From Virgibacillus natechei (GTDB taxonomy: Bacteria; Bacillota; Bacilli; Bacillales; Amphibacillaceae), in assembly GCF_026013645.1 (NCBI RefSeq), contig NZ_CP110224.1:1178001-1242000 (forward strand): a stretch of 64,000 bases of DNA, written 5' to 3'. The translations under genes and the position numbers were made by a program. The notes under the pieces were generated by a model. That model saw nothing but the letters and a program-made list of their open reading frames with translations. It was not told the origin of the DNA and did not search any database. Shown in pieces: positions 1 through 64,000 of this stretch (its first letter is position 1; the number at the start of each line of letters is the position of its first letter).

Positions 1-291
1 AAAGGAGCCGTGGAGTCTTTTACAAAAGCGTTGGCATTGGAACTCTCTCCCGATCATATTAAAGTTAATGTACTGCACCCAGGGCCTGCTGATACTGAGA
101 TGCTTGGACAATTTACAAAGCAGGGGGAAAATGTGAATGATACGAAAAAAGCAGTTTTTGAAAGTAGTGTTCCACTAGGAAAGTTATTGCAACCAACAGA
201 TATTGCTCAATCGATTAAATTTTTACTTTCAGATGAAGCGAATATGATCACGGGCAGTGTCTTACATGTGGATGGTGGGAGAAGTATATGA
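1..291 (+). CDS. Short-chain dehydrogenase/reductase, C-terminal part (cut by window edge)
   Basis: The reading frame is open from the first base and encodes the last 96 or so residues of a classical SDR oxidoreductase. Visible family features are the helix that follows the catalytic Tyr/Lys pair (KGAVESFTKALALEL), the IKVNVLHPGPADTEM segment that closes over the cofactor, and the C-terminal ITGSVLHVDGG signature. The catalytic Ser-Tyr-Lys residues and the Rossmann glycine motif lie upstream of the window, so the substrate cannot be read. The gene is followed 38 bases later by an aldehyde dehydrogenase on the same strand, which suggests an alcohol-to-aldehyde-to-acid pair in one operon. That pairing is inference. 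Confidence 0.9.
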   Translation, partial: KGAVESFTKALALELSPDHIKVNVLHPGPADTEMLGQFTKQGENVNDTKKAVFESSVPLGKLLQPTDIAQSIKFLLSDEANMITGSVLHVDGGRSI

Positions 292-329
292 ATTGGATTG
301 CTCGATGAGATTTAACGGAGGTTATAGTT

Positions 330-1772
330 ATGGAAATATTACAGATGTATATAAATGGTAAATGGGTGAATAGCAAGAATGGAAAAAATATCGAAGTGAA
401 AAATCCCTCAAGTGGAGAAGTGATAGCCACAATCCCCCGTGGAGAAGGTGAGGATGTGGATAAAGCTGTAAAGTCTGCAAAGCAGGCGTTTAACAGTGAA
501 GCATGGCGCAATGTAAAACCACATGAACGGGGCGATCTTTTATTTCAGATAGCTGAAAAAATAAAAGAAAACCGAGATGAATTGGCTGAATTGGAAACCG
601 CTGACGTTGGCAAACCACTGACTCAAGGGTATGCGGATATTGACGCTGCCATCCGCTACTTTCAATTTTATGGAGGCGCAGCTGATAAAGTAATGGGAGA
701 TACTATTCCCATAGAGGACGGAATCATTGATTATACGGTCAGGGAGCCTGTCGGAGTGACTGCACATATTGTTCCATGGAATTATCCGATTCAAATTTTA
801 TCTAGAAGTGTGGCCGCAGCGATTGCCATGGGAAATACGGTCGTTGTAAAAAGTGCGGAAGATACACCGCTGACAGCAATGAAAATAGCGCAGTATTTTG
901 ACGAACTGGATATTCCAGACGGCGTGTTCAATCATGTGACTGGGTATGGTGCTGATGCTGGCGCAGCATTATCATCAAACCCTTTGATTAACCATGCTAC
1001 ATTTACAGGATCTGTACAGACAGGTACAGCCGTTGCAACCGCTGCGACAAAAAATGTCGTTCCTGTGACGTTAGAACTTGGCGGTAAATCCCCTAATGTT
1101 GTGTTTTCCGATTGTGATAACGAGAATACGGTTGAGGGTGTTGTTAAAGCCATTATTCAAAATGCAGGCCAAACTTGTTCAGCGGGTTCTAGATTACTTG
1201 TTGAAGAATCTTTTAAAGATGAGTTCTTAGAGAAGGTAGTTAATAGATTTAAAGAATTATCCATTGGTGCTGGCTTACAGGATAAAGATATTGGGCCTAT
1301 TTTGAATGAGAAACAATGTAATCGTATACTGGATTTTCTTGAAGTAGCAAAAGATGAAGGCAAAATTTTGGTTGGTGGAAAGCAAGTAACGGTTGAAGGT
1401 TATGAGGGAGGCTTTTATCTGGAACCGACAATTATTGATGGGGTGAGCCCGAATAGCAAACTAGCTCAGGAAGAGATATTTGGTCCAGTCTTAGCAGTTT
1501 TTACATTTAAGGATACTGAAGAAGCTCTACACTTAGCTAATAGTACAGATTACGGCTTAGTTACCGGAATATGGACACAAGATATTAGTCGAGCACATTA
1601 CCTGGCAAGTCGGATTGATTCAGGGCAAGTATTTATTAATAATTATGGTGCTGGTGGCGGTGTGCAAATGCCTTTTGGCGGTTATAAAAGAAGCGGATTC
1701 GGTAGGGAAAAAGGCTGGATCGCTTTGTATAATTATACGCAGTTGAAGAATGTTGCCATTAAGTATAACTAA
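330..1772 (+). CDS. NAD(P)-dependent aldehyde dehydrogenase
   Basis: This is a complete 480-residue aldehyde dehydrogenase that would oxidise an aldehyde to the acid in the cytoplasm. The general base Glu249 is in LELGG and the nucleophile Cys283 is in GQTCSAG. The VPWNYP and FTGSVQTG cofactor segments and the C-terminal PFGGYKRSGFGRE motif are also present. Length and motifs match the betaine-aldehyde/phenylacetaldehyde-like branch of the ALDH superfamily, but the substrate is not evident. The start is supported by CGGAGG about 10 bases upstream of the ATG. It probably shares a transcript with the upstream SDR gene, and a weak hairpin follows the stop. Confidence 0.93.
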   Translation: MEILQMYINGKWVNSKNGKNIEVKNPSSGEVIATIPRGEGEDVDKAVKSAKQAFNSEAWRNVKPHERGDLLFQIAEKIKENRDELAELETADVGKPLTQGYADIDAAIRYFQFYGGAADKVMGDTIPIEDGIIDYTVREPVGVTAHIVPWNYPIQILSRSVAAAIAMGNTVVVKSAEDTPLTAMKIAQYFDELDIPDGVFNHVTGYGADAGAALSSNPLINHATFTGSVQTGTAVATAATKNVVPVTLELGGKSPNVVFSDCDNENTVEGVVKAIIQNAGQTCSAGSRLLVEESFKDEFLEKVVNRFKELSIGAGLQDKDIGPILNEKQCNRILDFLEVAKDEGKILVGGKQVTVEGYEGGFYLEPTIIDGVSPNSKLAQEEIFGPVLAVFTFKDTEEALHLANSTDYGLVTGIWTQDISRAHYLASRIDSGQVFINNYGAGGGVQMPFGGYKRSGFGREKGWIALYNYTQLKNVAIKYN

Positions 1773-1785
1773 TAAAAAAGAAAAT

Positions 1786-1829
1786 CAACAACTTTATATA
1801 AAAATACGATGGGTTTGTTGTTGGTTTAG
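1786..1829 (+). terminator. Weak hairpin after the aldehyde dehydrogenase
   Basis: Arms of about 11 bp (CAACAAC and GTTGTTG plus flanking A/T pairs with one G-T pair) enclose a 24-base loop. There is no clean T run, so this is a possible rather than strong terminator. Confidence 0.4.
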
Positions 1830-1830
1830 T

Positions 1831-2025
1831 TTATCGTTTGTGAAGCAACTGCTCATTTGAATGAACGTAATAACGTCTGTCGTCCTTTAGCTTCCCGTAC
1901 ACAACCTTGCGTCTGTATATAGGGATGAAAACAATGTGATATATGCAATTCCTTAAAGGCCCTCCTTTATTTGACTTGGCTTGCGAAACCTTTGTCATTA
2001 TATTAAAAGAGGGCTTTTTTATCAT
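1831..2025 (-). pseudogene. IS200/IS605-type TnpA transposase, N-terminal remnant
   Basis: On the minus strand a 64-codon frame contains IYHIVFIPIYRRKVVYGKL, which is the hallmark N-terminal strand of IS200-like Y1 transposases (usually YHIVFTPKYRRKVIY). The family protein is about 130-155 residues and carries a catalytic Tyr and HUH motif after this point. Here the similarity stops after about 20 further residues, so both catalytic motifs are missing. This is a dead fragment of an insertion sequence. It lies next to the catabolic island that starts at about 2.3 kb and may mark an old boundary. Confidence 0.75.
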
Positions 2026-2282
2026 GCTTACACCTATTTTCTACCCCCGTTTTTCCACACTTAGCATAAGTAAACTCTGAAGTTAAATAGGCAGAAGAAT
2101 TTTCTGTTTTTATTTATCCGTTACAAAATGTCTTAATAAACCTATGAGAATTTGACACTATGTCTAGTATACTTCTCATCTGACGACAATATAATCACTA
2201 GTAACAAAGTATTTTGAAAACAATATATCTAATTTAAATCTAAAGTAAACAAACTCCAAAAAGATTTTAAATTTAGATTTAT

Positions 2283-2296
2283 TGAAAGCGTTTAAC
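2283..2296 (+). promoter_or_regulatory. Candidate CcpA (cre) site before the symporter genes
   Basis: TGAAAGCGTTTAAC matches the first eleven positions of the cre consensus TGWAARCGYTWWCW well and the last two poorly. It lies 34 bases upstream of the small accessory gene's Shine-Dalgarno region, a position suited to carbon catabolite repression. The CcpA role is inference. Confidence 0.45.
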
Positions 2297-2329
2297 AAGA
2301 TTGTTTTTTAATAGAAGGAGGTCAAATCC

Positions 2330-2455
2330 ATGTTTAATTTGCCTTGGGAAACCGCACTGTTAATGTTGCCTTGGCCAGTGATCTGGGTCACTTTGGCTTT
2401 AGTCATGTATTTCAAAATGCGGAGGGATGAAAAAAGTGGAGACACCGAAGAATAA
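2330..2455 (+). CDS. 41-residue membrane protein, symporter small accessory subunit
   Basis: An ATG preceded by AGAAGGAGG at good spacing opens a 41-codon frame beginning MFNLPWETALLM. It encodes one hydrophobic segment (about residues 7-28, with two Trp and two Pro) followed by a basic and acidic tail (KMRRDEKSGDTEE). This topology and its position 81 bases upstream of a sodium:solute symporter match the short accessory peptides found next to many SSS transporters; the pantothenate symporter PanF/YhdT pairing is an analogous case. It probably assists assembly or stability of the symporter in the membrane. The gene is easily missed because of its size. Role by context, not by experiment. Confidence 0.72.
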   Translation: MFNLPWETALLMLPWPVIWVTLALVMYFKMRRDEKSGDTEE

Positions 2456-2536
2456 CATAACAACTTACTAGAATGGAGGAAATCGGAAAAGCAAAACGAT
2501 ATTTTAGAAAACAAAATTTCTTGAGGGAGGGAGTAA

Positions 2537-4213
2537 TTGTTAATGAACTTAGACATTATCGTTTTTTTTATCTATTTACTTTCAATGCTAGGGATAGGGC
2601 TATATTTTACGAAAAAGGCATCAGCATCTGCTGATCACTATTTATTAGGTAATAGAAAAATCGGTGCTCCAGTTACTGCCATAAGCATGCAAAGTTCATC
2701 TATGAGCGGATTCATGTTTATGGGTGGGCCCGCTCAAGCATTCCAAGAAGGCTGGCATGCTCTGTGGTATGCTATAGGTGATGCTGGCGGATCCATCGTT
2801 AACCTGTCAGTACTGGGAAAAAGAATGAGAAGAATGTCACAACTATTAGGTGCTCTTTCACCAGTAGAATATTTAGAAAAAAGATTCGAAAGTACGGCAG
2901 TCCGTGTGTATGGAGCAGCTGTGGCAATCATATTTCTGTTTGCATATGCATTTGCACAGTTTATTGCTGCCGGCAAGGCATTAGAAACCATGTCAGGGTT
3001 TTCTTATGAATTGGCTCTTGTTATAGGTATTGGGGTTATAGTTGTTTATACTGTTGCTGGAGGATATCTGGCTGTTGCTTTCAGTGGCTTTGTACAAGGG
3101 GTTATTATGCTGATTGGTGTAAGTATAATTGGTGTCATGGTATTACCACAAGTAGGCGGTCTATCAGGATTAAATGAACAGCTTGCAGCGATTGACCCCA
3201 CCTATCTCAGCATTTGGGGTAAGGATTTGATCTATTACGGACAGTGGGGAGTTATTCTGGGGGCAGTACTTATTTATGCTATCGGGTATATGGGACTGCC
3301 ACACGTTTCCGTTAAACATATGTCCATGGAAGGTGCTGATACTACTAAAAATGCAATTTTGTGGTCAGCGGGATTTAATCAACTATTTACATTCACCCCT
3401 TATATACTAGGACTTTCTGCCATTATAATCATGCCTAACATTTCAGACCCTGAGATGGTTATTCCTGAGATGGTATATATGTTATTTCCAGGAATAGCAG
3501 CGGCGATTTTGCTCTCAGCCATTATGGCAGCCATTATGTCTACATGTGATGCCTTGCTTATGCAGGCTGGGACGACACTTTCACGTGATGTTTATAGCCG
3601 CTTTATTAATAAAAAGGCTAGCCATAAACAACAACTACTGGTGTCCAGGTTGTGTATTTTAATTGGGGGTGTCATCGGTATTGTTGTGGCTGTATACGAG
3701 CCACCAAGTGTATTTGCACTTGTCGTATTTGCTTTTGGCGTATTGGGGAATACATTTATGATTCCTTATATTGCTTCAGTTTATTCAAAAAATGCCAATA
3801 AAATTGGTGTGCTGTCTGCCATGGTAGGGGGATCTGTAACCAATATAGCGTGGGAATTATTCACGCTTCAAAATGCCACTGGTATACACCCATTCCTGGC
3901 CGGTTTACTAATTTCCTTAATTGCAATGCTGATTGGAAATAAGTTTGGGACGCCTCCTTCAGATCCAATTTTGGATGCATTTGATTTAGCTAAACAGAAT
4001 AAAAGAATCCCTAAAAAATTGGAAAAAGGAATTTTTGAAGATTTGGCACCTGAAGCACGGAATATTTCCTACTTCCTTGAAACAAAAGAAGTGCAACGGA
4101 AAACAGTAGGAAAGCAGCCGAAATCAAACGAAATGCAACAGGAATCGTCGCTTGACAAATCGCGCAGACGTACAGTTGGAGATCCAAAAATCAGACTGAA
4201 TTTAGAGGGATAA
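2537..4213 (+). CDS. Sodium:solute symporter (SSS family), candidate beta-alanine/amino acid carrier
   Basis: A 558-residue SSS-family protein with about 13 hydrophobic segments in the plasma membrane. The early AISMQSSSMSGFMFMGGPAQAF stretch and GGYLAVAFSGFVQG are typical of the Na+-binding core shared with PutP/PanF. A TTG start at 2537 sits 6 bases after GGAGG; an ATG at 2543 is the alternative. The roughly 90-residue hydrophilic tail is longer than usual and rich in Lys/Arg/Glu. It follows the 41-residue partner gene and precedes an unknown 161-residue gene by 4 bases, so the three are probably one transcript. The adjacent PucR regulator and transaminase set suggest beta-alanine or a related omega-amino acid as substrate. 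That is inference. Confidence 0.9.
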   Translation: MLMNLDIIVFFIYLLSMLGIGLYFTKKASASADHYLLGNRKIGAPVTAISMQSSSMSGFMFMGGPAQAFQEGWHALWYAIGDAGGSIVNLSVLGKRMRRMSQLLGALSPVEYLEKRFESTAVRVYGAAVAIIFLFAYAFAQFIAAGKALETMSGFSYELALVIGIGVIVVYTVAGGYLAVAFSGFVQGVIMLIGVSIIGVMVLPQVGGLSGLNEQLAAIDPTYLSIWGKDLIYYGQWGVILGAVLIYAIGYMGLPHVSVKHMSMEGADTTKNAILWSAGFNQLFTFTPYILGLSAIIIMPNISDPEMVIPEMVYMLFPGIAAAILLSAIMAAIMSTCDALLMQAGTTLSRDVYSRFINKKASHKQQLLVSRLCILIGGVIGIVVAVYEPPSVFALVVFAFGVLGNTFMIPYIASVYSKNANKIGVLSAMVGGSVTNIAWELFTLQNATGIHPFLAGLLISLIAMLIGNKFGTPPSDPILDAFDLAKQNKRIPKKLEKGIFEDLAPEARNISYFLETKEVQRKTVGKQPKSNEMQQESSLDKSRRRTVGDPKIRLNLEG

Positions 4214-4217
4214 TATC

Positions 4218-4703
4218 ATGGGAGAAAAAATCTTAACACAATCAATTAAATTTGAAAAGAAACAAATAGAAACAAGTCTCATGAAATTACACCCTGATGC
4301 AAAGTATTTGGCGGATAGAATTATCTATTATCCGTATTACTTTTTCGTCTATAATGTAAAAGCTAAAAGACTTTTTCTGCCAATGGACGAAAAAGTTGGT
4401 TGTGCGGTGGATGCTATTAGTGGGAGTGGTTCACTGGTGGATTTCAACCCGAAATTGGAAGAGGCCGAAATATTGGGTGAACAGCGAATGCAGAAACATC
4501 AGACGCTTGAAGACTGTTTACCCATTTCCGAAAGTTTTGTTTTTCGATCGTTATCTTTAAAAATGAGGATGATTTCTTTCTCACACGTCCAGGTAGAAAA
4601 ACAACAATTGTTCTATCGGCCATTCTGGGTCGTTTACAATAAAAATGGAGATGGACAGGGTTTTATTGTGGATGGTGTAACAGGTCAGTACCATCCCTTA
4701 TAA
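4218..4703 (+). CDS. Conserved-looking protein of unknown function, 161 aa
   Basis: I do not recognise this family. It starts 4 bases after the symporter stop, so it is very likely translated from the same mRNA. The protein is soluble, with aromatic-rich strands (YYPYYFFVYNVKA, YRPFWVVYNKNGDG) and two similar halves that each end in a small-residue loop (CAVDAISGSGS near residue 62; FIVDGVTGQY at the C-terminus). This suggests an internal duplication of a beta-rich unit of about 70 residues. There is no signal peptide or membrane segment. A role in transport regulation or processing linked to the symporter is a guess from position only. Confidence 0.7.
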   Translation: MGEKILTQSIKFEKKQIETSLMKLHPDAKYLADRIIYYPYYFFVYNVKAKRLFLPMDEKVGCAVDAISGSGSLVDFNPKLEEAEILGEQRMQKHQTLEDCLPISESFVFRSLSLKMRMISFSHVQVEKQQLFYRPFWVVYNKNGDGQGFIVDGVTGQYHPL

Positions 4704-4709
4704 TTTCAG

Positions 4710-4755
4710 AATAACCAAACTCCTCTTACCAGTTGATACCTGGAGTTTGGTTATT
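4710..4755. terminator. Bidirectional hairpin between convergent genes
   Basis: Perfect 14-bp arms (AATAACCAAACTCC and its complement) flank an 18-base loop between the 161-residue gene and the convergent PucR gene. It can serve both strands, though the T run is short. Confidence 0.7.
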
Positions 4756-4795
4756 CAAATCATTTTATAAAATGGTACGGATCTGGAAAATCGTT

Positions 4796-6457
4796 TCACT
4801 CTACCAAATTTGTCGCATTTAACTTTCTATTTTCTTTACTAAGTCTGCTATTCATTAAAAGGTAGCCTTTTATAGCAGTTTCTATAGATATTCGGTTCAT
4901 CGGTTCCATGAAATCTTTGCCTAGAATCAGTTCAATTTTATCTAGGCGGTGATATAGTGTTTGTCTAACAATAAATAAACGGTCAGCAGCCTCCTTTTTT
5001 GAACCGTTACACTCGAAGTAAATTTCAAGTGTCTTCAGAAACGCAGCATCCGTTTTATGGTCATGAGAAATTAAATCACCAATATGCTCATTAATATAAG
5101 ATTCCAGATGTCCATCTTCTTGTATTTTAAAAAGGAGTTGATAAATACCTATATTTTCATAATAGAAGCATTTTGAGAGACCCGCATACTGTAATTGAAG
5201 GACTTCTTTTGCTTCTATATAGCCTATTGGTGCTCGAGAAATGTTTTGGTAAACGCTACTCACACCAATAGAAGTAGAGCTTCCATCTATAATATTCTTT
5301 TCATCCACGTTAAATATGTTATCAATTATATTTGATAGCCTGCTTGTTTCTTTTTTTTCTTTGTCTTCAGCAGTGAAGGAACATATTATGGCAATTTCAT
5401 TCTTTTTAGCTGAAACGACTGGAAAAAAGCCTGATTGCTTAAATAGGGAACGAAACAGCATGGATCTTTGAACTTTTATTTCTTCCCAGTCCTCTTCCAT
5501 ATTTAATGGAGGGGCATTGGTTTGAATGATAAAAATTCGGTAATATAGATTTTCACTTATGGAAGGGAGGAAGGCTTGAAGTTCTTCTGCTTCATAATCT
5601 CGGCCCTGAAGCAAATTCTGCACTAATTTATCTTCCATATTTAGTTTTCTTTCTTCTATTGTTCTATTTCTTAATAAGATCTGTGCTATCGAGAGCGCAG
5701 CACGGTCTAATACAGAGAATAAAAATTCATCTGTTTGTTTGTCATCTATATGCAAACACAGATATCCCCAAACTTGTCCCAGTCCTACGACTGGCGTTAA
5801 AGCAAATGAATCATTATCAAATAAAATAGTTTTTGGTTGCATATTCACTGGATTAATATTTTTAAAATGTGTTTGAAGCAACAATTCTAAGTGCTTGGCT
5901 TCTGGAGGGTAATAATACGATTTTGCTTCATCGGTTAAGAAAAATGCTTTTTTGTTAAAACTGTTATGGAGCTGCTGTAAGATTTTTAAAATACCATTTG
6001 GAGCAAGAGATAGTTCGGTGAATTTCTTTGTCAATTCACTTAATTGGTTTAGCATTTGGTGATGCTGATTAATAATAAGTGTATGTAAATCCTGCGTAAT
6101 ATCAACGAACTTTACAATTTCTTCAAACACGATGATAGGGAAATGGTTTTCATCTGCTAATTGTTTTATTTGAGATGAAAGGCCAGAGAAATACGGCCCC
6201 CTTTCAATGCAAATTCCTGCAGCCTTTTTTTCAATCAATCTCTCATAGGTTGCCGTGGATGAATTAAGTTGAAGGTCTAAACCAGTACTAAGAATTAATT
6301 CATTCCCATTTATTAGCTTATCAAATTCCTTCGTTTCCAATATATGTGTCCATTTTATTTTTCTATTTAACCCTCCAGAACCTGCTAAAACTACAGCATT
6401 TTTAAATGTTTCTCTTGAAAGAACATCAGTAACAGTTGGCTCAAAATTATTGTTCAA
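4796..6457 (-). CDS. PucR-family transcriptional regulator
   Basis: 553 residues with the three-part PucR layout. An N-terminal purine-catabolism-regulator-like ligand domain (about 1-130, opening TVTDVLSRETFKNAVVLAG) is followed by a central CdaR/GGDEF-like domain (about 270-410) and a C-terminal PucR helix-turn-helix (about 485-535: GSKKEAADRLFIVRQTLYHRL). Such proteins are usually activators sensing a small catabolic substrate. It is transcribed divergently from the transaminase operon across about 250 bases, the normal place for a pathway-specific regulator, and faces the symporter operon. PucR-type regulators next to beta-alanine catabolic genes are known in Bacillus, which supports the substrate guess. 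The effector itself is not proven. Confidence 0.92.
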   Translation of the reverse strand: MNNNFEPTVTDVLSRETFKNAVVLAGSGGLNRKIKWTHILETKEFDKLINGNELILSTGLDLQLNSSTATYERLIEKKAAGICIERGPYFSGLSSQIKQLADENHFPIIVFEEIVKFVDITQDLHTLIINQHHQMLNQLSELTKKFTELSLAPNGILKILQQLHNSFNKKAFFLTDEAKSYYYPPEAKHLELLLQTHFKNINPVNMQPKTILFDNDSFALTPVVGLGQVWGYLCLHIDDKQTDEFLFSVLDRAALSIAQILLRNRTIEERKLNMEDKLVQNLLQGRDYEAEELQAFLPSISENLYYRIFIIQTNAPPLNMEEDWEEIKVQRSMLFRSLFKQSGFFPVVSAKKNEIAIICSFTAEDKEKKETSRLSNIIDNIFNVDEKNIIDGSSTSIGVSSVYQNISRAPIGYIEAKEVLQLQYAGLSKCFYYENIGIYQLLFKIQEDGHLESYINEHIGDLISHDHKTDAAFLKTLEIYFECNGSKKEAADRLFIVRQTLYHRLDKIELILGKDFMEPMNRISIETAIKGYLLMNSRLSKENRKLNATNLVE

Positions 6458-6556
6458 TTTAATCCCTCCAAAGTGTTAACTTAAAACCAGAATAGTTTAA
6501 CACACTGTAAAATGAAAATATTATTAATTATCTGTATAGTTGATTATGAACGATGT

Positions 6557-6570
6557 AAAAAGCGCTGTCA
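6557..6570 (+). promoter_or_regulatory. Candidate CcpA (cre) site before the transaminase operon
   Basis: AAAAAGCGCTGTCA carries the AARCGYT core and the terminal CA of the cre consensus, with mismatches at the first two and eleventh positions. It lies in the gap between the PucR gene and the transaminase. Together with the similar site at 2283 it hints at catabolite repression of the island. Confidence 0.4.
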
Positions 6571-6710
6571 AACAAAGATTTTAATAAACAGAAAGAAGTA
6601 AAGAGTGAGTATAGTCAAAACACATGTAATGAATGAGATGGACAGTTAGTAAATCTAATGAGGCTCTTAATGATTTGATTTTATCAATTTTTCGCAAGGA
6701 GAAGATGAAT

Positions 6711-8072
6711 ATGAAAACAGTAAAAAATGATACACAGTCACTTAATGAAAAGGATCGGGAAAATGTATGGCATCATATTTCTCCGTATAATGAAAAAAAC
6801 TATCCCATGATTGCATCTGAAGCAAAGGGGTCTTGGATCACAGACCACCAAGGAAATAAATATCTGGACGCGATGTCCGGACTTTGGTGTGTAAACGTTG
6901 GTTATGGACGTGAAGAGTTGGCACGCGTTGCATACGAACAAATGAAAAAGATGGCTTATACATCCATGACACAAAGTCATGAGCCAGGAATTAAGCTTGC
7001 TGAAAAAATAAATGACATGTTAGATGATGACTATATGATTTTTTATTCCAATAGTGGATCTGATGCAAATGAGGTTGCTTTTAAAATCGCTCGGCAATAC
7101 CACCAGCAAAATGGTGAATCTTCAAGGTATAAATTTATTTCCCGTTACAGAGCGTATCATGGCGGTTCCATGGGTGCACTGGCTGCAACGGGGCAGGCAC
7201 TACGTAAATATAAGTATGAGCCACTCTCTTCTGGTTTTTTACATGTAGCCCCTCCCGATAATTACCGAAGGCCTGCTGGAATGTCTGTCGAGCAATATAA
7301 TTTGCAACGGGCCGGGGAACTGGAAGATAAAATTATTTGGGAACAGAAAGAGACAATTGCTGGTATTATTATGGAACCGCTCATTACCGGGGGTGGCGTG
7401 CTAATCCCAGATCAAGTATATGTAAAAGAAGTCGAGAAAATCTGTAAGCGTCATGGAGTTTTACTAATTATAGATGAAGTGATTTGCGGTTTCGGTAGGA
7501 CTGGTAAAGCGTTCGGCCATAAGCACTTTGATATTAAGCCAGACATTATTACCATGGCGAAAGGACTCACAAGTGGTTATCTGCCATTATCGGTCACAGC
7601 TGTTCGTAAAGACTTGTACGAATCATTTAAAAGTAGTGAGGATAATAGTCATTTTCGTCATGTCAATACATTTGGAGGAAATCCTACAGCCTGTGCCGTT
7701 GCTTTGAAAAACATTGAAATTATGGAACAAGAAAATCTAACGGACAGAGCCGCTGTTTTAGGTAATCGGCTTCAACAGGAACTTGAAGAGCTCAGGAGTC
7801 ATCCGTATGTGGGGGATGTTCGGGGATTGGGATTTTTAATGGGGATTGAATTAGTCGAGGATAAAAATACAAAGGAACCAGCATCAGCAGAACGAATAGG
7901 GAAAATTATTGGAGACTGTAAAACAAATGGACTAATTATTGGAAAAAATGGAGATACCGTAGCAGGTTATAATAATATACTAACGTTAAGTCCACCACTA
8001 TCGAGTACGGATGATGACTTGGGCTTCATCATTGATGTAGTGAAAAAAGTTTTTAAGGAGAATGAAGTTTAG
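6711..8072 (+). CDS. Class III PLP transaminase, probable beta-alanine (omega-amino acid):pyruvate transaminase
   Basis: A 453-residue fold-type I, class III aminotransferase. The PLP-binding Asp is in LLIIDEVICGFGRTG, the Schiff-base Lys284 is in TMAKGLTSGY, and NSGSDANE and YHGG contact the cofactor phosphate and ring. ATG 6711 is preferred over upstream in-frame starts because AAGGAG ends 9 bases before it. Downstream lie alanine dehydrogenase and a malonate/methylmalonate-semialdehyde dehydrogenase. That fits an enzyme that moves the amino group of beta-alanine to pyruvate, giving L-alanine and malonate semialdehyde. The motif set alone cannot separate beta-alanine from GABA or taurine as donor; the neighbours favour beta-alanine. 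Confidence 0.85.
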   Translation: MKTVKNDTQSLNEKDRENVWHHISPYNEKNYPMIASEAKGSWITDHQGNKYLDAMSGLWCVNVGYGREELARVAYEQMKKMAYTSMTQSHEPGIKLAEKINDMLDDDYMIFYSNSGSDANEVAFKIARQYHQQNGESSRYKFISRYRAYHGGSMGALAATGQALRKYKYEPLSSGFLHVAPPDNYRRPAGMSVEQYNLQRAGELEDKIIWEQKETIAGIIMEPLITGGGVLIPDQVYVKEVEKICKRHGVLLIIDEVICGFGRTGKAFGHKHFDIKPDIITMAKGLTSGYLPLSVTAVRKDLYESFKSSEDNSHFRHVNTFGGNPTACAVALKNIEIMEQENLTDRAAVLGNRLQQELEELRSHPYVGDVRGLGFLMGIELVEDKNTKEPASAERIGKIIGDCKTNGLIIGKNGDTVAGYNNILTLSPPLSSTDDDLGFIIDVVKKVFKENEV

Positions 8073-8129
8073 AAGGTTACCTACTATAAAATGGGGGAAA
8101 GTTATTCAGCCAAAAATGGAGGGATATAA

Positions 8130-9272
8130 ATGAAGATTGGTATACCGCGGGAAATAAAAAACAATGAAAACAGGGTGGCAATATCTCCTTCTGGTGTCTA
8201 TTCAATTGTTAATTCGGGACACAAGGTTGTGATAGAGAGTCAAGCTGGAGTTGGATCAGGGTTCAGTGATGAAGAATACCAGGTGTCAGGGGCTGAGATT
8301 GTAAAGGATCCGAAAGAGGTATGGTCTCAGGAAATGGTTATGAAAGTAAAAGAACCACTCCCGGAAGAATACCACTACTTTTATCCAGGTTTACTGTTAC
8401 TTACTTATCTTCATCTTTCTGCTGAGCCAGCTTTAACGAAGGAATTAATGGATTCGAAGGTAGTAAGTATTGCCTATGAAACTATCCAGGAAAAAGATGG
8501 TTCTCTTCCGTTACTGGCACCGATGAGTGAAGTTGCAGGTAGAATTGCAACTCAAATCGGAGCGCAATTTTTGGAAAGGCCAAAGGGAGGAAAAGGTATC
8601 CTTCTAAGTGGTATCCCTGGCGTTAATAGAGGTAAGGTAACGATCATAGGTGGTGGAGTCGTAGGAACAAACGCAGCTAAGATTGCCCTTGGATTAGGGG
8701 CTGAGGTAACTATTATTGATCTTAATGCAAATAGATTACGAGAGTTGGATCACTTATTTGGGAATCAGGTTAACACCGTTATATCAAATTCGTTTAATAT
8801 AGCTGAGGCCGTAGCGGAATCTGATCTTGTCATTGGAGCTGTATTAATCCCGGGAACAAAAGCACCAAAATTGGTATCGGAAGACATGGTAAAGGCAATG
8901 AAGGAAAAGTCGGTTATCGTAGATGTTGCTATTGACCAAGGGGGAATTTTTGAAACGGCTGATAAAATATCCACCCATGATAATCCAACATATGAGAAGC
9001 ATGGAGTCGTTCACTATGCTGTTGCCAATATGCCAGGAGCGGTTCCAAGAACATCTTCACTTGGATTAACCAATGTTACGCTTCCATATGCGCTCAAAAT
9101 TGCCAACAAGGGATATGGTAAAGCAAGTTTAGAAGATGAATCTATTTTAAAGGGGATTAATACGATAAATGGATATGTAACATATAAAGCAGTCGCCGAC
9201 GCTCATGGATTAGAGTATAAGAATCCAAACACGCTATTGTATGATAGAGAAACAGCAGCTCAATCATTATAA
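8130..9272 (+). CDS. ald: L-alanine dehydrogenase
   Basis: 380 residues, close to the usual 370-378. It catalyses L-alanine + NAD+ + H2O to pyruvate + NH4+ + NADH. The substrate-binding Lys74 (MKVKEP) and catalytic His95 (LTYLHLS) fall at the positions expected for Bacillus Ald. The NAD Rossmann motif is [15 protein letters not shown], and [12 protein letters not shown] is diagnostic of the family. It sits between the transaminase and the CoA-acylating dehydrogenase with a short gap on each side, so it is probably part of one operon. There it would recycle alanine made by transamination back to pyruvate, closing the amino-acceptor loop and releasing ammonium. Confidence 0.96.
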
Positions 9273-9290
9273 AATCTGGAGGTTATGTAA

Positions 9291-10751
9291 ATGAGTCAAA
9301 CAAAAGTAAAATCACTTCAAAACTATGTAGGTGGAAAATGGGTTGAAGCAGAATCGGATAAAACAGAAGCCGTATATAACCCAGCAACAGGAGAGGTTAT
9401 CGCACATGTGCCGATCTCGTCATTGGATGATGTGGATCAAGCGGTAAACGTTGCGACGGAAGCTTTTCAAACCTGGAAAGAAGTACCGGTTCCGAAACGG
9501 GCGCGTATTTTATTTAAATATCAACAATTACTCGTAGATCACTGGGATGAGCTAGCTGAAATTATAACCATCGAAAACGGAAAAAGCTTTAAAGAAGCAC
9601 AAGGGGAAGTCCAACGAGGTATTGAGAATGTTGAATTCGCTGCAGGCGCACCATCCTTAATGATGGGAGAACAATTGCCATCGATTGCTGAAGGCCTTGA
9701 ATCAGGTGTTTACCAGTATCCAATTGGGGTTATCGGCGGAATCACACCATTTAATTTTCCGATGATGGTGCCAGCTTGGATGTTCCCAATAGCCATTGCA
9801 ACTGGGAATACGTTCGTACTAAAACCATCCGAACGTACGCCATTACTTGCTAATCGTTTAGCTGAATTACTAGAAGAAGCGGGATTGCCTAAAGGTGTAT
9901 TCAACATTGTTCATGGTGCACATGATGTGGTGAATGGTCTGCTTGATCATAAAGATGTAGCAGCCATCTCATTTGTTGGTTCACAGCCTGTTGCTGAGTA
10001 TGTATACAAACGTGGAACAGATAACCTAAAACGTGTTCAAGCACTTTCAGGAGCGAAGAACCACTCTATCGTATTACGTGACGCAAATATGGATAATGCA
10101 ACAACGCAAATTCTTAATGCTGCTTTTGGCTCAGCTGGAGAACGTTGCATGGCAGCCTCTGTTGTTGCTGTTGAAGAATCCGTTGCGGATGAATTCATTG
10201 AGCAGCTTACACAAAAAACAAATGAAATTAAAATTGGCAACGGCCTGGACGAAGGTGTTTTCCTGGGACCAGTTATCCGCGATAATCATAAAGAACGTAC
10301 GTTAAATTATATTGAAACGGGAGAAAAAGAAGGAGCAAAACTCGTTCGTGATGGACGTAGTGATAAAGATGCTCAACGTGAAGGCTATTTCGTAGGGCCG
10401 ACTATTTTTGACCATGTAACAACTGAAATGAAAATTTGGCAGGATGAAATGTTCGCACCTATTCTATCTATTGCCCGAGTCCAGGATCTTGATTCTGCTG
10501 TTGAACTAACAAATCAATCGCGCTTTGCTAATGGGGCATGTATTTTTACAAATGATGGAGGCAGTGTCCGCAAGTTCCGTGAAACAATTGATGCGGGTAT
10601 GCTTGGTGTGAACATTGGTGTACCAGCACCAATGGCGTTCTTCCCGTTTTCTGGCTGGAAAGATTCCTTTTATGGGGATCTGCATGCAAATGGGAAAGAT
10701 GGACTTAACTTTTATACGCGGAAGAAAGTTGTTACTACGAGATGGGTTTGA
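9291..10751 (+). CDS. mmsA: CoA-acylating malonate/methylmalonate-semialdehyde dehydrogenase
   Basis: 486 residues of the MmsA/IolA branch of the ALDH superfamily. It oxidatively decarboxylates malonate semialdehyde to acetyl-CoA (or methylmalonate semialdehyde to propionyl-CoA) with NAD+ and CoA. The nucleophile Cys286 is in [10 protein letters not shown]. The branch-specific [22 protein letters not shown] (in place of the usual catalytic Glu loop) and the ending [12 protein letters not shown] are all present. GGAGG precedes the ATG. As last gene of the set it supplies the energy-yielding step of the inferred beta-alanine to acetyl-CoA route, and a terminator follows. Confidence 0.95.
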
Positions 10752-10811
10752 TCCTGCTTGATTCATAACAGGTTTATAGATTAGATAAAAAATAATGATT
10801 GCGATTTAATT

Positions 10812-10846
10812 AAACCTTGAAAGGGTATGCTCTTTCAAGGTTTTGT
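10812..10846 (+). terminator. Terminator of the transaminase operon (copy 1 of a repeated palindrome)
   Basis: Twelve-bp arms (AAACCTTGAAAG and complement) around an 8-base loop are followed by TTTTGTT. The hairpin and some 40 flanking bases recur at 11783-11822. Confidence 0.85.
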
Positions 10847-10949
10847 TAATTATATTAATATTTTTCTTTACCGTTTATCTATCCATGGAATTATCTCTAG
10901 CTATATTCACTTATTAGAAAACTCAACATTCGCCAAGCCGATGTTTTCA

Positions 10950-10978
10950 TTGACAGTATAAATAAATGAATTTATACT
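10950..10978 (+). promoter_or_regulatory. Sigma-A promoter of the antitoxin RNA
   Basis: TTGACA, 17 bases, then TATACT is an almost perfect vegetative promoter with no protein gene behind it. It points at the structured region ending in the terminator at 11064-11114, as expected for a constitutive small RNA. Confidence 0.75.
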
Positions 10979-10984
10979 ATACTT

Positions 10985-11112
10985 ATAAATAAGGTGCCGA
11001 GTAGCATCAACTACCCGGCACCGGCAACTACAACTGCATCAAAAGCAGTTGGCCGTGTTTACCAAAAAAGAAGTAACAGCGACCCTGGTTTAGGAGCGGT
11101 TACTTCTTTTTT
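10985..11112 (+). ncRNA. Putative antitoxin antisense RNA of a type I toxin-antitoxin locus
   Basis: A transcript of about 125 nt is predicted from the promoter at 10950-10978 to the T run near 11110. It contains three hairpins: GGTGCCG/CGGCACC at 10993-11022, CAACTGC/GCAGTTG at 11031-11051, and the terminator. Its 3' end is complementary to the last codons and terminator region of the toxin mRNA on the other strand (11090-11112). Overlap of convergent 3' ends is the arrangement known for txpA/ratA and bsrG/SR4. No protein frame is visible in it. Confidence 0.65.
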
Positions 11113-11114
11113 TT
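11064..11114. terminator. Bidirectional terminator shared by toxin and antitoxin RNAs
   Basis: Arms AAGAAGTAAC and GTTACTTCTT with A and T runs on the outside give a U-tailed hairpin on both strands. Confidence 0.8.
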
Positions 11115-11206
11115 AGGTAAACGACAATTGTCACTGTTAGAGTCAAGTTAGCAATTTCGAGTAACCCAAACTGAGCTAACAGACTTAGTGTTTCATATGT
11201 CGTCAT
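11090..11206 (-). CDS. Small hydrophobic toxin (putative holin-like, type I toxin-antitoxin)
   Basis: A 38-residue frame, below normal gene-finder cut-offs, starts at ATG 11206 with GGAGG 9 bases upstream. The protein opens MTTYETLSLLAQFG, has one membrane-spanning segment (about residues 7-30), and ends in a basic tail (LKKRSNRS). The MxTYExLSL start is the signature of the small "holin-like" toxins of the TxpA/BsrG/YonT type in Firmicutes, which insert in the membrane when over-expressed. Just upstream, CCTC/GAGG complementarity around 11219-11252 could mask the ribosome binding site, as in other type I toxin mRNAs. The overlapping antisense RNA would hold it silent. Confidence 0.8.
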   Translation of the reverse strand: MTTYETLSLLAQFGLLEIANLTLTVTIVVYLKKRSNRS

Positions 11207-11364
11207 TCCCTGCCACCTCCTCTCATGAGGACTTAAAAAAGAGGAAATGGCCAACCGCTCACAATACCTATGTAGTTGCTGATTTTATATTAACATACCT
11301 TTTCATAGATTAATAGCAATAAAGAATAAATGTTCTCAATATTATATAAATGTAACTACCAATA

Positions 11365-11523
11365 TTAAAAACCAGTCACCAACCACATGTCCCCAGCATT
11401 CTCTTCGATATTCACGCGTTTTAAATTCCTCACAGCCTGATTTAATCCTTCAGCAACAGACATGAATGAATCGTGATGTTCAATGCTAATCACATAGCCA
11501 TAACCATACGTCCTGAGCGCACT
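11365..11523 (-). pseudogene. Sugar-phosphate isomerase/epimerase family, C-terminal remnant
   Basis: About 50 minus-strand codons read LRTYGYGYVISIEHHDSFM and EGLNQAVRNLKRV, the C-terminal strand and helix of xylose-isomerase-like TIM-barrel epimerases (IolE/IolI type; the usual text is YDYVISIEHEDS). The preceding 230 or so residues are absent: upstream on this strand the sequence is occupied by a different gene. It is a decayed end piece, probably from a larger sugar or inositol catabolic gene set. Confidence 0.65.
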
Positions 11524-11548
11524 AATAGTATAGAAGGTGAGTGAAGAC

Positions 11549-11725
11549 ATGATGCAACGGAATATAGAAAAATTTGATGATGCATTTCCTAACAGTGTAT
11601 TTGCAATTCCATCTGCCCCTGAAGATCACTGTGTAAAAGTTGGCGCTATGATAGGATATTGCCGTGCAAACGGGGTAAAACTGCAGGATTTAACTGATGA
11701 AGAAAAGGAACAGTTTATTCGATAA
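11549..11725 (+). CDS. Hypothetical 58-residue protein
   Basis: ATG 11549 follows AAGGTGA by 8 bases; an in-frame GTG at 11537 is less likely. The product begins MMQRNIEKFDDAFPN, is acidic and soluble, and contains one Cys-rich-looking stretch (DHCVKVGAMIGYCRANG). I do not recognise it. It lies between decayed genes and could itself be a surviving piece of a longer protein. Confidence 0.45.
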   Translation: MMQRNIEKFDDAFPNSVFAIPSAPEDHCVKVGAMIGYCRANGVKLQDLTDEEKEQFIR

Positions 11726-11782
11726 GTGCTACTGTATAGGTGTTACACATTATAAGAGTTATAGATAAAATAAAATGATTCT

Positions 11783-11822
11783 AACAAAACCTTGAAAGGG
11801 TATACCCTTTCAAGGTTTTGTT
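11783..11822. terminator. Perfect palindromic terminator (copy 2)
   Basis: A perfect 40-bp palindrome (left arm AACAAAACCTTGAAAGGGTA) with T-rich flanks on both sides. It shares CCTTGAAAGGGTA and TTTCAAGGTTTTGTTAAT with the terminator at 10812. It could stop the small plus-strand gene and the convergent LysR gene. Confidence 0.8.
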
Positions 11823-11877
11823 AATTAGTATTCTTCTTTCCAAGCTTCGTACGCCTTATCCAAGCCTATATAATATT

Positions 11878-12762
11878 TTAAACCGTAAACGATTCCGACA
11901 TGGTGATAAATTCACGTACAGCGAACGGCAAGTAGGTGTTCTTTCTCCAGATCATGCCTAACTCCAAATTAACAACAGGTCTGTTAAAAGGAATGGTGAT
12001 AATTTCTTCATTGTTAATCTGGTCGCAGATTTTACTCGGTAATAAAGCAACACCTAACTTTGCTTCAACCATCTCAACCATAAAGTCTTTTTGCGAGCTT
12101 TCACAGACGATATTTGGATAAAAACCATGTTTTTCGCAAGTGTCAATAATACTGTCGTGTAAAGAGAAATCATTCCGGTACAAAATAAATGCCTCTTTTT
12201 TAATATGTGAAAAGTCGATTGTTCCTTTTATAGCCAAGGGATTGTCTTTTTGTACAATTAGCATTAACGGATCCTTTAATAGTTTAACAGTTTCAAAGTT
12301 ACCTTTTTGAATGGGTACATTACAAACTAAACCAATGTCAAGTGTTCCTTCATCAACGCCATCTTTGATTTTGTTACTGCCAACTTCAGTTAAGATCAAT
12401 TCAATGGAAGGATAGGCTTCTTTATATTGGCTGATTAATTTTGAAAAAAATGCAGCGCCAATAATCGGGGGGATTCCAATTTTAATTTCGCCTTTTTTTA
12501 AATCAATGACATCATTAAGTTCAGATGTTAAATTCTCAAACGCATACAGGACATGTTTCGCATTTGTTAAAAGGGCTTGGCCTGCATCCGTTAGATCCAA
12601 TTGATTAGCCCCTCTATAAAAAAGCGGAGCACCGAGCTCGGTCTCCAGGTTTTTAATTGTTTTGCTTAATGATGGCTGGGAAATATGAAGGATGGATGCT
12701 GCTCTTGTAAAGTTCAACTGCTTCGCAACTTCTGCAAAATATTCAATCTGCCTTATGTCCAT
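11878..12762 (-). CDS. LysR-family transcriptional regulator
   Basis: 294 residues. The N-terminal winged helix-turn-helix (about 1-60, IRQIEYFAEVAKQLNFTRAA and ISQPSLSKTIKNLE) is followed by a periplasmic-binding-like effector domain from about residue 90 (KIGIPPIIG). ATG 12762 is chosen over GTG 12771 because GAGGG is 8 bases before it, whereas it abuts the GTG. It is divergent from malate synthase G, so it is a likely regulator of that gene; the effector (glycolate/glyoxylate or an organic acid) is inference. The CidR/CynR-like subgroup is the closest by eye. Confidence 0.93.
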   Translation of the reverse strand: MDIRQIEYFAEVAKQLNFTRAASILHISQPSLSKTIKNLETELGAPLFYRGANQLDLTDAGQALLTNAKHVLYAFENLTSELNDVIDLKKGEIKIGIPPIIGAAFFSKLISQYKEAYPSIELILTEVGSNKIKDGVDEGTLDIGLVCNVPIQKGNFETVKLLKDPLMLIVQKDNPLAIKGTIDFSHIKKEAFILYRNDFSLHDSIIDTCEKHGFYPNIVCESSQKDFMVEMVEAKLGVALLPSKICDQINNEEIITIPFNRPVVNLELGMIWRKNTYLPFAVREFITMSESFTV

Positions 12763-12805
12763 GATAGGCACCCTCTCAAGCCAATAATGTGTAATTGTGC
12801 CTTAT

Positions 12806-12821
12806 TATACTACAAGGTATA
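12806..12821. promoter_or_regulatory. Candidate LysR operator
   Basis: TATAC-N6-GTATA lies between the divergent LysR and glcB genes. An inverted repeat with a T-N11-A frame at this position is what LysR proteins usually bind. The assignment is tentative. Confidence 0.35.
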
Positions 12822-12918
12822 GCCAAAAGGAATAACGTTCATGCAAAAAATGTATTTATGTTTCTAAGCTACTCTGTAATAGAATAGGAGTAGAATGAAG
12901 GAAGTGGAGGTATGACGA

Positions 12919-15096
12919 ATGGTGGATTACGTGAAAAAGGGCAGTATTCAGGTTGCAAAAGAGCTTTATGACTTCGTTAATTTGGAGGCACTACCGGAAA
13001 CAGGTCTTGACATCGAAACGTTTTGGGCGGATTTTGGGAAGCTTGTCTCCGATTTGGCTCCGAAAAATAAAGATTTGTTAGTGAAACGCGATGAATTTCA
13101 AAAGCAAATTGATGCTTGGCATAAAGAAAACAATGTATTTGATTATCATGAGTACAAGGCATTTTTGGAGCGCATTGGCTATTTAGAGCCTCAGGTAGAA
13201 GATTTTAGCATTACAACAGAAAATATTGACGACGTCATTACACGTCAAGCTGGGCCACAGCTTGTTGTACCGATTGATAATTCGCGCTATACGATCAATG
13301 CTGCTAACGCACGCTGGGGCTCACTTTATGATGCATTATACGGAACGGATGCAATTAGTGAAGAAGGCGGCGCCGAGAAGAAAGATTCATACAACCCTGT
13401 ACGCGGCGACAAAGTCATTGCATTTGCAAAAAACTTCCTTGATGAACATGCACCGCTTAAGGTTTCATCACATACAGAAGCAAAAAAATATACAATCGTT
13501 AAGGGGAAATTAGAAGTCGTACTTAAAAACGGCGACACAACGGAGCTTAATGATGCTTCTAAATTTTCCGGCTACCAGGGGCAAGCGGAAGAGCCCAGTG
13601 CTGTCTTGCTGAAAAATAACGGCTTACATTTTGAAATTCAATTCGATCGAAATCATTCGATTGGAAAAACGGACGAAGCGGGCGTGAAGGATATTTACTT
13701 AGAGTCTGCAACTTCCTCCATTATGGACTGTGAAGATTCCATTGCAGCTGTAGACGCCGAGGATAAAACCCTCGTATACCGCAACTGGCTAGGCCTGAAC
13801 AGAGGGGATTTAACATCTGTATTCACAAAAGGCGGAAAAGGTGTGACACGTACATTAAACCCTGACCGCACTTACACAGGCCCGAACGGCGAAGAAGTCA
13901 TACTATCCGGTCGTGTGCTTATGTTTATCCGTAATGTTGGTCACTTAATGACAAACAATGCGATTCTGGATGAAAGTGGACAGGAAGTTCCTGAGGGTAT
14001 GATGGATGGTGTGTTTACAAGCTTGATGGCTAAACACGGTCTCCTAGGAAACGGCCCATTGCAAAATTCGAAGGAAGGTTCTGTTTATATTGTTAAGCCG
14101 AAAATGCATGGTTCAAAAGAAGCTGCTTTCGCAAATGAATTATTTAACCGTGTAGAAGATATGCTTGATATGAAGCGCAATACACTCAAAATAGGGTTAA
14201 TGGATGAAGAACGCCGTACCAGCTTGAATTTGAAAAATAGTATTCATGAGGTAAAAGAAAGAATTGTTTTCATTAATACAGGCTTCTTAGACCGTACAGG
14301 TGATGAAATCCATACATCAATGGAAGCAGGCCCAATGATCCGTAAAGGTGAAATGAAATCATCCACTTGGCTGAATGCCTATGAGAAAAATAACGTACGT
14401 GTTGGCTTAGCTGCTGGTTTAAAAGGGAAAGCGCAAATAGGTAAAGGAATGTGGGCTATGCCAGATTTGATGGATGCTATGCTTAAGCAAAAGAGAGGGC
14501 ATTTACAGGCAGGTGGGAACACAGCTTGGGTTCCATCACCAACGGCAGCGACATTGCATGCCCTTCACTACCATGAAATTGATGTAAGAAAAGTACAAGT
14601 GGAGCTAGCAAAGGAAGTAAAAGATTACCGTGATGAAATTTTGCAAATTCCAGTAGTAGAAAATCCAATCTGGTCAGCAGAGGAAATACAGGAGGAGCTT
14701 GATAACAGTGCACAGACATTGCTTGGATACGTTGTTCGTTGGGTCGATCATGGTATCGGCTGTTCCAAAGTTCCTGATATTAACAATGTTGCGCTTATGG
14801 AAGACCGGGCAACATTGCGCATTTCCAGCCAAATGATTACAAACTGGCTGCACCATGATATTTGTACAGAGGAGCAAACATTAAATACGTTGAAGCGCAT
14901 GGCCAAAATTGTTGACGAACAAAATGCAGGAGATGCATTATACCGTCCAATGACGCCTAACTTCGATGAATCGATCGCATTCCAAGCGGCTTGCGACCTT
15001 GTATTTAAAGGAAAAGATCAACCAAGTGGCTACACGGAGCCAATTCTTCACCGTCGTCGTCTTGAAGCGAAAGAAAGTAAGCATGTTATAGAATAG
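12919..15096 (+). CDS. glcB: Malate synthase G
   Basis: 725 residues, the normal length of the monomeric G form. It condenses glyoxylate and acetyl-CoA to malate. Family landmarks include [16 protein letters not shown] (metal and catalytic acid region, about residue 270), [18 protein letters not shown] and the C-terminal [16 protein letters not shown] ends 8 bases before the ATG. No isocitrate lyase gene is beside it; it is divergent from a LysR gene. That suggests use with glyoxylate made from glycolate or from degradation of small C2/C4 compounds rather than a classical aceBA operon. Confidence 0.96.
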
Positions 15097-15103
15097 AGAT
15101 AGG

Positions 15104-15130
15104 GGGAGGTGATTATATCACCCTCCATAG
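15104..15130 (+). terminator. Hairpin after glcB
   Basis: GGAGGTGAT pairs with ATCACCCTCC with a single bulge, 8 bases after the glcB stop. It lacks a T run, so termination is possible but weak. Confidence 0.35.
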
Positions 15131-15223
15131 GAGTCGGTAGGGGAATGTTGCTTTAGAAGGTATTCAGTCCGATACCGCACCTATAAATAATGACGTAATA
15201 ATATTTCAAATGGGCTTGCTATA

Positions 15224-15254
15224 TTGACATTTTCACGTATATAAGGTATATAAT
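15224..15254 (+). promoter_or_regulatory. Sigma-A promoter before the abiF-type RNA
   Basis: TTGACA and TATAAT, both perfect boxes, with a long 19-base spacer. They are placed to start RNA near 15261, just at the small structured element. Confidence 0.6.
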
Positions 15255-15260
15255 AGTTAA

Positions 15261-15311
15261 CAGAACTCACCACGCCTCTCACAGAAGCGGACACGGTGGG
15301 TCTTTTTTATT
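15261..15311 (+). ncRNA. Small structured RNA resembling the abiF RNA motif
   Basis: About 50 nt run from the promoter start to a TCTTTTTTA tail. The outer stem CTCACC/GGTGGG encloses ACGCC...AAGCGG, where a second pairing or pseudoknot is possible. It directly precedes a truncated Abi_2 (AbiD/AbiF family) gene. A conserved small RNA of this size upstream of abiF genes has been described from comparative genomics. Identification rests on position, size and general shape, not on a covariance-model hit. Confidence 0.45.
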
Positions 15312-15328
15312 TCTAGGGGGAATTTGGG

Positions 15329-15487
15329 ATGGAAAAAGATATCCATATAAAAAAGCCGACTACATTTTCTGAACAAATTGAATTAATTAAATTGAGAAAT
15401 CTTAAAATGGAAGATTCTGCATTTGTGGAAGAAACGTTGAAGAGAATTAATTATTACAGACTCTCTTCATACTATGCTCATCATTAA
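15329..15487 (+). pseudogene. Abi_2 (AbiD/AbiF-like) abortive-infection gene, N-terminal stub
   Basis: 52 codons from ATG 15329. The text KPTTFSEQIELIKLRNLKM and ETLKRINYYRLSSYY is the conserved N-terminal helix pair of the Abi_2 family (usually FLxxINYYRLSAYW), whose full proteins are about 300 residues. The frame stops at once after it, and no further Abi sequence follows in any frame. It is a broken phage-defence gene that still keeps its RNA leader and promoter. Confidence 0.7.
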
Positions 15488-15559
15488 AAAAGATAATGTA
15501 TTGAAGGTACAACATCTAATTAGTTATTAGCTATACATGAGGTGGAAAAGTCAAATAAA

Positions 15560-15805
15560 ACTTAAAATAAGAATATCGTTTTCCAACTTGCAATAGGCAA
15601 GAGTAGTATTGCGCCACCAGCCATTGGTGCGATCATTGACGCAACAGCATTGATGACCATTAAAAGCGAGAAAAATTTCGTAAGCTCTTTGCCGCTAAAC
15701 ACATCACGTACAACGGCACGAGAAAGAACAACCCCTGCAGCGGCGGTGAAACCCTATAAAAAACGTGCTGCAATCAATATTGTAATGTTTGGTGCAAATG
15801 CGCAA
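15560..15805 (-). pseudogene. Bcr/CflA-type drug MFS transporter, internal fragment
   Basis: Minus-strand sequence reads APNITILIAARFL, stop, GFTAAAGVVLSRAVVRDVF, then ELTKFFSLLMVINAVASM, APMAGGAILLLPIASW and KTIFLF before another stop. This is transmembrane segments 3-6 of a Bcr/CflA multidrug exporter (the family text is RFLQGFTAAAG). The start and the last six helices are absent, and a Gln codon has become TAG. Its upstream end runs directly into the bile-acid-symporter pseudogene, so the two form a chimaeric relic. Confidence 0.75.
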
Positions 15806-16716
15806 AGAAGAGACGATGGCAAGGACAGATAATTCAATCAAAGGTCCAATACCAAGGCCAGAGCAATGAGAGGCTGATCCGGGAATGCTGTTCCAGCTAT
15901 AGCCACTTCAACTGGTGAGTTTCTGGCAACAATCGTCAAATTTAAACTAACCGAATCTTCATAAGAAAACTTTAAAAACCTACTAACCAGACACCCTATC
16001 ACATAATTAATAACAAAAAACAGCAAAATTGGTATCATTAAAATGTAAATGACTCCTACGTTTTCAAGTAAGTAAGAACCTTGGGAAGCAAACATTGCCA
16101 TAATGGTCAATGCTAAAAGAAAATCTGAGCATTTGCGAAAAAGGGAATAACTTTGTTGATTAAAACAGAATCTTTTCTTCTAAATAGGTATCGTGTAAGG
16201 TGCGCAAGTATGAAAGGAATAACCAACACAATCAAGACACTCTCTATAAGCGTTGTTATAGCTATCGTTTCAATGGTTCCAACAAAAAGTACTACATATA
16301 CTGGCAGAAGCACTACTTGTAGAATTAAATTAATCGGTAAAATCGATACATTTCCTTTTGCTATGCCAGTAAACACGTGATACCAATCTGTACAGGGTGT
16401 CACCATAAGCATGATAAAACCAATCCATAAAGCTGAATGATCAGATAATAATACGGCTCCTAAGCCCCAAGCTAACAATGGTGTCCATATAAAATTAATG
16501 ATGGTTGCTGGATCCGAGGAATTTAATATTGGAAAGAAGAGCCTTATTTAATCGTTGCAAGGGGATCGTTAAAAATAGTCCATATAGCATCATGAATAGA
16601 AACGGAATAACGAGAGTCTCCGCATATTGTTCAATTAGGTCTACTTGTCCTAATGAAAGACCTTAACCAACAGCAAATAGTATGATGAAAGCTTGTAGTT
16701 TCTCTATTGTTCCCAT
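15800..16716 (-). pseudogene. Bile acid:Na+ symporter / Acr3-like arsenite transporter, multiply disrupted
   Basis: From ATG 16716 the minus strand encodes a BASS/Acr3-like membrane protein in pieces. MGTIEKLQAFIILFAVG is followed by a TAA stop. Next come LSLGQVDLIEQYAETLVIPFLF, a frameshift near 16500, LLAWGLGAVLLSD and MVTPCTDWYHVFTGIAKGN. After another shift near 16110 come NLTIVARNSPVEVAIAGTAFPDQPL, and a further shift near 15840. The intact protein would be about 320 residues with ten membrane helices. The TPCTDW and ARNSPV motifs are typical of arsenical-resistance-type members. At least four lesions make it non-functional. Confidence 0.78.
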
Positions 16717-16805
16717 AAATGAATCTCTTTTCTCTTGAAAATTAGTTGTTTACACCTAACCTCCTACAGACGAGTATAATACAATCCATTAATTATTGCT
16801 TTTAA

Positions 16806-16930
16806 GAGGATGTTCAAAAAGGTTCGGAAACAACGACCTTTTGCTAAAACCGCCCAAATCCTGTGGGCAACGCAGAAGTAACCACAACACGCGTAAACTC
16901 GTTGGCTTGCTTTTCTGTTGTGTTTAATAA
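16806..16930 (+). repeat. Dispersed repeat, partial copy (TGTTCAAAAAG family)
   Basis: It begins GAGGATGTTCAAAAAG. It also shares CTAAAACCGCCCA, TGTGGGCAACG and TCGTTGGCTTGCTTTTC with the full element at 53985-54303, but in rearranged order and without the right terminal repeat. No gene is visible. Confidence 0.65.
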
Positions 16931-16935
16931 CGGTA

Positions 16936-16966
16936 CAAATAAAAATCCGAATCGTATCTGATTCGG
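16936..16966 (-). terminator. Terminator of the Cof-type HAD gene
   Basis: On the minus strand CCGAATC-N6-GATTCGG is followed by ATTTTTATTT. Confidence 0.75.
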
Positions 16967-17025
16967 TAAGGTTTCACTATATAATTAATGCACACGTTCC
17001 ATATCCCTATCCTTTGCCTCACGCT

Positions 17026-17814
17026 TTATACAGCAAAAGAATTCACGAGGTAGCGCTCAATAAAGTCAGCTAAGCCGTCGGATTCATGATGCCCTGTAAC
17101 AAAATCAGCTGCGTTTTTGACCGTTGAATCAGCGTTGGCCATGGCGACTCCAGTTCCGGAATTACGAAGCATTTGTATATCGTTTGGACCATCTCCTACT
17201 GTGATTACTTCGGATGGGTCTATTTCATAAGCTCGAAGTAATGTTATAATGGCTGACCATTTTGAAACCCCATGAGCGACCAGTTCAAATCCATCACTCC
17301 AATCAATAACAGCTGCTTCTTCTTTAAACAAATTCGACAGTTGCGAGCTAGGAGCACCTGTCCGAATACTGTATTTTAGCACATCCTGATAATCCACATT
17401 TCTCAAATTCCCTATATAACATGGCGGGACTCTGCCTTCTCTTGTCCATTCAGCTATTTCTGTAGTCATCCGGTTGCAATATAGGCCAGTAGCAGTGTGT
17501 ACAAAAACGTTGTAGGAACTTTCTTCAGTTACTTGGTGAAATCGTTCCTCATCCAACATGACTGGTTTAATCTGAATCGCTCTTCCTGTTCGGCCATCAT
17601 GAATGGAGGCTCCGTTTAAACAAATCATCGGTGTTTGCAATTTAAGCGCTCTGTGGTAAGGGGCTGTTATTTCGTATTGACGCCCGGTCGCAAGAAAAAC
17701 CTTAATCCCTTGATTGATAAGCCTATCAATCGCTTCTGCATTACGCTGGGAAATCTCGTTCGAAGATGTTAGCAGTGTTCCGTCCATGTCAATAAATATC
17801 GCACGTGTATTCAT
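17026..17814 (-). CDS. Cof-type HAD-superfamily sugar/flavin phosphatase
   Basis: 262 residues from ATG 17814, which follows AAGGAGG by 9 bases; the longer in-frame start 42 bases upstream lacks a ribosome binding site. Motif I is FIDMDGTLLTS (nucleophile Asp and acid Asp), motif III contains KWSA, and motif IV is VGDGPNDIQML. The type IIB (Cof) cap lies between residues of about 85 and 190. Members dephosphorylate small phosphorylated sugars or nucleotides in the cytoplasm; substrate ranges are broad, so no specific one is assigned. It stands alone, with its own terminator downstream. Confidence 0.93.
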   Translation of the reverse strand: MNTRAIFIDMDGTLLTSSNEISQRNAEAIDRLINQGIKVFLATGRQYEITAPYHRALKLQTPMICLNGASIHDGRTGRAIQIKPVMLDEERFHQVTEESSYNVFVHTATGLYCNRMTTEIAEWTREGRVPPCYIGNLRNVDYQDVLKYSIRTGAPSSQLSNLFKEEAAVIDWSDGFELVAHGVSKWSAIITLLRAYEIDPSEVITVGDGPNDIQMLRNSGTGVAMANADSTVKNAADFVTGHHESDGLADFIERYLVNSFAV

Positions 17815-18045
17815 TTTTATTTTTCCTCCTTTTCTTTGATACATACATTGTATCATCTGAATGTAAAGGCAACGTTAACGGACTGTATTTTTCACATTAA
17901 GTTTGTAATCAGGGGATTTTCTCTCTTTTCAGTAGTTTTTATCAGGTGGCAATTTGGGACCCGTGGTTAATAGTGTAATGCTAAACTTCCTAAAATAAGC
18001 GGTCAATCCCTTGTTGCAGAAGAATTCCGCGTAGCAGGGTACATA

Positions 18046-18371
18046 TTGAAAGGCCGATATGAGTTAAAAGGTGAAGTCACCATTGTTAAGGATGACCTGG
18101 GATTAGCAAAAGGCGAGGTTATCATGGTTAAAGGTGATCTGGAAGTAGTAAAAAAAGAAGTGAAATCTCATAGTCTGCGTTTCAACAACTTAGAAAAGAA
18201 ATTAGATTTGCTTACGTCGCAGAACAACTCATGCAGCCAAATGCTATCAACTAAAAATAGATAATACGAATGATAAACTAGATGAAAATATTGTGGCAAA
18301 ATACGAAAGTGATTTTATTACAGAAAAAGTCCATTACCTAGAAAAAAGTTTTCAACTAATACAACAGTAAT
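18046..18371 (+). pseudogene. Decayed coiled-coil protein gene
   Basis: Two frames carry one heptad-like protein. The first begins MKGRYELKGEVTIVKDDL and repeats short KGDL/KGEV units (to about 18264). Reading then continues in another frame as DNTNDKLDENIVAKYESDF and TEKVHYLEKSFQLIQQ to a stop at about 18370. The pattern is that of a short coiled-coil protein with a frameshift near 18240. No enzyme motif and no good ribosome binding site are seen. The trailer TATATAGTAAACCTTGTAAT recurs in near-identical form at about 21758-21774, hinting at a related lost copy there. Confidence 0.45.
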
Positions 18372-18397
18372 TCTTTAAATATATAGTAAACCTTGTA

Positions 18398-18432
18398 ATT
18401 AGTAGCAGAGAAAATAATTCCCTGCTACTAAT
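18398..18432 (-). terminator. Hairpin after the peptidyl-prolyl isomerase gene
   Basis: Perfect 11-bp arms (ATTAGTAGCAG and complement) with a 13-base loop, 6 bases past the stop on the minus strand. Confidence 0.6.
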
Positions 18433-18437
18433 TCAAA

Positions 18438-19118
18438 TTATTCCACTTCTGGTTCAGGATAGTCATACCCTTTCGTATCTACTTCGACAGACTCTATTTG
18501 TTGATCTTCAAGTGGTTTATCGGAATCATCTCGTTCTGCGTCAACAATGTTATCAACGACATCCATTCCTTCTGTTACTTCTCCAAAAGCAGCATAGTCT
18601 GTATCAAGATGTGGGGATTCTTCCGTCATAATGAAAAATTGTGATCCAGCAGAATTGGGATCATTCGTTCTGGACATGGAAAGAATTCCTCGATCATGCT
18701 GCAGGTTATTTTCAAATCCGTTTGAACTGAATTCCCCTGCAATAGAGTAGCCTGGTCCACCAGATCCATCACCTTCAGGATCTCCGCCCTGTATCATGAA
18801 TCCAGGAACAACTCGGTGGAAAATTTGACCATTATAATAGTCATCTTCAATCAATGAAATGAAATTGGTGACTGTATTTGGAGCGATATCCGGATATAAC
18901 TCAGCGATGATGTCTTCTTCATAATCTGCCATTGAAATGGTGACAATTGGATTTTCTTCAACATCTTCTAAGTATTCTGCTTGCTCACTTACTGAATCCT
19001 CTGCTGTCTCCATTTGTTCATCTGTTTGATCATTTTCTGATTGTCCTCCACAAGCAGCCATCATTATCATGAGTAACGCGACCGCCAGAAGTGAAAGTGT
19101 TTTGAACTTTTGTAGCAT
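18438..19118 (-). CDS. Cyclophilin-type peptidyl-prolyl cis-trans isomerase, lipoprotein
   Basis: 226 residues. A lipoprotein signal peptide (KTLSLLAVALLMIMMAAC, lipid-bearing Cys at about 23) is followed by an acidic linker. The cyclophilin domain (about 55-215) has the active-site text IFHRVVPGFMIQGGDP and SAGSQFFI. It would be anchored on the outer face of the plasma membrane and catalyse proline isomerisation in secreted proteins. Strong acidity of linker and tail (many Glu/Asp) fits a protein working outside a salt-tolerant cell. It is a single gene flanked by a hairpin. Confidence 0.93.
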   Translation of the reverse strand: MLQKFKTLSLLAVALLMIMMAACGGQSENDQTDEQMETAEDSVSEQAEYLEDVEENPIVTISMADYEEDIIAELYPDIAPNTVTNFISLIEDDYYNGQIFHRVVPGFMIQGGDPEGDGSGGPGYSIAGEFSSNGFENNLQHDRGILSMSRTNDPNSAGSQFFIMTEESPHLDTDYAAFGEVTEGMDVVDNIVDAERDDSDKPLEDQQIESVEVDTKGYDYPEPEVE

Positions 19119-19272
19119 GATAAACCTCCAGTATAAGATTACAATTAATAGTATAGCAGGATAAATGTGCGATTACATTTAATTATGCGTTATCTGGGTT
19201 ATTACTTTTTTTAAAAATAAAAGCAAAGATAGACCGACACACAAATTATACTTAAGGGTGGCGATGAACTGT

Positions 19273-19300
19273 ACGTAGGTTGTCCCGATTGCATAAACTA
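19273..19300 (+). promoter_or_regulatory. Candidate mother-cell (sigma-K/sigma-E type) promoter
   Basis: CATAAACTA fits the CATANNNTA -10 box, with an AC 17 bases upstream as in sigma-K promoters. It is placed 26 bases before a spore-like peptide gene. The -35 signal is minimal, so this is tentative. Confidence 0.35.
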
Positions 19301-19325
19301 GTAAGTATAGGGAAGGAGGTTTGAG

Positions 19326-19511
19326 ATGAAGCCTTGTTGTCATCAAACCAATATACGTCAAATACGTGTTAATCAAATGTCGGGTGGATCATCTATTAAT
19401 TATGGGGATTCGATTCATAAAGGACTGCAAGCCAATCAAAAGATTAACACCAGCGAATATGTTATTGGAGATGAATTTAGTTTTGCAAGCCCGGAAGAAG
19501 AGGAAGAGTAG
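19326..19511 (+). CDS. Short spore-germination-like protein (GerPA/GerPF-like)
   Basis: 61 residues from an ATG 6 bases after GGAAGGAGG. A Cys-Cys-His start (MKPCCHQTNIRQIRVNQM) leads into GSSINYGDSIHKGLQANQK and NTSEYVIGDEFSFASP, ending in EEEEE. The order "VNxMxxGSSINxGD ... IGDEF" recalls the small GerPA/GerPF-type coat-permeability proteins and related spore peptides. A sigma-K-like promoter upstream agrees. The match is by pattern only and the family could be wrong. Confidence 0.5.
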   Translation: MKPCCHQTNIRQIRVNQMSGGSSINYGDSIHKGLQANQKINTSEYVIGDEFSFASPEEEEE

Positions 19512-19516
19512 GTTAG

Positions 19517-19542
19517 TAATCCCCACCCATTAGTGGGGATTA
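19517..19542 (+). terminator. Terminator of the spore peptide gene
   Basis: TAATCCCCAC/GTGGGGATTA arms with a 6-base loop, just after the stop. Confidence 0.75.
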
Positions 19543-19646
19543 TTCAAAAGAAAAAAACGAGCGTTCGCATAATTGAAACTAAATCTAAATTACGGTGTTA
19601 GGAGAGGAGTTGAGACTAGTAACCTCTCCCATTCAGTCATAAGAAG

Positions 19647-21260
19647 TCAAGCCCCCTTTTTTACATAAGTTTGGGAAACTTGCTTCTCTTTTACAAATAA
19701 TAATGTAGTAATAAAGAAGGTGATGACTGCAGCGAATGCAAAGAGGCCGAATAGCCCTTGTTCATATAAAGGCTCGAAATATGCCACGTTGATTCCGATG
19801 AGAACAACTCCTGCAAATAAAAAGCTGAAACCTTTTACAGCAGTTCCCTTTGTTTGAATACTCCATTTTCCTAGTGTTGTTAAAACAGTAACTAGGATGA
19901 TAACTGCAATATTGACGGACATTCCAACCCATACTGGGTGGATGTTAAGGAAAAATTGATCAGGTTCCCAACCTCCTAAGTGATACCATAATAACCCGGA
20001 CACAAACCCGGTAGCAAGAGAGGCAATAACAGCGCTTCGAGTAACGAGCGGCCAGAATAAGGCTGCTACGACAGGGGCGAATGTGGCCGAGTTTCGTATC
20101 GTCCAGGCGAACACATTCCACCATGCTGATTGTTCCGTACGAAGGGTACCAAATAGAATCATTAGTCCTGTTAATAGTAAAAGAGACCACTTCGTATATT
20201 TCACTAACTGTTCGGGACTTGCTAGTGGAAAGATCGCACTTCCTGTATCTTTTCCTAAGCTAGTGGCACCGGAAAATTGACAAGGTGCTCCCCAGCCAAG
20301 CGCACATGCCCATATTCCAAGGAAAAATAAACCTACGAGCGGAGCCGGAAGTACTTCCATTAGGTACAGTGGCAAGGCGACTAAACCAAGGCCTTCATCC
20401 GGTACTACGACTGCAGCTGACAGTCCAAATAATATTCCAAAAAATATAAAAGGAAGACTCATTATTTGAGCGATAATTAGACCTTTTTGCCCTTCTTCCG
20501 GGGTACGAGCAGATAGGGCCATTTGAAATGCAGCCTGGGCCAGGATGACATTTACAAGAAACGTTCCGAACCATACTAAAATCACTTGAAGACCTGCCCC
20601 TCCAAAATCGAACATCTCAGGACGGTCGAATGCGAGCTGCTGTATTCCTGATATACCAGGATTGATAAAAAATGCAATAGCTCCAACAATGAACATCAAT
20701 GTGAAAACGATCGTATTCATCGATTGTGTAAATGCAATGGCCCACATGCCGCCTGCCTGTAGGTATATAAATAATAAGAGCGCGGTGAATGCGATGGAAA
20801 CGGATAAAGAAATCCCGGTAAAGACGTGAAAACCGGATGCAAATGCAATGGCAGTTGCAACCGACCACATTGGAAACGCAAATGCGGTAATAGCCCCTGA
20901 TAAAGCTTTAGCCCCCCGGCCATACCGATCTCCAATTAACCCAGAAACAGTCGTTAACAATTTTTCTCGAAAAGGTTTAATAATTAAAAGCGCTATGATC
21001 AGCACTTGAATTGTTTCTGCTACTCCATACCATACCGCAGAAACACCAGTTAAATAAGAAAGTTCAACGATTGATATGTAAGTTGATCCTGAGAATAAAC
21101 CAGTAATACAGAAGGCTACGGTCCACCATCTGAAGTTTCTTCCACCGACAAAGTACCCATCCCCGTGTGTTGCTTTTCGTTTTGCTCTATTACCTACTAT
21201 GATTAAGATGAGCGTATAAATTAACGCAAAACTAATTGTCCAAATTCCATATGCTGTCAT
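19647..21260 (-). CDS. Sodium:solute symporter under SAM-riboswitch control
   Basis: About 537 residues and 13 membrane segments in the SSS family. ATG 21260 (MTAYGIWTISFALIYTL) is preferred because AGGG precedes it by 9 bases; an ATG 21 bases upstream has no ribosome binding site. Typical SSS features are GYFVGGRNF after helix 1, FCITGLFSGSTYISIVELSY and WGAPCQFSGATS. A complete S-box leader lies 100-280 bases upstream on the same strand, so expression should rise when S-adenosylmethionine is low. That makes methionine, or a methionine precursor or sulphur compound, the likely substrate. The substrate is inferred from regulation, not from residues. Confidence 0.88.
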   Translation of the reverse strand: MTAYGIWTISFALIYTLILIIVGNRAKRKATHGDGYFVGGRNFRWWTVAFCITGLFSGSTYISIVELSYLTGVSAVWYGVAETIQVLIIALLIIKPFREKLLTTVSGLIGDRYGRGAKALSGAITAFAFPMWSVATAIAFASGFHVFTGISLSVSIAFTALLLFIYLQAGGMWAIAFTQSMNTIVFTLMFIVGAIAFFINPGISGIQQLAFDRPEMFDFGGAGLQVILVWFGTFLVNVILAQAAFQMALSARTPEEGQKGLIIAQIMSLPFIFFGILFGLSAAVVVPDEGLGLVALPLYLMEVLPAPLVGLFFLGIWACALGWGAPCQFSGATSLGKDTGSAIFPLASPEQLVKYTKWSLLLLTGLMILFGTLRTEQSAWWNVFAWTIRNSATFAPVVAALFWPLVTRSAVIASLATGFVSGLLWYHLGGWEPDQFFLNIHPVWVGMSVNIAVIILVTVLTTLGKWSIQTKGTAVKGFSFLFAGVVLIGINVAYFEPLYEQGLFGLFAFAAVITFFITTLLFVKEKQVSQTYVKKGA

Positions 21261-21365
21261 AACTTGTTCCCTACTCTCCATTTAATATATATATAAATGC
21301 TTGGTTAAAAGGCACAGATATATAATCCAACCATACCATCCTGTCCACCTGTCAAATTTCCTTTT

Positions 21366-21540
21366 AAATAGTAAAAGCCCCTTTCTCTGAAAAGAAAAAG
21401 GGGCAACATATCTAGTATTATCCCTTTTATCTTTCAGACATTGTCTGCTGGATTGGGCACCTTGTTATAAGAAAATTATACTTATAATGGTTGCCGCGGG
21501 CTCATAGGACCAAGTTCCTCCACCGCTCTCGATAAAAGAT
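21366..21540 (-). ncRNA. SAM-I riboswitch (S-box) with terminator
   Basis: On the minus strand the leader shows the S-box series. The P1 5' strand (CTTTTATC) is followed by GAGAGCGGTGGAGG, then GGTCC...GCCCGCGGCAACC, AAGGTGCCAATCC and the closing P1 strand GATAAAAG. An intrinsic terminator (GCCCCTTT/AAAGGGGC plus TTTT, 21373-21404) comes next. One variation from the usual text is CCTATGAGCCCGCGG in place of CCGATGAAGCCCGG. SAM binding would favour the terminator and switch off the symporter gene. Confidence 0.9.
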
Positions 21541-21804
21541 TTATTTAATTTTAGTTTTTAACAGTATAGAATGAGGATTCGAATTTGTCAAATTACTAAT
21601 AGAGAAATAGAATCTATATTTACGATCAACAGATAATAGACATGTTCACAATTGGAATTAATGAATGTAACTCCTCAAGGAGAGGGCTTAGAAATTGAGT
21701 TTACTAGATTAGGAAGAAGCTCGGTTTACTGTGGCAATTAAAGAATAGTATAAATTATATAGTAAGCCTTGTAATAAATAATTAGCTATGATATAAATAT
21801 AAAA

Positions 21805-21818
21805 TGACCAATTTGGTA
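21805..21818. promoter_or_regulatory. Candidate TetR operator upstream of its own gene
   Basis: TGACCAATTTGGTA is an imperfect inverted repeat whose TGACC half-site matches the one at 22483. Autoregulation is likely. The 21540-21800 stretch before it holds no gene that I can see. Confidence 0.5.
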
Positions 21819-21876
21819 TTATAGTCATTATCAAGTTTTTGAATTCACCTAATTTGAAGAAGGGCATGATTCATTA

Positions 21877-22461
21877 ATGTTAGAAAATAAACGTGGACTC
21901 ATTTTAGATTCAGCTGCTAATTCGTTTTCCATGTATGGCTTTAAAGGAACCACGATGGATAAAGTAGCTAGTCTTGCCGGGGTTGGCAAAGGAACCATTT
22001 ATACAGTATTTGATAATAAGGAAGATTTATTTGATGCGGTTTTGCAGCAAATAATTATTGAGATGGAGCACATATTTTATAAATGTATACTTCCTGAGAA
22101 ATCTGTTTCAGATAATCTTTATGAGGCATTAAACCAGTTGCTTGAATTTAGAAAAGAGCATCAGGTAATGATGAAGCTGACGTATGAGGTGCGAATGTTT
22201 GGTACGGATCATTCAAAACAGGCACTCGATAAGATAGAGGATGCTATTATACAGTGTGTTGAGTCGCAACTCATTCAAGCCGTTGAGCAGAAGAAAATCT
22301 ATGCATCGGAACCGAGTATTACAGCATTTTTATTATATAAACTGTATATGAGTCTTGTTTTTGACTATGAAGAGAAGTATGGGCGGTTAGATAAAGATTT
22401 GATAGCCAAAATCTTTCAGCAGCATTTCATGTATGCGCTGATTCATAACAAAGAGATGTAA
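21877..22461 (+). CDS. TetR-family transcriptional regulator
   Basis: 194 residues. The helix-turn-helix is at about 10-55 (ILDSAANSFSMYGFKGTTMDKVA and GVGKGTIYTVFDNKEDLF). The C-terminal ligand domain is of the type paired with YhgE/Pip proteins. It is followed 67 bases later by the YhgE-like gene, with a matching TGACC/GGTCA operator in between and another before the regulator. It therefore probably represses both. The ribosome binding site is weak (GAAGGG, about 13 bases before the ATG). Confidence 0.92.
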   Translation: MLENKRGLILDSAANSFSMYGFKGTTMDKVASLAGVGKGTIYTVFDNKEDLFDAVLQQIIIEMEHIFYKCILPEKSVSDNLYEALNQLLEFRKEHQVMMKLTYEVRMFGTDHSKQALDKIEDAIIQCVESQLIQAVEQKKIYASEPSITAFLLYKLYMSLVFDYEEKYGRLDKDLIAKIFQQHFMYALIHNKEM

Positions 22462-22472
22462 GTCTCTTTTTT
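22450..22472 (+). terminator. Terminator overlapping the TetR stop codon
   Basis: AAAGAGA-N6-TCTCTTTTTTT, with the stop codon in the loop. It would reduce read-through into the YhgE gene. Confidence 0.7.
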
Positions 22473-22482
22473 TACTAATAAG

Positions 22483-22505
22483 TGACCAATTGAACAAAAT
22501 GGTCA
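22483..22505. promoter_or_regulatory. TetR operator before the YhgE-like gene
   Basis: TGACC-N13-GGTCA inverted repeat, 24 bases upstream of the YhgE start. Confidence 0.6.
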
Positions 22506-22528
22506 AAAATAAAATTTGGAGGGGAAAT

Positions 22529-24979
22529 ATGAAGGGAATAAGTCATGAACTGAGAGGTATTTTTGCATCCAAGAAATTAGTTATCGCACTAATGGGGATT
22601 ATCTTGATGCCGCTATTATACGGAGGCTTGTTGATTTGGTCGTTCTGGGATCCGTATGGGGAAATTGAATCGCTTCCTGTAGCGGTAGTTAATGAGGATG
22701 AAGGCGCAATGCTAGAGGGAGAGGAAGTACAAGCGGGAGACGAATTTATAGCTAATCTTCAAGATGAAGCTGCATTGGACTTTCATTTTGTGAGCGAAGC
22801 AGAAGCCCGTCGAGGAATGAACGATTTTGAATACTATTTTTATGTGCATATTCCGGAGGTGTTTTCGGAAGACGTTATTAGTGTGATGGAAGATGAGCCG
22901 GCAAGAGGAACACTTTATTATGAAGTGAATGAAGATTATAATTTCGTTTCTTCGCAAATAGCGGACAGTGCTATTTCTGAGATGGAGGAGGAGTTATCGG
23001 AGGCATTAACATTTGCTTATGTCGAGGTTGCGAATGACTCTTTTAACACATTCAGTAACCATCTAAATGATATTGAAGACGGAACAGAATCATTGCTTGA
23101 AGCGAATTATACAGTTCTAGATGGAGCAGGGGATTTGAGTAGCGGTCTGGCTGAGTTAATGGATGGAGTAGGTGAACTTACTGAGGGAATAGAGCAATTA
23201 AATACAGGTGTTAAGCAGGCGGAAGCAGAATGGCTACATGTGACAGATACCCTTGAACACTCCGACCAAATGGAAGAAGGGAGGAGTACGTTCGCGTCAA
23301 TCAGAGACAAAACGGAGGAAATAGAAGCTTTTCTGGAACATGGCGATACACATGCACTAGAAGAACAGCTGGATGAATGGCTAGATCTTGTGGAGACATT
23401 AAATCAATCACTGGATAGTTATTCCATAACAGAAAACCTAGACCATGTTGAATCGGTATACAAGGATATGGAGAAGGCACAACAGAGAATGGATGAAGTC
23501 GCGGAGAAACTTGAAAGAGAAGAAGAAGGTATGCAAGATGTATTTGATGAAAGCCTACAATTAGCAAATGACGTTGAGCAATTTTTGAATGAATTCACGG
23601 TGCTTGCATCGGAACCTATAGAAACGATTGAAGAGATGGAAGCTCATTATCATAAACTTCCAGACCTTCTGGATAATCATTTTCCTGAATGGGAGGAGAA
23701 TGAAGAATTGGTTGCATGGTACGAAAGTGGTCTTGCGGACTTCGAGGGAGAACCGAATGATCAATATGAAATGGAAGAACAAGTAGATAATATGAATAGG
23801 CGTCTCGTTGAATTTCAAAATCAGATGGAGGAAGAGCAACAATCGATGGAATCTATTGTGGAGCCAATTGATGATGGCAAGCAAGAGATTAATAAAGTTG
23901 TAACGGCATTGGACACCTTCTATGACGGTTTGGATGAGGCGGAAGGAACTTTACATGCGTTGGAATCAACACTTCAGGATATTCAAGAGGCTGGAGAAGG
24001 GCTGCAATCATACGAGAACTTCAATACTATTGAAACAAAGGTTTATCAGTCGGTAGCTGAAGTAAATGATGGGCTAGATAACTTAGAATCTGTTTATCAG
24101 ACGGCATTAAGCTATCAAGATGAAGTGACAAGTGGATTGGCACAGCTTTCTGAAGGAACAACGAATGCTAGTGATGGTGCTTCGAATTTGGAAGAAGGGA
24201 TAATGGAAGCGAATAGTGGTGGAAAGGATTTGGTAAATGGACTGGAGGATGTCAGGGAAGGGACCAATGAAATTAATTCGAATATAGCTGAACTGGCTGA
24301 AGTTACGAATGGAATCTCCCCTTCAGCTGAGCAGGAAGAAATGGCATCTTCACCAATTGAATCCCAAAGTACGTTTGAAGAAAGCAATTACTCTTACGGG
24401 GAGGGCTTGACACCCTATTTTTTGTCTATTGGTCTTTATGTCGGAGCCCTTACGTTGTCGATTATTTATCCATTCCGAGAGGCGTTAGGTCCGCATGAAA
24501 ATGGGAAACAATGGTTTCTTGGAAAACTTGGCGTTATTCTGATAGTGGCATCGCTACAGGTATCCGTTTTACTTGTGTTTCTTTTGTATATTCTTAATTT
24601 ATCGGTCGAATCTCCACTGGCATTTATAGGCTTTACGTACCTGGTCAGCTTTGTGTTTATGAGTCTTATTTTTATGTTGGTGGGTGTGCTAGATAACCCT
24701 GGAAGGTTTATTGCAATTGTTTTATTAATTCTGCAGCTTGGTGGAAGCGGTGGAACCTTTCCGGTTGAACTTCTTGCTTCACCACTTCAAACAATTCATG
24801 GATGGCTACCAATGACTTACTCTGTACTAGGTTTTAGATCGGTTATTTTTATGGACTCACCCGTTCTATTAGGGCAGAGTATGGTGTTTTTAGTTACGAT
24901 GGCGATTATAACACTAGCGATCACGTTCTACTTTTATCACAAAAAGTATCGTAAATTGGGGAATGATGTGGAAAGTTAA
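22529..24979 (+). CDS. YhgE/Pip-like membrane protein (ABC-2-type permease fold)
   Basis: 816 residues from ATG 22529, placed 7 bases after GGAGGGG. One membrane helix lies near residues 20-45. A very acidic extracellular region of about 580 residues rich in heptads follows, with repeated SGLAELMDGVGELTEGIEQL-type segments. Five C-terminal helices (about 630-810) carry the ABC-2 membrane signature. YhgE/Pip proteins include the phage-infection receptor Pip and parts of type VII secretion and stress-response systems. Glu/Asp content is extreme, fitting an exposed protein in a saline habitat. Regulation by the adjacent TetR protein is indicated by the operator. Confidence 0.9.
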   Translation: MKGISHELRGIFASKKLVIALMGIILMPLLYGGLLIWSFWDPYGEIESLPVAVVNEDEGAMLEGEEVQAGDEFIANLQDEAALDFHFVSEAEARRGMNDFEYYFYVHIPEVFSEDVISVMEDEPARGTLYYEVNEDYNFVSSQIADSAISEMEEELSEALTFAYVEVANDSFNTFSNHLNDIEDGTESLLEANYTVLDGAGDLSSGLAELMDGVGELTEGIEQLNTGVKQAEAEWLHVTDTLEHSDQMEEGRSTFASIRDKTEEIEAFLEHGDTHALEEQLDEWLDLVETLNQSLDSYSITENLDHVESVYKDMEKAQQRMDEVAEKLEREEEGMQDVFDESLQLANDVEQFLNEFTVLASEPIETIEEMEAHYHKLPDLLDNHFPEWEENEELVAWYESGLADFEGEPNDQYEMEEQVDNMNRRLVEFQNQMEEEQQSMESIVEPIDDGKQEINKVVTALDTFYDGLDEAEGTLHALESTLQDIQEAGEGLQSYENFNTIETKVYQSVAEVNDGLDNLESVYQTALSYQDEVTSGLAQLSEGTTNASDGASNLEEGIMEANSGGKDLVNGLEDVREGTNEINSNIAELAEVTNGISPSAEQEEMASSPIESQSTFEESNYSYGEGLTPYFLSIGLYVGALTLSIIYPFREALGPHENGKQWFLGKLGVILIVASLQVSVLLVFLLYILNLSVESPLAFIGFTYLVSFVFMSLIFMLVGVLDNPGRFIAIVLLILQLGGSGGTFPVELLASPLQTIHGWLPMTYSVLGFRSVIFMDSPVLLGQSMVFLVTMAIITLAITFYFYHKKYRKLGNDVES

Positions 24980-25052
24980 GGTATAAGCATGTTCCATTAT
25001 GATATAATAAAGAGAGAAAGATGGTGCTCAATATGCAAGGGAGGGTTTCAAG

Positions 25053-25484
25053 ATGACGAAGAAAATCCTTGTGGCTTATGATGGGTCTGAGCTAAGTAAA
25101 AAAGCAATCCATGAAGCAAAGTATCAATCGAAACAAGAGCCAGAAACAGAGGTTCATGTTATTTCGATCATTAGGCAAACGGGTCCAAACACAAATACGA
25201 TTATATCCCGTAGTTTGGCGAATGAAGCAGCAGAAGAATTTCGTCCGCAAATGCAAAAGGTTAAAGAAGAATTTGATGCGGAAGGGATAGAGGTTCTAAC
25301 AGAGGTTCTTGTTAGTAATCCATCAACGAATATAGGTGGGGAAATCTGTGAGTATGCAGCGAATAATGAGATTGATTTAATCATTATTGGAAGTCGTGGT
25401 CTAGGCGGCGTAAGGAAATTCCTTGGAAGTGTAAGTAACAATGTCGTTCAAAACGCTGGTTGCCCAGTTATGGTTGTTAAATAA
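25053..25484 (+). CDS. Universal stress protein (UspA family)
   Basis: 143 residues, a single Usp domain. It opens KKILVAYDGSELSKKAI. The ATP-binding GSRGLGG-N-GSVSNNVVQ motif near the C-terminus matches the G-2x-G-9x-G(S/T) pattern of ATP-binding Usp proteins. It is cytoplasmic, probably a dimer, and made under stress. A TATAAT box lies about 45 bases upstream and AAGGGAGGG precedes the ATG. Confidence 0.95.
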   Translation: MTKKILVAYDGSELSKKAIHEAKYQSKQEPETEVHVISIIRQTGPNTNTIISRSLANEAAEEFRPQMQKVKEEFDAEGIEVLTEVLVSNPSTNIGGEICEYAANNEIDLIIIGSRGLGGVRKFLGSVSNNVVQNAGCPVMVVK

Positions 25485-25490
25485 AGTTTT

Positions 25491-25527
25491 AAAAATCCAG
25501 TTCACACTTCATTGAGCTGGATTTTTG
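25491..25527. terminator. Bidirectional terminator between uspA-like and the metallopeptidase gene
   Basis: AAAAATCCAG/CTGGATTTTT arms with a 16-base loop; A and T runs on the two sides serve both strands. Confidence 0.85.
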
Positions 25528-25536
25528 TATGTAAAT

Positions 25537-26079
25537 TTATAGAAATGAAAGCGAGCAAGTCTGCTCCTTCTGGTGTTGGAGGGAAAGTCCGTTAACGCGT
25601 AGCCATTCTTTTCTATATTCATAATCTGGAAGAATGAATTTGACGAGTTTCCAGAATTCCACTGAATGATCTTGAATGATTAAATGTGTCAATTCATGTA
25701 CGATAACATAATCAAATACGTTTGAGGGTGCCATGATTAGTCGCCAATTGATGTAAATATCACCATCAGGCGTGCATGTACCCCTCCGTTTATGCTGTGT
25801 TCGAAGGTTGATTGATTTTGGCTGTACATTGAGAAGCGATTGATAATAGGTTGTGCGTTGCTGAAGCTTTTTTACCCCCTGCTTACGGTACCACCTAATC
25901 AGTTGTTTTTCCAATGTATCTTGTACCTGCTTTTGTGACCAGTTTTGAGGAACCGTGGCAATGAATCTGCCTTGGTAGAAAACAAGATTTGCTAATGTGA
26001 TTGATATTTTCATGTCTCTGCGCTCTTGTCTGTATAGGATGTAGTCGATTGTTGTTGTGCCATATGTGAATGTGGGCAT
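25537..26079 (-). CDS. YgjP-like (DUF45) zinc metallopeptidase
   Basis: 180 residues with GGGAGG 9 bases before the ATG. The conserved core reads GDIYINWRLIMAPSNVFDYVIVHELTH, then QDHSVEFW. The HELTH is the zinc-binding HExxH and the His in QDHS is a likely third ligand. The protein is about 50 residues shorter than typical YgjP proteins, missing part of the N-terminal beta domain, but the catalytic part is intact. It is cytoplasmic with unknown substrate. YgjP-like genes are often linked to restriction systems; here there is none. Confidence 0.87.
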   Translation of the reverse strand: MPTFTYGTTTIDYILYRQERRDMKISITLANLVFYQGRFIATVPQNWSQKQVQDTLEKQLIRWYRKQGVKKLQQRTTYYQSLLNVQPKSINLRTQHKRRGTCTPDGDIYINWRLIMAPSNVFDYVIVHELTHLIIQDHSVEFWKLVKFILPDYEYRKEWLRVNGLSLQHQKEQTCSLSFL

Positions 26080-26340
26080 TGGATTACGAACCTCCCGCGG
26101 TTGCTTGTAAGTTTTATGATAGCATTTCTGTATAAAAATAGTTTTTCATTTCAATTCATTAATGGAAGAAGTGCGTTGTGGAGGTTTAACCGATGTTTTC
26201 CCAATAATCAGATGGTAGCAAACTATTAAATTTATTACCATTCGATAACGCTTGTAATCTACTTTTAATATTCGTGTAACCTAGTGCCTGGAAGAATGTG
26301 CTATTATAAGTTGAATTGAAAATTTAAGGGGGACTACATA

Positions 26341-27531
26341 GTGAAAAAATTAGTAGCTACGGTTGCTACAGGTGTCATTGTAGCTGGCGCTTCTTTATCA
26401 AATGTTTCAGCAGCGGAAGTTCAGGTTCAAAAAGGTGACAGCTTATGGAGTATAGCAAACGCATATAACACGACCGTTGACGACTTATTTGATGTAAATG
26501 ATTTAAAGTCATCTCTTATTCATCCAAACCAAATACTAATCATTGACGAACAATACAAAGTAGAAAAAGGTGACACTTTATCCGGTATCGGAAACAAATT
26601 TGGTGTACGGGTAACTGATTTGAAAGAATGGAATAACCTTAAATCAGATCTCATCACAGTCGGTCAAACGTTAACTATTAAAGATACAAATGCTGAAAAG
26701 AAAGATGTAGCTGTTGCACAAGTACCTGATAATAAATCAGCCAATGTCAACGAATCATCTAACGAAAATAATCAGCCAAGTGAAGAAGTAGAAGCTGAAG
26801 CTGAAGCCGAAGCAGCTGCAAAAGCGCAGGAAGAAGCGGATGCTAAAGCCGCTGCAAAGGCAGAGAAAGAAGCTGAAGCCGAAGCAGCTGTAAAAGCGCA
26901 GGAAGAAGCGGATGCTAAAGCTGCTGCAAAGGCAGAGGAAGAAGCTGAAGCCGAAGCAGCTGAAAAAGCGCAGGAAGAAGCGGATGCTAAAGCCGCTGCA
27001 AAGGCAGAGGAAGAAGCTGAAGCCGAAGCAGCTGCAAAAGCGCAGGAAGAAGCGGACGCTAAAGCCGCTGCAAAGGCAGAGGAAGAAGCTGAGGCCGAAG
27101 CAGCTGCTAAAGCAAAAGAAGAAGCTGAAGCCAAAGCTGCTGCGGAAGCACAGGAAAAACCAAAAGCAGAATCAACTGAAACACAAGAAAAAACGCAGAC
27201 TGTAACAAAAACGGAAGACAATACACAGGAAAATGCTAATGGTGAAACATTTTCTGTAACTTCTACAGCATATACAGCTGGTTGTGAAGGTTGCTCTGGT
27301 ATTACATCAACAGGACTTGACTTAAATGCAAATCCGAATAAAAAGGTAATTGCTGTTGATCCAAGCGTTATTCCACTAGGCTCTAAAGTATATGTTGAAG
27401 GCTATGGCCATGCAGTAGCAGGCGACATCGGTGGCGCAATTAATGGTAATAAAATCGACGTTCATGTTCCAACAACCGAAGACGCATTTAGCTGGGGCGT
27501 ACGTACAGTTGATGTAACTGTAGTAGAGTAG
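26341..27531 (+). CDS. LysM and 3D-domain cell-wall protein (YocH/lytic-transglycosylase-like)
   Basis: 396 residues with a GTG start. Order: signal peptide (1-26, cut after VSAAE); LysM 1 (VQKGDSLWSIANAYNTTVDDLF, about 28-71); LysM 2 (VEKGDTLSGIGNKFGV, about 77-120); a Glu/Ala/Lys-rich rod; and a C-terminal 3D domain from about 305 (SVTSTAYTAG, STGLDLNAN, VIAVDPSVIPLGSKVYV, GDIGGAINGNKIDV). The three Asp of the 3D motif are present. It would bind peptidoglycan through LysM and cleave or remodel it, like YocH/Sceptin proteins. The rod is built from an exact 72-bp tandem repeat, so length may vary between strains. Confidence 0.93.
   Translation: MKKLVATVATGVIVAGASLSNVSAAEVQVQKGDSLWSIANAYNTTVDDLFDVNDLKSSLIHPNQILIIDEQYKVEKGDTLSGIGNKFGVRVTDLKEWNNLKSDLITVGQTLTIKDTNAEKKDVAVAQVPDNKSANVNESSNENNQPSEEVEAEAEAEAAAKAQEEADAKAAAKAEKEAEAEAAVKAQEEADAKAAAKAEEEAEAEAAEKAQEEADAKAAAKAEEEAEAEAAAKAQEEADAKAAAKAEEEAEAEAAAKAKEEAEAKAAAEAQEKPKAESTETQEKTQTVTKTEDNTQENANGETFSVTSTAYTAGCEGCSGITSTGLDLNANPNKKVIAVDPSVIPLGSKVYVEGYGHAVAGDIGGAINGNKIDVHVPTTEDAFSWGVRTVDVTVVE
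26797..27156 (+). repeat. Five 72-bp tandem repeats inside the LysM-3D gene
   Basis: Units start at 26797, 26869, 26941, 27013 and 27085. Each encodes 24 residues beginning EAEAEAA and ending KAAAKAEE or a close variant. Units 1-4 differ at a few bases; unit 5 is more diverged. The peptide is a charged alpha-helical spacer. Confidence 0.9.
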
Positions 27532-27559
27532 TAAATTAATAGAATTAGAATAAATAATA

Positions 27560-27599
27560 AAAGGAAAGCATCTTTATAATAAGATGCTTTCCTTTTTTC
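27560..27599 (+). terminator. Strong terminator of the LysM-3D gene
   Basis: AAAGGAAAGCATCTT and its complement around TATAAT, then TTTTTTC. Confidence 0.92.
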
Positions 27600-27693
27600 T
27601 TTGGCAGTAAAAATAAACGTTTACAAGCACGTTCCCTCATTCAAAAGCCGAAATTATGTTAGTATTGAATATAAACAGAAAAGGGTGACAAGT

Positions 27694-27837
27694 ATGGATG
27701 TATTTCAAGCGATACAGAAACGTCGAGAAATCACCAAATACGAAGATCAACCAATTTCTGATGTGTTAAGAAAAGTAGAGGATGCAGGAATTTTTTCATC
27801 TACGGGAAATAATCTGCAGCCAGAAATTTTAAAATAA
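27694..27837 (+). pseudogene. Nitroreductase family gene, N-terminal fragment
   Basis: From ATG 27694 (AAGGGTGA upstream) 47 codons read MDVFQAIQKRREITKYEDQP, ISDVLRKVEDAG and FSSTGNNLQP. This is the start of an NfsA/NfsB-like flavin nitroreductase, where the text is usually RRSxxxYxDxPI and SPTGNN. The expected 200 or so residue enzyme is cut off by a stop after the first flavin-contact loop, so it cannot be active. It is followed 25 bases later by the CMD-domain gene, with which it may once have been co-transcribed. Confidence 0.7.
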
Positions 27838-27861
27838 ATTTTAACGAAGGGAAGTTTTACC

Positions 27862-28515
27862 ATGTCTAATAGTTTCTATCAAAAAAGCCATATGGCACAT
27901 TTAAACCAATTAAAAGATCTTGCTCCTGAGCAACTACAAGCATTCGCATCGTTTAATGAAGCAGTTTTGAAAGAGGGAGCGCTAACGAAAAAAGAGAAAG
28001 AAATCATCGCTGTAGCAATAGCTCATGTTACTGAATGTCCTTATTGCATTGATTCGCATACGCGAAACGCAAAAGCGGAAGGGGCTTCGCTTGAAGAGTT
28101 GACAGAAGCAGTATTTGTCGTTGCGGGTATCGAAGCAGGTGGAGCAGTAACGCACAGTACACATATGCATGGTGCAAAGGATGCGGAAGCCGGTGATGCG
28201 TTATATCTTCGCTCTAATCTAAAACAACTTGGTAATTTAAGTAAATATGCTCCTGAAGGATTCAAAGGATACGCTGGATTCAATACGGCAGCTATGAAAG
28301 CTGGTAAATTGAGTGTGAAATTCAAGGAAATTATTGCAGTGGCGGTAGCTCATGGCACGCAATGCCCATATTGCATTGAAATTCATACTCAAAATGCGGA
28401 TAAAGAGGGAGCGACCAACGAAGAATTATCAGAAGCTGTTTTAGTGACATCTGCTCTACTTGCAGGTGGAGCCTATGCACACATGGCTAATATGATTGAA
28501 AGCTATGGGGAATAA
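27862..28515 (+). CDS. Double carboxymuconolactone-decarboxylase (AhpD-like) protein
   Basis: 217 residues made of two similar CMD domains (about 15-100 and 125-205). Each has the thiol motif: ECPYCIDSHTRNA near residue 56 and QCPYCIEIHTQNA near residue 169. The Cys-x-x-Cys plus His arrangement is that of alkylhydroperoxidase AhpD, which reduces peroxides using a thiol relay. Most family proteins have a single domain and form trimers or hexamers; here a fused dimer is encoded. It is cytoplasmic, with an oxidative-stress role by family. GAAGGGAAG precedes the ATG. Confidence 0.92.
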   Translation: MSNSFYQKSHMAHLNQLKDLAPEQLQAFASFNEAVLKEGALTKKEKEIIAVAIAHVTECPYCIDSHTRNAKAEGASLEELTEAVFVVAGIEAGGAVTHSTHMHGAKDAEAGDALYLRSNLKQLGNLSKYAPEGFKGYAGFNTAAMKAGKLSVKFKEIIAVAVAHGTQCPYCIEIHTQNADKEGATNEELSEAVLVTSALLAGGAYAHMANMIESYGE

Positions 28516-28605
28516 GGAAATTAGTGATATCTCTACTTAAGTTACGTACAAGGAACTAGTCGTTGTATGTAACAAATTCAACGAATGTTAGATTATCTGT
28601 AAAAC

Positions 28606-28644
28606 AATTTGACTATCAAAATGCGCTGATTTGATAGTCAATTT
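28606..28644 (+). terminator. Terminator of the CMD-protein gene
   Basis: TGACTATCAAA/TTTGATAGTCA arms around a 9-base loop with an ATTTATTT tail. The next 160 bases hold nothing recognisable. Confidence 0.7.
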
Positions 28645-28809
28645 ATTTGTAGACAAGAAAGTATAAACTTACCTAGCCTAACAAAGTAAAGAACACTTTT
28701 TAAAAATCCCTTTAACGAATGCCACGTTTTACGACAGATGCGTATAACAAACATCTGGTAGAATACTAGAATTTTACTTGTTAAATGGTTTTGCTATACT
28801 AATAGAGGA

Positions 28810-28867
28810 TGTTCAAAAGGTCGGTTAAAAATGCCGACTCGGTTCTTTTTATCCTGCTTATTGAACA
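28810..28867 (+). repeat. Dispersed repeat, short copy (TGTTCAA ends)
   Basis: A 58-bp element with TGTTCAA/TTGAACA ends. It is an internally deleted relative of the 319-bp element at 53985. An inner hairpin (GTCGG/CCGAC) is followed by CTTTTTATCCTG. Confidence 0.6.
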
Positions 28868-28902
28868 CGCAAAAAACACACTAATAGAAAGGGGATGAGT
28901 AG

Positions 28903-29685
28903 ATGATCAAAGCAATTCTGTTTGACCTGGATGATACGCTGCTTTGGGATGAGAAGAGTGTTGAAGAGACGTTTAAAGCAACTTGTGAGATTGCAGCGAA
29001 GAAATATGATATTGATCCTATTATGCTAGAAGAGAAGGTTCGTAAAAATGCTCGGGCGCTATACATGTCTTATGATACATATGATTTTACACAGATGATT
29101 GGGATAAATCCATTTGAAGGTCTGTGGGGTAATTTTATGGATGATGGTGAATCTTTTCGCAGATTAAGAGAGCTGGCTCCAGTGTATCGCAGAGATGCCT
29201 GGACGAGTGGGTTGAATGATTTAGGTATTGATGATCCAGCATTTGGCCATGAGCTGGCAGAGACTTTTCCCAAGATTCGAAGGGAAATGCCTTTTGTATA
29301 CACGGATACCTTTCGCGTTTTAGATCAGTTAAGAGGGGAGTATCAATTATTGCTCCTTACCAATGGTTCTCCTGATCTGCAGCAAACTAAACTTGATATT
29401 ACGCCGGAACTTGTGCCATATTTTGACCATATTGTCGTTTCAGGTGCTTTTGGAAAGGGGAAACCGGACGTGTCTATTTTTGAACATGCACTGGATCTTC
29501 TTTCTGTTCAAAAGGATGAGGCAGTAATGGTCGGAGATAATCTAATGACAGATATTCTAGGTGCATCGAGGGTAGGAATGGATTCAGTCTGGCTAAATCG
29601 CAAGCAAAACACGTCAAGGGATATCAATCCAACGTATGAAATCTCGGATTTGGAGAAGTTAGTTCCACTAGTTAAGAAGCTTTAA
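28903..29685 (+). CDS. HAD-superfamily hydrolase (YjjG/HAD-IA type)
   Basis: 260 residues. Motif I is [12 protein letters not shown] with both Asp, motif II is LLTNGSP, motif III has the Lys in [14 protein letters not shown], and motif IV is [13 protein letters not shown] helical type I cap lies between about 15 and 120. It is likely a phosphatase on a small phosphorylated metabolite; the family includes nucleotidase YjjG and phosphoglycolate phosphatase-like enzymes, and I cannot choose between them. AAAGGGG precedes the ATG. Confidence 0.92.
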
Positions 29686-29791
29686 AGAAGTATTGATATG
29701 CTTATTTATATTTCCATTGTATTACGCTTACACATAGATTTGAATTACTTGTGAAAACTACATGTAACTTGTTGTATGAGGGGCGAATGTA

Positions 29792-30373
29792 ATGGAAAAG
29801 AATCATTTAGAATCCTATCTAGAGATTAAATCATTGAAAGAGCAAGTAACCCAGTTAGAGGCAGATTACTGGTATATGTACTCTAATATTGAAACATGGG
29901 AATTTTGGGTGATGTTACTGTTATTTTTTATTATGCCATTAGTGGTTTTATACTTTTTAATCGATAGAAGTAAAATATTCTTATTAGGTTTCTATGGTTT
30001 TAATATTCATGTTTGGTTTGGCTATACAAACTCATGGGGAGATAGACAGGGATTGTGGGGATATCCACACGAACTTGCGCCTTTTCTTACAGGAAATATA
30101 TCCCTAGAAGCTACATTGATTCCGGTAGCATTTATGTTGGTTTATCAATGGACATTAAATAATAACAAAAATTATTACCTTTATACACTAGGATTAACAA
30201 TCTTTTTATCATTTATCATTAAACCAGTGCTAACGTTGCATGATTTGTTTGAATTACATAAAGGGGCTAACTTCTTACATTTATTTCTAATGTATATTGG
30301 GATATTCCTCTTTTCTAAATTGATTACAACTGTATTTATAAAGATGCAGAAAAACCAGATTCGTCCTACTTGA
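29792..30373 (+). CDS. CBO0543-like membrane protein
   Basis: 193 residues. A short N-terminal coiled coil (ESYLEIKSLKEQVTQLEADYW) precedes about five hydrophobic helices (50-72, 75-95, 110-130, 137-155, 162-182). Tryptophan-rich loops (WFGYTNSWGDRQGLWGYP) recall the CBO0543 group of spore-former membrane proteins, whose function is unknown. It is a single gene that ends at a bidirectional terminator. Confidence 0.75.
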   Translation: MEKNHLESYLEIKSLKEQVTQLEADYWYMYSNIETWEFWVMLLLFFIMPLVVLYFLIDRSKIFLLGFYGFNIHVWFGYTNSWGDRQGLWGYPHELAPFLTGNISLEATLIPVAFMLVYQWTLNNNKNYYLYTLGLTIFLSFIIKPVLTLHDLFELHKGANFLHLFLMYIGIFLFSKLITTVFIKMQKNQIRPT

Positions 30374-30502
30374 TAGCTTTGAGTATCGTTTTTCATGACC
30401 ACTACTTTTTTCTAGGCTGTTTTCTAAAAGATTGTTGTTATTATTATATTAAAAATTTCAACTGCGGACATAATAGCAACAAAAAGCCCTTTTCCTAAGT
30501 CA

Positions 30503-30542
30503 AAACAGCATGTGATCTGAATTCAAAGATCACATGCTGTTT
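30503..30542. terminator. Bidirectional terminator between the membrane protein and serA
   Basis: Perfect 16-bp arms (AAACAGCATGTGATCT and complement) around an 8-base loop. Confidence 0.88.
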
Positions 30543-30552
30543 AGCTTTTACT

Positions 30553-32139
30553 TCATAGGTCTATCCCTGTCACGTCATAAATTTCTTCTAATTGTTTTAA
30601 TGTCTCTAGTTCATCCTGTTCCATATGCTTATCGACCGTCAGCACCATGATTGCATTCCCGCCGATATCGGATCGATCCACTTGCATGGTTGCAATATTG
30701 ATATTGTGTTCTGCGAGAAGGGATCCCATCCTGCCAATCACACCTGGCTGGTCTTTATGATGAATGACAACGATATGTCCAACTGGTGTGACATCAACAC
30801 TGTAATCATCTACTTTCACAATTCGTGGTCCCATACCATTTAACAAAGTTCCTGACACGCTTCTAGTTCCAGATTTTGTTTTGACCTCAACAGTTAGCAG
30901 ATTGGTAAAGCCTTTCGTTGATGTCGTTTTACTTTCATGAACGGTTATTCCTTTTCTTTCGGCTAAATAAAGAGCATTCACGTCATTTACATGGTCGCCG
31001 AGATGTCGTTGCAGCAGTCCTTTTACCGTGTTTCGGGTTAACGGTGCTACTTCTAATTCAGATAAATCACCAGAGTAATAGATATTTACTTCTTCCGCTA
31101 CATCTTGTGTTAAGCCAATCAGGAAGGAGCCTAGCTTTTCCGCTAAATTAAAGTAAGGTTCAATTTTATTCATAATTTCTCTTGGTACAGAAGGTAAGTT
31201 AACTGGATTTTTGACCAATCCACCTGTTAAAAAAGTTCCAACATCATGACTGACATCGACTGCCACATTTTCCTGTGCCTCAAAGGTGCTTGCGCCTAAG
31301 TGCGGTGTCGCAATTACTTCTGGTAGTTCCAGTAGTTTGTTATCCAGGAATGGTTCTTCCTCAAATACATCCAATGCAGCGCCCACGACTTTTTTGGAGA
31401 TAATTGCGTCGTATAATGCTTCCTCATCAATGATTCCGCCACGAGCACAATTGATGATCTGCACGCCTTGTTTCATATTTTGAAAAGCTTCTGCATTAAT
31501 CATATGCTTCGTTTCTTTCAACAAAGGAGTATGGATGGTAATAAAGTCTGCTGCTTTAAGAACCTCTTCAACTGTGCCATAACGAATCCCCATCTTTTCT
31601 GCTGTTTCTTCTGTTAGGAATGGGTCATATGCCATCACATTCATGCGTTGTCCTTTTGCTCTAGAGGATACTTCTGCACCAATTCTACCAAGACCGATTA
31701 CGCCAAGTGTTTTGTTTTTCAGTTCCACTCCGACATACTTTTTTCGCTCCCATTGATGGTTTTTCAATGCGTTATAGGCCTGCGGAATTTTCCTTGATAG
31801 AGACATAATCATAGCCATTGTATGCTCTGCTGCTGAGTTTGTATTCCCATTAGGGGCATTGACAACAATAATGCCGTGTTCGGTAGCAGCATTTAAGTCG
31901 ATATTATCTACTCCAACCCCTGCACGGGCGATAATTTTCAAGTTGGTAGCTTTCTCGATTATTTCGCTTGTAACTTGTGTCTGACTTCTAACTAGTAGCG
32001 CATCGAAATCAGCAATTTTTTCTCCTAGTTCATCTGGTGTTAAATTCGTATCGGTAATAATGTTCACATTTTCCAAGCTACGAAGGGGTTGAATACCTTC
32101 TTCACTAAGTGGATCCGCAATTAATATATGAAACGTCAT
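30553..32139 (-). CDS. serA: D-3-phosphoglycerate dehydrogenase
   Basis: 528 residues, the long bacterial form. It oxidises 3-phosphoglycerate to 3-phosphohydroxypyruvate, the first step of serine synthesis. The NAD motif is GLGRIGAEVSSRAKG. The catalytic Arg is in NCARGGIID, the Glu in VFEEEPF and the His in TPHLGAST. An intervening domain (about 320-450) and a C-terminal ACT domain (about 455-528, VIHHKDQPGVIGRMGSLL) follow; the latter is the serine-sensing module in many homologues. AGGGGG lies 9 bases before the ATG. The gene is divergent from the proline T-box operon. Confidence 0.96.
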   Translation of the reverse strand: MTFHILIADPLSEEGIQPLRSLENVNIITDTNLTPDELGEKIADFDALLVRSQTQVTSEIIEKATNLKIIARAGVGVDNIDLNAATEHGIIVVNAPNGNTNSAAEHTMAMIMSLSRKIPQAYNALKNHQWERKKYVGVELKNKTLGVIGLGRIGAEVSSRAKGQRMNVMAYDPFLTEETAEKMGIRYGTVEEVLKAADFITIHTPLLKETKHMINAEAFQNMKQGVQIINCARGGIIDEEALYDAIISKKVVGAALDVFEEEPFLDNKLLELPEVIATPHLGASTFEAQENVAVDVSHDVGTFLTGGLVKNPVNLPSVPREIMNKIEPYFNLAEKLGSFLIGLTQDVAEEVNIYYSGDLSELEVAPLTRNTVKGLLQRHLGDHVNDVNALYLAERKGITVHESKTTSTKGFTNLLTVEVKTKSGTRSVSGTLLNGMGPRIVKVDDYSVDVTPVGHIVVIHHKDQPGVIGRMGSLLAEHNINIATMQVDRSDIGGNAIMVLTVDKHMEQDELETLKQLEEIYDVTGIDL

Positions 32140-32474
32140 TATGGTACCCCCTCTATCTATTGTCCTAAATAAATTTCTCGAGCTGCTCGTTTTCCTGTGC
32201 CAAGTAATTGGTGAAAGGCTTCGTGCACGTATGCAGGAAGAACGTTTTTAGACTTTCTCATTTGCCAGCAAAAACAAATTTCGTACATATAAATATTTCT
32301 AATGATATCAGATCTAGATTAGTTGTCAATGAATTTTGTTAATTAGCAATGAAAGTGTCGAAGGGTTCAGTCACTTATGGTCGCTGTTCCCCTTGACATA
32401 AAAGAGGATTCGGTTCATAATAATTCTAATAGATATAAATGAACGTTAACGAAGGATTAGTATGTGTATCTTGA

Positions 32475-32680
32475 TGTAATAGAGAGCGGAATTTATGAGC
32501 TGAAAGGTTCCGCATGCAGACAAGCCATAGAACCTGCCTTCAGAGTCCCGTCGTAATAGTTGGGCGCTTCTTCAGCGTTATCGGAGTAAAGTGGAATGTG
32601 CAGGAACATTCAATAATGGTGGTACCGCGGAAGCGAAGCTCTTTCGTCCTTTTTACAAGGGATGAATGGGCTTTTTTTAT
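32475..32680 (+). ncRNA. T-box leader, proline-specific, before proBA
   Basis: Stem I starts at AGAGAGCGG. A GAA-CCT-GCC segment (CCT at 32533-32535) fits a proline specifier codon. The T-box proper AATGGTGGTACCGCGG is at 32615-32630, followed by a terminator whose arms include GCTCTTTCGTCC and GGGATGAATGGGC with a T7 tail. Uncharged tRNA-Pro would pair with CCU and with the T-box bulge to prevent termination. This matches the known tRNA-Pro control of proBA in Bacillus. Confidence 0.93.
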
Positions 32681-32711
32681 GTCGTATTAAAAAAATCTAG
32701 GAGCAATCAAC

Positions 32712-33812
32712 ATGGGAAAAAAACGAATCGTTGTCAAAATAGGTAGTAGTTCTTTAACAAATGATAAAGGTGAAGTTGATCAGGGGAAATTAGCTGAACA
32801 TATTCAAGCTCTGGCAGCTCTTCGCCAGGCAAATCATGAGGTTATTTTAGTTTCTTCGGGGGCAGTTGCGGCAGGCTTTACTGGATTAGGCTATTCTTCC
32901 AGACCTGTAACAATTAAAGGGAAGCAAGCGGCGGCGGCTGTAGGACAGGGATTGTTAATTCAATCCTATATTGAAAAATTAAAAGCGTTCAATCTTATTT
33001 CTGCGCAACTTTTATTAACGCGAAATGATTTTTCCAATCGGGAACGCTATCGAAATGCTTTTTCTACAATCACGGAGCTGTTGGAACGCGGAATCCTGCC
33101 AATTATTAACGAAAATGATACCGTATCGATTGAAGAATTGACATTTGGCGATAATGATATGCTTTCAGCGCTTGTCAGTGGTTTTGTCCATGCAGATCAG
33201 CTGATTATTTTAACAGACATAAACGGGCTTTATGATGGAAACCCACGGAAGGATCCACTTGCTGAGAAGATTCATTTTCTGGAAAATATTACAGATGACA
33301 TGGTTAATGGGACTGATGATACAGGTTCAAAAGTTGGCACAGGCGGGATGAAGTCAAAACTACTTGCTGCAAAAACGGCGATGACGCTTGGCGTACCTGT
33401 CTTTATCGGCCACGGGAATGGTACAACTAAATTGCTGGACGTATTAAACGGGGAAGGGGACGGCACTTATATTGCCAATCAGTTCCATGCTCCGGTTAAT
33501 ACGAGGAAACAATGGATTGCATTGCATTCGGAAAGTGCTGGGGAAATTTATGTCGATCAGGGTGCAGAAGAGGCCATTTTATATAATGGAAAAAGCTTAT
33601 TACCTGCAGGCGTTTTTAATGTAAAAGGAACATTCCATAAAGGGGATGTGGTAAACGTATATGGTACAAGCGGTTTTTTGGGCAAAGGTGAAATTAATTG
33701 TTCATCAGATGAACTAAAAAAAACAGTCGAAAAACGAGATGACGTGCGTGGTGTTGGAAAGTCCGCTGAAGTTATCCATCGTGACGGCTGGGTGAAAATG
33801 GGGAGTGAATAA
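32712..33812 (+). CDS. proB: Glutamate 5-kinase
   Basis: 366 residues. The amino-acid kinase domain (1-255: [41 protein letters not shown]) precedes a C-terminal PUA domain (about 275-360). It phosphorylates glutamate to gamma-glutamyl phosphate, the first step of proline synthesis. The ATG is 32 bases after the T-box terminator. The stop codon and the downstream proA Shine-Dalgarno overlap, giving tight coupling. Under T-box control this set responds to proline limitation. Proline made for protein synthesis, rather than the osmotic pool, is the usual role of such a copy. Confidence 0.96.
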
Positions 33813-33813
33813 C

Positions 33814-35061
33814 ATGACGGAAGTGCGAAAAAAGGGGCAAGCGGCTAAAGAAGCTAGTTATGTATTGACAGGGGTAACGAGTGATGAAAAAAATGCTGCG
33901 TTACATGTTATTGCGGAACAGCTGGTAGCAGATCAAGCGAGCATTCTTGCAGAAAATGAGAAGGATATCAGCGAAGGAAAAGCCAAGGGCCTGTCTGAAG
34001 CGGTGCTCGATCGTATTATGTTAAATGAAACACGGATAAAAGAAATGGCCTCAGCGATTAAGCAGATAGCTGAGTTGGAAGATCCGATCGGAGAATTACT
34101 TGAAACGATTGAAAAAGAAAATGGTTTGCAGATTCAAAAAAAACGGGTTCCTATAGGTGTCATTGGGATGATTTACGAGGCAAGGCCAAATGTGACGATT
34201 GATGCGGCAACACTAACCTTGAAAACAGGAAATGCGGTGATTTTAAGAGGAAGCTCTTCAGCTACATTTTCCAATATCGCACTTGTTGGCTCCATTCACC
34301 ATGCACTTGAAAAGAGTGCTCTGCCGGTGGATGCGGTGCAATTAATAGAGGACACAAACAGAGAAACGGCAAAAGAATTATTTCAGTTAAACGATTATTT
34401 AGATGTGTTGATACCAAGAGGTGGGAAAAAATTAATAGATACCGTTGTCCGTGAATCGACGGTACCAGTCATCGAAACAGGAGCGGGCAATTGCCACATG
34501 TTTATTGACGAAACTGCTAAAAAAGGGATGGTGGAGGAAATTGTATTAAACGCGAAACTGCAGCGGCCATCGGTCTGTAATGCAACAGAGTCGATTTTGA
34601 TTCATGAGAAGTGGTTTGAGAAGCATGGAGCCAGCTTACTTTCTCAACTCGATGCAAAAGGTGTGGAGATATATGGGGATGAAGCAGTTTGTAACGCATT
34701 TTCAGAAGCAAGATCTGCGACAGAAGAAGATTGGTATAGTGAATACCTAGGTTTATCTGTCAGCGTTAAGTTGGTTTCAACGAATGTAGAGGCCATCGAG
34801 CATATAAATAAATATGGTACGAAACATTCCGAAGCCATTATTACAGAAGACGATCAACATGCTGCTATTTTCCTGCAACATGTAGATGCAGCAGCTGTCT
34901 ATCACAATGCTTCTACAAGGTTTACAGATGGATTTGAATTAGGTTATGGAGCAGAAATTGGTATTAGTACACAAAAACTACATGCGAGAGGCCCAATGGG
35001 GCTACCTGCATTGACGTCGAGTAAATTTTATATATATGGGAATGGGCAGATTCGGAACTAA
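33814..35061 (+). CDS. proA: Gamma-glutamyl phosphate reductase
   Basis: 415 residues from ATG 33814 (GGGGAG 8 bases upstream, inside the end of proB), the same length as Bacillus ProA. It is an NADPH-dependent reductase giving glutamate-5-semialdehyde. The nucleophile Cys is in [12 protein letters not shown]. Other landmarks are [22 protein letters not shown] and [12 protein letters not shown]. It is the second gene of proBA. The 3' end of the gene and its terminator are duplicated at about 36.3-36.5 kb. Confidence 0.96.
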
Positions 35062-35190
35062 CAAAACGTAAGCGAACAGTTAATGATGCTGTTCGCTTAT
35101 TTTCATTCCATTTGAAAGGAAAATTGATTCTCTTTTTTAAAGATACCTTTATCATAGACGCGCTCATGAAATGTGACGTTATCTTGATTG
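35054..35190. repeat. Direct repeat copy A (proA end, terminator, NRDE-gene 3' end)
   Basis: 137 bp nearly identical (about two mismatches) to 36392-36528. It contains the end of proA, the proA terminator and, on the minus strand, the last 29 or so codons of the NRDE-family gene (VTFHERVYDKGIFKKENQF). The latter is a truncated duplicate, since the complete NRDE gene ends in copy B. Confidence 0.9.
35069..35103 (+). terminator. Terminator of proBA
   Basis: TAAGCGAACAG/CTGTTCGCTTA arms then TTTTC. The arms relate to the GGCGAACAG palindrome family found elsewhere in this window. Confidence 0.82.
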
Positions 35191-35545
35191 TTCGATTGAC
35201 CGAACAGTGCCTGTGACACCTCGGATTTTGTCGAATTCTGGATCTGATGCTCTGACCGCGGGATAAACAGCTGTGAACGCTGGATGAGGAACTCTGAACG
35301 ATGAAACAACAGTCCTTCTCACCACAACAATCGGAATGAAGTCTGCCTAGTGCGATTGGGAGGGCTAAAGGCGGAAGCAGGAAACACACAACAGATCGAA
35401 TCAATCAAATCGTTCATAGATTTGAAGAACAAGTGGATGAGATGAAAACACAAGAAGTGACATATAAATACAAAGTTTCTATGATGCTGGGTAATTGAAA
35501 TCGGATTATCGCAGTTTGAATTCAGCATAGAAATGGGCTTATTAA
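35191..35545. other. Intergenic stretch with decayed sequence
   Basis: It contains a degenerate stretch (GACCGAACAGTGCCTG, then short GCTCTGA/GCTGGATGA units) like that at 37257-37396. From about 35380 a coding-like tail reads TDRINQIVHRFEEQVDEM and TYKYKVSMMLGN to a stop near 35499. The tail has no start and I cannot assign it to a family. Probably a relic of a lost gene. Confidence 0.4.
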
Positions 35546-35548
35546 CAA

Positions 35549-35577
35549 TGGATATCATATCAGCAAAGTGATATAAT
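35549..35577 (+). promoter_or_regulatory. Likely promoter of the toxin-antitoxin operon
   Basis: A perfect TATAAT (35572-35577) lies 26 bases before the antitoxin ATG, with a poor -35 (TGGATA) 17 bases upstream, as is common for autorepressed operons. Confidence 0.5.
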
Positions 35578-35602
35578 AAGAATATATTATGGAGGTGCTA
35601 AT

Positions 35603-35860
35603 ATGCCAAACATTCGCCCAAGTTCGGACTTGAGAAATAATTACAATGAGATATCGGAATTTTGCCATAAATATAATGAGCCAATGTATATTACGAAAAA
35701 CGGCCAAGAGGATTTAGCAGTTATGAGTATTGAAACATACGAAAAAATTATTGGTAAATTTGAGCTTTATACGTTAATAGATGAAGGTATCAACTCCATG
35801 AAAGTAGAGGAAGTTCGTCCATTCAGGGATGCCTTGTCGGACATCCAAAAGGATTTATAA
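35603..35860 (+). CDS. Phd/YefM-family antitoxin
   Basis: 85 residues. The N-terminal DNA-binding fold is MPNIRPSSDLRNNYNEIS, then PMYITKNGQEDLAVMSIETYEKI, the usual Phd/YefM text. A C-terminal acidic helix wraps the toxin. GGAGG is 7 bases before the ATG. The toxin start lies 1 base after its stop. It is expected to neutralise the toxin and repress the operon. The cassette sits between two direct repeats of the proA/NRDE junction. Confidence 0.93.
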   Translation: MPNIRPSSDLRNNYNEISEFCHKYNEPMYITKNGQEDLAVMSIETYEKIIGKFELYTLIDEGINSMKVEEVRPFRDALSDIQKDL

Positions 35861-35861
35861 A

Positions 35862-36173
35862 GTGATTTACAATGTTGTCATTACAACGCCTGCTGAAAAT
35901 GATTTACGTGAAATAGGCAGGTATATTTCAAAAGAACTCTTGGAGCCTGAATCAGCACAAAAAGTGATTGGAAAAATTGCAGATGCAATCATAAATTTGG
36001 AGCATATGCCATATAGAAATGCTCTGGTACATGATACTCGTTTAGCAAAAATGGGAATAAGGCATTTATTAGTAGGGAATTACATTGTATTTTATACTGT
36101 AATTGAGGATAGGAGATCAGTTACAATTATACGAATGCTTTATAATAAACGTAACTGGCAGAACCTGTTATGA
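35862..36173 (+). CDS. RelE/ParE-family toxin
   Basis: 103 residues from GTG 35862, which is 9 bases after AAAGGA at the end of the antitoxin gene. The fold markers are VVITTPAENDLREIGRYIS, GIRHLLVGNYIVFY and SVTIIRMLYNKRNWQNLL. The C-terminal RMLYNKRNW strand is shared by the RelE and ParE branches. The ending (Arg, then NW..L) is closest to the ParE/YoeB-like type II toxins. Whether it cuts mRNA or poisons gyrase cannot be decided by eye. Confidence 0.9.
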   Translation: MIYNVVITTPAENDLREIGRYISKELLEPESAQKVIGKIADAIINLEHMPYRNALVHDTRLAKMGIRHLLVGNYIVFYTVIEDRRSVTIIRMLYNKRNWQNLL

Positions 36174-36332
36174 AAGGGAGAACCACTCAATCTTTTCTCT
36201 CCTCAACACCACAAGCGCCCTATCGTAACCTGTAATTCTTTAGGAAAAAAAGTCGTTAAACAACTAAATTAGACTATATGGCATATACGCCTAATGAAAT
36301 CACCATTTCTCCTAGACTTCCCCCCAATAAAA

Positions 36333-36390
36333 TGAGGCCATCGAGCATATAAATATGGCACGAACATTCCGAAGCCATTATTACAGAAGA
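36333..36390 (+). pseudogene. Internal proA fragment (duplicate)
   Basis: It matches proA 34791-34851 (GAGGCCATCGAGCATATAAA to CCATTATTACAGAAGA) with a 4-base deletion, another single-base loss and a substitution. It then jumps directly to the proA end in copy B, so 200 or so bases of proA are missing. It is the residue of a duplicated proA 3' end. Confidence 0.88.
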
Positions 36391-36391
36391 A

Positions 36392-36528
36392 GGAACTAAC
36401 AAAACGTAAGCGAACAGTTAATGATGCTGTTCGCTTACTTTCATTCCATTTGAAAGGAAAATTGATTCTCTTTTTTAAAGATACCTTTATCATAGACGCG
36501 CTCATGAAAAGTGACGTTATCTTGATTG
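36392..36528. repeat. Direct repeat copy B
   Basis: Near-identical to 35054-35190. Here the NRDE reading frame is complete and the proA part is the remnant, the mirror of copy A. Confidence 0.9.
36407..36437 (-). terminator. Terminator of the NRDE gene (repeat copy)
   Basis: The same TAAGCGAACAG hairpin as behind proA. On the minus strand it is followed by CGTTTTGTT, 4 bases past the NRDE stop. Confidence 0.8.
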
Positions 36529-37205
36529 TCGATGAGCAGAACAGTGGAGGAGCGAGTACCATAATCCGGGGTTTGGATGAATAGGGGAGACAGTTTTCGT
36601 TCGAACTCTATTCCTACACCTGTTTCTGGTAAATCCTCATCTCGAGCGTGTTCTGCATCTGAAATAATCTCAAAAAGTTCATCGGGTTGGATTTTTTCCT
36701 GGTTCATGACATAGTCTCGCAGGTTTTTCTTTCCTTTTGTTACTTTTGGCCATGGAGTGTTCAGCGTATCATTACTTAACCCATGTGTTCCTGGTGCTAT
36801 TTCGGTTATTTCATCATGTACATTATTGTAATGGAATAATTGGTCTTTATCGCCGACAATTACATTGAAACCCACATATTTACCTTTGTCCTGTTTTAAT
36901 GTATGAAGAAATGATGTTGCAGAAATATCGTTGGCTAAATAATTCGTAACAATTTCACCCCGAGAATACGTGCCAGCTTGCATGTGATCCGGATCACGAA
37001 AATTCGTTAAGGCAGCAAAACGCCCCTGCTTTGTAACGCCAAGCCAGGTTCCCATCTGAACCAAATCCCGTCCTGCCAGAATGTGCGGTTCGTCTTCCCA
37101 AAAGTTAGCAGGCGCAGTTGGGCGACCATAAAACTCATCACGGTTCGCAGCAACAATTAATTTATAATTTGGATGATCATTTAAATGAAAATTAATTAAG
37201 CACAT
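36441..37205 (-). CDS. NRDE (TANGO2-like, DUF833) family protein
   Basis: 254 residues. MCLINFHLN at the start supplies the Cys2 expected to become the N-terminal nucleophile of this Ntn-hydrolase-like fold. The name-giving ANRDEFYGRPT follows, then GRDLVQMGTWLGVTKQGRFAALTNFRDP. Human and bacterial relatives have been linked to haem and lipid handling, but the biochemical role is unsettled. GGGGGA precedes the ATG. The 3' end lies in a duplicated segment shared with the proA region. Confidence 0.9.
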   Translation of the reverse strand: MCLINFHLNDHPNYKLIVAANRDEFYGRPTAPANFWEDEPHILAGRDLVQMGTWLGVTKQGRFAALTNFRDPDHMQAGTYSRGEIVTNYLANDISATSFLHTLKQDKGKYVGFNVIVGDKDQLFHYNNVHDEITEIAPGTHGLSNDTLNTPWPKVTKGKKNLRDYVMNQEKIQPDELFEIISDAEHARDEDLPETGVGIEFERKLSPLFIQTPDYGTRSSTVLLIDNQDNVTFHERVYDKGIFKKENQFSFQME

Positions 37206-37256
37206 CGTTACATCCCCCTTTAGGGAGTATTATACGGGAGGGGGAGGGGGCATGTC

Positions 37257-37396
37257 GACCGAACAGTACCAGGCACGCTCCCAGTTTTTGTCGAATGCTG
37301 CTATGAACGCTGGACGAGTGCTCTGAGCGCTGGACAGGACGCTCTGGACGCTGGACGAGAGTCTCTGGACGCGGAACAAACAGCCCCGAAAGCTGA
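37257..37396. repeat. Degenerate short repeats, CTGGACG/CTCTGGACGC units
   Basis: Starting from GACCGAACAGTACCAGGCAC, the stretch is filled with near-copies of GCTGGAC(G)A and GCTCTG(G)ACGC. Related decayed text lies at 35195-35300. No gene is seen. The stretch adjoins a GGCGAACAGTG palindrome. Confidence 0.6.
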
Positions 37397-37427
37397 AAGG
37401 CGAACAGTGACAGGCACTGTTCGCCTT
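37397..37427. repeat. GGCGAACAGTG palindrome, copy near tatA
   Basis: AAGGCGAACAGTG and its complement with a 5-base centre, 11 bases past the tatA stop. Likely doubles as the terminator of the tatA transcript. Confidence 0.75.
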
Positions 37428-37437
37428 ATAACTATAA

Positions 37438-37659
37438 CTATTCTGTTTTTTCTGCTTGAGGGTCATATGTTTCGGTTTTTTTTACTTCTTCTATTGGATC
37501 ATCATCATCACTCACGAGGCTGCTGGCTGATTTCTTAAATTCCGAGAGGGTTTGCCCAAAGGCAGAACCGATTTCTGGTAGTTTTTTCGGCCCGAAAATA
37601 ATTAAAGTGATGATTACAATGAGAATTAAGCCCGGGATGCCTATATTTGTAAAGCCCAT
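37438..37659 (-). CDS. tatA: Twin-arginine translocase subunit TatA
   Basis: 73 residues from ATG 37659, which is 7 bases after GGAGG. A GTG two codons upstream almost touches that site and is unlikely. One membrane helix ([22 protein letters not shown], with the conserved [10 protein letters not shown] hinge) is followed by an amphipathic helix ([14 protein letters not shown]) and an acidic tail. It forms the pore-like part of the Tat export machine. No tatC is in the window. It sits 24 bases downstream of a GMC dehydrogenase whose partner has a Tat signal, suggesting a substrate-dedicated TatA. Confidence 0.94.
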
Positions 37660-37683
37660 TTTCACACCTCCTTTTCTTATAAG

Positions 37684-39429
37684 TTAGGCAAGCTTACTGT
37701 TCTTTGTCTTATTAGCTTCTACAAGTTGTCCATTTTCTTCCCTGAATTTTATAATTCCTTCTGCTGCTCGATATGCGAGAGCTCCCACTGTACCAGTTGG
37801 GTTATAGCCTCCATTATGTGCGAATGCAGAAGCACCTACGACAAATAGGTTGTCCACGTCCCACATTTGGGAATAATTATTTACCGCTGAAGTTTCAGGG
37901 TCACCACCCATGATGGCACCTCCGGTATTATGGGTTGTTTGATAAGGCACAATGTTATAATGGTCTGTCATTTCAGTGGGTTCAACTATATCCGCCCCCA
38001 TTTCATGGAGTATATCTGCACACTTATCCATAAGGAAATCATGTAAGTTTCTATCCTGTTCTGTATAGTCATAAGTTAACCGAAGAAGTGGGTATCCAAA
38101 GTTATCAGTATAATCCGGATCCAAATCTAAATAATTCTCCCGATGAGGCATGGATGCACCCTGGCAACTAACACTTAATGCTCGGTGATAGTATTTTAAC
38201 GATTCATTTTTAAATTCCGCCCCCCAATTGGGTGTGTCTTTAGGAACGATATTGTTATTAATAGGACGCTGTCCAGTTTGGGTAATCGCAGCAACTCCAC
38301 CATGTATAAAGTCTAGATCGGTATGATCAAAATTATCCCCATTATAGTCATCTACAGCAGCACCTAGTGCGCCAGCCCCCATATACGTATTGAATTTTTC
38401 ATTTTCAAAGAACCCTGTGGCACCTGGAAGGATCTGATAACAATAATTTTTACCAATAACGCCAGATCCCGTTGCCCGGTCATAAGGACGACCGATTCCA
38501 GAGTTTAAAAGCAAACGGACATTATTCATCACATAGCTTGTTAATACAACGACGTCTGCTGGTTGAATAAATTCTTCTCCTGTTTGCAAATCTACATATT
38601 TAACACCAGTTGCTCTATTGCCATCGTACATCACTTCGGTTACGTTAGAGTGTGTTCTTAAATCGAAATTTCCAGTTTTTTCAGCAGTGGGAAGGACGGT
38701 AACATTCGGTGTAGACTTGGCGCCATATTCACAACCGAAACGCTCACAAAAACCGCAATATTGACATTTAGCAATGGTTTCACCATCAGGGTTTTCATAG
38801 GCTTCTGATAAATTACCTGAAGGAATATGGCCGGGGTGGAGATCTAAATTATTAGCAGCCTCTTTAAAACGTAACGTAATCGGCGTTTCCTTCATTGGTG
38901 GAGTGGGATACGGATTACTTCTTGGTGCGCTCATTGGATTTTCTTCACCACTAATACCAGTTGTTTCTTCAAACTGATAAAAATAAGGTTCTAACTCATC
39001 GTAGGTTATTCCCCAGTCTTGGATGGTATAATTTTCATCCAATTTATTTTCTCCATATTTTTCATCAGTAAGTGTCTTAATTTCAAGATCATATGGTAAG
39101 AAACGCCAAGTTTGTCCGTTCCAATGTACACCAGATCCACCAACACCTTCCCCAAGTAGGAAGGAACCTAATTGGCGCATCGGAAGTGCGCGCTCATCAC
39201 TATGATTCCTAAATGTTACTGTTTCTTTAGATAAATCCTGCATCAAATCATATCGGATAGCATATCGATATTCATCGTGAACCTGTTGGAAATCCTCTGT
39301 AGATCTACCTTTTCCACGTTCAAGGCCAACGACATTTGCTCCTTCTTTGGCAAGTTCCGCAGCAATGATTCCGCCTGTCCAACCAACTCCAACTGTAACT
39401 ACTTCTACCTTATCTAATTCTGTCGCCAT
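37684..39429 (-). CDS. GMC-family oxidoreductase, large FAD subunit (gluconate 2-dehydrogenase-like)
   Basis: 581 residues. The FAD-binding motif VVTVGVGWTGGIIAAELA (GxGxxG) is at about 10-28. Further along are GVGGSGVHWNGQTWRF (about 95) and a Cys-rich KCQYCGFCERFGCEYGAK near residue 220. The C-terminal catalytic part has QTTHNTGGAIMG and SAFAHNGGYNPTGTVGALAYRAAE. It has no signal peptide, so it would be exported in complex with the Tat-signal subunit encoded just upstream. Substrate is a sugar or sugar acid by family. Electrons would go to a quinone or cytochrome; no cytochrome subunit gene is present here, unlike classical three-subunit enzymes. Confidence 0.92.
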   Translation of the reverse strand: MATELDKVEVVTVGVGWTGGIIAAELAKEGANVVGLERGKGRSTEDFQQVHDEYRYAIRYDLMQDLSKETVTFRNHSDERALPMRQLGSFLLGEGVGGSGVHWNGQTWRFLPYDLEIKTLTDEKYGENKLDENYTIQDWGITYDELEPYFYQFEETTGISGEENPMSAPRSNPYPTPPMKETPITLRFKEAANNLDLHPGHIPSGNLSEAYENPDGETIAKCQYCGFCERFGCEYGAKSTPNVTVLPTAEKTGNFDLRTHSNVTEVMYDGNRATGVKYVDLQTGEEFIQPADVVVLTSYVMNNVRLLLNSGIGRPYDRATGSGVIGKNYCYQILPGATGFFENEKFNTYMGAGALGAAVDDYNGDNFDHTDLDFIHGGVAAITQTGQRPINNNIVPKDTPNWGAEFKNESLKYYHRALSVSCQGASMPHRENYLDLDPDYTDNFGYPLLRLTYDYTEQDRNLHDFLMDKCADILHEMGADIVEPTEMTDHYNIVPYQTTHNTGGAIMGGDPETSAVNNYSQMWDVDNLFVVGASAFAHNGGYNPTGTVGALAYRAAEGIIKFREENGQLVEANKTKNSKLA

Positions 39430-39452
39430 AATTTTTTTCCTCCATTCCTATA

Positions 39453-40208
39453 TTAAAAATGTGCTCTTAAAGCTTGTGGTTCTTTATTAATAAATTCTTC
39501 TTCTTCAATTTCATCTAAGTAACTCATATAGGTGCCTGGATACTCTTTCATCAACCAACCTTCCATATCGCCATTACCGCCGTAAAGTGGATCTGCATAC
39601 GCACCTTCAATGGTAGCTGAGCGTAGCAATTCAAAAAAAGTAGTAGGCGTAACACCTTTCATTTCTACATCGTCATCTTGAAATCTACTCAATATCTGAT
39701 CTTGTTGATCTCCTTCAAGATCCAAGAAAGAAGCATCAAAGTCGTTCTGGCTCTCTCTTTCTATTGCTTGAATTCCAATATCGAAGACTTCATGTCTTTT
39801 AAGTCGTGTTTGATACCCCTGAAAATCAGAACCTGGATAAAAAGGTCCTTTCATATACTCTCTATCATTATTGCCGTATGATCCAGCCAACTGGTGATCT
39901 ATAAAAAAAGGAACACCTAACGTGATAGCACCGGGACCATTATCATCTTCGGGGAAAATTCGCTCCGTTGCTTCGCTTAGTATGTTAAAATCCTTTTGTC
40001 TGGTAAAATACATAAGCGCACGATTATAATCATTTTCTCCACCAGTTGTTGTTTCCGGAGCAGTTTGTTGATCGTCATTAAAAATATTTGTGCCAAAAAG
40101 TGAACCAAGTATACCGCCACCAATTGCACCACCAGCTAAGTAGCTGGAATTTCTAATAAACTTCCGGCGGGACATCCCTGATTGTTTTTTTTCATTTTCA
40201 TCGGCCAA
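39453..40208 (-). CDS. Gluconate 2-dehydrogenase subunit 3-family protein with Tat signal
   Basis: 251 residues from TTG 40208, which lies 7 bases after GGAGGAGG; an ATG 21 bases upstream contains that site within its own first codons and is rejected. The twin-arginine signal MSRRKFIRNSSYLAGGAIGG is followed by a linker. The subunit 3 domain (about 75-245) has FNILSEATERIFPEDDNGPGA and FFELLRSATIEGAYADPLYGG. It carries its FAD partner across the membrane by piggy-back export. The gene order subunit 3, GMC subunit, tatA makes a compact export cassette. Confidence 0.92.
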   Translation of the reverse strand: MADENEKKQSGMSRRKFIRNSSYLAGGAIGGGILGSLFGTNIFNDDQQTAPETTTGGENDYNRALMYFTRQKDFNILSEATERIFPEDDNGPGAITLGVPFFIDHQLAGSYGNNDREYMKGPFYPGSDFQGYQTRLKRHEVFDIGIQAIERESQNDFDASFLDLEGDQQDQILSRFQDDDVEMKGVTPTTFFELLRSATIEGAYADPLYGGNGDMEGWLMKEYPGTYMSYLDEIEEEEFINKEPQALRAHF

Positions 40209-40353
40209 TTTTATTCCTCCTCCATACATATTGAACTATTATAATTTCAATCATTGAGTATGATGCCCAATTTATTTAATTCATACGCATTTGATTATGA
40301 AATTCCTTTGGGTATATATAACGCAATTTTCTGAATTATATTGGCGGTAAAGG

Positions 40354-40378
40354 TAGGCGAACGATGCTTGTTCGCCTA
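40354..40378. terminator. Hairpin TAGGCGAAC/GTTCGCCTA
   Basis: Nine-bp arms, a shorter relative of the GGCGAACAG palindromes. It lies between the GMC pseudogene and the start of the Tat-signal gene. Confidence 0.55.
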
Positions 40379-40415
40379 ATTTCATGCTTTTGAACTCAAT
40401 AGAGAATCATTGTTC

Positions 40416-40855
40416 TTAAGCTAGCTTACTGTTTTTTTTCTTTTGAGCTTCTACAAGCTGTCCATCTTCTTCCCTGAATCTTATAATTCCTTCAGCTGCT
40501 CTATACGCCAATGCACCGACCGTACCTGTAGGGTTGTAGCCACCATTATGTGGGAAAGCAGAAGCTCCAATTACGAATACATTATCCATGTCCCACATTT
40601 GCAAATAATTATTCAGTACAGAAGTTTCTGGGTCATCTCCGATAATGACACCACCAGTAATATGGTCATTGTGGGCAGGGACGATATCAAAGTGCTCCGT
40701 CAGCTCAGTAGGCTCCACAGTCTCGGCACCCATCTCTTCTAAGATTTCAGCACATCTTGCCGTGATAAATTCATGTAGCTTACGGTCATGTTCGGTAAAA
40801 TCATAAGTAAGTCGGAGCAGTGGGTTCCCGTAGCTGTCTTTATATGTCGGATCGA
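40416..40855 (-). pseudogene. Second GMC oxidoreductase, C-terminal remnant
   Basis: About 147 codons match the C-terminus of the intact neighbour: DPTYKDSYGNPLLRLTYDF, then GASAFPHNGGYNPTGTVGALAY and the same NSKLA ending. The FAD-binding half and more than 400 residues are missing, cut at about 40855. Divergence from the intact gene (for instance HITGGVIIGDDP for HNTGGAIMGGDP) shows an old paralogue, not a recent duplication. Confidence 0.88.
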
Positions 40856-40912
40856 GTTATTATGTACATTTTTTACATAAATAAACTCAATTAAGAGGTA
40901 TTGTCAAACAAA

Positions 40913-40947
40913 AAAAGGCGAACAGTGCCTGGCACTGTTCGCCTTTT
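40913..40947. repeat. GGCGAACAGTGCC palindrome, perfect copy (terminator)
   Basis: Perfect 17-bp arms (AAAAGGCGAACAGTGCC and complement) around one T. A and T runs outside make it an effective bidirectional terminator for the stress gene that ends 15 bases away. Confidence 0.9.
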
Positions 40948-40961
40948 GGAAAATCATACGA

Positions 40962-41381
40962 TTAATCGCGACGTATGACTGCTTCTTCCATTTTTATGGT
41001 GTTACTCGTTGCATCATTTCCCATTTTTAAATTATCATCTGCTAGAACCAAAATATTTCCAGCTTGGACCTCATCTGTATACTTTTTTGCTTGATGTTCT
41101 GATACGCCAGAATTTATTAATTTCTCGTGTAATTCAATATGGGAATCTGTATCTGTATGCTCCGTAAATATTTTTTTTACCTTATCTATAAAGGATTCAT
41201 CTTCATTTTCAGATGGATCAGTTTTAACCTTTACATCCGTGCGCTTTTCCAAATCCTTCGAATGATCATTATTTGCAAAAATGATAATGTTTTTAGCATT
41301 ATATCCTTTAAGTTCTAAACGATCTACCACATTCACTGCTTCATCTTTAGAAGGATAGGATCCAATGATTTCTATGGCCAT
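40962..41381 (-). CDS. General stress protein of the YflT/GSP17M family
   Basis: 139 residues. The family domain occupies about 1-115 (IEIIGSYPSKDEAVNVVDRLELKGY at the start; GVSEHQAKKYTDEVQAGNILVLAD at the end). It is soluble and acidic, of unknown biochemical function, but members are sigma-B-dependent general stress proteins in Bacillus. A sigma-B-like promoter (41423-41448) lies 42 bases upstream of the gene, and AGGAGG is 10 bases before the ATG. Confidence 0.9.
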   Translation of the reverse strand: MAIEIIGSYPSKDEAVNVVDRLELKGYNAKNIIIFANNDHSKDLEKRTDVKVKTDPSENEDESFIDKVKKIFTEHTDTDSHIELHEKLINSGVSEHQAKKYTDEVQAGNILVLADDNLKMGNDATSNTIKMEEAVIRRD

Positions 41382-41422
41382 TTTAAAAACACCTCCTGTA
41401 GGAAATTATAAACTAGTATTCT

Positions 41423-41448
41423 TTTCCCAAGGATATAAGTTTTAAAAC
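41423..41448 (-). promoter_or_regulatory. Sigma-B promoter of the YflT-like gene
   Basis: On the minus strand GTTTTA-N14-GGGAAA is close to the sigma-B consensus GTTTAA-N12-14-GGGTAT. Confidence 0.6.
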
Positions 41449-41467
41449 GTACTGTCTGTTGATTGAA

Positions 41468-41590
41468 CAAAAGCGCAAGCGCCCGTTTAGCAACATACAA
41501 ACTGCGCCCGCGCATCGCGTGTGGTTCAACGTTGCCACGCAAAGTGGCGGTTTTAGTTGAACTTCCACTGCCGCTTGGCTATTTCGGTAA
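41468..41590. repeat. Dispersed repeat relic (AGCGCAAGCGCCC; GGCGGTTTTAGT)
   Basis: AAAAGCGCAAGCGCCCGTTT followed by GCCACGCAAAGTGGC and GGCGGTTTTAGTTGAACTTCC. The last piece matches, in reverse complement, part of the 319-bp element at 53985. No gene is seen in this 255-base gap. Confidence 0.5.
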
Positions 41591-41635
41591 ATAAATTATC
41601 CACTGCTTTTAAATTCTATGGTTTCCTGCAACGAA

Positions 41636-41668
41636 AAAGGCGAACAGTGCCTGGCACTGTTCGCCTTT
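41636..41668. repeat. GGCGAACAGTGCC palindrome, perfect copy (terminator)
   Basis: Perfect 16-bp arms around one T, 5 bases past the methyltransferase stop. It is identical in its core to 40913-40947. Confidence 0.9.
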
Positions 41669-41672
41669 CGTT

Positions 41673-42767
41673 TTATCCCCAAACTTCCTTTGCGGTATCC
41701 ACGATAAATTTCAATTTATCCCATTGCTGTTCTTCGGTTAATTTATTCCCGTGATGCGTAGAAGCGAATCCGCATTGGGGGCTTAGGGCTAACTGCTCTA
41801 ATGGCACATACTCAGAGGCTTCTCTAATACGTGCTTTAATTGCTTCTTTATCTTCGAGTTCGCCATTTTTCGATGTCACTACACCAAGCACGACCTGAGC
41901 TCCGCCATTTGGTATGTGATCCAATGGTTTAAAATCTCCGGAGCGATCATCATCGTATTCCAGGAAAAATCCATCTACTTTTTCTTTTGCCAATAATGTT
42001 GGGGCAATATGTGCATAGCTCCCTTCAAAAGCCCAGGTAGATTGATAGTTTCCACGACAGAGATGTGTTGTCACCGTTAAGTCATCCGGTTTTCCTTCCA
42101 AAACTCCATTAATGACACGTAATGCAAGATTAATTAAGTCATCTCTGGAAGTTGCCCCATCATTAAACGGGATATCCGGTGAAGATAATCCTGCAATATA
42201 GACGTCATCCAACTGTATATAACGTACACCATTATCGTAAAAAGATTTTAATGCATCTTGATACGCTTTTATAATATCGTTTGCGTATTCCTCTATGTCA
42301 GGATAAACCGTTTCATTACGTATGCCTTTATTAAATAACTGATTCGGACTTGGAATTGTTTGTTTCGCAACAGCACGTCCGCCGACAATTTCGTTGAATT
42401 CGATAAAGTCTTTTACAAATGGGTGATCAGGATTAAATGAAATTTTATCTGTATTACGGACATCGTACTTTTCTGTTTCAACCCCATCAAATGCATATCC
42501 TTTTTCAGGTACATAGCCTTCAATTCCGTTTAGGTGCTCCAAGAAGTCGAGGTGCCACCAGGTACGTCTAAATTCGCCATCCGTTACGGCTTCCAAGCCA
42601 ACTTCAATTTGCTTATCTACAATTCGTTTAATTTCACTCGTCTCGACTTCGCGTAGCTGTTCGGCAGTGATTTTATTTTCTTTAAAATCTTTCCTTGCTT
42701 CGTGTAAATTGTCCGGACGCAATAAGCTTCCGACGTGATCTGCTTTAAAAGGTGCTTTGTTTGACAT
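41673..42767 (-). CDS. MetE C-terminal-like methionine synthase/methyltransferase (YxjG/YxjH type)
   Basis: 364 residues, equal to the C-terminal catalytic half of cobalamin-independent methionine synthase. It begins FKADHVGSLLRP. Zinc-ligand candidates are His and Cys in VTTHLCRGNY and Cys in LALSPQCGFASTHHG. Such stand-alone proteins transfer a methyl group to homocysteine, with the donor still uncertain (folate or another methyl compound). A full SAM riboswitch precedes the gene on the same strand, placing it in the methionine regulon. The ATG has a fair ribosome binding site (GAAGGGATA). Confidence 0.92.
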   Translation of the reverse strand: MSNKAPFKADHVGSLLRPDNLHEARKDFKENKITAEQLREVETSEIKRIVDKQIEVGLEAVTDGEFRRTWWHLDFLEHLNGIEGYVPEKGYAFDGVETEKYDVRNTDKISFNPDHPFVKDFIEFNEIVGGRAVAKQTIPSPNQLFNKGIRNETVYPDIEEYANDIIKAYQDALKSFYDNGVRYIQLDDVYIAGLSSPDIPFNDGATSRDDLINLALRVINGVLEGKPDDLTVTTHLCRGNYQSTWAFEGSYAHIAPTLLAKEKVDGFFLEYDDDRSGDFKPLDHIPNGGAQVVLGVVTSKNGELEDKEAIKARIREASEYVPLEQLALSPQCGFASTHHGNKLTEEQQWDKLKFIVDTAKEVWG

Positions 42768-42805
42768 GGTATATCCCTTCTTTCTTCATTTTTTTAGCAG
42801 ATAGG

Positions 42806-42862
42806 AAAGTAACTTTCCTACTGCATCAGTGCAACTAAGCGAAAAGCCAAGTTTTCTAATAA
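42806..42862. repeat. Dispersed repeat, copy 1 (CTGCATCAGTGCAACTAAG)
   Basis: AACTTTCCTACTGCAT, CAGTGCAACTAAG and GCCAAGTTTTCTAA recur with small changes at 56169-56246. The copy lies between the riboswitch terminator and the gene it controls. Confidence 0.7.
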
Positions 42863-42863
42863 C

Positions 42864-43024
42864 GAAAAAACCCTCTTCTTGATATCAAGAAGAGGGTTGA
42901 CGTCATAATTGGTCACTCTTCTTATCTTCAAGCATTACGCTTCTGGAATTGGCACAGTACTCAAATGAGTCTGTTGCCGAGGTATCAAAGGGCCAGTCCC
43001 TCCACCTCTCTGGATAAGAAAATC
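42864..43024 (-). ncRNA. SAM-I riboswitch (S-box) with terminator
   Basis: Minus-strand order: P1 strand TTCTTATCC, GAGAGGTGGAGGGACTGGCCC, TCGGCAACAGAC, GTGCCAATTCC, then P1 strand GATAAGAAG. A perfect terminator follows (AACCCTCTTCTTGA and complement, then TTTTTT; 42864-42898). It would repress the MetE-like gene when SAM is plentiful. Confidence 0.95.
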
Positions 43025-43164
43025 ACATATTTAATTAAGTTATTATTTACTAGATTACAGGTAACTTGAAAAAATGTCAAGATAAAAATCGGAAAATTTA
43101 CAATGCAACAGTAGATTGCCATATGCCGTTTTATTAAATTATTTTAAATTATTAGATAAGTATA

Positions 43165-43216
43165 TTGACAAATTGTAAAAAGGTGAATTATGATATACAT
43201 ATACAAAATGTCGACA
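43165..43216 (+). promoter_or_regulatory. Promoter plus GntR operator upstream of the ectoine hydrolase gene
   Basis: TTGACA (43165-43170), 18 bases, TATGAT (43189-43194), then 14 bases to the palindrome core TGTCGACA (43209-43216), itself followed by ATCGGCA. The same -10 box, 14-base gap and 15-base TGTCGACAATCGGCA recur at 45841-45898 before the GntR gene. This points to shared repression by that regulator. Confidence 0.75.
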
Positions 43217-43526
43217 ATCGGCAGACCTAAAACGTATTCTTTCCAGACTATGCAATAGACCTAAAATAAATGAAGACAATTTTATGCAGTTCCTCCATAA
43301 ATGGGTGCAAATTCCCATGAGAAACAAGCCACCCCCAAGGCAGTTTGTTCATATAATGAATTAAACTGCCATAATAAGTAAGGATTTGGTTTATATTCCG
43401 TTTATATAGTGAAAACAAACTATAAGAAATGGAAAAATAGCACAAAAAGGAACATTGCAAAATCGTTCAATGAGTGAATACCGCGACACTCTGTTTGAAG
43501 GAATCAATTATGTATGAAGGGAAGGG
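43217..43526 (+). other. 310-base leader before the ectoine hydrolase gene
   Basis: No gene is convincing on either strand. On the plus strand there are several possible stems (for example GGCAGTTT with AAACTGCC at 43340-43372, and GGGTGC/CACCC around 43303-43335). These suggest a structured untranslated leader. I do not recognise a riboswitch class. Confidence 0.4.
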
Positions 43527-44720
43527 ATGGGTGTGTTACAATTTTCGGTTTTGGAATATCAAAAGAGGTTAATGAAAACAAAACAACGGATGGCAGCTGA
43601 TGGAATTGATGTTTTGCTAGTGACAGATCCAGCAAACATGAATTATTTAAGTGGTTATGATGCTTGGTCCTTTTATGTACATCAGCTGCTAATCGTTATG
43701 ATAGATGAGGAACAGCCGTACTGGATTGGTCGAGGCTTAGATGCGAATGCAGCGAGGCATACCAGTTGGTTGGATGAAGATCATATTCTTCCATATGCAG
43801 ATCATTATGTACAATCAACGATTAGACATCCAATGGACTTTGTTTCTGACTTTTTAAAAGAAAGAAAGCGGGATAAACAGGTTATTGCAATGGAGCTTGA
43901 CGCCTATTATTTTACAGCCAAATCTTATCTTAAATTAGCTAATAATTTGCTCGATTCCAAATTTAAGGATGGAACCAATCTGGTTAATTGGATTCGAATT
44001 ATAAAATCAGATCAGGAAATAGCCTATATAAAAAAAGCTGCTCAAATTTCTGAAAAGGCGATGGGAGTTGCGTATGAAGCGCTTAATGAAGGTGTTAGGG
44101 AAAGTGATGTCGTTGCCGAAATTTCCCATGCGCAAATCAGTGGAACGGAGGAATTCGGTGGGGATTATCCATCTATTGTTCCATTAATACCAACCGGGGA
44201 AAAGACATCTGCCTGCCATTTAACGTGGACAGACGACGTATTTAAGGCAGGGGACCCTGTGATTATTGAGTTGTCTGGATGCTATCAGCGTTACCATTCT
44301 CCACTGGCTCGAACAGCAGTAGTTGGTTCCCCGAGTGAAGAAATGAGGCATTTGGGTGATGTTGTTGTGGAAGGGGTTAATAGTGCTTTGGATGTCGTTA
44401 AACCAGGTATAACATGTGAAGAGGTAGAATTGGCATGGCGAAATTCAATTGAAAGAAATGGTATTAAAAAAGAGTCTCGAATTGGATATTCTGTAGGGCT
44501 TAATTATCCGCCTGACTGGGGAGAGCACACCGCAAGTTTACGTCCGGGAGATCGTACCGTATTGGAACCTAATATGACGTTTCATATGATACCAACAATT
44601 GATATAGGGCATGCGGGTATGGAAATTAGTGAGTCGTTCAGGGTGACAGAAACAGGATTTGAAAAACTTAATAACTTTCCACAGGAACTTTACGTTAAAC
44701 CAAATATTCGCTTGGCATAG
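43527..44720 (+). CDS. doeA: Ectoine hydrolase (creatinase/M24-like)
   Basis: 397 residues, the size of DoeA/EutD. An N-terminal creatinase domain (about 10-150: GIDVLLVTDPANMNYLSGYDAWSFYVHQ) precedes an M24 pita-bread fold. DoeA-specific text includes HYVQSTIRHPMDF, FGGDYPSIVPLIPTGE, GYSVGLNYPPDWGEHTASL and RPGDRT. As in creatinase, the paired metal-binding Asp of M24 peptidases are not conserved (IIELSGCYQRYHSPLART), so a metal-free hydrolysis is expected. It opens the ectoine ring to N-acetyl-diaminobutyrate; hydroxyectoine gives the hydroxy analogue. ATG 43527 is close to AAGGGAAGGG; a GTG at 43533 is possible. Confidence 0.88.
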   Translation: MGVLQFSVLEYQKRLMKTKQRMAADGIDVLLVTDPANMNYLSGYDAWSFYVHQLLIVMIDEEQPYWIGRGLDANAARHTSWLDEDHILPYADHYVQSTIRHPMDFVSDFLKERKRDKQVIAMELDAYYFTAKSYLKLANNLLDSKFKDGTNLVNWIRIIKSDQEIAYIKKAAQISEKAMGVAYEALNEGVRESDVVAEISHAQISGTEEFGGDYPSIVPLIPTGEKTSACHLTWTDDVFKAGDPVIIELSGCYQRYHSPLARTAVVGSPSEEMRHLGDVVVEGVNSALDVVKPGITCEEVELAWRNSIERNGIKKESRIGYSVGLNYPPDWGEHTASLRPGDRTVLEPNMTFHMIPTIDIGHAGMEISESFRVTETGFEKLNNFPQELYVKPNIRLA

Positions 44721-44746
44721 GATGGAAAGTGAAAAAGATTGAGAGG

Positions 44747-44782
44747 TAAGCGTAAAGACAGTATTAACTGCCTTTATGCTTA
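44747..44782. terminator. Bidirectional terminator between doeA and the hydroxyacid dehydrogenase
   Basis: Fifteen-bp arms with two G-T pairs (TAAGCGTAAAGACAG against CTGCCTTTATGCTTA). It overlaps the stop of the minus-strand gene. Confidence 0.7.
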
Positions 44783-45756
44783 TCCGGCCAAACATCTGGA
44801 TTGATGAGATTTGGTGGTTTTTCTCCATGTATTCCTTTTTCCAAATTAGTTGCCGCAAGTTCCGACATCTTCAATTCTGTCTCATGAGTGGAAGATCCGA
44901 TATGTGGCAAGGTGACCGTATTTTTCATTTTGAGTAGTGGATTGTCCGTTTCCGTTGGTTCATTCTCAAATACGTCTAATCCTGCTGCAGTAATTTCGCC
45001 ATTTGTAAGAGCGTCAATTAAGTCCTGCTCGACAATTGTTTTTCCTCTGGATCCATTAATGAATATTGCGGATTCCTTCATTAACTGGAATTCCCTTTTA
45101 CCAATAAGTCTCTCTGTTTCTGGAGTTAATGGGGTCATAAGGCAAACAAAATCAGATTGACTAAGTAGCTCATCAAGGTCAGAATACGTTGCGTTATATG
45201 TTTCTTCTACCTCTGGTTTTCTGCTACGGCTATGGTAAACAATATCCATATCGAAACCAAAATGAGCCCGTTGTGCGATTGCTTGACCAATTCGTCCCAT
45301 TCCGATAATCCCCAACACTTTATGGTGAACGTTTATACCAAAGTGCTCTGGTTCGATTGATTGGACCCATTCTCCATTTTTAACAAAGTGATCTAACTCC
45401 GGGATTCGTCTGGCTGTAGCGATAAGAAGTCCGAAGATGGTATCAGCTACTGTATCTGTTAGGATGCCTGGTGTGTTGGTTGCCATAATATTTCGTTTGC
45501 TTAATTGCTCAATATCCAAGTTATTGTGCCCAACAGAGACGTTGCTGACAATTTTAAGGTTGGGTGCTTTTTCCAGTAAATCTTTGTTTACATTTAAGTC
45601 TAAACCGATAATTCCTTCTGCCTGATCTAATTGTTTCAAGAATTCAGGATCTGTAGTAGGATCAATATTTTTAAAGAATTGAACATCATATTTTTTTTGT
45701 AAATCTTTTAGTACAGGCTTCTCTACACGTTCATAAGCGATAATTTTTTTCTTCAA
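44764..45756 (-). CDS. D-2-hydroxyacid dehydrogenase (glyoxylate/hydroxypyruvate reductase type)
   Basis: 330 residues. The NAD(P) motif is LGIIGMGRIGQAIAQRA, followed at the end of the second strand by HSRSRKPEVE, whose Arg residues suggest NADPH preference. The catalytic Arg is in INGSRGKTIVEQ, the Glu in VFENEPTE and the His in LPHIGSSTHE. It reduces 2-keto acids such as glyoxylate, hydroxypyruvate or 2-ketogluconate. It is divergent from the GntR gene and convergent with doeA, so it shares the regulatory gap containing the TGTCGACA operator. A role on a keto acid formed from (hydroxy)ectoine carbon is inference. Confidence 0.9.
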   Translation of the reverse strand: MKKKIIAYERVEKPVLKDLQKKYDVQFFKNIDPTTDPEFLKQLDQAEGIIGLDLNVNKDLLEKAPNLKIVSNVSVGHNNLDIEQLSKRNIMATNTPGILTDTVADTIFGLLIATARRIPELDHFVKNGEWVQSIEPEHFGINVHHKVLGIIGMGRIGQAIAQRAHFGFDMDIVYHSRSRKPEVEETYNATYSDLDELLSQSDFVCLMTPLTPETERLIGKREFQLMKESAIFINGSRGKTIVEQDLIDALTNGEITAAGLDVFENEPTETDNPLLKMKNTVTLPHIGSSTHETELKMSELAATNLEKGIHGEKPPNLINPDVWPDKHKGS

Positions 45757-45840
45757 TTGTAGCCCCCATTTCTAAATCTTGATTACTATCAAAATAGCTA
45801 TAAATGTTTGAGAAGTCAACTTAAAAAGATAATTAATTAA

Positions 45841-45893
45841 TTGACAATTTGAAATTAATTAATTATGATGTAGATACAATGATTGTCGACAAT
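45841..45893 (+). promoter_or_regulatory. Promoter plus GntR operator before the regulator and catabolic operon
   Basis: TTGACA-N17-TATGAT (45841-45869) is followed after 14 bases by the core TGTCGACA, part of the perfect 12-bp palindrome ATTGTCGACAAT (45882-45893). A FadR-type regulator bound here would sit on the start site and first transcribed bases. The match to 43165-43216 is close. Confidence 0.8.
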
Positions 45894-45955
45894 CGGCAAT
45901 AAACTTAAAAAGATAAAAACATAAAATTTAATTATATAAAAGGGGTGTTTAACAT

Positions 45956-46615
45956 ATGGTGGATGAGGATACATTTATATTACAGAAGCCGTTAAGTGAA
46001 CTGATTGCCGAGCAGCTTAGACAGCGTATTTGGGATAGGGAGGTTGAATTTGGAGAGCGATTACTTGAAGTTGAGCTGGCAGAAACATTTGAAGTTAGTC
46101 GCAGTACACTTCGAGAAGCATTGAAGATTCTTGAACAGGAGGGATTGGTGATAAGCAAAGCCCGAAAAGGAACGTATGTAGCACAATTTTCCAATAAGGA
46201 TCTTGAGGAGATCATTGAATTTCGAAAATTAATAGAGGCACATGCCTTTACAGATGCACTCCCTTATCTGAAAGCGGATCAATTTGAAGATCTGAAAGGT
46301 ATTATAACCCAAATGAAATCAGAAGTAACAAACAAAAACTGGAATCAGCTGTTTGATCTTGATATGCAATTTCATAGTTATATCGTTAACCTTAGCGGAA
46401 ATTCGAGAATTATTAAGATCTACGACTCCATTCAAGTACAAATCAGAGCTTATCTCGTGCATCTGGATCAATATTACTCTAGCCCTCAAGCGTTCTATGA
46501 TGAACATAAGGAATTACTCGACGCCTTATTGACTAAAGATGTTCAAATCGTTAAGGAACGAGTCAGGGATCATATTGCATACGTCGGGGAGAATTTACTC
46601 GGTGTAAAACAATAA
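45956..46615 (+). CDS. GntR-family regulator, FadR/FCD subfamily
   Basis: 219 residues. The winged helix (about 12-75: LSELIAEQLRQRIWDRE, ETFEVSRSTLREALKILEQEGL) is followed by the all-helical FCD effector domain (about 85-210). Metal/ligand residues Asp and His in LFDLDMQFH, and His in DEHKELL and VRDHI, are in place. FCD regulators usually repress catabolic genes and release DNA when an organic or amino acid binds. It is the first gene after its own operator and 29 bases before the transaminase, so it is probably autoregulated and controls both (hydroxy)ectoine gene groups. It differs from the MocR-type EnuR regulator usual in proteobacterial ectoine clusters. Confidence 0.92.
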   Translation: MVDEDTFILQKPLSELIAEQLRQRIWDREVEFGERLLEVELAETFEVSRSTLREALKILEQEGLVISKARKGTYVAQFSNKDLEEIIEFRKLIEAHAFTDALPYLKADQFEDLKGIITQMKSEVTNKNWNQLFDLDMQFHSYIVNLSGNSRIIKIYDSIQVQIRAYLVHLDQYYSSPQAFYDEHKELLDALLTKDVQIVKERVRDHIAYVGENLLGVKQ

Positions 46616-46643
46616 ATAACTTTAAAATGGGAGGCCAACTCAA

Positions 46644-47996
46644 ATGAATAAAAAATTTGCTAACGTTCAAACGGAATTACCAGGACCAAAGGCAAAGGAA
46701 TTACTGGATAGAAGGCATGCGATCGTACCAGATGCGGTTGGTTATGGGATTCCAACATTTGTAGATTCGGCAAAAGGGGCTTTACTAAAAGATGTGGACG
46801 GAAATGAGTTTATTGACTTTGCAGGTGCGATTGGAACGATAAATGCTGGTCATAGTCATGAAACGGTTACGGATGCCTTACATGATCAGATTGATCGTTA
46901 TATTCATACGGGATTTAATGTCATGATGTATGATCCTTATATTGAATTGGCAGAAAAGATAGCGAAACTGGCTCCAGGGAGTTTTGATAAGAAAGTGATG
47001 TTCCTAAACAGTGGAGCGGAAGCAGTGGAAAATGCGGTGAAAATCGCCCGCAAGTATACGAAGCGTCAGGCAGTTGTTTCGTTTGCTGGAGGTTTCCATG
47101 GGAGAACATTGATGACGATGTCCTTAACTGGGAAGGTAAAACCATTCAAGTACGAATATGGTCCATTTGCGCCAGAAGTATACCGGGCAGCCTATCCTTA
47201 TTTCTATCGTCGACCGGAAACAATGAGTGAGGAGGAATACTCGCAATTTTTATTAGATGAAATGGAAGACTTTTTTATTAAAGAAGTGGCTCCAGAACAA
47301 GTCGCTGCTGTTATTATGGAACCTGTACAAGGAGAAAGCGGCTTCATTATTCCGGATAAAGCTTTTGTTCAGGGGATTAGTGAATTATGTAAGAAACATG
47401 GAATACTTCTTATAGCTGATGAGATACAAACAGGCTTTGGGCGGACAGGAAAATATTTTGCTATGGAGCATTTTGGAGTGGAACCAGATTTAATTACTGT
47501 TTCCAAATCAATGGCAGCAGGGTTACCAATTAGTGGTGTGATTGGCCGAAAAGAAGTCATGAACGACGCAAATGCAGGTGAACTGGGTGGAACGTACGCA
47601 GGAAGTCCGCTTGGCTGTCGGGCTGGTCTTGCTGTACTTGAAGTAATGGAAAAGGAAAACTTAAATGCACGTGCAGACGTGATAGGTCAACAAGTTATGA
47701 CAACGTTTAAGCATTTGTATGATCGTTTTGATGTGATCGGGGAAGTTAGGGGTCTCGGTGCTATGTGCGCAATGGAATTTGTTAAAGATCGGAAAAGCAA
47801 AACGCCGGATAAACAAGTAACCGATCAAATTTTCAAAGAAGCACAAAGACGTGGTGTCGTTGCACTCAAAGCAGGGGTTCATGATAATGTTCTACGCTTG
47901 CTCATGCCACTCGTGATAACAGATGAGCAACTGAAAGAAGGGTTAGAGATACTAGAAGAATCAATTGAAGCAGTGCTCGCAGTAAGTGCAAAATAA
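46644..47996 (+). CDS. Class III transaminase (GabT/DoeD-like)
   Basis: 450 residues. The Schiff-base Lys288 is in VSKSMAAGLP, the PLP Asp in LIADEIQTGFGRTG, and NSGAEAVENAVKIARKYT and GGFHGRT are cofactor contacts. By sequence it reads as a 4-aminobutyrate:2-oxoglutarate transaminase. In this setting it is a good candidate for the diaminobutyrate 4-transaminase (DoeD role), giving aspartate semialdehyde, or its 3-hydroxy analogue from hydroxyectoine. GGGAGG lies 10 bases upstream. A dehydrogenase for the semialdehyde product follows at once. GABA use (gabT-gabD) is the alternative. Confidence 0.88.
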   Translation: MNKKFANVQTELPGPKAKELLDRRHAIVPDAVGYGIPTFVDSAKGALLKDVDGNEFIDFAGAIGTINAGHSHETVTDALHDQIDRYIHTGFNVMMYDPYIELAEKIAKLAPGSFDKKVMFLNSGAEAVENAVKIARKYTKRQAVVSFAGGFHGRTLMTMSLTGKVKPFKYEYGPFAPEVYRAAYPYFYRRPETMSEEEYSQFLLDEMEDFFIKEVAPEQVAAVIMEPVQGESGFIIPDKAFVQGISELCKKHGILLIADEIQTGFGRTGKYFAMEHFGVEPDLITVSKSMAAGLPISGVIGRKEVMNDANAGELGGTYAGSPLGCRAGLAVLEVMEKENLNARADVIGQQVMTTFKHLYDRFDVIGEVRGLGAMCAMEFVKDRKSKTPDKQVTDQIFKEAQRRGVVALKAGVHDNVLRLLMPLVITDEQLKEGLEILEESIEAVLAVSAK

Positions 47997-48049
47997 TGAA
48001 CAAAAAGCGCAGGTCGCGAAAAATACGTTAGGATATGGAGGGTCAACAA

Positions 48050-49483
48050 ATGACAAAGCACTATTTGATGCATATAAATGGTTTATCAGTAGGTGAAAAT
48101 TTGGAAACATTGGATATTACGAATCCGGCAAATAATGAAATAGTTGGTACGGTGCCAGTTGGCGGGGAAGCAGAAGCCATACAAGCAATAGATGCAGCGG
48201 ATGAATCTCTTGAAGAATGGTCCGGGTTGACTGCATATGATCGGGCGAGTTATTTAAAGAGGTTCCATCAGCTCATGTTAGACAATCAGGAAGACCTTGC
48301 GCGTACGATGACGATTGAAATGGGGAAACCTATTAATGAGTCAAGAGGTGAAGTAAAGTATGCTGCTAGCTTCATAGAATGGTATGCGGAGGAGGGAAAG
48401 CGTGTATACGGAGAAACAATTCCTTCACATGCGACAGCCAAACGGCTTCAAGTATGGAAGAAGCCAATCGGTGTTGTAGCAGCTATTACGCCATGGAATT
48501 TTCCGGCAGCGATGTTAACACGTAAAATGGGTCCTGCGTTAGCTGCAGGTTGCACGATTGTAATTAAACCGTCGAGCGAAAGTCCGTTAACCGCCATTAA
48601 AATGATGCAACTATGTGAAGAAGCGGGATTCCCTAAAGGTGTTATTAATTTGGTTACAGGATCATCCTCAAAAATAGCAAAAGCTGTTATGGAAAGCGAA
48701 AAGGTTCGGAAGTTAACATTTACTGGTTCTACTGAAGTTGGGAAACTTCTAATTAAGCAAAGTGCTGAAAATGTTAAGAATCTATCGTTGGAACTTGGTG
48801 GTCATGCACCGCTGATTGTATTGGATGATGCGAATGTTGATGTTGCTGTGAAAGGTGTGATGGCTTCTAAATTCAGGAATGCTGGGCAGACATGTATTTG
48901 TGCCAATCGAGTTTACGTTCAATCGGGTATCTATGATGAATTCGTAAACAAGTTTGCCGAAGCAGTAAAAGCACTGAAAGTTGGAAATGGTGAGGACGAC
49001 TCGGTTGATGTTGGGCCTTTAATCAATGAATCTGGATTAGAAAAAGTAAATCATCATGTCGAGGATGCTGTAAATAAAGGAGCTACGATTGTTACTGGTG
49101 GAGAAGCACAAACAAATGATGGTGGTGTCTTTTACACACCAACTGTAATTGGAAATGTCGATTCATCAATGGTTATCATGCAAGAAGAAACCTTTGGCCC
49201 TGTAGCACCTGTACAAAAGATAGAATCAGAGAAAGAAGCAATCACTTTAGCAAACAACTCGCCATACGGATTGGCAGCCTATGTGTTTACAGAAAACGTT
49301 GCTAAGGGTACCCGTGTAATTGAGAAGTTAGATTATGGAATTGTCGGATGGAATGATGGTGCACCTTCAGCAGCTCAAGTTCCTTTTGGTGGCATGAAAG
49401 AAAGTGGTATTGGTCGAGAAGGAGGACGTTACGGAATTGAAGCATTTCTAGAGACGCAGTACGTGTCCATAGGAATGGAGTAA
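48050..49483 (+). CDS. Semialdehyde dehydrogenase (GabD/DoeC-like)
   Basis: 477 residues from ATG 48050 (GGAGGG 8 bases upstream); an in-frame ATG 15 bases earlier overlaps that site. Catalytic Cys282 is in NAGQTCICANR, the base Glu in LSLELGGHAPL, and WNFPAAMLTRK and PFGGMKESGIGREGG are also present. These features are those of the succinate-semialdehyde dehydrogenase branch. After the transaminase it would oxidise aspartate semialdehyde to aspartate (DoeC role) or hydroxyaspartate semialdehyde to hydroxyaspartate. Succinate semialdehyde remains the default family substrate. Confidence 0.88.
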   Translation: MTKHYLMHINGLSVGENLETLDITNPANNEIVGTVPVGGEAEAIQAIDAADESLEEWSGLTAYDRASYLKRFHQLMLDNQEDLARTMTIEMGKPINESRGEVKYAASFIEWYAEEGKRVYGETIPSHATAKRLQVWKKPIGVVAAITPWNFPAAMLTRKMGPALAAGCTIVIKPSSESPLTAIKMMQLCEEAGFPKGVINLVTGSSSKIAKAVMESEKVRKLTFTGSTEVGKLLIKQSAENVKNLSLELGGHAPLIVLDDANVDVAVKGVMASKFRNAGQTCICANRVYVQSGIYDEFVNKFAEAVKALKVGNGEDDSVDVGPLINESGLEKVNHHVEDAVNKGATIVTGGEAQTNDGGVFYTPTVIGNVDSSMVIMQEETFGPVAPVQKIESEKEAITLANNSPYGLAAYVFTENVAKGTRVIEKLDYGIVGWNDGAPSAAQVPFGGMKESGIGREGGRYGIEAFLETQYVSIGME

Positions 49484-49566
49484 TCGAAAGGGTGCCTGAT
49501 AGGATTGAATGCGATCTCGTAGTCATAAGTTCAGAATCTGGATGATCTAAGGGGAGTGGTGTTCTT

Positions 49567-50766
49567 TTGGTAAGTCACCATAAAGAAATAACGATAAGAG
49601 CAGAAAAAATGGCTTCACAGTTGGTGCAGTGGCGCCGAACATTGCATAAGAATCCGGAATTAAGTTTTCAAGAAGTGGAAACGTCCCGAATGATCGCCCA
49701 GATTTTGGAGCAAATTCCAGGTATGCACGTGCAGGTGGAAGCAGGGTATCCTACTGCGGTAGTAGGTACCCTTTCATACGGGGAAGGGCCTACATTTGCG
49801 ATACGGGCGGATATCGATGCATTGCCGATTGAGGAAGAAAATTCTCATGATTACCAGTCACGATACGCAGGTGTCATGCATGCTTGTGGGCATGATGCAC
49901 ATACGGCAATCGGTTTGGGAGCAGCACATTTATTGAGTGAATCGTTTGAAAATGGGGGAATTCAGGGGACGGTTAAATTTCTGTTTCAACCTGCTGAGGA
50001 ACGTGCTGATGCGTATGGTTCAACAGGGGCTCCGTATATGATTCAAGCTGGGGTGCTGGATGATGTAGATGGAGTCATTGCACTTCATATGAGCCCAGAG
50101 GATCAATTGGGAGAAGTTCGAGTTCATGATGGTTATAGTATGGCGAATGTGGATGTATTTAAAGCAAAAATTAGCGGGACCGGCGGACATGGTGCATACC
50201 CGCATCAGGGGACAGACCCTATCTGGATGCTTGGTTCCGTGTTGCAGGCAGTATATGGGATTACGTCAAGACGATTATCTCCACTGGAATCTGGTGTAAT
50301 CAGCATTGGATCTATTTATACCGGTGTTGCTAGTAATGTGATTCCATCCGAAGTTGACATTCAAGGAACGATTCGCAGCTATCACCCCGATGTTCGTAAG
50401 GTCATGCATACTGAACTGGAAAAAGCTTTTTCGCTGGTCACGTTATTAGGTGGCGATTATCAATTAGAAATAATGCCTGAAGATCCCGCGCTAAAAAATG
50501 ACCCCGTAATCAACCAATTGATTGAAGGAGCCATTCAGGATCTTTATCCGAGCTTTCATGTATTGGATATTCCGTTTGGGCTCGGAGGAGAGGATTTCGC
50601 CCATATGACGGAAAAAGTACCAGGTGCCATGTTTTTTCTTGGTTGCGCAAAGGATGATGGAGAGGTCAGAAACCTGCACACTCCAAACTTTGACATTGAT
50701 GAGAAAAGCTTGCCAATTGGTTTGTCCATCCTAACCGAAACGGCGAGACGTTTTTTAAACAGATAG
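49567..50766 (+). CDS. M20D-family amidohydrolase (N-acyl amino acid deacylase)
   Basis: 399 residues with a TTG start 10 bases after GGGGAG. The metal site is MHACGHDAHTAIGLG, the catalytic Glu pair in FQPAEER, with a dimerisation domain (about 190-300, ISGTGGHGAYPHQGTDPI) and the final metal His near VRNLHTPNF. Proteins of this group remove acyl groups from amino acids. Ectoine hydrolase yields an N-acetylated diaminobutyrate, and the usual deacetylase DoeB (AspA/AstE-type) is absent from the window. This gene is the natural candidate to replace it. That substitution is inference. Confidence 0.88.
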   Translation: MVSHHKEITIRAEKMASQLVQWRRTLHKNPELSFQEVETSRMIAQILEQIPGMHVQVEAGYPTAVVGTLSYGEGPTFAIRADIDALPIEEENSHDYQSRYAGVMHACGHDAHTAIGLGAAHLLSESFENGGIQGTVKFLFQPAEERADAYGSTGAPYMIQAGVLDDVDGVIALHMSPEDQLGEVRVHDGYSMANVDVFKAKISGTGGHGAYPHQGTDPIWMLGSVLQAVYGITSRRLSPLESGVISIGSIYTGVASNVIPSEVDIQGTIRSYHPDVRKVMHTELEKAFSLVTLLGGDYQLEIMPEDPALKNDPVINQLIEGAIQDLYPSFHVLDIPFGLGGEDFAHMTEKVPGAMFFLGCAKDDGEVRNLHTPNFDIDEKSLPIGLSILTETARRFLNR

Positions 50767-50861
50767 GAAACGACCCTGGCCACGCTTTTGTAGCCACCAT
50801 CTACTATGAAAATGGAATAACAGGAAACTCAATCATATGCATGAGGTAAGGGAGGGGTACA

Positions 50862-51857
50862 GTGACCTCAGATGGCCAAGGAATCAAGACGGTTACCTTA
50901 ACAGACGTTCAGGAAGCCCATAAGCGGATTTCTCCAGTAGTGAAAAAGTCACCCCTGATTTATTCACCCGCATTGAGTGAATACACAGGAGCATCCGTTC
51001 ATTTGAAACTGGAGAATCTGAATGTTAGTGGGTCGTTTAAAATCAGGGGCGCAGCAAATAAAATGTTGAGCTTACCATTAGGTGAACAGAAACTTGGCGT
51101 TACAACTTTTTCGACAGGTAATTTTGGAATGAGTGTCGCCTATCTTGCCAAGCAGCTGGGAATCAAAGCAATTATTTGCATTTCCAATCGTGTGCCGAAA
51201 GCGAAAGTGGATTTGATTCAGGATCTAGGCGCACAGATAGAAATTGTTGGTCAGTCGCAAGATGATGCCGAGGAACGTTGTTACCAGTTGGAGAAAGAAC
51301 ATGGATTGACCGTGGTTCATCCGTTCGATGATCCTTATGTGATTGCTGGTCAAGGAACGATAGGCATGGAGTTGCTTGATGACTTGCCTAAGCTCGATAC
51401 GGTTATTGGAGGCCTTTCCGGTGGCGGATTGCATTCCGGAATGGGAGTTGCTTTAAAGACCAATGCTCCTAAGCTCCAACTTCTCGGCGTATCACCCATT
51501 CATGGGGCAACCATGTATGAAAGTATCAAGCGAGGATTCCCTATATCGGTAGAAGAACAGAATACCTTGGCTGATAGTTTGTTAGGAGGAATTGGGGAAA
51601 ACAATCAATATACGTTTCATATGGTTCAGCAATATGTGGATAAAATTATGCTGTTGGAAGAGATAGCAATAGCCGAAGGAATGGCTTTCATGTTAGAAAA
51701 GCATCGCATGATAATTGAAGGGGCGGCAGCATCTGGAATTGGAGCTATCTTAAATAAAAACGTTCCCTTAGGATCAGAGGTAGCCGTTATTATAAGTGGC
51801 TGCAGTGTAGATAATTCAACCGTAATGGACATAATGAATCAGAATCATACGAACTAG
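50862..51857 (+). CDS. PLP-dependent ammonia-lyase/dehydratase, EutB-like (threonine/hydroxyaspartate type)
   Basis: 331 residues with a GTG start after AGGGAGGGG. Fold type II: Lys60 in SGSFKIRGA binds PLP, STGNFGMSVAYLAK follows, and the tetraglycine-like phosphate loop is GGLSGGGLHSG. Relatives are threonine deaminase, serine racemase, threo-3-hydroxyaspartate ammonia-lyase and EutB of (hydroxy)ectoine clusters. The normal SGGNHAQ/GNH text is GNFGM here, a notable change at the substrate loop. In this cluster it may deaminate a 3-hydroxy-amino acid derived from hydroxyectoine. Confidence 0.87.
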   Translation: MTSDGQGIKTVTLTDVQEAHKRISPVVKKSPLIYSPALSEYTGASVHLKLENLNVSGSFKIRGAANKMLSLPLGEQKLGVTTFSTGNFGMSVAYLAKQLGIKAIICISNRVPKAKVDLIQDLGAQIEIVGQSQDDAEERCYQLEKEHGLTVVHPFDDPYVIAGQGTIGMELLDDLPKLDTVIGGLSGGGLHSGMGVALKTNAPKLQLLGVSPIHGATMYESIKRGFPISVEEQNTLADSLLGGIGENNQYTFHMVQQYVDKIMLLEEIAIAEGMAFMLEKHRMIIEGAAASGIGAILNKNVPLGSEVAVIISGCSVDNSTVMDIMNQNHTN

Positions 51858-51917
51858 TAAGTTGATAATGTTGTTGCAAAAAGGGAGAAATGCTTAAAAA
51901 GGTGAGGAGGCCTTCAT

Positions 51918-52766
51918 ATGAGTAAAATGTTATTTCAAGATCAACTCATCGAAAGAGATAACGTGGTTGATATAGAGGATCGAGGCTATCAATTCGGTGA
52001 TGGTGTCTATGAAGTAATTGGTGTATACGACAATAAAGCCTTTATGATGGATGAACATATGGAGCGATTGCAAAGAAGTGCGAGGGAAATCCAATTAGAA
52101 CTTCCATTTTCCATTGATGATTTTAAAAGTAATTTAGAGGAATTAAGAGCTGCTAATGAGTTGGTGGAAGGAATTATTTACCTGCAAGTTTCCAGAGGTG
52201 CTAGCTCCCGGTGGCATGAATTTCCTGCCTCGGATGTATCTCCCGTTATTGTTGCCTATACAAGAGCGGAAGAAAGACCGACCAAGGTAGAGGATGAAGG
52301 TGGGACCGCTGTACTCACAGAGGATATCCGTTGGTTGCGTTGTGATATTAAAACACTTAACTTACTTCCGAATGTATTGGCCAAACAAAAAGCTGTCGAA
52401 AATGGGGCTGTAGAAGCTATTCTTCACCGCGGAGACATTGTGACTGAAGCATGTGCATCCAATGTGTTTATGGTAAAAGACGGGGAAGTATATACGCATC
52501 CTGCAAATAATTATATTCTTAACGGTATTACCCGAATAAAAATAATTGAATTATGCGACGAGTTGGATATAAAGGTACATGAAGCGGCATTCACTGTTGA
52601 TGAACTGCTCGCGGCAGATGAAGTATTTGTTTCGGCAACAAAATCAGATATTATACCCATTTTAAAAGTAGGTGATCAAACGATTGGTAATGGCTCTCCA
52701 GGCGTAGTCACCTTACGTATTTTAGAAGAATTTCGCTCGCTTATACGAGAACTTACAAAGGCGTGA
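51918..52766 (+). CDS. dat: D-amino acid transaminase
   Basis: 282 residues, the family length. Fold type IV PLP enzyme: Lys145 in RCDIKTLNLLPNVLAK is the Schiff-base lysine at exactly the standard position. IEDRGYQFGDGVYEV at the start and VFMVKDGEVYTHPANNYILNGITR are characteristic. It moves amino groups between D-amino acids and 2-keto acids. GGAGG precedes the ATG. In Bacillus it normally makes D-glutamate for peptidoglycan; here its place between a PLP lyase and an alanine racemase inside a catabolic run suggests use on D-amino acids formed there. Confidence 0.93.
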   Translation: MSKMLFQDQLIERDNVVDIEDRGYQFGDGVYEVIGVYDNKAFMMDEHMERLQRSAREIQLELPFSIDDFKSNLEELRAANELVEGIIYLQVSRGASSRWHEFPASDVSPVIVAYTRAEERPTKVEDEGGTAVLTEDIRWLRCDIKTLNLLPNVLAKQKAVENGAVEAILHRGDIVTEACASNVFMVKDGEVYTHPANNYILNGITRIKIIELCDELDIKVHEAAFTVDELLAADEVFVSATKSDIIPILKVGDQTIGNGSPGVVTLRILEEFRSLIRELTKA

Positions 52767-52826
52767 TAGATCTTACTATTTGATGAACGAAAAACGGTTA
52801 GGCAGACGTATTGGAGGGATGTTATT

Positions 52827-53960
52827 TTGCTTCAAACACCAACATTATCAGCTTATCACCCGACCACCGCAGAAATAGATCTTGCTGCTTTCAATGAAAA
52901 TATCACCAAGCTTAAAAAGCTCGTAAAAAAAAGCATGTTGTTAGCCGTAATTAAAACAAATGCTTATGGACATGGTACGGTTCGAATCGGAGAAGAAGCA
53001 GTCAAGGCCGGAGCGGAGAGCCTTGGTGTTACAACAGTAGAGGAGGGCGCATTACTCCGTGAAAATGGTATCGATGTTCCTATTCATATTTTAAGTTCGA
53101 TTACGCCCGAACAAGCATCAGATGTTGTTCGATATGAACTAACTGCATCCGTGTTTTCCATTCGGTTAGCAAAAGCGATCAGTGAAGTGGCAGTGAAACA
53201 GCGCAAAACTATTCCAGTCCATTTAAAGTTGGATACAGGTTTACATCGATTTGGCCTCGAACCACATGAAGTGCTATCATTTTGTGAAGTTTGTTATGAA
53301 CTACCTGGACTTTGGTGGGAAGGTGTATATACGCATTTTTCCAGTGTAGATGAAGGCGACTGGGAAACAACTGAGCGGCAATTTAACTTGTTTATTGATA
53401 CGGTAACAATGCTGGATGAACAAGGCTTTAATTTTGCAATTCGACATGTCGGTGGATCAACGATTGCCATCGAAAGACCAGATATGCATCTAGATATGGT
53501 GAGACCTGGTGTTGCATTATTCGGCTATCAACCAGCAGCACGTCAACGGGATATCATTTCTTTAAAGCCTGTCATGGCCTTGAAATCAAACTTGATTTAT
53601 GTGCGGGAACTACCCCCGAATACACCAGTCGGATATGGAGGCAGTTATGTTACTCGAACTACGAAAAAAATAGCTGTAGTGCCGATTGGACATGGTGATG
53701 GCTATAGTAGAGCATTATCAAATAAAGGGAAAATGCTTATTGGAGGAAAAAGAGTCAAGATTATTGGTACAATATCATTGGATCAAACATTGGTTGATGT
53801 GACGGATGTACCTGACGTTACGGAAGGGGAGGAAGTGATCTTGCTTGGTGAACAAGGAGGAGACGAAATAACAGCAGAGGATGTTGCGGATTGGATGGGT
53901 AGTATCGTAGATGAAGTAGTTTCCGGCTTTACGGAACGAATAAGAAGGGTGTACGTATAA
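52827..53960 (+). CDS. alr: Alanine racemase
   Basis: 377 residues with a TTG start 8 bases after GGAGGG. The PLP Lys43 is in AVIKTNAYGHG; the catalytic Tyr is in VGYGGSYVTR. HLKLDTGLHRFGL and a beta-domain with VPIGHGDGYSR are diagnostic. It interconverts L- and D-alanine. Most Bacillaceae keep a housekeeping alr elsewhere, and this copy is in a run of catabolic genes, so it may supply D-alanine as amino donor/acceptor for the preceding transaminase or racemise another small amino acid. A dispersed repeat follows. Confidence 0.93.
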   Translation: MLQTPTLSAYHPTTAEIDLAAFNENITKLKKLVKKSMLLAVIKTNAYGHGTVRIGEEAVKAGAESLGVTTVEEGALLRENGIDVPIHILSSITPEQASDVVRYELTASVFSIRLAKAISEVAVKQRKTIPVHLKLDTGLHRFGLEPHEVLSFCEVCYELPGLWWEGVYTHFSSVDEGDWETTERQFNLFIDTVTMLDEQGFNFAIRHVGGSTIAIERPDMHLDMVRPGVALFGYQPAARQRDIISLKPVMALKSNLIYVRELPPNTPVGYGGSYVTRTTKKIAVVPIGHGDGYSRALSNKGKMLIGGKRVKIIGTISLDQTLVDVTDVPDVTEGEEVILLGEQGGDEITAEDVADWMGSIVDEVVSGFTERIRRVYV

Positions 53961-53984
53961 AATTTCGTTCATCCTGAAAGAGGA

Positions 53985-54303
53985 TGTTCAAAAAGTCTGG
54001 TAAAAATGACACATCGAATTTCTTCGTTGGCTTGCTTTTCCTGCGTGCTAGAACGTTAGCTCACGTATTAATTGCTAGGGGAACTTCTACTAAAACCGCC
54101 CACGTCTTGTGGGCAACGTCGAAGTCACCACATCCTGTGGAAGTCCGCTACTCAAAGCTACGCCGCCTCGAACTTTCGACGCACAGGACGTGCTAGTGTC
54201 GGTGTTGCAGGCAATGGTTTTCGGTGGGGCGAGCATTTACGCGCAGTCCCAGGACGCCTGCGACCTTAGTCGACGCGATCCTTTTTATCCTCCTTTTTGA
54301 ACA
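53985..54303 (+). repeat. 319-bp dispersed element with 11-bp terminal inverted repeats
   Basis: Ends TGTTCAAAAAG and CTTTTTGAACA are perfect inverted repeats. The inside is G+C-richer than its surroundings and contains CTAAAACCGCCCACG, TGTGGGCAACG and TCGTTGGCTTGCTTTTC, pieces found again at 16806-16930, 28810-28867 and 41548-41570. Frames inside it are not protein-like. It resembles a MITE-type element and separates the racemase from the next gene. Confidence 0.75.
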
Positions 54304-54332
54304 CACACTAAAAGCAAAAGGAGAGGTCAACG

Positions 54333-55409
54333 GTGAAAAATTTTAATATAGCGCTTATACCTGGGGACGGAATTGGTTCGGAGGTTGTTTCAGAAGGTGT
54401 GAAAATTTTAAAGGAAATTGAAGAAATGGATGCAGCTATTTCCTTTTCTTTTGCTGAATTTCCGTGGGGTTGTGAGTATTATTTGGAACATGGAAAAATG
54501 ATGGCTGATGACGGAATCGAGCAGTTACAGCCGTTTGATGCTATTTATTTAGGTGCTGTTGGTTATCCAGGAGTGCCTGATCACATTTCCTTAAGAGAAC
54601 TTCTTTTACAGATTCGAAAAGGATTTGATCAATATGTTAATTTACGTCCTATTACACTTTTGAATCCATCTTTGACACCATTGAAGTCCAAAACAGAGAA
54701 AGATGTTGACTTCCTTGTCATCCGTGAAAACAGTGAAGGGGAATATTCAGGGGCTGGGGACTGGTTATACAAAGGAAAACCAGAGGAAGTAGTCTTACAA
54801 ACGGGTGTATTTTCCCGAAAAGGAACGGAACGAATTATTCGTTATGCTTATGAGGAAGCACGTAAATCGAATCGGACGTTAACGAGTGTTAGTAAGGCCA
54901 ATGCCTTGAATTATTCCATGGTTTTTTGGGATGAAGTATTTGAAGAGGTCGGGAAAGAATATCCAGATGTAGAGACGTATTCCTATCTTGTTGATGCTGC
55001 AAGCCTGTACTTCGTTGCACAGCCTGAGCGGTTCGAAGTAGTTGTGACCTCTAATCTTTTTGGTGACATTTTAACAGACATCGGTGCTGCAATTACTGGT
55101 GGATTGGGTCTTGCAACAGGAGCAAATGTTAATCCAGAAAGAAACTATCCATCCATGTTCGAGCCTGTACATGGATCTGCTCCGGATATAGCTGGAAAAG
55201 GAATTGCAAATCCAATTGCTGCGATTTGGTCGGTCAGTCAAATGATGGACTTTTTTGGTGAAGAAAAGTGGGGCGAAGCAATTCTTTCTACGATTAAAAC
55301 AATACTGAAAGAAACGGAACAACTTACTCCAGACTTAGGAGGACAGGGATCCACAAAATCGGTAGGGGATCGATTTGTTGAGCTCCTTAAGGATAATCGT
55401 ATTACATAA
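54333..55409 (+). CDS. Tartrate dehydrogenase / D-malate dehydrogenase (decarboxylating)
   Basis: 358 residues with a GTG start after AGGAGAGG. It belongs to the isocitrate/isopropylmalate dehydrogenase family: IALIPGDGIGSEV, the catalytic Tyr in ENSEGEYSG, Lys in SVSKANALNYS, metal Asp in NLFGDILTDIGAA, and the NAD loop GSAPDIAGKGIANPIA. FAEFPWGCEYY and GAVGYPGVPDHISL place it in the tartrate/D-malate (TtuC/DmlA/YcsA) branch. It oxidises and decarboxylates D-malate, or acts on tartrate via oxaloglycolate. It is the last gene of the (hydroxy)ectoine-linked run, though the repeat between may separate it. Confidence 0.9.
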   Translation: MKNFNIALIPGDGIGSEVVSEGVKILKEIEEMDAAISFSFAEFPWGCEYYLEHGKMMADDGIEQLQPFDAIYLGAVGYPGVPDHISLRELLLQIRKGFDQYVNLRPITLLNPSLTPLKSKTEKDVDFLVIRENSEGEYSGAGDWLYKGKPEEVVLQTGVFSRKGTERIIRYAYEEARKSNRTLTSVSKANALNYSMVFWDEVFEEVGKEYPDVETYSYLVDAASLYFVAQPERFEVVVTSNLFGDILTDIGAAITGGLGLATGANVNPERNYPSMFEPVHGSAPDIAGKGIANPIAAIWSVSQMMDFFGEEKWGEAILSTIKTILKETEQLTPDLGGQGSTKSVGDRFVELLKDNRIT

Positions 55410-55650
55410 AGCGAGGGGACGTACGGACGGGTGATAGAACTTGCAGCCAGTGTTAACAGCAACCCTCGAATCTGGGAAACGATCGCCGAATGTCCAAATG
55501 TAAACAACAACATATGTAAATGAATGCGTACTGTTGGATTCACGGCTTTAATTAATGGCCATTAATTCAGCAGTTTTTCTATCTCATGCATCAATGTGTA
55601 TATTAATGTTATGATAATGTATAATGAAAAAAGTCAAAGGGGATTTTTTA

Positions 55651-56167
55651 ATGAACTTTGTTTCCATCGACTTCGAATCGGCTAATGAAAAACGATTCAG
55701 CCCCTGTGCAATTGGTATTGTTGTTGCAAATGAGCATGAAATTGTGGATGAATTTTACAGTTTGATTAATCCGTTGATGGAGTTTAAATCATTTCATACA
55801 TATATACATGGTATTACGGAAAATGATGTATCCACAACTGTGGCCAATACTTGATAAATACGTATCAAATAACATTGTTATCGCGCATAATGCTAGTTTC
55901 GATATGAGTGTAATCAGGCATACATTGGATTATTTTAATCTTCCTTATCCGGAGATGGACTATCTTTGTACAGCGAATATTTCTAAAAAGGTATGGCCAA
56001 ACTTAATGAATCATAAACTAAATACATTGGCTGATCATCATGGTATTGAATTCGAACATCATCATGCACTTGAGGATGCGCGGGTTGCTGCCAAGGTTAT
56101 GATGAAGGCTATTTCAGCGTATCAGGCCGGTTCGATGGATTTATTTTTAGCAGTTAAGAAAGTATAA
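55651..56167 (+). pseudogene. DnaQ-like 3'-5' exonuclease, frameshifted
   Basis: The first frame opens FVSIDFESANEKRFSPCAIG (ExoI motif with the DxE pair) and runs to ...HGITENDVS. It then falls into a stop at about 55854. The rest continues in another frame from about 55835: LWPILDKYVSNNIVIAHNASFDMSVI (ExoII) and HHALEDARVAAKVM (ExoIII). All catalytic acids exist but are split. Compared with the family, a few residues are also missing at the join, so a deletion-frameshift is likelier than a base-call error. It is a single-domain RNase T/DNA polymerase III epsilon-like protein. Confidence 0.82.
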
Positions 56168-56168
56168 A

Positions 56169-56246
56169 AACTTTCTTACTGCATAAGTGCAACTAAGGTT
56201 GTTACCTAAAGGCTTGGTGACAACCAAGTTTTCTAAGAAAAATGTA
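56169..56246. repeat. Dispersed repeat, copy 2 (CTGCATAAGTGCAACTAAG)
   Basis: It matches the copy at 42806-42862 in AACTTTCTTACTGCAT, AGTGCAACTAAG and CCAAGTTTTCTAA, with extra GTTGT/ACAAC-type pairing in the middle. Confidence 0.7.
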
Positions 56247-56248
56247 GG

Positions 56249-56332
56249 ATGACCAAAGGTAGAATTTACGAACACGGATATGTTCCGCCTCGTGTAAAAC
56301 CAGTCAAGCGCACGCGGAAGTTACAATTTTAG
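56249..56332 (+). CDS. Possible 27-residue basic peptide
   Basis: An ATG opens a short frame MTKGRIYEHGYVPPRVKPVK and ends TRKLQF just before the next gene. Pro/Arg/Lys composition looks coding, but there is no clear ribosome binding site and I know no family. Confidence 0.25.
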   Translation: MTKGRIYEHGYVPPRVKPVKRTRKLQF

Positions 56333-56347
56333 GAAGAGGCTTTTACA

Positions 56348-56638
56348 ATGAAAAAAAGTGCTATGCTTGGCGGAGCGTTAGGAATTTTGATTTCCGTGAT
56401 TGCTCAATTATTTGCAGTTGTAGATGATTCGTATACAATTGGGAATATCGGTTTTTTGGGTATGTTGAGTGGTGTGATTGGTGTCATTGCAGGTTATCAA
56501 ATTAATAAAAAGAATGATGTTGCGTTAGTCGGTCTTGGTATCGCGATTATTTTAGGTACGATAGCCTTGTCATTCCTTTATCTCATCCCTACCATTCTTA
56601 TGATAATACCGTTTGTAAAGGTGTTTAATAAACGTTAA
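56348..56638 (+). CDS. Small DUF4064-like membrane protein
   Basis: 96 residues, an ATG 8 bases after AGGAAGAGG. Three hydrophobic segments (about 5-25, 36-53, 60-90) with a short acidic loop (VVDDSYTIGN) and a positively charged hinge (YQINKKND). This fits the DUF4064 family of small Firmicute membrane proteins; function unknown. It is followed closely by a YdbC-like gene, with which it may share a transcript. Confidence 0.7.
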   Translation: MKKSAMLGGALGILISVIAQLFAVVDDSYTIGNIGFLGMLSGVIGVIAGYQINKKNDVALVGLGIAIILGTIALSFLYLIPTILMIIPFVKVFNKR

Positions 56639-56655
56639 TTTATGGAGGAATAAAA

Positions 56656-56874
56656 ATGGCTGAATTAAATTATGAAATCAAGAAAACCATCGGTGTGCTT
56701 TCAGAGTCACCAAAAGGTTGGACAAAAGAGTTAAACGTTATCAGTTGGAATGGTCGCACGCCAAAATATGATTTAAGAGATTGGGCTCCTGAAAAAGAGA
56801 AAATGGGAAAAGGTGTTACGATGACGGAAGAAGAACTGATGCAGTTGCGAGTTCTTTTGCAAGAGATTGAATAA
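56656..56874 (+). CDS. YdbC/PC4-like single-strand nucleic-acid-binding protein
   Basis: 72 residues. The PC4-type fold shows as LNYEIKKTIGVLSESPKGWTKELN, then ISWNGRTPKYDLRDWAPE and a C-terminal helix (TMTEEELMQLRVLLQEIE). YdbC of lactic bacteria binds single-stranded DNA as a PC4-like dimer. TGGAGG is 9 bases before the ATG. Role in transcription or repair is by family only. Confidence 0.88.
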   Translation: MAELNYEIKKTIGVLSESPKGWTKELNVISWNGRTPKYDLRDWAPEKEKMGKGVTMTEEELMQLRVLLQEIE

Positions 56875-56967
56875 TGTTATAGGTTTTTAAGGCTGCTATA
56901 CTTACGAAAAGAGACAGGTTTAATTAGTTGTGAAAATAGGTTATTTAGAGAAGGAGAGCGTATACAT

Positions 56968-57963
56968 ATGAACAAAAAGCGTTGGTTCGCACTGCTCGCT
57001 GTAGCAGTTTTGATTATCTTTTCTTTAGGGTTTCGCATGGTAACAAGCGCTGTTACAGCTGATTTCGATGAGTTATTCAACGTGCCAGATAGTGAGTTCG
57101 GACAGGATGTTATCGAAGAGGGGGCGCCAAATAATAAAATTGCCGTCGTAAATTTAAATGGAATTATTCAACAAGATGATGTAAGTCCGTTAATGAATAC
57201 AGGTGCTTATAATCATGACCGATTTTTGAAAATGCTTGATGAAGCCGCTGAAGATAATACAGTGAACGGAATTATTGTACGTGTGAATACACCTGGTGGA
57301 GGTGTTGTTGAAAGTGCGGAAATTCATGATAAAATTGTTTCAATTCAAGAAGAGCAAGAGAAACCTGTATATGTGTCGATGGGTAATACGGCAGCATCAG
57401 GTGGGTACTATATAGCAGCTCCTGCTGATAAAATTGTCGCACATGAAGCTACAATGACTGGCTCAATTGGTGTTATTATGGAGAGCTTCAACTTCGCAGA
57501 ATTTGCTGATGAACATGGTATTGATTTTAACACGATTACAAGCGGTGAATACAAAGATATTATGTCCGCTTCACGTGAAATGACGGATGATGAACGTGAA
57601 ATTTTGCAAGAAATGATTGACGACTTACATGGAGATTTCGTGCAAGTAATCGTTGATGGACGTGAGATGTCTGAATCAGAAGTTAGAGATGTAAGTGATG
57701 GCCGAATTTACACAGGATCACAGGCACAAGAGGTCGATCTGGTCGACGAATTGGGGTCCATGGATGACACGATTGCAATGATGAAAGAGGATTACGACCT
57801 AAATGATGCAAGCGTAATCGAGTATCAAAGTGGTTTTGGACTTAATCAATTCTTAGGTGGAACTGTCCAAAACATGTTCGATACAGAAACTGACATAATG
57901 GGAATTAAAGATCTATTAAGACAATCGAATGCGCCGCGTGCGATGTATTTATATACGGAATAA
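56968..57963 (+). CDS. sppA: Signal peptide peptidase SppA
   Basis: 331 residues. One N-terminal membrane anchor (RWFALLAVAVLIIFSLGF) is followed by the S49 protease domain. The catalytic Ser144 (NTAASGGYY) and Lys196 (SGEYKDIM) form the Ser-Lys dyad with the spacing of Bacillus SppA. VRVNTPGGGVVESAEIHDKI is the strand before the active site. It degrades remnant signal peptides and confers resistance to membrane-active peptides. GGAGAG precedes the ATG. The next gene starts 12 bases later. Confidence 0.95.
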   Translation: MNKKRWFALLAVAVLIIFSLGFRMVTSAVTADFDELFNVPDSEFGQDVIEEGAPNNKIAVVNLNGIIQQDDVSPLMNTGAYNHDRFLKMLDEAAEDNTVNGIIVRVNTPGGGVVESAEIHDKIVSIQEEQEKPVYVSMGNTAASGGYYIAAPADKIVAHEATMTGSIGVIMESFNFAEFADEHGIDFNTITSGEYKDIMSASREMTDDEREILQEMIDDLHGDFVQVIVDGREMSESEVRDVSDGRIYTGSQAQEVDLVDELGSMDDTIAMMKEDYDLNDASVIEYQSGFGLNQFLGGTVQNMFDTETDIMGIKDLLRQSNAPRAMYLYTE

Positions 57964-57975
57964 GGGGGTGCCGGA

Positions 57976-58440
57976 ATGAATGAGGAACATGAATATAAGA
58001 TAGCAGATGAAGCATCCCTACAACGAAGGTATGCAGGATTCTGGATGCGATTTTGGGCATACCTGGTTGATTTAATTATTGTATTCAGCATTAACGGCAT
58101 CTTACTTAGCCCGTTTAAATTTATAAACAATGGTGCGCCTGTTGATATAGGATTCTGGACATTGACAGGAGTAATTGGATCGGCCGTTTTTTATCTATAC
58201 TTTTTGTTAATGACAAGGTTTCTGGGACAGACAATAGGTAAGATGTTATTTGGTTTAAGAGTCGTTAGGGAAGATGCAGAGCCATTAAAATGGAGTGATC
58301 TTCTTTTCAGGGAGTTAGTTGGAAGGTTCTTACATCGTGTGTTTTTCTTTGCGGCAATTATTTACGTTGTTGTCGCCTTTACTCCAGAGAAGCAGGGCGT
58401 TCATGACATGATAGGAAATACGAGAGTTGTGTTCGAATAG
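57976..58440 (+). CDS. RDD-family membrane protein
   Basis: 154 residues. The RDD core opens YAGFWMRFWAYLVDLIIVFSING and has three membrane helices. The Arg and Asp of the family name are in MRFWAYLVD, and GQTIGKMLFGLRVV is the conserved cytoplasmic loop. GGGGG is 9 bases before the ATG. RDD proteins follow sppA in many Bacillaceae (YteJ in B. subtilis). Some RDD proteins have been implicated in sodium tolerance; function here is unproven. Confidence 0.92.
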   Translation: MNEEHEYKIADEASLQRRYAGFWMRFWAYLVDLIIVFSINGILLSPFKFINNGAPVDIGFWTLTGVIGSAVFYLYFLLMTRFLGQTIGKMLFGLRVVREDAEPLKWSDLLFRELVGRFLHRVFFFAAIIYVVVAFTPEKQGVHDMIGNTRVVFE

Positions 58441-58448
58441 AGGTAAAA

Positions 58449-58489
58449 AGCAAGGTTTTCTGTAGAAATCAGGAAATCTTGTTTTTATA
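58449..58489 (+). terminator. Terminator of the sppA-RDD operon
   Basis: GCAAGGTTTTC pairs imperfectly with GAAATCTTG, followed by TTTTTAT. Confidence 0.65.
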
Positions 58490-58494
58490 TATAC

Positions 58495-58530
58495 AATAAC
58501 CAGGTGGTCTGAATAGATCACCTGGTTATT
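58495..58530. terminator. Second hairpin between convergent genes
   Basis: Perfect 12-bp arms (AATAACCAGGTG and complement) around a 12-base loop, between the RDD gene and the Gln-rich gene. Confidence 0.75.
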
Positions 58531-58550
58531 GCATTACTGTAGATTATTAA

Positions 58551-58829
58551 TTATTGACCTTGTTGATTTTGCTGAGCTTGTTGTGCTTGCTGTTTTGCTT
58601 GTTGCAACTGTTGATGTGCTTGCTGTACCTGAGGATCCTGTTGTGCTTGTGGACCAGCTTGAGATTCAGCATTTTGTAGGCCTTGTTCAGCTTGTTGCAG
58701 TTGTTGTTGAGCTTGCTGCATTTGCTGTGGATCTGCACTAGCCTCTGCTTGTTGTACCGCTTGTTGTGCTTGTTGAGCTTGCTGAGCAGCTTGTTGTAAT
58801 TGCTGCTGTTGTGGATTTTGTTGTGCCAT
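58551..58829 (-). CDS. Glutamine/alanine-rich protein, probable spore protein (gamma-SASP-like?)
   Basis: 92 residues, nearly half Gln and about a quarter Ala. It begins MAQQNPQQQQLQQAAQQAQQ, has two acidic or Pro-containing breaks (AEASADPQQ, AGPQAQQDPQ), and is otherwise a long Gln/Ala helix. GGAGGG is 9 bases before the ATG. The upstream sequence has a good sigma-G-like promoter (58875-58904), so forespore expression is likely. Gln/Ala-rich composition and size recall gamma-type small acid-soluble proteins, whose role is an amino acid store used at germination, but the gamma-SASP repeats are not evident. Family uncertain. Confidence 0.7.
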   Translation of the reverse strand: MAQQNPQQQQLQQAAQQAQQAQQAVQQAEASADPQQMQQAQQQLQQAEQGLQNAESQAGPQAQQDPQVQQAHQQLQQAKQQAQQAQQNQQGQ

Positions 58830-58874
58830 AAGAAATAACCCTCCAAAATTTTTTTGAGCTCAATGCTCTCTAAC

Positions 58875-58904
58875 TAGAATGCCTCACAAATTAATTAATT
58901 ATGT
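58875..58904 (-). promoter_or_regulatory. Candidate sigma-G promoter of the Gln-rich gene
   Basis: On the minus strand ACATA-N18-CATTCTA, close to the sigma-G pattern GHATR-N17/18-CATNNTA. Confidence 0.5.
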
Positions 58905-59035
58905 ATGATTTTACGCATTTTTTTAAAAAAGAATAAAAAAGATAGAATTACTTGCTACAAATAATTAACTGAATTAAAATAAAAGAAAGAATATTTGAAA
59001 CATCCCATCAGAAAAATTATTGGAGGAGTGAAAGG

Positions 59036-60637
59036 ATGAGCATGGAGATAAATGTCCACAGTGAACTTGGAAAGGTTTTAGATCGGGCAAGACGCAATAC
59101 ATTAGCAGATTTATTGGCAAGAACACGAGATCGAAATCCAGATAAATTTGCGTTGGCTTACAATGAGCAGCGTTTGAATTATGCGGAACTAGATGATGTG
59201 GTGAATCAAACGGCACATGCATTTTTAGCGGATGGGATGCAAAAAGGTGATATGGTGACGGTTATGTCTAAGAACAGCTTAGACTTCGTGGTAGTTAATT
59301 TTGCCCTGGCGAGAATAGGAGCTGTCATGATACCAATTAATTATATGCTTAGCATTGAAGATGTAGCGTATATTTTAGAGCATGCAGAAGTTAGCGGACT
59401 CATTGCCTCAGAAGAATATGCAGCTGTGCTCGATCAGTCGGCTGGTAGCCTGAACATTAAACAACGTTATGTGATGGATGTTTCTACATCCGTAAATGAA
59501 CTACCTGAATGGACACCATTATCGATCGCACGCGCGGAGAGACCAACAGATATTGTTGAAGCAGAAATTGCTGACGATGACCTTGCACATGTACTTTATA
59601 CGAGTGGAACGGAATCGCGGCCAAAGGGCGTTATGCTATCCCATAAAAGTATTATCAGTGAATATGTTAGCTCCATTGTTGATGGGAAAATGGATGCCGG
59701 AGATATAGCAATTCATGCATTGCCTCTTTATCATAGTGCACAGCTCCATGTATTTCTCGGTCCAAGTATATACGTTGGAGCAAGTGGAATTATCTTAGGT
59801 GCAGCAAGTCCTGAGTTAATTTTAAAAACAATTGAAGAAGAGGGTGCAACACAATTGTTTTGTCCACCAACCGTGTGGATAGCCTTGCTTCGTCATCCGG
59901 ATTTCGATAAGCGAGATTTATCAACATTAAAAAAGTGTTATTATGGAGCTGCAATCATGCCTAAAGAAATTTTAAAAGAGCTTGACGCGCGATTGCCAAA
60001 TGCGGGATTCTGGAATTTTTACGGACAAACAGAAGTCGCTCCACTTGCAACGGCACTTCAACCAGAGGATCAGCTACGTAAACTGGGATCGGCAGGGGTT
60101 GCAACGTTAAATGTGCAAACAAAAATCGTGGATGATGATGATGATTCATTGCCGGTTGGGGAAGTGGGCGAAATTGTTCATCGAACTCCACATGCAATGA
60201 AAGGTTATTTACACGATCCAGAAAAAACAGCAGAAGCCTTTAAAAATGGTTGGTTTCATAGTGGGGATTTAGGCGTTATGGATGAAGAAGGCTATCTCAC
60301 GATTATTGATCGAAAAAAGGATATGATAAATACTGGTGGTGTAAACGTTTCAAGCAGAGAAGTTGAAGAGGCCATTTACCAACTGGATGGCGTGTCTGAA
60401 GTCGCGGTTGTTAGTATTCCGGATCCATATTGGGTGGAAGCAGTTACAGCGATTATCGTTCTAAAAGAAGGCGTCACATTGACGAAAAAGGACGTAGTTG
60501 ACTTTTGTAAAGGCAAGCTATCGACATTCAAGGTTCCAAAATATGTGGACTTTTCAGATGAGTTGCCGAAAAATCCAAGTGGAAAAGTAATGAAGCGATC
60601 GTTAAGGGACCGTTATGAAGACCTTGGCGAAAAATAA
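59036..60637 (+). CDS. Acyl-CoA synthetase (AMP-forming, FadD-like)
   Basis: 533 residues. It activates a carboxylic acid to acyl-CoA via acyl-AMP. The ATP loop is LYTSGTESRPKGVMLSHK, the A5 motif FYGQTE, the A8 hinge GWFHSGDLGVMDEEGYLTIIDRKKDMI, and the catalytic Lys is in NPSGKVMKRSL near the C-terminus. GGAGGAG is 7 bases before the ATG. It resembles long-chain fatty-acid-CoA ligases of the short FadD13-like type. It stands alone, so the acid is unknown. Confidence 0.92.
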   Translation: MSMEINVHSELGKVLDRARRNTLADLLARTRDRNPDKFALAYNEQRLNYAELDDVVNQTAHAFLADGMQKGDMVTVMSKNSLDFVVVNFALARIGAVMIPINYMLSIEDVAYILEHAEVSGLIASEEYAAVLDQSAGSLNIKQRYVMDVSTSVNELPEWTPLSIARAERPTDIVEAEIADDDLAHVLYTSGTESRPKGVMLSHKSIISEYVSSIVDGKMDAGDIAIHALPLYHSAQLHVFLGPSIYVGASGIILGAASPELILKTIEEEGATQLFCPPTVWIALLRHPDFDKRDLSTLKKCYYGAAIMPKEILKELDARLPNAGFWNFYGQTEVAPLATALQPEDQLRKLGSAGVATLNVQTKIVDDDDDSLPVGEVGEIVHRTPHAMKGYLHDPEKTAEAFKNGWFHSGDLGVMDEEGYLTIIDRKKDMINTGGVNVSSREVEEAIYQLDGVSEVAVVSIPDPYWVEAVTAIIVLKEGVTLTKKDVVDFCKGKLSTFKVPKYVDFSDELPKNPSGKVMKRSLRDRYEDLGEK

Positions 60638-60655
60638 TAATCCGTTTTTTAAAAA

Positions 60656-60684
60656 GCATAGATTGAAACTTATTTGTCATACTA
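60656..60684 (+). promoter_or_regulatory. Sigma-G promoter of sspL-csgA
   Basis: GCATA (60656-60660), 17 bases, CATACTA (60678-60684): an excellent fit to forespore sigma-G promoters, 18 bases before the sspL start. Confidence 0.75.
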
Positions 60685-60702
60685 AGAGTGGAGGTGTTCT
60701 TA

Positions 60703-60852
60703 GTGAGTAAAAAAAATAATAATACCAACCGAAGTAAAAGAAGAGTCAACGATTCAAGTCTAAATCCTCAAGGCTTGTCTGAGGATGTAGCCAATCAGGA
60801 GCCTAAATCCCAACTTGAACAACGTGCTAAAAAGAAGAATACGAAGATTTAG
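60703..60852 (+). CDS. sspL: Small acid-soluble spore protein L
   Basis: 49 residues from GTG 60703 (GGAGG 8 bases upstream). The second half, NPQGLSEDVANQEPKSQLEQ then RAKKKNTKI, parallels B. subtilis SspL (TPQGDLEGN... DPKTELEERAKKSNTK). The N-terminus is longer and very basic. It is a minor forespore protein of unknown detailed role. It has a sigma-G promoter and is followed 12 bases later by csgA, the same order as in B. subtilis. Confidence 0.82.
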   Translation: MSKKNNNTNRSKRRVNDSSLNPQGLSEDVANQEPKSQLEQRAKKKNTKI

Positions 60853-60864
60853 AAGGTGAATCGA

Positions 60865-61113
60865 ATGGATCATACATTGAGTTATTTACGCGAATCTTTG
60901 TCCAATTATATGGAGAACGATATGTGCCAACAAATTGTTAAAAAAATGCAAGCTAATAAGTACGCGAACGAAGAAGAGCTTGCCAGAGATTTAGATGAAG
61001 AAGAAACGAGCTATTTAAATCAGGTATTAGAAAATGAGTTAGACTATGCCAAAAATGTGCAGGATGATAGCAGGGTAAAGGGACTAAATGAAGTGCACGA
61101 ATTATTATTTTAA
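60865..61113 (+). CDS. csgA: Sigma-G-dependent sporulation protein CsgA
   Basis: 82 residues from ATG 60865 (AGAAGGTGA 5-6 bases upstream), the same length as B. subtilis CsgA. The text MDHTLSYLRESLSNYMENDM, YANEEELARDLDEEE and GLNEVHELLF follows that protein nearly residue by residue. It is an acidic, helical forespore protein of unknown biochemical role. It shares the sigma-G promoter with sspL. Confidence 0.88.
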   Translation: MDHTLSYLRESLSNYMENDMCQQIVKKMQANKYANEEELARDLDEEETSYLNQVLENELDYAKNVQDDSRVKGLNEVHELLF

Positions 61114-61130
61114 TAAAAGAGATTTTCCTA

Positions 61131-61159
61131 TTGAAATTTTTCAACTCCCGTTATATAAT
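61131..61159 (+). promoter_or_regulatory. Sigma-A promoter of the stand-alone RNA
   Basis: TTGAAA-N17-TATAAT with no start codon or ribosome binding site fitting a real protein downstream. Confidence 0.7.
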
Positions 61160-61165
61160 ATATTC

Positions 61166-61400
61166 ACAAGCTACATTGTACGTATTCAAATAAGTTTTAA
61201 CCTCTAACAGATGAATAGGGAGTTTTATATAGAAATTGAAATGTCGAGCCGTCATTATGTAGCGGAAGACAGGAATTTTTCTGCAAGCACCCACTTAGTG
61301 AAGTGGTGGTTTAAAACTTTTTTACTAAATACGGCAATTGTGGCTATAACTACACAATTAAGCGAGACTAGCTTCCTAATGGAGGCTGGTCTTTTTCTTT
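61166..61400 (+). ncRNA. Stand-alone structured small RNA (possibly 6S-like)
   Basis: A transcript of about 235 nt is bounded by the promoter at 61131-61159 and a terminator (AGACTAGCTTCC/GGAGGCTGGTCT then TTTTTC, 61367-61398). Inside are GCACCCACTT-AGTG-AAGTGGTGGTT (61288-61313) and AATTGTG-N10-CACAATT (61335-61358). Size, position as an isolated gene and the CACCCACTT...GTGGTGGTT central stem are reminiscent of Firmicute 6S RNAs, but I cannot fold the closing stem convincingly. The overlapping 72-codon frame has no coding character. Confidence 0.5.
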
Positions 61401-61488
61401 TTTATAAAATAAACATTTTCCCTACATAATATATGGTAAAATGTAATGTGAGGCTAAGTTAATAGCAGACAGCAAGGGGAAAGAATAA

Positions 61489-62967
61489 ATGACGAAAGAT
61501 CGAATAGAAGATATACAAAAGATAAATAAAGCTCCAATCGTTGCGGTATTTTTAACTGGCGCATTTTTAGCAATATTGAATCAAACGTTAATGGCAACTG
61601 CAACACCACATATAATGGAAGATATGAATCTAACAGAAAACACTGCTCAATGGCTAACGACAATATTTATGCTGGTCAACGGAATTATGATTCCTGTTAC
61701 AGCATTTTTAATTGAAACATATACAACCCGAAGGCTCTTTCTGACCGCAATGCTAACCTTCGCATTCGGTACATTGGTTTGTGCTGTGGCACCAAATTTT
61801 GCCATATTAATAACGGGGCGCGTAATTCAGGCAGCAGGTGCTGGTATTATGATGCCGTTAATGATGACGATATTTTTATTGATATTCCCGATTGAAAAGC
61901 GTGGAACGGCAATGGGGATGGTTGGCTTGGTAATTAGTTTTGCACCAGCAATTGGCCCAACTCTTTCCGGATTTCTTGTAGAGTATTTTCATTGGCGTTC
62001 GCTGTTTTATGTTGTGTTTCCATTAGTTATCATTGATATTATTATCGCTTATTTTGTATTGAAGAATGTAACAAATCGAACATTTCCAAAGGTGGATATA
62101 TTATCCATATTCTTATCAACAATAGGTTTTGGTGGGTTATTGTACGGATTTAGTAGTGCTGGTAATTTTGGTTGGTCCAGTACGGTTGTTATTCTATCCT
62201 TATTGCTTGGCTCTATATCGCTCACGATATTTATTTTCCGTCAATTTAAGCTTAAACAACCTATGTTGGAATTTCGGGTTTTAAAAAATCGAACATTTAC
62301 AATTGCAACAATAATAGGCATGATTACGTTTATAGGCTTAATTGCTTCTGAAACCATTTTACCAATTTACATGCAAAACATGGCCGGATTTAGTGCATAT
62401 GAATCTGGACTGGTAATTCTACCGGGTGCGTTAATAATGGGATTCATGTCACCAATAACGGGTCGGATATTTGATCGTTTTGGTGCGCGTTACCTTGTAA
62501 TAACCGGTTTGACAATTTTAACCATCACAAGCTTTTTATATACAAATTTAACGCCAGATACGTCATTAGAGTATTTGACCATCGTTTTTGCTATACGGAT
62601 GTTTGGAATATCGATGGTAATGATGCCAGTAACAACCGCTGGGCTTAACCAGTTGTCCACCAAATTAATTCCACATGGAACGGCGATGAACAATACGATG
62701 CGCCAAGTAGCTGCTTCCATTGGTACTGCTGTTTTAATAACTGTCATGACAGCTTCCGCATTAAATACAGGAGAGGACGCAATGCCTAGTGATATGGTAC
62801 ACGGTGTTAATGTGGCTTTCTATGTTGCCACAGGCTTATCGCTAGTAGCTCTTGTATTAGCCTTTTATATTAAACGGATTACACCTGCAGAAGAACGAGC
62901 TGCATGGAGAGCACAGGAAGCGGAAGAGAAATTAAATAGTAGGGATTACAGGGGGGATGTAGATTGA
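61489..62967 (+). CDS. DHA2-family MFS drug exporter (LmrB/EmrB-like)
   Basis: 492 residues with 14 membrane helices, plasma membrane, drug/H+ antiport. Motif C text GLVISFAPAIGPTLSGFLVEYFHWR at about 145-170 marks antiporters. LAILNQTLMATATPHI at the start is typical of DHA2 members (normally D-x-T-I-V-N-V-A-L-P). AAGGGG precedes the ATG. The stop overlaps the start of a hydrolase gene by 4 bases, so the two are translationally coupled. Confidence 0.93.
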   Translation: MTKDRIEDIQKINKAPIVAVFLTGAFLAILNQTLMATATPHIMEDMNLTENTAQWLTTIFMLVNGIMIPVTAFLIETYTTRRLFLTAMLTFAFGTLVCAVAPNFAILITGRVIQAAGAGIMMPLMMTIFLLIFPIEKRGTAMGMVGLVISFAPAIGPTLSGFLVEYFHWRSLFYVVFPLVIIDIIIAYFVLKNVTNRTFPKVDILSIFLSTIGFGGLLYGFSSAGNFGWSSTVVILSLLLGSISLTIFIFRQFKLKQPMLEFRVLKNRTFTIATIIGMITFIGLIASETILPIYMQNMAGFSAYESGLVILPGALIMGFMSPITGRIFDRFGARYLVITGLTILTITSFLYTNLTPDTSLEYLTIVFAIRMFGISMVMMPVTTAGLNQLSTKLIPHGTAMNNTMRQVAASIGTAVLITVMTASALNTGEDAMPSDMVHGVNVAFYVATGLSLVALVLAFYIKRITPAEERAAWRAQEAEEKLNSRDYRGDVD

Positions 62968-63911
62968 AAAAGAAACTATTAATTATCTCTGGTGTTATCG
63001 TAAGCTTACTGGTTGTTGGAGTGTTCTTGGCCACGAATTATTTTTACGGGGAGAGTGTAAAGCGGGGAAGTGAAGTTGAGTTACACAGTGAAGAAGTTGA
63101 AACTGTCGCAAGTCAGCAAGATGAATCAATCGTAGAGGAAGCGAAGCAATGGTTTGATGAACAGGATACAGAAGTGCTTGAACAGATTTCTTACGATGAT
63201 TTATCCTTAAAAGCAATTTATATAGAAAATGAAGTCTCAACAGGTAAAACTGTTGTTTTGGCTCATGGGTATCGTGGTATGAAAGAAGATATGAATGAAT
63301 TAGTAAAATTTTATTATGATCAAGGGTTCGATATATTAATGCCAGATGCTCGTGGACATGGTGAAAGTGAAGGAGATTATGTAGGCTATGGATGGCATGA
63401 TCGCCTTGATTACGTGCAATGGATAGAGATGCTTGTTGATAGCTACGAAGCTGAAGATATATTTTTACACGGGAATTCGATGGGGGCTTCCTTAGTGTTG
63501 ATGACCAGTGGTGAAGATTTACCGGAAGAAGTTAAAGGTATTGTTGCGGATAGTGGATACACCACTGTTAAAGAAGAATTAACGCATCAGCTGAATCATT
63601 TATATAATCTACCGGCTTTTCCATTGCTTGATATAACAAGTGTGATGACCAATATTAGGGCAGGCTATACATTTGAAGAAGCTTCTGCCATTGACCAAGT
63701 AAAAAACACTACACTTCCAGTATATATTATTCACGGTGAAGAGGATGATCTTGTGCCAACGGAAATGGCTTATGAACTGTATGATGCTGCTGGCGGCGAA
63801 AAGGAGCTTTGGATTGTTCCTGATGCCGGCCATACGGATGCTCATACGGTTACTACTGCAGAATTTCAGGAACGATTGCAACGTTTTATTGATGGTGTGT
63901 TAGGGGATTAA
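62964..63911 (+). CDS. Membrane-anchored alpha/beta hydrolase
   Basis: 315 residues with a TTG start that overlaps the preceding stop; GGGGG is 6-10 bases upstream. An N-terminal anchor (LLIISGVIVSLLVVGVFLATNYF) leads to an acidic linker and the hydrolase domain from about residue 90 (VVLAHGYRGMKED). The nucleophile Ser172 is in HGNSMGAS, the acid Asp in HGEEDDLVP and the His in DAGHTDAH. It is probably exposed outside the cell. Coupling to a drug exporter suggests action on an exported or incoming toxic ester, but this is speculative. Confidence 0.9.
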   Translation: MKKKLLIISGVIVSLLVVGVFLATNYFYGESVKRGSEVELHSEEVETVASQQDESIVEEAKQWFDEQDTEVLEQISYDDLSLKAIYIENEVSTGKTVVLAHGYRGMKEDMNELVKFYYDQGFDILMPDARGHGESEGDYVGYGWHDRLDYVQWIEMLVDSYEAEDIFLHGNSMGASLVLMTSGEDLPEEVKGIVADSGYTTVKEELTHQLNHLYNLPAFPLLDITSVMTNIRAGYTFEEASAIDQVKNTTLPVYIIHGEEDDLVPTEMAYELYDAAGGEKELWIVPDAGHTDAHTVTTAEFQERLQRFIDGVLGD

Positions 63912-63957
63912 TTATTAAAAAGAAAATGTTATAATAAAACAAAAGGGAGTAATTCGA

Positions 63958-64000
63958 TTGATTTCTAATACAGTCGAACGTAGACCCACGAAAAGGTTTA
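63958..64000 (+). CDS. Start of an unidentified gene (cut by window edge)
   Basis: A TTG 8 bases after GGGAG begins a frame MISNTVERRPTKRF that runs off the window. A TATAAT box lies at about 63930. Too short to identify. Confidence 0.45.
   Translation, partial: MISNTVERRPTKRF

Follow-up and report, generated by a model that had tools for sequence, protein, structure and literature searches.

Which compound is broken down by the products of a gene cluster in Virgibacillus natechei that places a putative ectoine hydrolase beside two enzymes of D-amino acid metabolism, and what would the latter contribute? The cluster lies within the 64,000-nucleotide stretch of DNA that was analysed (the window). 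Every gene named in the original prediction, which had assigned the locus to ectoine and hydroxyectoine catabolism, is an intact open reading frame, and the region carries the following features.

43165..43194, + strand: promoter-like TTGACA-N18-TATGAT of doeA, matching the consensus at 11 of 12 bases
43209..43223, + strand: operator TGTCGACAATCGGCA at doeA, 14 bp 3′ of the −10 box
43527..44720, + strand: DoeA/EutD-type ectoine hydrolase (TIGR02993 score, identity to PDB 6twk, own clade)
44764..45756, − strand: GhrB-like D-2-hydroxyacid dehydrogenase (HADH; 395.7 bits to GhrB)
45841..45869, + strand: promoter-like TTGACA-N17-TATGAT of the gntR operon, matching the consensus at 11 of 12 bases
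45884..45898, + strand: operator TGTCGACAATCGGCA at gntR, 14 bp 3′ of the −10 box
45956..46615, + strand: GntR/FCD regulator (GntR and FCD domains), presumed repressor at both operators
46644..47996, + strand: GabT-like aminotransferase, presumed 2,4-diaminobutyrate transaminase (763.8 bits, cut-off 676)
48035..49483, + strand: SSADH-like dehydrogenase (GabD), presumed to oxidize aspartate semialdehyde (658 bits to TIGR01780)
49567..50766, + strand: M20 amidohydrolase, presumed to replace EutE as the N-acetyl(hydroxy)DABA deacetylase
50862..51857, + strand: EutB-type PLP lyase, its conserved motifs changed at F88, G184 and S315
51918..52766, + strand: second D-amino-acid transaminase (DAAT) with pocket changes G35, A240 and K242
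52827..53960, + strand: second alanine-racemase-type enzyme (Alr), Tyr354 gate changed to Asp362
54333..55409, + strand: tartrate/D-malate dehydrogenase (TTC), loosely attached (488.1 bits to the TTC model)

The HADH gene is convergent with doeA and divergent from gntR. Position 43165, at which the original prediction began the cluster, is the −35 box of the promoter-like site upstream of doeA. No riboswitch was found in the region with Rfam. We judge it reasonably probable that the cluster is a catabolic regulon for the salt protectants ectoine and hydroxyectoine under GntR/FCD control, with a hydroxyectoine branch formed by EutB, DAAT and Alr.

Genes of the putative ectoine trunk

TIGR02993 is the best-scoring NCBIfam family for DoeA, which at 467 bits (466.6 in the genome search) stays below the equivalog cut-off of 613. 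DoeA is identical at 173 of 387 positions (44.7%) to the ectoine hydrolase of solved structure PDB 6twk, and 374.6 bits to 6twk, compared with 113.3 to the best prolidase, establish full-length homology to ectoine hydrolase. In the tree, DoeA proteins of the window's type (clade A, at least 68% identity) form a clade of their own (support 93/95), whose sister lineage consists of genomes G026, G083 and G099 (joint clade 100/99). We infer that DoeA hydrolyses ectoine.

The M20 protein is a generic family member (TIGR01891) with a distant likeness to DoeB2 (227.2 bits to NF038260, cut-off 550). EutE/DoeB (TIGR02994, cut-off 402.7) has no match in the window's own genome (G000, 3.87 Mb), and the best score among 26 genomes was 115.4 bits. 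Identification of the M20 protein as DoeB/EutE is excluded by the profile scores. Relatives of the M20 protein accompany DoeA in clusters of the EutC and PucR types as well, making three cluster types in total, which favours the ectoine assignment; 22 His, Asp, Glu or Cys positions are invariant in 34 copies.

GabT, the sole match in G000 at E ≤ 1e-100, scores 593.3 bits against TIGR00700 (cut-off 506.65), and GabD likewise exceeds the cut-off of its SSADH model TIGR01780 (646.35). That both pass thresholds of the GABA pathway, while DoeA, EutB and M20 all miss equivalog cut-offs, counts against an ectoine regulon. The ectoine hydroxylase EctD cuts both ways: its presence in the window's genome (352.5 bits, cut-off 336.5) favours the regulon, its occurrence in only 10 of the 19 clade-A genomes searched does not. 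A complete EhuABCD ectoine importer is encoded inside three sister clusters (L051, L042 and L103), and in the one that was scored, L051, all four subunits are above cut-off. The predicted ectoine/hydroxyectoine assignment fits the types of DoeA and EutB, this importer and the common operator described below.

Linkage and a common operator

Among 146 genomes of the family, 36 carry clade-A DoeA. Cluster-type Alr (at least 56% identity) occurs in 35, all of them among these 36 and each with at least one further Alr; EutB orthologues (at least 51%) occur in 44, all within the 76 DoeA-positive genomes. Clade-A loci number 30, from 27 genomes, several being cut by contig ends; 16 hold all of DoeA, HADH, GntR, GabT, GabD, M20, EutB, DAAT and Alr, and the remainder hold parts. 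The gene set, which is real, recurs beyond chance and turns up in named genomes of Virgibacillus, Lentibacillus, Oceanobacillus and Compostibacillus, Virgibacillus subterraneus and Lentibacillus salicampi being examples; the D-amino-acid genes belong to it, as predicted. G029 is an exception, since its alr is split and its gabT short. A RidA gene is present in 15 of the 30 clade-A loci compared with none of 25 other loci; the window's own cluster has neither RidA nor a transporter, a further point against the regulon.

HADH scores below the GhrB cut-off of 492; of the 27 clade-A loci with DoeA, 26 have it. TTC exceeds the cut-off of TIGR02089 (470.4), is missing (at 74% identity or more) from seven of 26 clade-A genomes, and is not exclusive to the cluster, occurring also in G046, G083 and G099, all of which are without the DAAT/Alr cluster. 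Complementarity between EutB loss (2/26) and TTC was considered and rejected, these numbers being too small to carry meaning.

One promoter–operator design is common to doeA and to the gntR–gabT–gabD–M20–eutB–DAAT–alr operon. The promoter-like sites upstream of doeA are alike in most clade-A loci; these calls are consensus matches only, and the whole scan gave no more sites than shuffled sequence. The operator, TGTCGACAATCGRCA, emerged as TGTCGA-N3-TCGACA from k-mer counts of upstream regions. Its two copies in the 3.87-Mb genome are both at these promoters, and allowing one mismatch adds none. Exactly two exact copies were found in G000 and in nine other clade-A genomes (15 searched), and none in G054 and G143, whose clusters are without gntR, or in 11 cluster-free genomes. 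For doeA and gntR alike, the operator of clade-A loci mostly sits 12–17 bp 3′ of a sequence resembling a −10 box. It is absent upstream of doeA in L040, L049 and L059, which are without gntR, but also in L056, where gntR is present, and this last case speaks against the regulon. In the per-locus scoring, operators of L042, L045, L048 and L103 lie on the other strand and were scored as mismatched, and gntR of L036, present but cut by a contig end, was listed as absent.

The regulator is a 219-amino-acid GntR/FCD protein and is presumed to act as a repressor that binds both operators. It has no aminotransferase domain, which rules out control of the EnuR (MocR) type. An operator type associated with FCD regulators, TNGTN(3-4)ACNA, occurs in at most two of 23 gntR and five of 23 doeA upstream regions and was rejected, as was an extended 22-bp palindrome, which is not present in the window. 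The regulator, the operator, the distribution of EutC described below and the distinction of M20 from DoeB/EutE did not figure in the original prediction.

EutC, EutB and the two D-amino-acid enzymes

Among 35 EutB-positive genomes tested, EutC is encoded by all 11 that are without the DAAT/Alr pair (365–405 bits) and by none of the 24 that have it (best score 184 bits). The same holds for all 26 clade-A genomes with DAAT/Alr, none of which has an EutC-level match (best again 184 bits). This mutual exclusion is new here. Two observations weaken it: the trees place EutB of the DAAT/Alr type in a single clade (100/99), so that the pattern reflects one evolutionary switch and no repeated events, and G099, an EutC genome, has a DAAT at 57% identity elsewhere. 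In the sister lineage, G083 and G099 carry both EutB and EutC, and G026, G083 and G099 each have an EutA-like gene that scores under cut-off. No EutA match was found in the 26 clade-A genomes with DAAT/Alr. EutA is, however, also absent from nine of the 11 genomes with EutC, most of which would thus offer Alr nothing to replace, and a role of Alr as substitute for EutA was rejected.

The three enzymes also differ in conserved residues from their relatives. EutB of the window falls below the cut-offs of its two best families, NF005680 (392 bits, cut-off 413) and TIGR02991 (345.5 bits, cut-off 413.35), and far below those of a hydroxyaspartate lyase model (234 of 452 bits) and of BhcB (224 of 550). 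F88 and G184 are found in 24 of 24 clade-A copies and S315 in 23, compared with none of 16 others, and the GN-H-G motif, common to the other EutB and the one threonine-dehydratase-type protein compared, is lost, its histidine (16/16 others) being phenylalanine in 24/24 clade-A copies. The eutB gene of L056, which is open but was missed by the ORF caller, was left out of these counts.

DAAT exceeds the cut-off of TIGR01121 (373.2 bits, cut-off 277.45), and Alr that of TIGR00492 (348.4 bits, cut-off 168). Cluster DAAT has A240 and K242 in 27 of 27 copies where housekeeping enzymes have S and T (11/11), and G35 (27/27) where they have R (10/11; one of the 11 copies was read short, at 202 amino acids). 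Lys242 would suit an acidic and not a cationic side chain, a point against the proposed branch. At the Alr gate, located by alignment to 1bd0 as Tyr354 of the Geobacillus enzyme, all 25 cluster copies examined carry Asp and all 11 housekeeping ones Tyr. The best PDB match of cluster Alr is the Thermoanaerobacter racemase 4y2w; in the account of that enzyme, Asp at the gate position reduced alanine racemization (PMC4517790). DAAT and Alr also persist without EutB at loci of O. halophilus (L142), of O. caeni (L149, genome G143, which has no EutB anywhere) and of strain MSJ-26 (L151, at a contig end; genome G041, likewise with no EutB). In these loci DAAT, Alr and TTC are found together, with HADH in the two that reach that far. 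Retention in two or three such lineages means that the pair cannot serve EutB alone.

Candidate routes and known systems

The exclusion of EutC and the active-site changes together suggest that DAAT and Alr probably take over, by altered chemistry, the step that EutC performs elsewhere in the breakdown of hydroxyectoine. The substrates, activities and direction of flow given here are predictions from sequence. DoeA would open the ring of ectoine or hydroxyectoine, the M20 enzyme would remove acetate, GabT would transfer the gamma-amino group of 2,4-diaminobutyrate (DABA) and GabD would convert aspartate semialdehyde to aspartate. The hydroxyectoine branch would employ EutB, DAAT and Alr jointly, in place of the EutB and EutC (sometimes EutA) of other bacteria. 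An Alr-type enzyme with an opened, acidic gate and DAAT could interconvert the 2-oxo acid, a hydroxylated diamino acid and the D-epimer of the latter, which would make the imine reduction presumed for EutC dispensable; where present, a RidA-type imine hydrolase may assist. In a more far-reaching version, which we regard as less likely than not, the Tyr354-to-Asp Alr would epimerize hydroxy-DABA, DAAT would take the D-form and the rebuilt EutB would take the resulting isomer. If true, this would be a new route rather than a swapped part, under new GntR/operator control.

Other readings assign the pair differently. A strict replacement of EutC, which we regard as doubtful, would have EutB form an imine by dehydration of hydroxy-DABA, hydrolysis by RidA or water yield 4-amino-2-oxobutanoate, DAAT re-aminate this to D-DABA and Alr deliver L-DABA into the ectoine trunk. 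The mutual exclusion, the confinement of RidA to DAAT/Alr-type loci and a gate Asp suited to the ammonium side chain of DABA agree with it, but Lys242 of DAAT would repel DABA, changed EutB motifs are not expected if the imine is the same as in EutC clusters, and the pair is retained without EutB. Those retained genes, which include TTC, agree with the route of the original prediction, as do the TTC score and an acquired Lys242 apt for an acidic side chain. In that route GabT and GabD would turn hydroxy-DABA into 3-hydroxyaspartate, EutB would convert the L-form to oxaloacetate and ammonia, and Alr and DAAT would pass the D-form to oxaloglycolate and, by way of TTC and HADH, to D-glycerate. 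None of 26 clade-A genomes is without both EutB and TTC, although the numbers are too small to weigh much. We consider this route unlikely: the acidic residue gained at the Alr gate would be odd for a hydroxyaspartate racemase and unfavourable for a dicarboxylate, TTC is absent from some clade-A genomes and found in genomes without the DAAT/Alr cluster, and the hydroxyaspartate lyase models give EutB scores far under their cut-offs.

It is very improbable that the genes are ordinary cargo, with GabT and GabD serving GABA, the extra Alr and DAAT supplying D-alanine and D-glutamate for wall or spore, and DoeA linked incidentally. GabT, SSADH, Alr and DAAT do pass ordinary-family cut-offs, and G000 has no second GabT at the threshold used. 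Nevertheless, all 11 genomes compared encode an ordinary Alr and an ordinary DAAT apart from the cluster copies, the operator in G000 occurs nowhere but at the two cluster promoters, the enzymes differ in gate and pocket residues, and Asp at the gate lowered alanine racemization in the Thermoanaerobacter enzyme (PMC4517790).

Among known systems, BhcB and BhcD of the beta-hydroxyaspartate cycle pair a lyase of EutB fold with an OCD-type reductase, formally like EutB and EutC. The window's EutB differs in its low BhcB score and has no EutC-level OCD-type partner. Lysine and broad-specificity racemases (PMC3485190) and 4y2w (PMC4517790) are described with Thr, Ala or Gln in place of the Tyr354 equivalent, whereas the window's Alr has Asp and its sequence differs from theirs.

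The proteobacterial eut/doe cluster of Ruegeria, Sinorhizobium and Halomonas, as described in PMC5924519 and PMC8739950, likewise encodes DoeA/EutD, an EutB-type lyase, an aminotransferase and an SSADH-like dehydrogenase, with EhuABCD in some members. The window differs from it in being without EutA, EutC, EutE/DoeB and EnuR, having M20 for EutE, GntR/FCD for EnuR and DAAT plus Alr for EutC, and its EutB is without the GNHG histidine. The roles of EutA, EutB and EutC in hydroxyectoine breakdown are stated as uncertain in PMC8739950. A lineage that is without EutC and has two D-amino-acid enzymes instead is a natural exchange experiment on this unsolved step: it constrains what EutC may do, provides three enzymes with named residues and brings in a regulator for which a candidate operator is defined.

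In Bacillota, the putative PucR-type ectoine cluster described in PMC13188858 (Priestia example) shares with the window a DoeA-type hydrolase, M20 (its abgB), an aldehyde dehydrogenase and, in some cases, EutB. PucR, EutC, cystathionine-synthase-like and homoserine-dehydrogenase-like genes are its own, and PucR, EutC and the homoserine-dehydrogenase-like gene are absent from the 30 clade-A loci; GntR, GabT, DAAT, Alr, TTC and HADH belong to the window. The main text of PMC13188858 contains no occurrence of racemase, GntR, Oceanobacillus or Lentibacillus. The cluster of the window stands as a second Bacillota type beside the PucR-linked one proposed there.

Gene content and gene order

The ten genes of the ectoine cluster proved real, intact and at the places given in the original prediction, except that the D-2-hydroxyacid dehydrogenase (HADH, GhrB-like) is encoded on the minus strand and that one of them, a regulator, had been overlooked:

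45956-46615, GntR/FCD regulator, heading the operon

The genome carrying the window (G000) is a single contig of 3.87 Mb. In profile scoring, curated cut-offs were passed by GabT, the SSADH-like dehydrogenase (GabD), the D-amino-acid transaminase (DAAT), the alanine-racemase-type enzyme (Alr) and the tartrate/D-malate dehydrogenase (TTC), and those of the proposed functions were not reached by DoeA, EutB and the M20 amidohydrolase. DoeA is 44.7% identical to a solved ectoine hydrolase. Because relatives of M20 also occur near DoeA in EutC-type and PucR-type clusters, and because the EutE model has zero matches in G000 and a maximum of 115 of 402.7 bits across 26 genomes, M20 is the likely deacetylase. 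The ectoine hydroxylase EctD scores over its cut-off at G000:C1:1505244-1506068, and so this organism probably produces hydroxyectoine in addition to breaking it down; EctD was found in 10 of the 19 genomes searched that carry DoeA of the window's own type (clade A).

Two further features were seen in the window. The 372-bp alr-TTC gap holds a Bacillaceae-1 RNA at 54074-54141 on the plus strand (56.8 bits against a cut-off of 35). It also holds another copy in the opposite orientation, at 54180-54287 on the minus strand, which is weak and at 29.2 bits stays below that cut-off. Judged by eye, a 105-aa ORF at 40416-40733 (minus strand) is similar to the C-terminus of a nearby GMC-type oxidoreductase, at 37684-39429 (minus strand), and looks like a partial duplicate of it.

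At E<=1e-60, 76 of the 146 genomes of the family, the window's genome among them, have a match to this DoeA; in 36 the match belongs to clade A (68-100% identity). Regions around DoeA were fetched in sets of 40 and then 19. The gene order, read from 30 clade-A loci in 27 genomes, is DoeA > HADH < GntR > GabT > GabD > (RidA) > M20 > EutB > DAAT > Alr > (NhaC) > TTC. The full set from DoeA, HADH and GntR through GabT, GabD, M20, EutB, DAAT and Alr is present in 16 of these loci, the others having lost some genes or being cut by contig ends; RidA is present in 15 and absent from the window's operon. Genome G001 has a clade-A DoeA alone. In a relative of the same genus (G029, locus L034), alr is split in two frames from about 13754 and gabT is shortened from about 7144, through decay or sequencing error. 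A complete EhuABCD importer lies between DoeA and HADH in loci L042, L051 and L103, with all four proteins over cut-off in L051, the only one of the three scored; EhuB alone occurs in L041 and L046. A survey of named genomes kept 80 of 172 loci. The diagnostic Alr (at least 56%) is found in 28 of them, all from Virgibacillus, Lentibacillus, Oceanobacillus or Compostibacillus, and is adjoined by DAAT in 27, the remaining locus being cut by a contig end. Near the other 52, with Alr at 42% or less, there is no DoeA and no DAAT, although some of these loci are on short contigs.

Other arrangements were also observed. In seven loci (L042-L046, L048, L050) DoeA is preceded by another aminotransferase of class III and by a permease of the APC type, and relatives of that aminotransferase (52-55%) occur in some EutC-type clusters. 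Six genomes (L091, L094-L098) have a compact EutB-EutC-DoeA triplet with no other recognised pathway genes within the fetched 18 kb. Priestia megaterium plasmid pBMV_1 (L237, 6978-18453) carries a PucR-EutB-PdxS-DoeA(M24)-cyclodeaminase-type cluster, with the PLP synthase gene pdxS inside.

A shared candidate operator at the doeA and gntR promoters

Counts of k-mers in 23 loci revealed a palindrome, TGTCGA-N3-TCGACA, common to the regions upstream of doeA and gntR. The sequence TGTCGACAATCGRCA occurs twice in the whole of G000, at window positions 43209 and 45884, and still twice with one mismatch allowed. Exactly two exact operators, both at cluster promoters, are present in 10 of 15 clade-A genomes searched; G121 and G145 have one each and G088 has none. 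The exact operator is absent from G054 and G143, both of them clade-A genomes with no gntR at the locus, and from 11 other genomes searched, G001 included. With one mismatch allowed, a few scattered sites appear in several genomes, and a reversed control pattern behaves alike. At this tolerance the operator precedes doeA in 21 of 27 loci of relatives (in none of the three without gntR) and precedes gntR in 18 of 23, with four more exact when read on the other strand. Locus L056 has gntR and lacks an operator upstream of doeA. Both window operators start 14 bp past the -10 box of the region's two best promoter-like sites, a repressor-like geometry at which the GntR/FCD protein may bind. The doeA leader (43224-43526) runs about 300 bases from operator to start codon, compared with 131-291 bases in most relatives, and has no Rfam match.

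Probable exchange of EutC for DAAT and Alr

Of the 146 genomes, 44 carry EutB orthologues (at least 51%), and every one of the 44 is DoeA-positive. EutC, DAAT and EutA were searched for in 45 of the 146, including 27 of the 36 clade-A genomes. EutC-level matches (365-405 bits) are found in 11 genomes, exactly the 11 EutB genomes without cluster DAAT/Alr; in the 24 EutB genomes with DAAT/Alr the best match, 184 bits, is below EutC level. Among these 11, G099 carries a DAAT (57% identity) on a different contig and lacks the cluster Alr. Three genomes, all of the same genus, have EutA-like matches of 144-154 bits (cut-off 318), and G030 has a weak one of 105 bits. In trees, EutB of the DAAT/Alr type forms one clade (support 100/99), and the sister of DoeA clade A (93/95; joint clade 100/99) is the lineage of G026, G083 and G099. 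All three have an EutA-like gene; G083 and G099 have EutB and EutC, and G026 has neither at that level. Given the single EutB clade and the DoeA topology, the change between EutC and DAAT/Alr took place once, the genome counts being dependent rather than independent events.

Each of 35 genomes with cluster Alr carries at least one further Alr, and each of 26 tested a further DAAT. Residues were compared with 11 ordinary copies, Tyr354 being Geobacillus numbering from the 1bd0 alignment. All 25 cluster Alr copies have Asp at this gate, which is Tyr in ordinary copies. All 27 cluster DAATs have Ala240 and Lys242, where all 11 ordinary copies have Ser and Thr, and Gly35, where 10 of the 11 have Arg and the last has a gap. 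All 24 clade-A EutB copies have GNFG for GNHG and P184G, and 23 of the 24 have N315S; these changes are absent from all 16 sequences used for comparison (11 EutC-type, 4 plasmid, 1 housekeeping). By alignment, the GNHG histidine would be the equivalent of serine racemase His87, a residue for which a role close to the carboxylate of the substrate is described (PMC6411801). Two racemase studies state that Tyr354 restricts alanine racemase to small substrates, and that Thr or Ala stands there in lysine and broad racemases (PMC4517790, PMC3485190). The closest PDB match of cluster Alr is the Thermoanaerobacter racemase, which has Gln at the gate and shows reduced alanine activity when Asp is placed there (PMC4517790).

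Interpretation and relation to known systems

The cluster is very probably an ectoine/hydroxyectoine regulon. Within it, we lean towards EutB-DAAT-Alr as the hydroxyectoine branch, replacing EutB-EutC. Several results run against our reading: DAAT and Alr are kept without EutB at L142 (viewed at locus level), in L149 of G143 and in L151 of G041, where the locus is at a contig end, yet EutB is absent genome-wide; and three genomes that have no DAAT/Alr cluster carry TTC orthologues (at least 72%), which 7 of 26 clade-A genomes lack. The split alr and short gabT of G029, the lack of a doeA operator in L056 and the lack of RidA in the window's operon also count against it, as do the discordant pocket changes described below. 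As to the chemistry of such a branch, epimerisation via D-hydroxy-2,4-diaminobutyrate is our tentative choice. Strict re-amination to 2,4-diaminobutyrate (DABA) seems a little less probable, and the hydroxyaspartate/oxaloglycolate route of the original prediction less probable still. The pocket changes point in different directions, the Asp of Alr favouring a cationic substrate and the Lys of DAAT an acidic one.

For the known pathway, PMC8739950 has EutD opening hydroxyectoine and EutE then giving hydroxy-DABA, and calls the activities of EutABC unknown. In the literature on hydroxyectoine and ectoine breakdown we found no title or abstract describing such a cluster, and nothing that links hydroxyectoine to hydroxyaspartate or ectoine to a D-amino acid transaminase and an alanine racemase, in a coverage that takes in few subscription papers. 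A different, PucR-linked cluster has been proposed for Bacillota in a paper that calls ectoine catabolism previously undescribed in Gram-positive bacteria (PMC13188858). The use of ectoine by Bacillota is in itself no novelty, however, since PMC10203224 had already reported doeA from each of the 14 genomes of the Aquibacillus group that it covered, and cites a strain of Sinobaca able to make and to consume ectoine.
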